20,923 nt of DNA from Planctomycetota bacterium (GTDB taxonomy: Bacteria > Planctomycetota > Phycisphaerae > WQYP01). The notes under the pieces are model-generated. The model was not told the origin of the DNA. It did not search any database and was given only the letters and a program-made list of their open reading frames with translations. A program made the position numbers and the translations under genes. This document shows, in pieces, positions 1 through 20,923 of this stretch (positions are counted from its first letter, which is position 1; each line of letters opens with the position of its first letter). Location of the stretch: positions 1-20,923 of the forward strand of contig JAJZGH010000055.1 in assembly GCA_021798635.1 (NCBI GenBank), given 5' to 3'.

Positions 1-280
1 GTGCGATTAATCTTGTCCAACCTTCGTTGTACTGCCACGCGTGGGCACCCGTGGTGCCATAGAATGGATAATCCCATGCATAAGGCATCACCTCCCCGCG
101 GTTGGCGTCGCTGTATTCAATATACCCTTGGCCCAGCACGCGCAGGTTTGAAAGACATACGGTACTAAGGCCATCCTGCTTGGCCTCTGCCAAGGCGGGC
201 AGCAAAAGCGCAATCAGCAGCGCAATAATGCTGATCACTACCAGCAGCTCAATGAGGGTAAAACCGCGATGAGATTTCAC
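1..280 (-). CDS. Pseudopilin-like protein with prepilin N-terminal methylation motif (3' end outside window)
   Basis: This gene reads leftwards and runs off the left edge; about 93 residues are visible. The start is GTG at 280, preceded by AAGGAG with a 7-base gap, which decides the start. The protein begins VKSHRG followed by [12 protein letters not shown], the classical type IV prepilin/pseudopilin cleavage site (Gly6/Phe7, Glu at +5) and hydrophobic helix. It continues into LSNLRVLGQGYIEYS, the region that follows the helix in the large pseudopilin-like families of Planctomycetota and Verrucomicrobiota. In the known family a prepilin peptidase cleaves and methylates the protein at the membrane; the role of these very numerous paralogues is not established. 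It lies 48 bases downstream of the PEP-CTERM gene on the same strand, so the two are probably co-transcribed. The C-terminal part that would show an H-X9-DG-type motif is outside the window. Confidence 0.88.
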   Translation of the reverse strand, partial: MKSHRGFTLIELLVVISIIALLIALLLPALAEAKQDGLSTVCLSNLRVLGQGYIEYSDANRGEVMPYAWDYPFYGTTGAHAWQYNEGWTRLIA

Positions 281-328
281 AACAATACTCCTTTTTCCAA
301 CATGTCCTTCACCGGCAGCGTCAAGGTA

Positions 329-1171
329 TTACGCGCTCTTACGCCGCCGCAGTATCAGCAACGCCACTGCGCCAACCGCGAAGATTCCAACCGTCGCTGG
401 TTCCGGAATCGGCGTCGTTGCCAGCGTGCCGATGATCTGGAATTCTGCGTTGTCCGTGAAAACGCCCGTAGGGTCATTCGTTGCGGACACCGGGGTCGGG
501 GTCGGATTACTCCCCCACGCCGCACCGGTCCAATAGGTTGGCGTGGTCGTAAATGCCCCCGTGCTTGTCCGGAATGTCGCCAACTGCCCAGTAGCTGAAC
601 CCGTGCCAGGTTGGGCCCCGTCGGAATAGCTACCATTGCCGACGCTTAAACCCATTGCGCTGTATGCGTTTGGACCCTGCGAATTAATTGCGTACCCGTA
701 AAGTGTATTTGGCGAGAGTTGTGGTGGGGTCGAAAAGTCGTAAACCACCCAGGTCCCGTTGGCACCAGCGGTTCCGACGGTCGCATTACCCGTGTACAGA
801 ACGGGTCCCGACGTCGCACCTGTAGTGGGTTCAAAAAGGTTGACCGTTACGGTATTTCCCGACGCCCATCCCTTGCTCTGCTCCCACTGATCCCACACCC
901 CTAAGGAATTCAGCAAATAACCATTTGGATTATTCCCCGTCGTGAACGTCTCGCCAAACCACTGATTGCTGTAATAATTGAGTGCTCCACCACTGGAATT
1001 ACCTTGGCCGTCCGTGGGGTTGCTGGCGATGACCACTTGGCTTCCGGCAGGGGATGGAAGGGCGGCCACGTTGCCATTGACCGTATCCGCATGCACGATG
1101 CAGGCATCTGTCGCCATCATCATGCCCGCGACACAGGCCGCCGCAACAATACTGAATTTCGAAGCACGCAT
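329..1171 (-). CDS. PEP-CTERM sorting domain protein, secreted and surface-anchored
   Basis: The protein has 280 residues. It begins with a Sec signal peptide (hydrophobic stretch at residues 7-20, likely cleavage after a VHA-type site near residue 28). Its middle is rich in Gly, Ser, Thr and Asn, and contains GETFTTG and YLLNSLGVW, resembling the beta-sandwich 'choice-of-anchor' type domains that often precede PEP-CTERM tails. The C-terminus has the full sorting signal: PEP at residues 256-258, a hydrophobic helix, and a terminal RRRKSA cluster. In known systems the tail is processed by an exosortase at the inner membrane; no exosortase is encoded in this window. The start ATG is supported by GGGAGG with a 7-base gap. 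The pseudopilin-like gene follows after 48 bases. Binding partners and ligand cannot be told from the sequence. Confidence 0.92.
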   Translation of the reverse strand: MRASKFSIVAAACVAGMMMATDACIVHADTVNGNVAALPSPAGSQVVIASNPTDGQGNSSGGALNYYSNQWFGETFTTGNNPNGYLLNSLGVWDQWEQSKGWASGNTVTVNLFEPTTGATSGPVLYTGNATVGTAGANGTWVVYDFSTPPQLSPNTLYGYAINSQGPNAYSAMGLSVGNGSYSDGAQPGTGSATGQLATFRTSTGAFTTTPTYWTGAAWGSNPTPTPVSATNDPTGVFTDNAEFQIIGTLATTPIPEPATVGIFAVGAVALLILRRRKSA

Positions 1172-1527
1172 AAGAAAACCTCCCGTTTATGCCAGTCGCA
1201 GGAGCATTCTGCTGGTGGGCTACGACAAATAGCCCAAACAAACTACAACAAAACACCATGCTCACGACGGCATGAAAACAAATTCCAGCTTCAACGGCTT
1301 CATTTGAGCCGATACGATTTCCCACCGCGCACAGTAGGGACAGATATTTCACCATTCTGTCGTAAGCTCCTGACTTGGTAGAGCTTCCGAATCAACCGGT
1401 GGTTTATTCTTCTGTGAATGACTCTATCTCATCGATGGTACCAAAACAAGATAAAAAATTGCGGCCGAAAAGTTTGATTTTGCGACAGTCCTGCAATCGT
1501 TATATTTTAAAGCCCGGCTGTCACCAA
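1172..1527. other. Intergenic region upstream of the PEP-CTERM gene
   Basis: No coding region can be supported in these 356 bases between the regulator gene and the PEP-CTERM gene, both on the minus strand. The stretch should hold the promoter of the PEP-CTERM/pseudopilin pair, but I could not identify convincing -35 and -10 boxes. A small inverted repeat (AAGCTC at 1364-1369 with GAGCTT at 1381-1386) is present. The leader motifs found before the genes at 7594 and 12725 were looked for here and not found. No U-tailed terminator was seen after the regulator gene. Confidence 0.5.
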
Positions 1528-2853
1528 CTATTTTGGCACAGGCACCACGCCGCGTTGCGCCATGTCAGTCGCATTAAACATCGCGTTGCGTCTATACGTT
1601 CGTGGTGTGCTTCCCGTGGCGGACTGAAAAAATGTCGACAGATACTGGGCGGACGAAAAACCCGAGGCTGCGGCAATGGAACGCATGGACATATCTGTCT
1701 CCAACATTTTCTTAACCAATTGCAGCCGAAAAAGATGAATTTCATCTTGCGGGGACCGCCCCAGTATTCGGCGAAATTCCCTTTCCAACCTGCGCCGGTT
1801 CACCGGCACAGCTTGCAAGAGCGTCTTCACATTAATACCTTCACGAATATGATCGCGAATATAGCGGATGGCCGCCGCCACGGCCGGATCGTCGACCGCC
1901 AGAATATCCGATGACAGGCGCCGGTGAATATCACCCGGTCCGACAGGCGCGGAATTAATCGCAATTCTCTGTTTTTGTAACAACCGTTTCCCTGCTTCCA
2001 CAGCCTGCTGTCCCACCAGATGGAAATCCTGATTAACACTCGAGAGCGGCGGGTTGCAATATTCGCACAGGGCAGGGTCGTTATCCACCGCCAAAATGGC
2101 AACTTCCTCCGGCACGTGAAGTCGGCGTTCAAACGCGGCATGCGCCAGGAGCATTCCCCAACTGTCCCGTCCCGCCATAATCGCGACAGGTTTAGGCAGG
2201 GACTCCAACCAATCTCCAACAGAATCGAGTTGATCATATTCCACAGTTGTATTAGGGATGAGGCTGTGACAATTAAATGAATTAAACGTCCATCCCGCCC
2301 GACCCGTTTGCTTGGTTTGTTTCGTTTGGCTGGTGTCCACCTCGGCCAATCGGTCTTGGAAGCCCTTCATTCGATCCGTCACAAATCGGTAAGCGAAACT
2401 TCCGATGAACGCAAAATTTCTAAATCCACGATCAAGAAAGTGTTCCGCTCCCACGCGGCCAAACGCCAAGTCATCGGAGTCCACTGAAACAAAATAGTCC
2501 CACCTCTTGTCATTATATATTTCCACCACTGGAATCCGGAGTTTGCGCAGATGCTCGGCCAATTTTGGTTCTTCAATCCGGGCGATCACCAAATCCGGCT
2601 GCCATCGCTGTAAATCAGAAAACAGTCGTTCCAGTGCTTGGCCGCGCGGACTGCCGCCGTGAATACTAAATATCCAAGGCAAATCAGATCGTTCCGCCGG
2701 CGGCTCTGTATCGCTAAATCCGGTGGCGGCTGATAAGTTGTGCGGATAAATAGCCTTCTGAATTCCCATGAGAATACCGCGTGCATAATAGTGCTCCAGG
2801 GGCAGAATCAGGGACACCCTGATAACTTTATGAGTGGCTGAATACGGTGACAT
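1528..2853 (-). CDS. XylR-type transcriptional regulator: sugar-binding domain plus AraC helix-turn-helix
   Basis: The protein has 441 residues and lacks a signal peptide, so it should act in the cytoplasm. Residues about 10-310 form a LacI/periplasmic-binding-like domain: VIRVSLILPLEHYYARGI at the start, FVSVDSDDLAFGRVGAEHFLDRGFRNFAFIG near 121-151, and AILAVDNDPALCEYCNPPLSSV near 252-273, all typical of XylR-like regulators. Residues about 325-423 form an AraC-type double helix-turn-helix, with RRLEREFRRILGRSP at 354-368 and MRSIAAASGFSSAQYLSTFF at 390-409. Regulators of this layout bind a mono- or oligosaccharide and usually activate nearby catabolic genes. The gene lies 71 bases after GH30 on the same strand, so it may be transcribed with GH3 and GH30. 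AAAGGA stands 6 bases before the ATG. A short Gln-Thr-Lys repeat sits near residues 176-183. The actual ligand is unknown. Confidence 0.93.
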   Translation of the reverse strand: MSPYSATHKVIRVSLILPLEHYYARGILMGIQKAIYPHNLSAATGFSDTEPPAERSDLPWIFSIHGGSPRGQALERLFSDLQRWQPDLVIARIEEPKLAEHLRKLRIPVVEIYNDKRWDYFVSVDSDDLAFGRVGAEHFLDRGFRNFAFIGSFAYRFVTDRMKGFQDRLAEVDTSQTKQTKQTGRAGWTFNSFNCHSLIPNTTVEYDQLDSVGDWLESLPKPVAIMAGRDSWGMLLAHAAFERRLHVPEEVAILAVDNDPALCEYCNPPLSSVNQDFHLVGQQAVEAGKRLLQKQRIAINSAPVGPGDIHRRLSSDILAVDDPAVAAAIRYIRDHIREGINVKTLLQAVPVNRRRLEREFRRILGRSPQDEIHLFRLQLVKKMLETDMSMRSIAAASGFSSAQYLSTFFQSATGSTPRTYRRNAMFNATDMAQRGVVPVPK

Positions 2854-2924
2854 CCGAAATCCTTTATTTACGATCTAATCAATTCGTTCGCCCCGACCTG
2901 ACGCCAAGGCGGAACCCGGCCCGT

Positions 2925-4355
2925 TCATAAACGGCAATCATCAATAACGAACGTCGTGGTGGATTTTCCCGGCAACGTAACGCGAAAGTGATTGTCTGTT
3001 ACGTCCGGCCCGGCAATCAGTTTCAAGTTATCTGTCGGAGACGTCACATACGCCTGCACGCGGCCGCCGATATATCTGAACCCAGTGAGGTTAAAAAGAA
3101 CAGGCCGCGGCTTTGGTTTTGCGTTCACGGCCACGATAATCAGCCGGCCTTGTGTGACATGAAGTGCCGAGATACAGTCCGTGTCCGTGACGCTGATAAA
3201 CTGGAACCCGGGCCGGATGAAGCGGCTGAAATTGGCCATCACATAATATTTCTTGTTGACGATATATCGGGTCTGCTTGCCATTCTCAATATTGCTGAAA
3301 AACCCCCAGCCTCCGCCTCCGTCCACCGCCTGCCAATACACCCATGCCAAGGGTCGCAACTCGCGCATATCCTGAATAATTCGCGAAGCCATGGTGAGCC
3401 CCGTTTTATCGCCATCCCCGTATTCCGACATCCAGAGTCGTTTATTATTTGCCGCCGCAAATTGCCGTAGCTTCTGGCGTTGGGTGCCTGAATAGCTGTG
3501 CGTGTCGATCTGGTATAGGTCATCAAGTGTCTGAGCATCATAGGACTTAACCGATGCCAGGGTTTCATCAATGCTGTTATCGTCCGGTGCCGCGATTCGG
3601 GTGGCCGAGCCTCGCCGCCGTAACGCTTTGGCAAGCATGGGAATAATACGATTCTGTTCCGCATTACCGATGCGGCAACCTTCCTGTTGTCCACCGTATT
3701 TCCACCAGTTGGAGGTTGGCTCGTTAAATGCCTCAAGAGTCTGAAAGCGAATGCCCCATGTCTGGTCAAAATGTTTCACCACATCAGCCAGATATTCCGC
3801 AAACGCCTGAAAATCGGAAACTTTGAGGTTGTCCCCGCCGTTTTTCGCTCCGGTGACACTGCCGCTGACGGTCATGTAATAGGGCGGCGAATTGGAGAAT
3901 GCCTGAATATGCGTTACTCCCATGGCCATGCACTCACGCAATATCAGCCTTTGTCGCTCATCCGCCCGCCAGTCGAAAGTTCCCGCCCGCGGCGCATAGC
4001 CTGGAATCGCGCCACGATAACTCAAAAATTTATAGCGCGGATTCTCGCCACCGCCAATGTTATACCGCGCCACCGTCAATCCCAGCCCTGCTCCCGCATC
4101 AAATATTCTCGTAAGATAATCTCTGCGAATGTCCGCCGAAAAGCCACCTACAATATGCCCCCACCAGGCCAAACTCGTACCCCATCCTTCAAATTTTTGG
4201 TACGTAATACGCGCATTAATATTTACCGCGGCAATGGAAGGTCTTGCCTGGGCCATTTCCCCTGAAGCCAGAGCCATTGCCGCAGCGCTTGTCATAAGCG
4301 CACGCCGCGTAAGGGGCTGTGCAAACAGTGTACTTCCGTCGTCCGTCATGTGCAT
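2925..4355 (-). CDS. GH30 family glycoside hydrolase, endo-beta-1,6-galactanase-like, Tat-exported
   Basis: The protein has 476 residues, close to the usual length of single-domain GH30 enzymes. A twin-arginine signal (LTRRALMTSAAAMALASG, residues 16-33) suggests folded export by Tat. The catalytic (beta/alpha)8 barrel begins with FEGWGTSLAWWGHIVGG (55-71), characteristic of the endo-beta-1,6-galactanase branch of GH30. The predicted acid/base is Glu212 in EAFNEP and the nucleophile Glu311 in RLWMSEYGDG. Residues about 375-475 form the accompanying beta-sandwich. Known members cut beta-1,6-galactan side chains of arabinogalactan proteins; the exact linkage is inferred. Two starts are possible: ATG at 4355 sits directly against the ribosome binding site, while ATG at 4349 has GGAGAGG about 7 bases upstream and is the likelier true start, removing two residues. 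GH3 lies 228 bases upstream and the regulator 71 bases downstream. Confidence 0.9.
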   Translation of the reverse strand: MHMTDDGSTLFAQPLTRRALMTSAAAMALASGEMAQARPSIAAVNINARITYQKFEGWGTSLAWWGHIVGGFSADIRRDYLTRIFDAGAGLGLTVARYNIGGGENPRYKFLSYRGAIPGYAPRAGTFDWRADERQRLILRECMAMGVTHIQAFSNSPPYYMTVSGSVTGAKNGGDNLKVSDFQAFAEYLADVVKHFDQTWGIRFQTLEAFNEPTSNWWKYGGQQEGCRIGNAEQNRIIPMLAKALRRRGSATRIAAPDDNSIDETLASVKSYDAQTLDDLYQIDTHSYSGTQRQKLRQFAAANNKRLWMSEYGDGDKTGLTMASRIIQDMRELRPLAWVYWQAVDGGGGWGFFSNIENGKQTRYIVNKKYYVMANFSRFIRPGFQFISVTDTDCISALHVTQGRLIIVAVNAKPKPRPVLFNLTGFRYIGGRVQAYVTSPTDNLKLIAGPDVTDNHFRVTLPGKSTTTFVIDDCRL

Positions 4356-4583
4356 TCCTCTCCGCGATACTTGGGCACCACCCGCCCGGAATTCCTAACC
4401 TCAAAATCCCAAACAGCTTGTCCGAACAGGAATGTACTATGCCGATGATCAGGTGGATATGCAAGAGATGCGCGTATACCGTCTCAATAGAAATGTCACT
4501 CGTGGGGGGGCAACACTGCGCAGCGAGCCGCCCGGAATCGGTGCGGGTTTGATTTTACTGTGACATCTACCGCACTTGCTGAA

Positions 4584-6713
4584 TCACGGTGCCACCGGCA
4601 GGTTAAATGAGGCTCGCAGAGGCAAATGAGCGGATGAATCACCAACGTAAATATGATAAATCCCCGGCAATGGCTGCCATGCGCGTTTTGCGGTGCTCCA
4701 GTAGCGCAGCGCTTTAACCGGGACGCTCAACGTGATCTGTCGCCTCTGCCCCGGCTGCAGGTATACCTTGGCAAATCCGCGCAGTTGTTCGGGCGGTTCG
4801 GGAATCGATCGGGATGATGGATACCCCAGATAAAGCTGGGCTACTTCCGCGCCGGCTCGTCGGCCGGTGTTGGTCACATCGAACACAGCTTGCAACGCAT
4901 TACCGCCAACCCCCTGCGCCGGTGTGGTGATGTGCAAATGCCTAAATATGAATGTGGTATAGGAAAGTCCAAAGCCGAAGGGAAATGTGGGCGTGAAGTG
5001 ATGGGCGTCATAGTATCGGTACCCGACAAACACACCCTCGCTGTAATGCACCACCAGCGGCCCGTGCATCCCCAAGGCGCGATTTACCGGAACGCCGGGA
5101 TATTCCGCAGGCGTGTGCGCTGGAAGTTCGCTGGCGCTGGCAGGAAAAGTCAGTGGAAGTTTGCCGCTGGGGTTCACATCGCCAAAAAGAACCGCCGCAA
5201 CCGCATTGCCGTCTTCCTCGCCAGGGTACCATGCCTCGAGGATAGCCGGTACCTGCCGCACCCAGGGCAGGAGCTTGGATGATCCGGTTTTCAGCACCAC
5301 AATAGTATGGCTATTGGCGGCAGCAACTGCGGCAACCAGACGATTCTGGTGTTTACTTAGTGATAAAGAGTCATCGCGTCCTTCCGTCTCATGATCGCCC
5401 ACCATCACAATGGCAACTTGCACGCTGCGCGCCGCTCGGACCGCTTGCCTGATGCTGCTGCCGACATTGAAAATCACACGAACCCCGCTACCGGCGCGGT
5501 TACGAATTCCTGCAACCGGGTTGACCGTATAAAGCGGCACCACCTGTGAGCTGCCGCCGCCGCCGGTCATCGCTTGCGCGGCATATGGGCCGATCACAGC
5601 GATGGATCGGCAGGTCGCCGGATTCAAAGGCAACAGACCTCCCTGATTTTTCAGCAGTACGATCCCCTGCTCCGCGATCCGTCGAGCAATGACGCCATCG
5701 CGTCGCTTCGGCAGCGCGCGGGCTTTCGGAGGATGCGTAAAGAGATGGAAACGCATCATCGTGGCAAATCGTCGAACCAGCATGGCGTTAATCACGGACA
5801 TGGATACTTTCCCGGTCCGGATCGCCGTTTCCAGATTCTTCCGGCCGAAATAGTGGCCTTCGGGCATTTCCACATCCAGCCCAGCGAGAGCGGATGCGAC
5901 AGTGCTATGCGTAGCTCCAAAATCAGAAGTGACGAACCCGCTGAAGCCCCATCGGTTACGTAGTGTCGTATGCAGCAGGTAGGGATTTTGGCAGCAAAAC
6001 ACGCCGTTGATCCGCGGGTACGCACCCATCACAGCGCCCACGTCCGCCTGCTTTACCGCGGCTTTGAACGCGGGAAAATAGATTTCGTGCAGCGCCCGCA
6101 GAGAAATAATCTCGTTAAGTTGCCCGCGATCGGTTTCCTGATTATTCGCGGCGAAATGTTTTGCTTCCGCAATAACGTGCTGAATCTGAATGCCCCGAAT
6201 ATCGGCAACGGCCATGGCTGCGGTCAGAAAAGGGTCTTCACCCAATGCTTCAAACGTTCGCCCGCATTGTGGAACCCGCGCAATATTGATATCCGGTCCT
6301 TCCACCATACCGTAATTGAGATCGCGAGCCTCTCGCCCGATGACTTGGCCGTATTGTTGAGCCAGTTTTCGACTCCATGTGGCCGCCAGGGATATCTCCG
6401 CAGGAAGGGCGGTCGCCTTCATCTGTGGGAAATCATCGGCTGGCCCAACGCCGACACACCCATTGGCCAAACGCAGTTCAGGGATGCCAAGGCTTGGGAT
6501 TCCCACGATATGTCGCGGATGTTGATGTGTTCCCTCGCCATGGATTTCCTCGATTTTTTCCGCCAGAGTCATGCGCCGCACGAGAGCCTTGGCCCGATTC
6601 GTCAAGGCACCCACGGAATAGTTCGATGCGGGCCGGGCAAGCTTTTCGGCCTGCAATCCGCTGCACCATGCAGTCGCCGTCATGAAAACCACAACATTCA
6701 GGATCAATTTCAT
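4584..6713 (-). CDS. GH3 family glycoside hydrolase (beta-glucosidase/beta-xylosidase type)
   Basis: Using ATG at 6713 the protein has 709 residues, normal for a three-domain GH3. The reading frame is open to ATG 6782, but 6713 has GGAG with a 7-base gap and begins directly with a Sec signal peptide (MKLILNVVVFMTATAWCSGLQA). Domain order: barrel at about 35-325 with MTLAEKI, GEDPFLTA, AKHFAANNQETDR and the nucleophile Asp264 in VTSDFGATHS; alpha/beta sandwich at about 345-525 with GIVLLKNQGGLLPL and the loop HETEGRDDSLSL, whose Glu442 or Glu444 is the probable acid/base; then PGEEDGNAVAAVLFG and a C-terminal fibronectin-III-like domain from about 590. Such enzymes release beta-linked glucose, xylose or related sugars from non-reducing ends, here probably in the periplasm. 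It is the first gene of the leftward GH3-GH30-regulator series. The precise sugar specificity cannot be read from the sequence. Confidence 0.93.
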   Translation of the reverse strand: MKLILNVVVFMTATAWCSGLQAEKLARPASNYSVGALTNRAKALVRRMTLAEKIEEIHGEGTHQHPRHIVGIPSLGIPELRLANGCVGVGPADDFPQMKATALPAEISLAATWSRKLAQQYGQVIGREARDLNYGMVEGPDINIARVPQCGRTFEALGEDPFLTAAMAVADIRGIQIQHVIAEAKHFAANNQETDRGQLNEIISLRALHEIYFPAFKAAVKQADVGAVMGAYPRINGVFCCQNPYLLHTTLRNRWGFSGFVTSDFGATHSTVASALAGLDVEMPEGHYFGRKNLETAIRTGKVSMSVINAMLVRRFATMMRFHLFTHPPKARALPKRRDGVIARRIAEQGIVLLKNQGGLLPLNPATCRSIAVIGPYAAQAMTGGGGSSQVVPLYTVNPVAGIRNRAGSGVRVIFNVGSSIRQAVRAARSVQVAIVMVGDHETEGRDDSLSLSKHQNRLVAAVAAANSHTIVVLKTGSSKLLPWVRQVPAILEAWYPGEEDGNAVAAVLFGDVNPSGKLPLTFPASASELPAHTPAEYPGVPVNRALGMHGPLVVHYSEGVFVGYRYYDAHHFTPTFPFGFGLSYTTFIFRHLHITTPAQGVGGNALQAVFDVTNTGRRAGAEVAQLYLGYPSSRSIPEPPEQLRGFAKVYLQPGQRRQITLSVPVKALRYWSTAKRAWQPLPGIYHIYVGDSSAHLPLRASFNLPVAP

Positions 6714-7149
6714 TTGTCCGCTCCGCATTGTTTGGTTACTCCAATTAAAAATTTTGAAGTTCGGGGTCCCTCTTATTTTCAATGGCGCTTTACCAGCCTA
6801 TCGAAAAATCAGATCCAGCCCGCAGGGCATAAATCCCATACAGGCGGAGACCCGTTTAAACAGCAGTTTATCCAAATAGCAACTCACGTAATCACTCTCC
6901 CGCCGCACGACCTTTCAGCCGTTTCCTTTGAAGCAGTTTATACGAGCAGATGGAGCAATGCACAGATGCAAGGCAGAACTTTTCGTGGGCTGTAATTGCT
7001 TAGGTCATAACGCCGGAATAACGAAGACAGGTGCTCCAGCCCATAAAAGCCGAGTTCTACAGGGTTTTCGCATTTAAGTGGCCTATTGTGGGGGCTTTTT
7101 GCGGGTTTCCTGACCACAGATTTGTCCATATTGATCGTCGAAAAAGCTA
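6714..7149. other. Divergent intergenic region between GH3 and the rightward leader
   Basis: These bases lie between the leftward GH3 gene and the rightward promoter at 7150. I see no supportable gene. The stretch should contain the GH3 promoter on the minus strand and perhaps operators for the XylR-type regulator, but no convincing pair of boxes or symmetric operator stood out. The last part (7124-7149) belongs to the conserved promoter block shared with 12407-12432. Confidence 0.5.
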
Positions 7150-7178
7150 TTGTATACCGCGATTTTGCAACCTATACT
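7136..7178 (+). promoter_or_regulatory. Conserved promoter, copy A, of the second PEP-CTERM gene
   Basis: A sigma-70-like promoter is proposed: -35 TTGTAT at 7150-7155, a 17-base spacer, and -10 TATACT at 7173-7178. The same arrangement recurs at 12433-12461 before the pseudopilin-like gene. Positions 7136-7155 are identical to 12419-12438 (20 of 20), including GTCGAAAAAGCTATTG just upstream of and into the -35 box, which could be an activator site. Over 7124-7180 about 43 of 57 positions match without gaps. If transcription starts just after 7180, the leader before the ATG at 7594 is about 400 bases long. Confidence 0.6.
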
Positions 7179-7189
7179 CACTCATGCAA

Positions 7190-7507
7190 GATCGATTGTT
7201 CCCCTGACGTATGTCGCGGGGCGAGCCAGAGACTTGGCACACTTTTACGCAGATGGCGGCTCGGTGTACACAAATTCCGGATGAAGCAGACATAGCCGCC
7301 CGTCACTATGTCTGAGGGACAGAGTGAGCAGTGAACAAAATGGCGGAATATTGGAGGTATTTATGCGGCTAAACAGAGTCATGTGACGTTCAAACTGGCA
7401 GTGGCCCGGCCAGGCGAAGGGAGATGGTGCTCCCCGATTAGATATCCGCAGTTCCCTAGTCTCCATGGTTCCTGAGACGCAAAGGCTGTGGGGTCAAGTT
7501 GGATTCT
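7190..7507 (+). promoter_or_regulatory. Long structured 5' leader of the PEP-CTERM gene, with a possible leader peptide
   Basis: This non-coding stretch between the proposed promoter and the conserved element contains several inverted repeats. The best is CAGACATAG (7287-7295) with CTATGTCTG (7306-7314), nine pairs around a 10-base loop. Another is GGGAG (7419-7423) with CTCCC (7430-7434). A tiny open frame, MRLNRVM, at 7363-7386 has a strong GGAGG five bases upstream and could be a leader peptide. The corresponding stretch of copy B (12468-12637) is about 150 bases shorter and not clearly similar in sequence. Confidence 0.35.
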
Positions 7508-7570
7508 TATCTGTCGCATGTCGCGACAAACCGCGGTCCGTCCGGTTGGCGGACAATGTAACTGCTCTAC
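7508..7570 (+). promoter_or_regulatory. Candidate cis-acting RNA element, copy A
   Basis: This block aligns without gaps to 12638-12700, with 54 of 63 identical positions. It can form hairpin 1, TGTCGC (7512-7517) with GCGACA (7523-7528) around a 5-base loop, then a linker AAACCGC, then hairpin 2, GTCCG (7536-7540) with CGGAC (7550-7554) around TCCGGTTGG. Differences from copy B within the two-hairpin part fall in loop 1 (two), in the linker (one), and in the outer pair of hairpin 2, where G-C becomes G-U. The block ends 23 bases before the ATG at 7594, just before the ribosome binding site. I do not recognise it as a known riboswitch class. Confidence 0.6.
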
Positions 7571-7593
7571 AAGGGAGCAATAGGAGTTTTATC

Positions 7594-8436
7594 ATGAGTA
7601 TCAAATTTAACATTCTGGCTGTGTCGGCGAGCTTGGCGATGGCGTCAACGGCGATGGCGACCACTACTACAATCATCTCGGACACATTCCCCAGCACACA
7701 AGGCATCGGATCTGGCTCCTATTTGGCGGGATCCTCACCGAATGTTGGTCCGACTGGTGCCACCTGGGTGACTAATTTAGACGGAGGTGCCATCTCGAGC
7801 ACCAGCAGTTACCAGCCCTTTATTGGGCCACCGCCTGACACAGCTAATCCAGCAACTAGTGTGGCGATCTTCCCTAACGCCGTTACTGGTGATGTAGCGG
7901 CTGCTATTGGATTTACGCCAACCGGAAATGGCATCCTTTCCCTCACGGCGACATTGGATTGGGAAGGTGGCTCGTGGCTTGGAATGGGATTTGCAAATGC
8001 GGCAAGCACCGCTAATCCATCTGGCAGTCCGGGCCAGTCCGGGCCATGGATGCTGATAACCTCAAGCGTGCAAATGTTTGGGGGGACCGGTAGCACTGGT
8101 AACTTCGTCGTCCAAGGCGTCAATACTCGTCTAAACACTGTAACATTTACCTATAACCCGGCGACGATGATGGAAACTTTGGATGTGTCTAACGCGGGCA
8201 AAGGTTCCGACTACCTCACAGCCAGCGTGCCGCTCTCGCATTTTGGTGTCACAACTGCCCCGACCATTAACTCGATCTATTTCGTGACCAGGGGTGGCAG
8301 CACTAATGGCAGCAACTTCAGCAACGTGACTCTCACGCAGGGACCTGCTCAAGTTGTTCCGGAACCGGCGGCGTTCGGTCTGCTGGGCGTGGCTGGTGCA
8401 GCCCTGCTGCTGCTTCGCCGTCGCAGAACCGTCTGA
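7594..8436 (+). CDS. PEP-CTERM sorting domain protein, secreted and surface-anchored
   Basis: The frame is open from 7465, but the start is placed at ATG 7594 because AGGAG stands 7 bases upstream and the protein then begins with a clean Sec signal peptide (MSIKFNILAVSASLAMASTAMA). The mature protein of about 258 residues is rich in Thr, Ser, Gly and Asn with beta-strand-like segments (GILSLTATLDWEGGSWLGMG, NTVTFTYNPATMMETLDVS), suggesting a lectin-like beta-sandwich; the fold is inferred. The C-terminus carries PEP at residues 256-258, a hydrophobic helix and a terminal RRRRTV, the exosortase sorting signal. Upstream are the conserved promoter and RNA-like element shared with the gene at 12725. 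A strong terminator follows 36 bases after the stop, so the gene is probably transcribed alone. Confidence 0.93.
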   Translation: MSIKFNILAVSASLAMASTAMATTTTIISDTFPSTQGIGSGSYLAGSSPNVGPTGATWVTNLDGGAISSTSSYQPFIGPPPDTANPATSVAIFPNAVTGDVAAAIGFTPTGNGILSLTATLDWEGGSWLGMGFANAASTANPSGSPGQSGPWMLITSSVQMFGGTGSTGNFVVQGVNTRLNTVTFTYNPATMMETLDVSNAGKGSDYLTASVPLSHFGVTTAPTINSIYFVTRGGSTNGSNFSNVTLTQGPAQVVPEPAAFGLLGVAGAALLLLRRRRTV

Positions 8437-8472
8437 TCGCCACCGCGGTAACGTATCGTCTTTCCCTCCCAG

Positions 8473-8512
8473 CGCGGGGCTGATTTCGCAGTCGGAATCA
8501 GCCCCGCGTTTA
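8473..8512 (+). terminator. Intrinsic terminator after the PEP-CTERM gene
   Basis: CGCGGGGCTGATT at 8473-8485 pairs perfectly with AATCAGCCCCGCG at 8496-8508, giving a 13-base-pair stem with a 10-base loop, followed by TTTAT. This is the clearest intrinsic terminator in the window. It isolates the PEP-CTERM gene from the downstream GH78 gene. Confidence 0.9.
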
Positions 8513-8751
8513 TACGTTGCATAGTTATTCCTGATGCAAATTGAAAAACGGCGAGCAAAGTTAGGTAAGTGACTTAACGGCATGAAGGCCCAGCGAACCG
8601 GACAACAGGAGAAATTCCAGCATGCGTATAGCGCGATTACACCAGAGTTCGGCATGCGCTGGGTCGATTTTACCGGTGTTGCCGTTTGCCGCATTTTCCC
8701 TGCGGGAAACCTCTGCGGGAATAGATGTGCCCAGTGTTCAAGGTATCATAA
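8513..8751. other. Intergenic region before the orphan PEP-CTERM tail
   Basis: No gene can be supported in these bases. A perfect small inverted repeat, TTGCAT (8517-8522) with ATGCAA (8534-8539), could be an operator. A second imperfect one lies at 8560-8578. An open frame of 74 codons at 8582-8806 has no recognisable domain and overlaps the PEP-CTERM remnant in another frame, so it is not called as a gene. The GH78 promoter is probably here or slightly downstream. Confidence 0.4.
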
Positions 8752-8895
8752 GCTGGGTTTACTAACCTCCTTCGAAACGACAGATCCCAGAGTTCTTTGG
8801 ACTTAATTGCCGTTGCCGTGCCGGAACCAATCCCGCCGGTGATGCTGGGTGCGGCCTTGTCGGCACTGATGTTACGGCGGCGGCGCAAGGCCTGA
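8752..8895 (+). pseudogene. Orphan PEP-CTERM tail, remnant of a lost gene
   Basis: One frame, open from 8752 to the TGA at 8893-8895, ends with VAVPEPIPPVMLGAALSALM followed by LRRRRKA: a complete PEP-CTERM sorting signal with the PEP motif, hydrophobic helix and terminal arginine cluster. A TAA at 8749-8751 closes the frame upstream. There is no ATG before the PEP motif, and no signal peptide or mature domain precedes it. It is therefore read as the 3' end of a PEP-CTERM gene whose body was deleted or has decayed. It ends only 32 bases before the GH78 start. A sequencing or assembly error upstream is an alternative explanation. Confidence 0.6.
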
Positions 8896-8927
8896 TTGAT
8901 GTGAACTATTTAAGAAGGGACCGCTCA

Positions 8928-11900
8928 ATGCTGGTGTCACCAAGTCGATGCGCATTTTCACGGTGGATTTATCTTTGTTTACGGACCGGTGTTTTCGTGC
9001 TCTACATTGGCCGGAGCGGCTTTCCTGCGGCAGTGTCCGCATCACCGTCCGCCCGGATTCCTGCGGCGGATCGCATCAGGCCGCGGTTATCCAACGCCGG
9101 TAAGGCCCTGTCAAATGCCCCCAGCCGTCCGCGTTGCCAATGGTTACGGAATCCCATTGGACTGCAGTCGCCGAACCCGCGCCTGACATGGTTGGTGCCG
9201 CAGCGGCGGGCGCTAAGCCACGAAGCCTATTATCAGATTCAGGTGGCCAGCTCGCCGATCAATCTCAAGCGCGGCCGTGATTTGATTTGGAATTCCGGAA
9301 AAGTGTTGGAAAATCCGGATTTCCTACCGCAATATGGCGGGCCGGCATTCAGAGCATACCGACATTATTACTGGCACGTGCGGGTTTGGGGTAAGGACGG
9401 CTGGAAGTCGCACTGGAGCCGGATTGCAAATTGGATGACCGGGCCGCTTCATACCAGCAACTGGCGGGGATACTGGATCAGCTACCGGCACAAAATCAAT
9501 AATCCCTTTTATCAATCGGCGCACAACGCCTACTACGGCTTACCTCTGCCGAGGTGGACGAGAAGACTCGAGCAAGCCGACTGGATCCTTTCCGCCGGCG
9601 CGGCGGTTCCCGGTTCATTCAATGCACCTCCCGGATTGTATGAGCTAAGCCGGAGTTTTAAGCTGCCCGTGGGCGTAAAATTCCGCGGAAGTTACCTTAC
9701 CATTGCCGCCGATAATGGCTGCAATGTGGCGATAAACGGCAACGTGGTGTCGTCGGGGTTCGCAGCGCCATGGAATCACCCAGCGGTGTTGAATGTTACG
9801 GCTACTCTGCACGGCGGAGAAAACAGGATCGCGGTGCTGTTGAAAAATGATGGCAACCGGCCGAGCCCGGCGGGGTTGATAGCGGAGTTGGCCATACGCG
9901 GATCCAATGGATTTCATAAGCGACTGGTCACCGACAGTCGGTGGCGCGCCCAAGCCGCACCTACGGGTGCCGGCTGGCTGGCCGGTGCCGCGAAAGCAAG
10001 AAAGGCGGTGGTAATGGCGCCATGGGGCGGCGGTCCGTGGAGCACGATCAGAGGGCTTCAGCCCAACTGGGTGCAAAAAGAGCCGGACCCGATTTTTCGC
10101 AAAGTGTTTCGTGCGCCAGTGCACCTAATACAAGCATACATGTACATGGCTTCGCCAAGCTATTGGAAGGTGCTGATCAATGGGAAAAAAGTAGGCAAGG
10201 GTGAGCTGGAGTCCACGCTGTACGATTATACCAGGGCGGTACCGTACCAGAGTTTCAACGTACGGTCGTTACTCAAGCCGGGGAAAGAAAACGTGGTGTC
10301 AATTGAGTTGGGGAACGGCTGGTACAATTTCATGGAACCCAACCCCGGCGGCTATCAACATGCCCTTTGGCGAGCGTGGCCAAGAGTGCGCATGAACCTC
10401 CTGATGCGGAGCTCTGACGGTGCGTCGGCCTGGTTGGCTACCAATAGCAGTTGGCAGGCCGCGGACGGCCCGTATCTGGCCGACGGCATCTATAACGGCG
10501 AAGTTTACGACGCGGCGCAGAAAATTCATGGATGGAACAATCCAGATCGGAAACTGGCACAGCTTGTTGACGCCAAAATTGCAAAAGCCCCCGCAGGCCG
10601 GCTTACCACGCAACTCATGCCGCCATGCGAGGTCATAGAGCGGTTGGCGCCGGTATACATCCGCGAGCCAAAGCCACAGGTATTTGTGGTCAAATTCCCA
10701 CAGAATATGTCGGGCTGGGTAACCCTGACGGCCAAGGGCCGGCCGGGTGTCCCCGTCGTGCTGCAATATGCGGAACTCATCAAGCAAAATGGGTTGGTGA
10801 ACCAGGCCCCCATTTCCAGTCAGGCCTCAGCCGGCCCATTTCAAACTGACGTCTATATTCCCGCGAACAGCAATCCGTTCACGTACCATCCTGATTTTGC
10901 GTATAACGGCTTTCAGTACGTACAGATCAGCGGACTAGCGGCGAAAAATGATATTCTCCGGATTCGGGCCGACTTTATCCATACGGTCTTTCATCGCTCC
11001 GGTACGTTCTGGAGTTCCAACGCGCTGCTGAACGCGATTGCCGACGCTACCAGCCGCAGCTATTGCAGCAACTTCATGGGGTATCCGACTGATTGCCCGC
11101 AGCGGGAGAAAAACGGTTGGACCGGTGATGCCTGGCTGGGGGCAGCGCAAGGAATGATGACCTATAACAATCAACTCGGCTATGCCAAGTGGCTTAACGA
11201 TATAAGCGACACGCAATTTCCCAATGGCCGGCTTCTCGTGGTGATGCCCAATCCGTCGGCATGGGATTGGGACCGTGGAAAATATCCTGATCCGGACTGG
11301 GAAAGCGCCGATGAATTCGTCTGCTGGTGGCAGTACCTGTATTTTGGCGATGGTCGAATTTTAAGCGAGCATTTTAACGGCCTCAAACGATACTTCCGCT
11401 TTGTAATGAGCTATGCCCAACATGATATTCTGCCCAACGGCGCGGGTATTGGCGACTGGGGCAACCCGGCCCGACGCAGACCCTCCATTTCTTTTTCGTC
11501 GACCTGTATCCTCTATCATGATGCAGTGCTCCTGGCCCGGATCTCCGAGGTGCTCGGTAAACGAAAAGACGTGGCGGCATTTACCGCAGATGCGGCTACC
11601 ATCCGGCAGGCCTTTAATCAACGATTCTACAAGGGCCATGGCGTGTACGGCGATGGCGGCCAAACAGCGCAGGCCATGCCCCTCTATTATGGAGTTGCAA
11701 CCCGGAAAACACGCCCGTTGGTGCTCCAACGTCTGGTGCTGGCGGTGCACCGGCATGGGGATCATTTGGACGTCGGTGTTCTGGGCGACAAATGTCTGTT
11801 TCGGGTCTTAAGCAGATACGGCCACGCCGCTTTGGCGTATCGTATCGCGACCCGAACCACCTACCCCAGCTATGGGCAATGGATACGCCACGGGGCCACA

Positions 11901-12326
11901 ACGTTGTGGGAAGGTTGGGGGCTGCTGCCCGCCTCACACAACCACATCATGTTCGGCGATATTTTGGGTTGGATGTACAATGATATGGCAGGCCTGAAGC
12001 CCGATTGGCGATCACCCGGATTCCGAACGATCCTTATCAACCCGCACCCCGTTAAGGCTCTGGCTTGGGCACAAGCGGAGCATGAAAGCCAATTTGGACT
12101 TATTAAAAGTGCGTGGCGCTGGCAGGGCCGACAATTGGTATTGAGCATTACCATTCCGCCCGCGAGTTCGGCGTTGATCACGCTGCCGGGAGCGGGCAAT
12201 CAAGTGGTGCAATGCAATGGTAGGCCTATGGTCTCGATTGCTGGCGGCGTAGCGGACGTGAGCCGCGTGGTGTCTTTTGGTCCGGGAACGTACCGCTTGG
12301 TCTACATGCCGCACGGGCTGCACTAA
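8928..12326 (+). CDS. GH78 family alpha-L-rhamnosidase, large secreted multidomain enzyme
   Basis: From ATG 8928 the protein has 1132 residues. The frame also allows GTG at 8901, but AAGGGA lies 7 bases before 8928 and no ribosome binding site serves 8901. A hydrophobic N-terminus (about residues 10-40) looks like a Sec signal. Residues about 70-180 form the N-terminal beta-domain (NPRLTWLVPQ, VRVWGKDGWKSHWS). Residues 215-345 hold a jelly-roll insertion (ADNGCNVAINGN, GGENRIAVLLKN), and another beta-domain covers about 390-560. The (alpha/alpha)6 catalytic barrel spans about 685-1035, with the probable general acid Glu727 in DCPQREKNGWTGDAW and the probable general base Glu995 in TTLWEGWG. 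A C-terminal beta-sandwich follows. The enzyme removes terminal alpha-L-rhamnose from rhamnogalacturonan, arabinogalactan, gums or glycosides. The acid motif is REKNGW where many relatives have RDERLGW. Confidence 0.95.
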   Translation: MLVSPSRCAFSRWIYLCLRTGVFVLYIGRSGFPAAVSASPSARIPAADRIRPRLSNAGKALSNAPSRPRCQWLRNPIGLQSPNPRLTWLVPQRRALSHEAYYQIQVASSPINLKRGRDLIWNSGKVLENPDFLPQYGGPAFRAYRHYYWHVRVWGKDGWKSHWSRIANWMTGPLHTSNWRGYWISYRHKINNPFYQSAHNAYYGLPLPRWTRRLEQADWILSAGAAVPGSFNAPPGLYELSRSFKLPVGVKFRGSYLTIAADNGCNVAINGNVVSSGFAAPWNHPAVLNVTATLHGGENRIAVLLKNDGNRPSPAGLIAELAIRGSNGFHKRLVTDSRWRAQAAPTGAGWLAGAAKARKAVVMAPWGGGPWSTIRGLQPNWVQKEPDPIFRKVFRAPVHLIQAYMYMASPSYWKVLINGKKVGKGELESTLYDYTRAVPYQSFNVRSLLKPGKENVVSIELGNGWYNFMEPNPGGYQHALWRAWPRVRMNLLMRSSDGASAWLATNSSWQAADGPYLADGIYNGEVYDAAQKIHGWNNPDRKLAQLVDAKIAKAPAGRLTTQLMPPCEVIERLAPVYIREPKPQVFVVKFPQNMSGWVTLTAKGRPGVPVVLQYAELIKQNGLVNQAPISSQASAGPFQTDVYIPANSNPFTYHPDFAYNGFQYVQISGLAAKNDILRIRADFIHTVFHRSGTFWSSNALLNAIADATSRSYCSNFMGYPTDCPQREKNGWTGDAWLGAAQGMMTYNNQLGYAKWLNDISDTQFPNGRLLVVMPNPSAWDWDRGKYPDPDWESADEFVCWWQYLYFGDGRILSEHFNGLKRYFRFVMSYAQHDILPNGAGIGDWGNPARRRPSISFSSTCILYHDAVLLARISEVLGKRKDVAAFTADAATIRQAFNQRFYKGHGVYGDGGQTAQAMPLYYGVATRKTRPLVLQRLVLAVHRHGDHLDVGVLGDKCLFRVLSRYGHAALAYRIATRTTYPSYGQWIRHGATTLWEGWGLLPASHNHIMFGDILGWMYNDMAGLKPDWRSPGFRTILINPHPVKALAWAQAEHESQFGLIKSAWRWQGRQLVLSITIPPASSALITLPGAGNQVVQCNGRPMVSIAGGVADVSRVVSFGPGTYRLVYMPHGLH

Positions 12327-12637
12327 CCCGGATATTTCATCGTTAAAGGCCGATGTATCTGGGCCAACAATGGGCCGAGCCGCGGAGCATAAATACCCGC
12401 TGATTCGTCCATGCTGACCGTCGAAAAAGCTATTGTATTGGCTGATTTTACGAGATACACTTACATTGGAAAGGTTAGTTCAGTTTCCTTTTTACGGCTA
12501 TCGCGGTTTTGACCGCAGGCCCTTGGCGCTGGGACGTAAGCTGTGGTATGTCGCCATCATGATTCTGATAACGATAAGCTTACGGCCTTTCGTGTAAATT
12601 GCAGTTTGAGAAAAGAGCAAGTAGCAAGGTATCTGTG
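12327..12637 (+). other. Intergenic region and leader between GH78 and the pseudopilin-like gene
   Basis: No gene is supported. After the GH78 stop there is no convincing intrinsic terminator. The conserved promoter block lies at 12407-12461. Past it, the presumed leader can form a hairpin with GCGGT (12503-12507) and ACCGC (12512-12516) around TTTG, and a longer pairing of CGTAAGCT (12535-12542) with AGCTTACG (12577-12584). This parallels the structured leader before the gene at 7594, though without clear sequence similarity in this part. Confidence 0.4.
12419..12461 (+). promoter_or_regulatory. Conserved promoter, copy B, of the pseudopilin-like gene
   Basis: The -35 box TTGTAT at 12433-12438, a 17-base spacer and the -10 box TACACT at 12456-12461 match copy A (7150-7178). 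The 20 bases at 12419-12438 are identical to 7136-7155. The predicted leader from here to the ATG at 12725 is about 260 bases, some 150 shorter than in copy A. Confidence 0.58.
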
Positions 12638-12700
12638 TATCTGTCGCAATTCGCGACAAACCGCAGTCCGTCCGGTTGGCGGATGATGCAAAAGTTCTAC
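12638..12700 (+). promoter_or_regulatory. Candidate cis-acting RNA element, copy B
   Basis: This is the second copy of the 63-base block at 7508-7570. Hairpin 1 pairs TGTCGC (12642-12647) with GCGACA (12653-12658) around AATTC. Hairpin 2 pairs GTCCG (12666-12670) with CGGAT (12680-12684), the outer pair being a G-U wobble. The block ends 24 bases before the ATG at 12725, almost the same distance as in copy A, so its position relative to the ribosome binding site is conserved. Confidence 0.6.
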
Positions 12701-12724
12701 ATGCGGAAAAAAAGGAGTCTGATT

Positions 12725-13789
12725 ATGGGACCCAGCAAATGTATCCATTCACGCAGGGTACGGCCGGCTGCTGCCACCGTATCGCAATCTGTAAAGTCGT
12801 CCAAGGGTGCAAACAACCCATCAGGCGGGTTCACTCTTATTGAACTTCTGGTGGTGATATCCATCATCGCGGTTCTCATCAGCCTGCTTCTGCCGGCATT
12901 GGCGCGAGCGAAGATTTTGGCGCAAAGGATTCAATGCGCGTCCAACCTTCACCAGATCGGCATGGCCATGCAGGAATATGCTAACGAATTTGGGATGTAT
13001 CCGCCGGGTGACACGGAAACCTATCCCATGGGCAGTTTTAATAATGCGGGCTTCACTCCTCCTAACGGAGAGCCTTCGGCGAGAACACCGGCATGGGGGC
13101 TGGCGTTATTGTATTACGATTCTTTTACCGTCCTACATTCGGGCCTCGCATTGACGAATATCCGTCCGGGAATTCTCAGCCCCACGCCCACCGGCATTTC
13201 CCTGTTGTTTTCACCGGAACCTGGAATGGCCAGTATGGCCAATCAAATTAACAAGGGCGATTGGACCAGCAATGGCCAGGACATGCTGCAGAACTGGAGT
13301 TTTATCACCGGTTATTGCTACTGGGTGGATCGTGGCACAAGCGGAAACACGCAGGCCGGTACCTACAGCTCCGGTGCGCCACAAAACGGTGGCGTGGCTG
13401 GCTACAGCCCAAGCTATGACTGGTTCATGTACCAAACCCGCTATCATCCACCATATACAATTACTGACGAGTACTTCAACACAGACACGAATCACATGCC
13501 TGCGGAAAACCAGAATTCCAATCCCGGGTCTCTTCTGTGCTCCGATCTTGCAGCTACGACTGGTCCATTTCTGCCGTACCAAGGTTTCAACTCAAGCTAC
13601 GGAGCCTACGGAACTGGAAATTCGGGAATTTGGCCTATGTCAAATCATGTCGATACACCAAATAATAACTGGCTACCGGATGGCGTGCATGACCTGTATA
13701 ACGATGCTTCGGTATCATGGGATCCCATCGGGCAGGCGAAGGTGCATTATTACTTTGGTGCCGGAAGTGTTCGTTATTATATGTGGTAG
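12725..13789 (+). CDS. Pseudopilin-like protein with prepilin N-terminal methylation motif
   Basis: The frame is open from 12599, but ATG 12725 has AAAGGAG 7 bases upstream and is chosen; an in-frame ATG at 12701 without a good ribosome binding site is the alternative. The protein has 354 residues. The prepilin motif [13 protein letters not shown] sits at residues 34-46, with predicted cleavage at Gly35/Phe36, after an unusually long, basic 35-residue leader. The helix is followed by [20 protein letters not shown], typical of the large pseudopilin-like families of Planctomycetota and Verrucomicrobiota. Near the C-terminus, a His followed after ten residues by Asp-Gly (HVD...[16 protein letters not shown]) resembles the H-X9-DG processing-associated motif. 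The mature part is rich in Tyr, Asn, Gly and Pro. It is probably anchored at the inner membrane and exposed outside it. Upstream is the same promoter and RNA-like element as for the gene at 7594. Confidence 0.9.
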
Positions 13790-14138
13790 CTTGAACGCGT
13801 ACGCCCGATTATAGGGTTCTGGGGCAGATTGCCGTGCCTGCCACTGTTAGAAAGGCAATGTTGGCACTTTAGAAAAGTGCCAGTGAAATCTAAGCGACGT
13901 ACGATGAACTCTGCCTACGTTGTATTATTTATTTGTTGGGATTTCATTGGCAGCCGGTACCTTCTAATAGTATGGTTGCCGAACTCCCATGTACCGCCGA
14001 AAGGTACGCTTTCATACGGTTGCAATACTTGCGAATTACGCTGCAACTGTCGTGGGTATACCGTGAACCGGCCCACTGTCTTTCATTGTTTATAATTCCA
14101 ACTATCGTCACAGCATCTTTCACAAGGACATTTCTACG
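13790..14138 (+). other. Intergenic region upstream of GH31, rich in inverted repeats
   Basis: No gene is supported; open frames here show no recognisable domain. A perfect hairpin sequence lies at 13862-13882. Further on, three short complementary pairs follow one another: GTACC (13991-13995) with GGTAC (14003-14007), GTTGCA (14019-14024) with TGCAAC (14042-14047), and GTGGG (14052-14056) with CCCAC (14072-14076). A TATAAT hexamer occurs about 50 bases before the GH31 start, but I see no good -35 at the proper distance. These may form a structured leader for GH31. Confidence 0.35.
13862..13882. repeat. Perfect 9-bp inverted repeat, possible terminator hairpin or operator
   Basis: TGGCACTTT is followed by AGA and then AAAGTGCCA, a perfect nine-pair palindrome with a 3-base centre. 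It lies 72 bases after the pseudopilin-like stop codon and about 255 bases before the GH31 start. There is no T-run after it on either strand, so a classical intrinsic terminator is not certain; a transcript 3'-end hairpin or a regulator binding site are alternatives. Confidence 0.5.
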
Positions 14139-16415
14139 ATGGGAAATCAATCCATGGAAAATTCAAATTCGCCGGTATTAGTTACCCGCCGCAAGGCCAT
14201 GGGAGCATTGGCCGCGGTCGCCGTGTCGCTGCAAGCGGGGCGTTCGGCGTCGGCGCGCCATGTACAGTCTGCGTCGGACGAATTTACTCAGAACGGTCCA
14301 CATGGTTCTATTGAGTCTGGTGGCGTTGCTGTGTCGGATATTACGCAAGTGTATCCCGGCGTCTGGAAAGTTCATTTCGGTGGTGCTAGCGAAAGAGTCA
14401 CGCCGTTGACCTTCCGCTCAGCCTCCGCCAATCCTGCTGCAATCGGCGCATTGCCTGAGGTGCCAGCAATTCCCTTGGATATTAAAGCGATGTCTTGGAC
14501 GCTTTCGGCACGCGGGGTCTCGCTGCAGATGCCTATGACCCCCGACGAGCATATTTACGGCCTCGGCTTGGATACTGAAATATTTGATATGACCGGTCGT
14601 CGAGCCACTTGTGCGCCATCTGATAATCCGCAGGACAAAATGGATTATTCGCATGCGCCCGTGCCGTTCTATGTTTCTAGCCGTGGATACGGCGTGTATG
14701 TGGATACCGCGCGCTATGCGTGGATTTATACCGGCAACGTAGCGCCGGTAACCAATGCTGGCAACGGTAGGCACGAAGATGGAGTCCAACCCGCACTAAG
14801 TACGCGGGAGCTATATCGCCCACGCGAAACAAGTCATAAAACCATGATGATTGATGTTCATCCGTCGCGGGGTGTGGATATTTATATTTTCGGCGGTCCA
14901 ACGCTGCGCGACGCGGTGCAGCGTTACAACCTGTTTTCCGGGGGTGGTGCGGTGCCTCCATTGTGGGGGCTGGGTATGCACTTCCGCAGTGCTTCGCACA
15001 TGCCTGGAAGGCAGATTCTGGCTCTGGCCAAGCGCATTCGTAACCAGCGCATGCCCTTCACGATGTGGGGCATTGAGCCGGGCTGGCAAAGCCATGCCTA
15101 TTCCTGTTCGTTTATGTGGAATAAAGAAAACTTTCCTGATCCCGATGGGTTTATCGGGGAAATGAAAGGCATGAATTATCACATTAATCTCTGGGAACAT
15201 GCCTTCACGAATCCCATATCGCCGATGTTCAAGAAATTAAAGCCCTGGTCGGGCAATTACCTGGTCTGGGATGGATTGGTGCCGGATTTCGCCACCCCGC
15301 AGGCGCGGAAAATATGGATCGACCATCATGACCAAATCATGTTCGACAAAGGGGTTGATGGGGTTAAGCTTGACGAATGCGATAATCAACCGTATCGCGC
15401 TCATCCGTGGTCATTTCCCGAAGCCAGTGTGTTTCCATCCGGCTTGGATGGAGAGCTCATGCACAGTCTGTTTGGCGTGCTTTATCAGCAGACCATGATT
15501 GAACCGTTAACGCGCCGTAATCTCCGAACTTGGGGGTTGGTACGTGACAGTTTTTCCCTGGCGGCACCGCTGCCGTTTATGTTGTACAGCGACACCTATG
15601 ATCTAGCCTGCTACTTGCGGGGTGTCTGTAAACAGGGCTTCTGCGGACTATTGTGGGATCCCGAATTGCGCCAGGCGGCCTCGGTGGAGGATCTGTTTCG
15701 GCGCATTCAACTGGTAATTTTCTCCCCCATGGCTGTGGTGGATTGCTGGTACATGAATCTCCCGCCCTGGCTGCAGGTTAACAAGGCCATGAGCAATCGC
15801 GGTGAACTCATGCCGGATCATCAGGCGGTTACCGAGGCTGTCCGGAAGCTTTTCGAATTACGCATGAGCCTGATTCCGTATCTTTACGCGGCGTTTAATG
15901 AATATCGCCGCACCGGCATGCCGCCGATCCGCGCTATGGTGATGGATTGGCCGCAAGACCCCCGCACTTATGAAATCGATGATCAATTCATGTTCGGCCC
16001 GGCGATCATGGTAGCACCGATCCTGACAGGTCAGACGGAACGCAAAGTATATCTGCCGCATGGCACGTGGTATGATTTTGCCACACGTCAGGAATACAAA
16101 GGTGGCGGATGGATCACTATCAGCAGACCTCCGGAAGAGGTTCCGATGTTTGTGAAATCCGACACCCTGTTACCGCTGGCCCGCCCGGTGGAATATATAA
16201 CACCTGAAACCTGCTTTGAAGTAACGGTGCACGTATTCGGCAAAGCGCCTGCACCGATCACACTTTATGAAGATGACGGCATGAGCTATGATTTCCAAAA
16301 GGGGAAACAGAACCGGATCGCAATAACTTGGACGCAAGGGCGAGGTGAGGTGCAAAAATCAGGTGCTTACAGCGGGCCGATACGGTATAAAATAGCAGCG
16401 TTCGAACAGAAGTGA
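14139..16415 (+). CDS. GH31 family glycoside hydrolase, Tat-exported
   Basis: The protein has 758 residues. The N-terminus holds a twin-arginine signal (VTRRKAMGALAAVAVSLQAG, residues 15-34). A beta-sandwich domain (about 60-255) with EHIYGLGLDTE is followed by the (beta/alpha)8 barrel (about 270-600): PPLWGLGMHFR, FTMWGIEPGW, and the nucleophile Asp412 in GVDGVKLDECD. The acid/base is probably Asp485 in LYSDTYDL, a context unlike the Trp-Gly-Asp type seen in classical alpha-glucosidases. Then come FELRMSLIPYLYAAF, FMFGPAIMVAPIL and the C-terminal beta-domains ending near TLYEDDGMSYDFQKG. GH31 enzymes act on alpha-linked glucose, xylose, galactose or sulfoquinovose; this subgroup's substrate is not evident. 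AAGGA stands 10 bases before the ATG at 14139, and an in-frame ATG at 14154 is also possible. It is followed 178 bases later by the hydrolase gene. Confidence 0.92.
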   Translation: MGNQSMENSNSPVLVTRRKAMGALAAVAVSLQAGRSASARHVQSASDEFTQNGPHGSIESGGVAVSDITQVYPGVWKVHFGGASERVTPLTFRSASANPAAIGALPEVPAIPLDIKAMSWTLSARGVSLQMPMTPDEHIYGLGLDTEIFDMTGRRATCAPSDNPQDKMDYSHAPVPFYVSSRGYGVYVDTARYAWIYTGNVAPVTNAGNGRHEDGVQPALSTRELYRPRETSHKTMMIDVHPSRGVDIYIFGGPTLRDAVQRYNLFSGGGAVPPLWGLGMHFRSASHMPGRQILALAKRIRNQRMPFTMWGIEPGWQSHAYSCSFMWNKENFPDPDGFIGEMKGMNYHINLWEHAFTNPISPMFKKLKPWSGNYLVWDGLVPDFATPQARKIWIDHHDQIMFDKGVDGVKLDECDNQPYRAHPWSFPEASVFPSGLDGELMHSLFGVLYQQTMIEPLTRRNLRTWGLVRDSFSLAAPLPFMLYSDTYDLACYLRGVCKQGFCGLLWDPELRQAASVEDLFRRIQLVIFSPMAVVDCWYMNLPPWLQVNKAMSNRGELMPDHQAVTEAVRKLFELRMSLIPYLYAAFNEYRRTGMPPIRAMVMDWPQDPRTYEIDDQFMFGPAIMVAPILTGQTERKVYLPHGTWYDFATRQEYKGGGWITISRPPEEVPMFVKSDTLLPLARPVEYITPETCFEVTVHVFGKAPAPITLYEDDGMSYDFQKGKQNRIAITWTQGRGEVQKSGAYSGPIRYKIAAFEQK

Positions 16416-16593
16416 GCTGTCGTATCAAAGGGCCTGGCAAAACGAACGATCCAGAAATATCTTTTCCTGACGACAAGTAGCAGTCTGCTTTCGCATTTAT
16501 GTTTAGTCGCTAATAGTGTTGATGCTGGATCGCTCAACTTTGGTTTGAGGCATCGCGAATGTGTATTGAAAAGGTAAAATACGGAGGTCACGG

Positions 16594-17520
16594 ATGTACC
16601 AGAATGCTCAGGTGCGTTTTTTAAACGTTGTCACAATGATTTTGGTTGTTGTTTTCCTCATCAGTGAAAACGTTGGTGCGCATGTGATAATGCTGCGAGT
16701 GGAACCGAACCGGACAGATCCCGCAATTACCACAGTTCACGGGCCGGATATCGCTCTCTATGATCCACAGGCGATTCCTCGCCATCAGTTATTTCTGTTT
16801 ATCGTCGGGACCGGGGCCAAAGCGGCGGGTAGCCGGCTTATCGATACCGCCTTTGCGCGATGGGGCTATCACGCGGTTAGCATCGACTACGAGGATAATG
16901 TTGTTGCGGTGGCATGCGCGCACAGCACTGATCCCACGGCTTTCGGCCGTTATCGCGACGCCATTGTCACTGGTGCTCAAGTATGCGGGAAGATAAAGGT
17001 AACCAGCGCTAATTCGATATTGAATCGTTTCGAAAAACTGCTGGTTTATCTAGTGAAGCACGACCCTGACGGCGGATGGAGCCGATTTCTGAAAGGCGGT
17101 CAGCCAGATTGGCGGCGAATTATTGTAGCCGGCCATTCTCAAGGGGCGGGACACGCGGCATACATCGGCAAGCTGTTCAGAGTTGATCGTGTATTGATGT
17201 TTTCAGGCCCGCAGGACTATATGGATGACCTTCATAAGCCAGCGCCGTGGCTCTATGGAAAAAGCGCTACGCCACCTTCCAGGTTTTTCGCCTTCCTGGC
17301 CCGTAAAGATCCATTTAATGTGCGCCACCAGATTGCTAACTGCAAGGCGCTTATGCACCTTGTAAATCCTCATCCCCTGATGGTTCAGCCGGGAGGTGCT
17401 ATCCAAGGCATTCATCACATCCTTATCAACGATTTCCCCACAAAATGGCCCCACTCTTCCACATTGTTGTGGCGGTTCCGTAACGTGTGGAGGTATCTGG
17501 CCACGGCAAAAGATAAATAA
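16594..17520 (+). CDS. Secreted alpha/beta hydrolase, possible esterase
   Basis: The protein has 308 residues with a hydrophobic N-terminal signal (LNVVTMILVVVFLISENVGA, about residues 10-29). The core shows an alpha/beta hydrolase pattern: HQLFLFIVGTGAKAAGSR (64-81) with the oxyanion-type loop, YHAVSIDYEDN (92-102), and the nucleophile elbow VAGHSQGAGHA (178-188), with Ser182 as the probable nucleophile. Asp239 in LARKDPFN is a likely acid, and His274, His275 or His287 could complete the triad. This resembles poorly characterised bacterial hydrolases with a GHSQGAGHA elbow; the substrate is unknown, though in this company an esterase acting on acetylated or feruloylated polysaccharide is a reasonable guess. 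GGAGG stands 6 bases before the ATG. It converges with the gene at 18755. Confidence 0.8.
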   Translation: MYQNAQVRFLNVVTMILVVVFLISENVGAHVIMLRVEPNRTDPAITTVHGPDIALYDPQAIPRHQLFLFIVGTGAKAAGSRLIDTAFARWGYHAVSIDYEDNVVAVACAHSTDPTAFGRYRDAIVTGAQVCGKIKVTSANSILNRFEKLLVYLVKHDPDGGWSRFLKGGQPDWRRIIVAGHSQGAGHAAYIGKLFRVDRVLMFSGPQDYMDDLHKPAPWLYGKSATPPSRFFAFLARKDPFNVRHQIANCKALMHLVNPHPLMVQPGGAIQGIHHILINDFPTKWPHSSTLLWRFRNVWRYLATAKDK

Positions 17521-17636
17521 CCGCAAGTGCCGTACCTACATTGACGGCGATGCTTATAACAATATTTAGATAATTACCGATGGAAGCCCCGGTTCATAGC
17601 GAGGACACAAGGTTTGTATGCACCCTTGACCATGTT

Positions 17637-18755
17637 TCAGTGGTCGCTTCTGTAAATCGCACTCGGGTCCAGCCGTTGGGCATAGGACATCATCAGGAAC
17701 GCTGAAAGCTGCGTAAATCTCGGCCGGTCGGCGAAAACAACCGCCGCCAGTTGGCGCATGGCGCGGTCACCTGCCGGGGTCAGGTTTTGATCGGCGGGGA
17801 GATAACGCGAGAATATGAATTCATGAAAGGGCAGTCCACCGAATTTCATGCCCCACCCTTTGTTCACGGGCCATGACCGCTTTGCAGGCGCAATGGACTG
17901 CTGCTTGACAATCCAATGGAGATACCAATTCACCTTCGCCAATGCCGGCCGCGCCAGCGCCGCGTCTTTATCGATATACGGCCACCCCGATGAATAACTT
18001 TCCATGACATACATGATCATCGCCGGCCCCTGCTGCGACAGTGGAAACGGTCTTTCTTTGCTCAAATTCCGTTGATTCAGCCAATTCACCGCTCGCAATC
18101 CGGCGTTAAGATAATGTTGGTTGCGCGTGTTCGCATAAAGAACAAACGACAGCGAACCGAATAAGGCGGTGCTACACCACCATGCCCGGTTGGATTGCGT
18201 CCAGAGTCCGTCACTGACGCCGCCGGATGGCCGCACGTAGCGTTTTATGACCATATTTGCGAACTTCTCCGCCGAATCCAGGAGACGGTGCCTTGCGGAG
18301 CCGCGGCATCTTACCGAAGTCGCCACCACTGCCATGCCAATCGACGAACTATCCGCTACGTACCAGTCGCCTGTTACACTTCCCGGTTTTCGGTTGTAGT
18401 TCATGTAATATGCGCCACTGGGCCTCATGCGCTGTTGATACTTGACCATGCGTCGTGACCAAACCCGGCAGGCATTCAGATATGTCCGGTTATCCGTCAT
18501 GTCATACGCCGCGCACAACGCGCGGACGGCGTAAGAGTCTACGAAGAACGGACCGCGGAGCTTCTCGTTGGTAATCTTGGCCGCTGCCAGAGTGCATAAT
18601 TGTAAAAACTGCCGCCGCATGACGGTGTTACCGCGTTGATCAGCTTCCGCCGCTGCTGGTGCCGCTTGAAGTGTACCCACCGCGACCATGATTACCAGCA
18701 GAACTCCCGAGAGACAAAAAAAAGCTACTTGAACCTTTTTGTATGTGAGCCTCAA
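17637..18755 (-). CDS. Secreted protein of unknown function, probable (alpha/alpha) barrel
   Basis: The protein has 372 residues. The start is TTG at 18755, supported by AGGAG with an 8-base gap, so an ATG-only search would miss it. An N-terminal hydrophobic segment (VAFFCLSGVLLVIMVAVGTLQA, broken here at about residues 10-31) is a Sec signal peptide or anchor. The rest is helical with repeated aromatic and small-residue helices: DSYAVRALCAAYDMTDN (68-84), GAYYMNYN, DWYVADSSSIGMAVVATS and YLNAGLRAVNWLNQR. This spacing is like six-hairpin glycosidases and lyases (GH88/GH105 or epimerase-like), but I cannot assign a family or catalytic residues. It lies 25 bases downstream of the GH31 gene on the same strand and is very probably co-transcribed, so it may act on the same substrate. 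No clear terminator lies between it and the convergent hydrolase gene. Confidence 0.75.
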   Translation of the reverse strand: MRLTYKKVQVAFFCLSGVLLVIMVAVGTLQAAPAAAEADQRGNTVMRRQFLQLCTLAAAKITNEKLRGPFFVDSYAVRALCAAYDMTDNRTYLNACRVWSRRMVKYQQRMRPSGAYYMNYNRKPGSVTGDWYVADSSSIGMAVVATSVRCRGSARHRLLDSAEKFANMVIKRYVRPSGGVSDGLWTQSNRAWWCSTALFGSLSFVLYANTRNQHYLNAGLRAVNWLNQRNLSKERPFPLSQQGPAMIMYVMESYSSGWPYIDKDAALARPALAKVNWYLHWIVKQQSIAPAKRSWPVNKGWGMKFGGLPFHEFIFSRYLPADQNLTPAGDRAMRQLAAVVFADRPRFTQLSAFLMMSYAQRLDPSAIYRSDH

Positions 18756-18780
18756 ATTTATTTACTCCTATGTTTGTGTG

Positions 18781-20923
18781 TCAGCGTGACGCTGTTGTGG
18801 GTTTTATAGTTTTGGGCGGGGTGTCGGCCTGTTCGCACACGACGCCTGGAGGCAGTGCCAATCGCACGGAAAACCCCCAATCTCCACTGTGCTGACTTAC
18901 TTGCGCGACCACCTGATTCCAGCCCTTACGCAGGTGTATTTGCGTGATATCCGGGGGCGGATCGGACAGATCGATAATCCCGCGCGCCCTGGGCGAATGG
19001 ATAACTTGCCTTCGATTAATCCAAAGAGTCATGGCGTTATTGTGTCGCACACTAATTTGACCTGTGATTGGTGAAGGCGCTTTGACCCAGGTCGCCGCCA
19101 GGGCCGCGGCATTTATCTCGGGGTACATTTCACGCAAATCGATCCACCATTTAAGGGAATCCAGATGTTGCGCGAAATTGGCATAGCCCCGGTGGCTGAC
19201 AACCGCAGGCCATGGTCGCCACCGGATTTTTTGGCGATTTTTCCCTTTATATACCTTTTCAAGCGCGGCTTGCGTGATTATAGCGTCACCCTGGACCGGG
19301 GCGGGTCCTATGGAAAAGGGGCCGAGGATATTCCAGTGACTCAGCAATCGGTGTTGAATGTCAATACTTCGGTTTACAGAGCCCTCTGATAGGCCGGTGT
19401 GCCACTGTAAAGCTGCGGTTCCAACGAAATGATAAAGCGGATATTCCCGGGCGACCATAAATGGAAGAAAAACAAATTCTGATGATCTTTTTGCATGGAG
19501 GACAAACGCCCGCTGTGCCAGCCCAGGCACATGAACGGCCAACGTAGTATCGCCAAATCCCGTGGGCTTCAGCGTGTGCAGCATAAGTCCGGTGTTGTAT
19601 CCTTGAACATTGTTGACGGCTTGAAATCGTTTATAGTAGCGCGGTCTGTCATGCGCGAGTATTCCGGCACCGGCCCGGCGCAGTTTTACCGCAGCGCCGA
19701 TAAATGTGTTGGTCATCGCAAATGCGGCCGCATAGGCCTGCGGATTTCGATAGTGTTGGATATCGGCCCGGATGTTTGTAAAGTCGGTGTCTGAGGCTTT
19801 TAACTCCGCCAGAATGGTCGATGACGAAGTGGAACCAAATTCCTGTGCGGCTTGGGAACGAAGCGTTTGCAGACACAGCAGCAATTCATCGAGTTGAAAT
19901 TTCCATCGCGCCCGAATGTCGCCTGCGCCGGCCAGAGCATGATGTACCATAGCCAGACGATTCACAATCCGTGGCAGCAGGGCTTGGACCGCTGGTGAGC
20001 CTTGGAACGTCACGTTGACCATGACCGGCTTGCGGATGGTCATGCCGGGCAGACGAATTTCAGTGGTCGTGGTGACAGGATCATATTCATAGCCCGGCAG
20101 GGCGGTAATTGAATAGAGAACGGGTGTCCCATTTACAGTTACGCTCTGGGGGCGGGTTGTCACCGGCAGCCGGATGATAAGCCCGCGCGACGTCGGTTGG
20201 CCGGCATAAGTGCCCAGGGTCGGACCAACGGTGAGATCAACGCCTTGACGACCGGTGTTCTCGTACGTCAATGGCGTTAGGGAATACGCACCATGCAGAT
20301 AGGCCGAGGATCGTCCATTATCCTCATAGAGTGTAAATTTTCCGCTCCGGCCCGGGTACGCGCAAATAACCAGTGGATCGGCCGATGTTGCCGCCATACG
20401 CAACGTCGCGCGCTGCATGGGCAGCGGCACGCCACCGCGCGCGAATACAGGTATCTGGTCGGCGGTGGCCAGGACGGGGTGATCACCGGACCGGTGCACA
20501 TTCTGATTAGTAAATAGATTCCACCAGGTGCCCTTGGGGAACCACATGTCCGCCGCCCCCATCCAGGCCTTGCCCAGACCACGGTCGACAATAGGGGACA
20601 CCAGCAGAGACGGGCCGAATTGATATTCTCCTGGATGTGTATAGGCCGCTTTGGCGGAAGGATCCGCCAGATAGAGCGGACGGACCAACGGCCGCGATTG
20701 CGTCCAGCACTGGTAAGCCAGCGAGTAGATATAGGGAAAAAGTCGTGATCTAAGGTCGTAGGCTCGGCGAACGGCGTATTCTGTCTGCTTGCCGTAGTAC
20801 CATGGCACACGATAATTGCCGAATTCTCTCGAACCGTGTGTTCTGAATACGGGGCTTAAGGCTCCGAATTGCACCCATCGTGTAAACAGTTCCGCGCTGG
20901 GTATGGATAATCGGAATAGATCG
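18781..20923 (-). CDS. GH31 family glycoside hydrolase with a long C-terminal extension (5' end outside window)
   Basis: The frame is open to the right edge: before the internal GTG at 20874 it reads SAELFTRW, continuing into VQFGALSPVFRTHG, a conserved GH31 barrel segment. The gene therefore starts beyond the window and GTG 20874 is not the start. About 713 residues are visible; the catalytic Asp residues are probably off the edge. Visible in order: the end of the barrel (RSRLFPYIYSLAYQ, YQFGPSLLVSPIV), the proximal C-terminal beta-domain (FPKGTWWNLFTN, GGVPLPMQ), and a distal one (GKFTLYEDNG, VTVNGTPVLYS). After about 19990 comes an extension of roughly 400 residues not usual for GH31: a predicted helical part, then HWNILGPFSIGP near 19330, and a terminal jelly-roll-like module (ISVRHNNAMTLWINRR, LRKGWNQVVAQVSQ, DWGFSVRL). 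The next gene starts 25 bases downstream. Confidence 0.88.
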   Translation of the reverse strand, partial: DLFRLSIPSAELFTRWVQFGALSPVFRTHGSREFGNYRVPWYYGKQTEYAVRRAYDLRSRLFPYIYSLAYQCWTQSRPLVRPLYLADPSAKAAYTHPGEYQFGPSLLVSPIVDRGLGKAWMGAADMWFPKGTWWNLFTNQNVHRSGDHPVLATADQIPVFARGGVPLPMQRATLRMAATSADPLVICAYPGRSGKFTLYEDNGRSSAYLHGAYSLTPLTYENTGRQGVDLTVGPTLGTYAGQPTSRGLIIRLPVTTRPQSVTVNGTPVLYSITALPGYEYDPVTTTTEIRLPGMTIRKPVMVNVTFQGSPAVQALLPRIVNRLAMVHHALAGAGDIRARWKFQLDELLLCLQTLRSQAAQEFGSTSSSTILAELKASDTDFTNIRADIQHYRNPQAYAAAFAMTNTFIGAAVKLRRAGAGILAHDRPRYYKRFQAVNNVQGYNTGLMLHTLKPTGFGDTTLAVHVPGLAQRAFVLHAKRSSEFVFLPFMVAREYPLYHFVGTAALQWHTGLSEGSVNRSIDIQHRLLSHWNILGPFSIGPAPVQGDAIITQAALEKVYKGKNRQKIRWRPWPAVVSHRGYANFAQHLDSLKWWIDLREMYPEINAAALAATWVKAPSPITGQISVRHNNAMTLWINRRQVIHSPRARGIIDLSDPPPDITQIHLRKGWNQVVAQVSQHSGDWGFSVRLALPPGVVCEQADTPPKTIKPTTASR

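What the first reader, a model, noticed from the sequence alone, without database searches (positions are those of the whole stretch)
7508..12700. A 63-base two-hairpin element precedes two unrelated surface-protein genes
Positions 7508-7570 and 12638-12700 align without gaps at 54 of 63 positions and end 23-24 bases before the start codons of a PEP-CTERM gene and a pseudopilin-like gene. Both copies fold on paper into the same two hairpins (TGTCGC/GCGACA and GTCCG/CGGAC or CGGAT). The differences inside that fold are two in the loop, one in the linker and one that turns G-C into G-U, the pattern expected of a conserved RNA rather than a protein binding site. The encoded proteins share no similarity, so this is not simple gene duplication. 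The position just before the ribosome binding site suggests translational or riboswitch-like control of a surface-protein regulon.
Basis: partly seen in the sequence, partly recalled or inferred. Interest (0 to 1): 0.8.

Follow-up and report, generated by a model that had tools for sequence, protein, structure and literature searches.

The report
Structured RNA leader of surface genes
The repeated stretch is very probably a folded RNA leader, found at least 130 times in one group of Phycisphaerae and mostly just before the start of genes for exported surface proteins, so it looks like a so-far undescribed shared control element; what it responds to is unknown.

Summary
In detail: the two 63-base copies share 54 of 63 positions, end 23-24 bases before start codons and fold alike. 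Covariance models grown from them found 135 copies in 19 of 28 genomes of one Phycisphaerae family and, in wider but shallower samples of Planctomycetota, two isolated matches judged chance. A model of the two hairpins alone finds the same sites; 82 of its 90 matches in fetched loci lie 30-50 nt before a Shine-Dalgarno-ATG, against 2.8% of random positions. Of 119 distinct downstream proteins 89 match PEP-CTERM and 8 the prepilin motif. Stems covary: 282 double-changed cells against 88 in shuffles; a third hairpin covaries too; a pseudoknot is likely, not proven. Near-identical leaders can precede unrelated gene bodies. No Rfam family matched. Best reading: a new family of cis-acting leader RNA of a surface-protein regulon, probably acting at translation initiation. 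Trigger and mode of control are not shown; tests for simple Shine-Dalgarno sequestration found no support.

The parts
7508..7570 (+). Copy 1 of the 63-nt element as first reported
   Evidence: 54/63 identical to copy 2; model R1 102.3 bits over 7504-7599 (copy 1 was in the training set)
7512..7528 (+). P1 hairpin, copy 1 (TGTCGC 7512-7517, loop ATGTC, GCGACA 7523-7528)
   Evidence: fold; P1 pairs covary in A3 and in gapless A7
7531..7545 (+). Proposed pseudoknot, copy 1: linker CCG 7531-7533 with P2 loop CGG 7543-7545
   Evidence: 97.8% of cells pair in A3, with CCU/AGG in L087 and L089; permutation test p 0.16: likely, not proven
7536..7554 (+). P2 hairpin, copy 1 (GTCCGTC 7536-7542, loop CGGTT 7543-7547, GGCGGAC 7548-7554)
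   Evidence: P2 core helix 98.4% of cells paired in A3, all six pairs with double changes; outermost pair 75.2%; 97.7% in A7
7563..7579 (+). P3 hairpin next to the Shine-Dalgarno, copy 1 (TGCTCT/GGAGCA)
   Evidence: fold of the 101-nt leader; P3 covaries in A3, which was not fitted to P3
7582..7586 (+). Shine-Dalgarno AGGAG
   Evidence: sequence
7594..8436 (+). Gene behind copy 1: PEP-CTERM protein, 280 aa
   Evidence: TIGR02595 22.1 bits, cut-off 16
12638..12700 (+). Copy 2 of the 63-nt element
   Evidence: model R1 90.9 bits over 12634-12730 (in the training set)
12642..12658 (+). P1 hairpin, copy 2
   Evidence: fold
12661..12675 (+). Proposed pseudoknot, copy 2: CCG 12661-12663 with CGG 12673-12675
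   Evidence: as for copy 1
12666..12684 (+). P2 hairpin, copy 2 (outermost pair G-U)
   Evidence: fold (in the 101-nt context the best fold shifts the outer pairs)
12713..12717 (+). Shine-Dalgarno AGGAG; the P3 hairpin before it is nearly lost in copy 2 and in its G001 counterpart L044
   Evidence: sequence, parse
12725..13789 (+). Gene behind copy 2: prepilin-motif (pseudopilin-like) protein, 354 aa
   Evidence: TIGR02532 25.6 bits, cut-off 16.3; similar proteins behind an element in G001, G011 and G023 (L044, L043, L045)

Best explanation
The element is a cis-acting structured RNA in the 5' untranslated leader of mRNAs for exported surface proteins. Anatomy: hairpin P1 (sequence free, pairing kept), a linker with CCG, hairpin P2 with loop CGGU(Y) probably closed into a small H-type pseudoknot by linker CCG pairing with loop CGG, a spacer of about 10 nt, hairpin P3, mostly 0-5 nt, AGGAG, a U-rich spacer, ATG. 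Shown by comparison: the paired structure is under selection; it sits at a nearly fixed place before start codons; it marks a subset of the PEP-CTERM genes and some prepilin genes of one lineage. Inferred: it is transcribed; a shared factor, more likely a protein or small RNA than a metabolite, recognises the P1/pseudoknot part and changes ribosome loading on the adjacent Shine-Dalgarno, so that part of the surface proteome is switched together. Also inferred: the leader spreads between genes by recombination or gene conversion as a cassette. The confidence given is for the core (cis-acting leader RNA of a surface-protein regulon); my odds for its steps: cis-acting RNA about 0.95, regulon of exported proteins about 0.9, control at translation initiation about 0.6. 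The riboswitch and constitutive-leader rivals are alternatives inside that core.
For: 135 matches in 19 of 28 family genomes at E<=1e-3 (only the best 149 candidates per genome were scored, so counts may be low). Covariation in A3: 87.8% of cells paired against 76.9% in shuffles, 282 double-changed cells against 88.2 (sd 7.6), slid versions 18-62 on about half as many cells. A7, a gapless MAFFT alignment not fitted to a structure: 92.9% against 86.1%, 30 double changes against 9.8. P3 alone: 45 against 12.1. Model R3, with only P1 and P2: the 60 family places at E<=1e-4 are all places; 82 of 90 matches in the fetched loci lie 30-50 nt before a Shine-Dalgarno-preceded ATG, against 152 of 5400 random positions with one at 30-60 nt. 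Downstream: 89 PEP-CTERM and 8 prepilin of 119 proteins at E<=0.05. Not coding in general: gene frame open over the element in 52 of 81, other frames 45 and 51. No intrinsic terminator-like site in the two window leaders.
Against: No expression data. Predicted Shine-Dalgarno openness is the same as with shuffled leaders (0.347 against 0.340; higher in 35 of 77, p 0.97); the Shine-Dalgarno-to-ATG stretch is slightly more open (0.500 against 0.477, p 0.008). No co-evolution of spacer or P3 5' arm with the Shine-Dalgarno region; the pseudoknot test is not significant either. P3 slid by one column still pairs in 76.8% of the cells left, against 81.2% in register, and the number of pairs with double changes (6) is reached by 147 of 500 shuffles; in A7 the number of further pair types is reached by 66 of 500. 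9 of 28 family genomes lack detectable copies although all 28 have PEP-CTERM matches, and in the 19 positive genomes 135 elements face 688 PEP-CTERM matches (my sums), so it marks a subset. P3 is nearly lost in copy 2 and L044. One clear copy (L064) precedes a URO-D-like gene. The loci were fetched with models that contain Shine-Dalgarno and ATG columns; R3 as a genome search is the check on that.
Confidence: 0.8

Rival explanations
1. Riboswitch proper (an alternative inside the core reading): the P1/pseudoknot part binds a small molecule directly, for instance a second messenger or a cell-envelope precursor, and toggles ribosome access.
For: Compact core with near-invariant linker CCG and loop CGG, nearly fixed place next to the ribosome binding site, tandem copies in a few leaders (L052 twice, L104, L100, L067, L050).
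Against: The genes are mostly structural exported proteins, not enzymes or transporters that would point to a ligand; few conserved unpaired positions outside the proposed pseudoknot (by eye); no expression platform found; one lineage only as far as sampled.
Confidence: 0.22
2. Constitutive leader (an alternative inside the core reading): the hairpins stabilise the mRNA or provide a ribosome standby site and do not respond to any signal.
For: P3 sits directly before the Shine-Dalgarno and keeps pairing while sequence changes; the Shine-Dalgarno-to-ATG stretch is slightly more open than with shuffled leaders.
Against: A merely stabilising hairpin would not be expected to need a near-invariant CCG/CGG core or to be largely confined to one functional class of genes.
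Confidence: 0.2
3. The stretch is coding: it encodes an N-terminal extension of the surface proteins.
For: Of 43 Shine-Dalgarno-ATG places 96-135 nt upstream of the gene start, 29 open an ORF in frame and without stop through the element into the gene (16 of 23 after removing near-identical leaders).
Against: Over 81 nonredundant elements the gene frame is open hardly more often than the other frames (52, 45, 51); copies 1 and 2 read differently in the gene frame; pairing is kept while codons change.
Confidence: 0.05
4. Shared ancestry only: the copies are recently duplicated promoter or gene-start DNA without function at the RNA level.
For: Within genomes leaders are copied with upstream DNA: 19 same-genome pairs with element identity of at least 0.92 average 0.82 over -180 to -100 and only 0.64 and 0.61 in coding bases 90-180 and 180-300.
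Against: Across genomes the sequence diverges while pairs are kept; P1 can be replaced by a wholly different stem (L078, L039).
Confidence: 0.03
5. DNA-level operator or sigma factor site with dyad symmetry.
For: Inverted repeats; proteobacterial PEP-CTERM genes have DNA motifs upstream (Haft 2006, PMC1569441, section 7 and passages read). Some AT-rich words cluster mildly upstream of the element (AAGTAT-like 18 at -10 to -6, TTGCTT-like 14 at -45 to -41 in 95 leaders), part of it from related leaders.
Against: Nearly fixed place 30-50 nt before ATG; double changes that keep pairing but change the sequence.
Confidence: 0.05

Closest known systems
Sigma-54/PrsR DNA motifs upstream of proteobacterial PEP-CTERM genes (Haft et al. 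2006, PMC1569441; section 7 and passages read)
   Same: Shared cis-element before many PEP-CTERM genes, marking a subset (99 of 167 there)
   Different: DNA promoter/enhancer motifs, found by those authors only in Proteobacteria; here a folded leader RNA next to the ribosome binding site in Planctomycetota. A passage of that paper's conclusion says that more PEP-CTERM regulatory motifs remain to be discovered.
Orphan cis-regulatory RNA motifs and riboswitch candidates (Weinberg et al. 2010, PMC2864571; passages only)
   Same: Candidate structured leader RNAs found by comparison, many of them restricted to one lineage
   Different: No Rfam match here. The one passage found that names Planctomycetes lists a motif Rhodopirellula-1 without a sequence or Rfam number, so identity with it could not be tested.
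H-type pseudoknot leaders such as preQ1 or SAM-II riboswitches and ribosomal-protein leaders (recalled, no call)
   Same: Small pseudoknot close to the ribosome binding site
   Different: In the riboswitches recalled the Shine-Dalgarno is part of or next to the pseudoknot; here P3 lies between, and the pseudoknot itself is only likely

Membership tests
Any Rfam 15 family | Match at the curated gathering score | tested here: not met
   0 matches for the whole window, 0 for 7480-7620 (copy 1) even at E<=5, 0 in 20 loci with diverse copies
Cis-regulatory leader RNA | Covarying secondary structure | tested here: met
   (shuffle and slide controls; no tree-aware test)
Cis-regulatory leader RNA | Set place upstream of functionally related genes | tested here: met
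   82 of 90 at 30-50 nt; 89 + 8 of 119 proteins
Cis-regulatory leader RNA | Transcribed as part of the mRNA | not testable with these tools
   no transcript data held
Riboswitch | Direct ligand binding | not testable with these tools
   needs probing
Riboswitch | Expression platform (terminator or mutually exclusive Shine-Dalgarno pairing) | tested here: inconclusive
   no terminator-like site in the two window leaders; no Shine-Dalgarno co-evolution in 52 leaders; openness as in shuffles in 77 leaders
RNA thermometer | Shine-Dalgarno held in a helix | tested here: not met
   0.347 unpaired against 0.340 in shuffles; P3 ends before AGGAG. Predictions at 37 C only.
Haft sigma-54/PrsR motif | -24/-12 sigma-54 site and motif 1 | tested here: inconclusive
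   TGGCAC-like words scattered over 100 nt upstream in 95 leaders; the published two-motif model was not run
CsrA target | csrA present where the element is | tested here: inconclusive
   CsrA in 27 of 28 family genomes, with and without the element; none found in G027, which has 15 elements but an assembly of only 1.5 Mb

The most novel reading that the evidence does not exclude
A new class of signal-responsive leader RNA, peculiar to one Phycisphaerae lineage, that sets which exosortase and prepilin substrates are displayed, and that moves as a leader cassette between unrelated gene bodies, so that new surface proteins are captured into the regulon by recombination at a constant 5' end.
Probability: 0.3. 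Interest if true: 0.85.

Novelty: new variant of a known kind. Interest (0 to 1): 0.74.

Why it matters
In the papers looked at here, shared control of PEP-CTERM surface proteins is described for Proteobacteria and at the DNA level. A covarying RNA at 135 sites in one lineage gives a concrete, mutable handle on how little-studied Planctomycetota might switch their surface proteome, an orphan RNA to screen for a ligand or a binding protein, and a possible case of genes being recruited to a regulon by swapping a leader cassette.

Tried and rejected
Chance repeat: rejected. Known RNA family: none. Coding N-terminal extension as the general explanation: rejected by nearly equal openness of the three frames, though a subset has an in-frame upstream ORF. 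Shine-Dalgarno sequestration by the spacer: matched pairs were weaker than mismatched ones (-1.22 against -1.67). P3 5' arm as a co-evolving anti-Shine-Dalgarno: matched -4.65 against -4.58, p 0.22; complementarity to GGAG is generic, so competition is possible. CsrA by presence and absence: not informative. Sigma-70 promoters: one match in 6783-7600, overlapping the element's 3' end, against 0.8 expected, and two in 12320-12730, both on the minus strand, against 0.5 expected; none upstream of an element on the plus strand. Element in family genomes without it: regions around PEP-CTERM matches of eight of the nine such genomes (not G003) gave no match below E 0.05 with filters off. Wider spread: the matches outside the family were G312 (E 2.6e-4) and G682 (E 1.5e-4), both looked at and judged chance, since the ATG opens only six codons, and 14 genomes at E 5.7e-4 to 0.009 with the short model R3 among 397 (not looked at). 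MAFFT on 88 copies gave a gappy alignment. The automatic parse mis-assigned P1 or P2 in a number of copies and found no P2 in six, copies whose parsed P2 loop did not begin with CGG, AGG or GGG, or whose spacer was outside 7-16 nt, were dropped (81 kept, 52 after removing similar ones). One control line (after masking copy 1) was faulty, because the mask matched itself, and is not used.
Full report
OBSERVATION. The two copies are real and beyond chance: 54 of 63 identical positions, against 37-39 for the best 63-nt pair in each of five shuffles of the window; each half-pattern occurs only at the two places, with 0.00 and 0.04 expected. They lie 23 and 24 bases before ATG 7594 (PEP-CTERM protein, TIGR02595 22.1 bits, cut-off 16) and ATG 12725 (prepilin motif TIGR02532 25.6 bits, cut-off 16.3). 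Energies of the isolated 63-mers are only modestly low (z -1.69 and -2.20), so comparison had to decide. The window's other PEP-CTERM gene (329-1171, minus strand) has no copy before it: R1 finds only the two copies in the window at E<=5.

FINDING RELATIVES. No genome is held for the window. One exact-pattern scan of genome contigs gave one locus, in a record titled MAG TPA_asm: Phycisphaerales bacterium isolate clean5707, where a counterpart of copy 2 precedes the counterpart of the prepilin gene. That genome (G001) served as centre. BLASTN with copy 1 matched 8 of 28 genomes of its family at E<=1e-3, 13 places. Fourteen copies gave alignment A2 and model R1, which found 132 matches at E<=0.1 in 20 of 28 genomes. 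With R2 (A3 plus P3) there are 135 matches at E<=1e-3 in 19 of 28 genomes, up to 21 in one. The 'order' search covered the same 28 handles, so family and order cannot be told apart here. Only the best 149 candidates per genome were scored, so counts may be low.

DISTRIBUTION. Among 397 genomes of the class, the 19 positive ones of the family included, 20 matched; the one outside, G312 at E 2.6e-4, looks like chance. Among 392 genomes of the phylum G001 and G682 (E 1.5e-4) matched; G682 also looks like chance, its ATG opening six codons. These large searches used stricter filters and scored only 10 candidates per genome, so diverged or rare copies could be missed. The short model R3 matched 31 of 397 at E<=0.01 (15 candidates per genome), 14 of them outside the family and none of those below 5.7e-4; by the nominal E-value three or four chance matches would be expected, and E-values of these models can be off about fivefold. 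As far as sampled, the element is confined to one lineage. Nine family genomes lack it at this threshold although all 28 have PEP-CTERM matches (8-57 each; two genomes were capped) and 26 of 28 an exosortase; regions sampled from eight of the nine gave no convincing copy.

STRUCTURE. In A3 (109 distinct rows) P1, P2, P3 and the proposed pseudoknot pair in 87.8% of cells against 76.9% in shuffles; 282 cells changed on both sides against 88.2; slid versions have at most 62, on about half as many cells, with 26.6-54.8% paired. By helix: P1 81.4 and 91.8%, P2 core 98.4% (outermost pair 75.2%), pseudoknot triplet 97.8% (a possible fourth A-U pair 62.9%), P3 80.7 and 84.1%. A3 was fitted to P1 and P2 by R1, so two less biased checks were made. 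The gapless MAFFT alignment A7 of 19 copies, selected for equal length, gives 92.9% against 86.1% and 30 double changes against 9.8, but further pair types only 18 against 16.2 (66 of 500 shuffles reach it). P3, which R1 did not contain, gives 45 double changes against 12.1 and 81.2% against 73.5%, but a slide of +1 still pairs 76.8% of the remaining cells. Shuffles ignore relatedness; slides keep it but favour a structure derived from the same sequences; a tree-aware test was not available. P1 can be an altogether different stem (L078, L039). The pseudoknot triplet is nearly invariant; CCU/AGG occurs in L087 and L089, which look like counterparts and count as one event, and perhaps CCC/GGG in L126; a matched-against-mismatched energy test is not significant (p 0.16). 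It is likely, not proven. The layout (3-bp stem, about 2-nt loop, 6-7-bp P2, 2-3-nt loop) would suit an H-type pseudoknot; that judgement is from general knowledge.

PLACE AND GENES. R1 and R2 contain Shine-Dalgarno and ATG columns, so R3 was built from P1-P2 only. Of its 80 family matches at E<=0.01, the 60 at E<=1e-4 are all places already found by R1. In 100 sources (the window and 99 loci, fetched because R1 had matched there) R3 gave 90 matches at E<=0.1: 83 have a Shine-Dalgarno-preceded ATG opening at least 25 codons within 150 nt, 82 of them at 30-50 nt; random positions in the same loci have one at 30-60 nt in 152 of 5400 cases. By simple motifs those 83 genes are 68 PEP-CTERM, 5 prepilin, 5 cut by the locus end and 5 others, of which four end in a PEP-CTERM-like tail by eye and one (L064) is URO-D-like. 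By profile search 89 of 119 distinct downstream proteins of 128 R1 matches (122 genes, of which 119 encode distinct proteins) match TIGR02595 and 8 the prepilin motif at E<=0.05; ten of the 119 are cut by the locus end, and the 119 include the genes behind a few weak matches. The prepilin cases are fewer than they look: the window, L043, L044 and L045 proteins look like one gene in four genomes, L061 is another, L110 and L075 lie behind degenerate or incomplete matches, and L124:1728 follows a match of only E 0.046. The bodies are diverse (DUF642, laminin-G-like, legume-lectin, PATR).

LEADER AS CASSETTE. Over all fetched copies 72 pairs have elements more than 88% identical; the 30 with the least similar proteins, the only ones printed, have 25-34% global protein identity. 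Within seven genomes (a hand-typed list of 69 loci) 19 same-genome pairs, from six of them, have element identity of at least 0.92: they average 0.82 over -180 to -100 but 0.64 and 0.61 in coding bases 90-180 and 180-300, near the level of the 192 pairs with dissimilar elements (0.59, 0.60); the first 30 coding bases average 0.84. L077 is a complete gene duplicate and L085 a partial one; the rest diverge after the start. Examples: L079 (elements identical, upstream 0.99, bodies near background), L125/L127, L123/L130. So leaders seem copied or homogenised independently of the gene body, and copies within one genome are not independent evidence of covariation.

MECHANISM. Shown by comparison: structure under selection, place, gene class. 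Inferred: transcription, a trans-acting factor, action on translation initiation. Tests of simple switching were negative or neutral: no spacer or P3 co-evolution with the Shine-Dalgarno (52 leaders), Shine-Dalgarno openness as in shuffled leaders, with a slightly more open Shine-Dalgarno-to-ATG stretch (77 leaders). No terminator-like site in the two window leaders. This favours a bound factor next to the ribosome binding site over a self-contained thermometer or terminator switch. CsrA is nearly universal in the family and uninformative.

UPSTREAM ORF. In a subset a second Shine-Dalgarno-ATG lies 96-135 nt upstream: of 43 such places 29 are in frame and open through the element, 16 of 23 after removing near-identical leaders, these 16 at 108-123 nt. 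Over all 81 nonredundant elements the frames are about equally open (52, 45, 51), so the element is not coding in general, but in this subset ribosomes may run through it, which could itself be regulatory.

KNOWN WORK. Haft et al. 2006 (PMC1569441; section 7 and passages read) describe sigma-54-type DNA motifs before 99 of 167 proteobacterial PEP-CTERM genes and state in their conclusion that further motifs remain to be discovered. Weinberg et al. 2010 (PMC2864571; passages only) list one motif with Planctomycetes, Rhodopirellula-1, with no sequence seen. The main texts of PMC11109978 and PMC8632094 hold none of the words Planctomyc, Phycisphaera, PEP-CTERM, pilin or exosortase (word search only). 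Searches for PEP-CTERM with riboswitch, with Phycisphaerae, with noncoding RNA, and with upstream, conserved motif and Planctomycetes, and three broader ones, listed no title or abstract start that reports this element; apart from the four papers named, the listed papers were not opened. Most subscription papers, and probably the 2017 motif collection (recalled), are not held.

Noticed in passing
L033, L046, L053, L056, L057, L065, L074, L076, L096 (about 110-200 nt before the gene start): A second, different hairpin module (an outer GCUCUC/GAGAGC-like stem around GCCAACC-GUGU-GGUUGGC, with variants that keep pairing by eye) precedes an in-frame upstream Shine-Dalgarno-ATG whose ORF runs through the element into the gene.
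   Followed up: partly
L052 859-1070 and 6728-6937, L067, L050, L104, L100: Tandem copies of the element with starts about 110-120 nt apart; the first copy has its own Shine-Dalgarno-ATG, in frame with the gene. In L067 the second copy is no longer followed by ATG and its P3 is weak.
   Followed up: partly
L143 (G018), before PEP-CTERM starts: In a family genome without the element, three PEP-CTERM leaders carry another hairpin near the start, GGCCAGC-CU-GCUGGCC twice and GGUCAGC-CU-GCUGACC once, perhaps a separate leader type.
   Followed up: no
L079 651-748 and 8273-8370: Two identical elements with 99% identical DNA at -180 to -100 stand before two PEP-CTERM-type genes whose bodies are near background identity.
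   Followed up: yes
window 1528-20874: The PEP-CTERM and prepilin genes sit among sugar-degrading enzymes (alpha-L-rhamnosidase-like, GH3-like, alpha-xylosidase-like) and an ORF that reads like a XylR/AraC-type regulator (1528-2853 minus, judged by eye); R1 finds no element before these.
   Followed up: no
L064 775-1907: One clear copy (60.5 bits with R1; it was also in the training set as L020) stands before a uroporphyrinogen-decarboxylase-like gene, not a surface protein.
   Followed up: no
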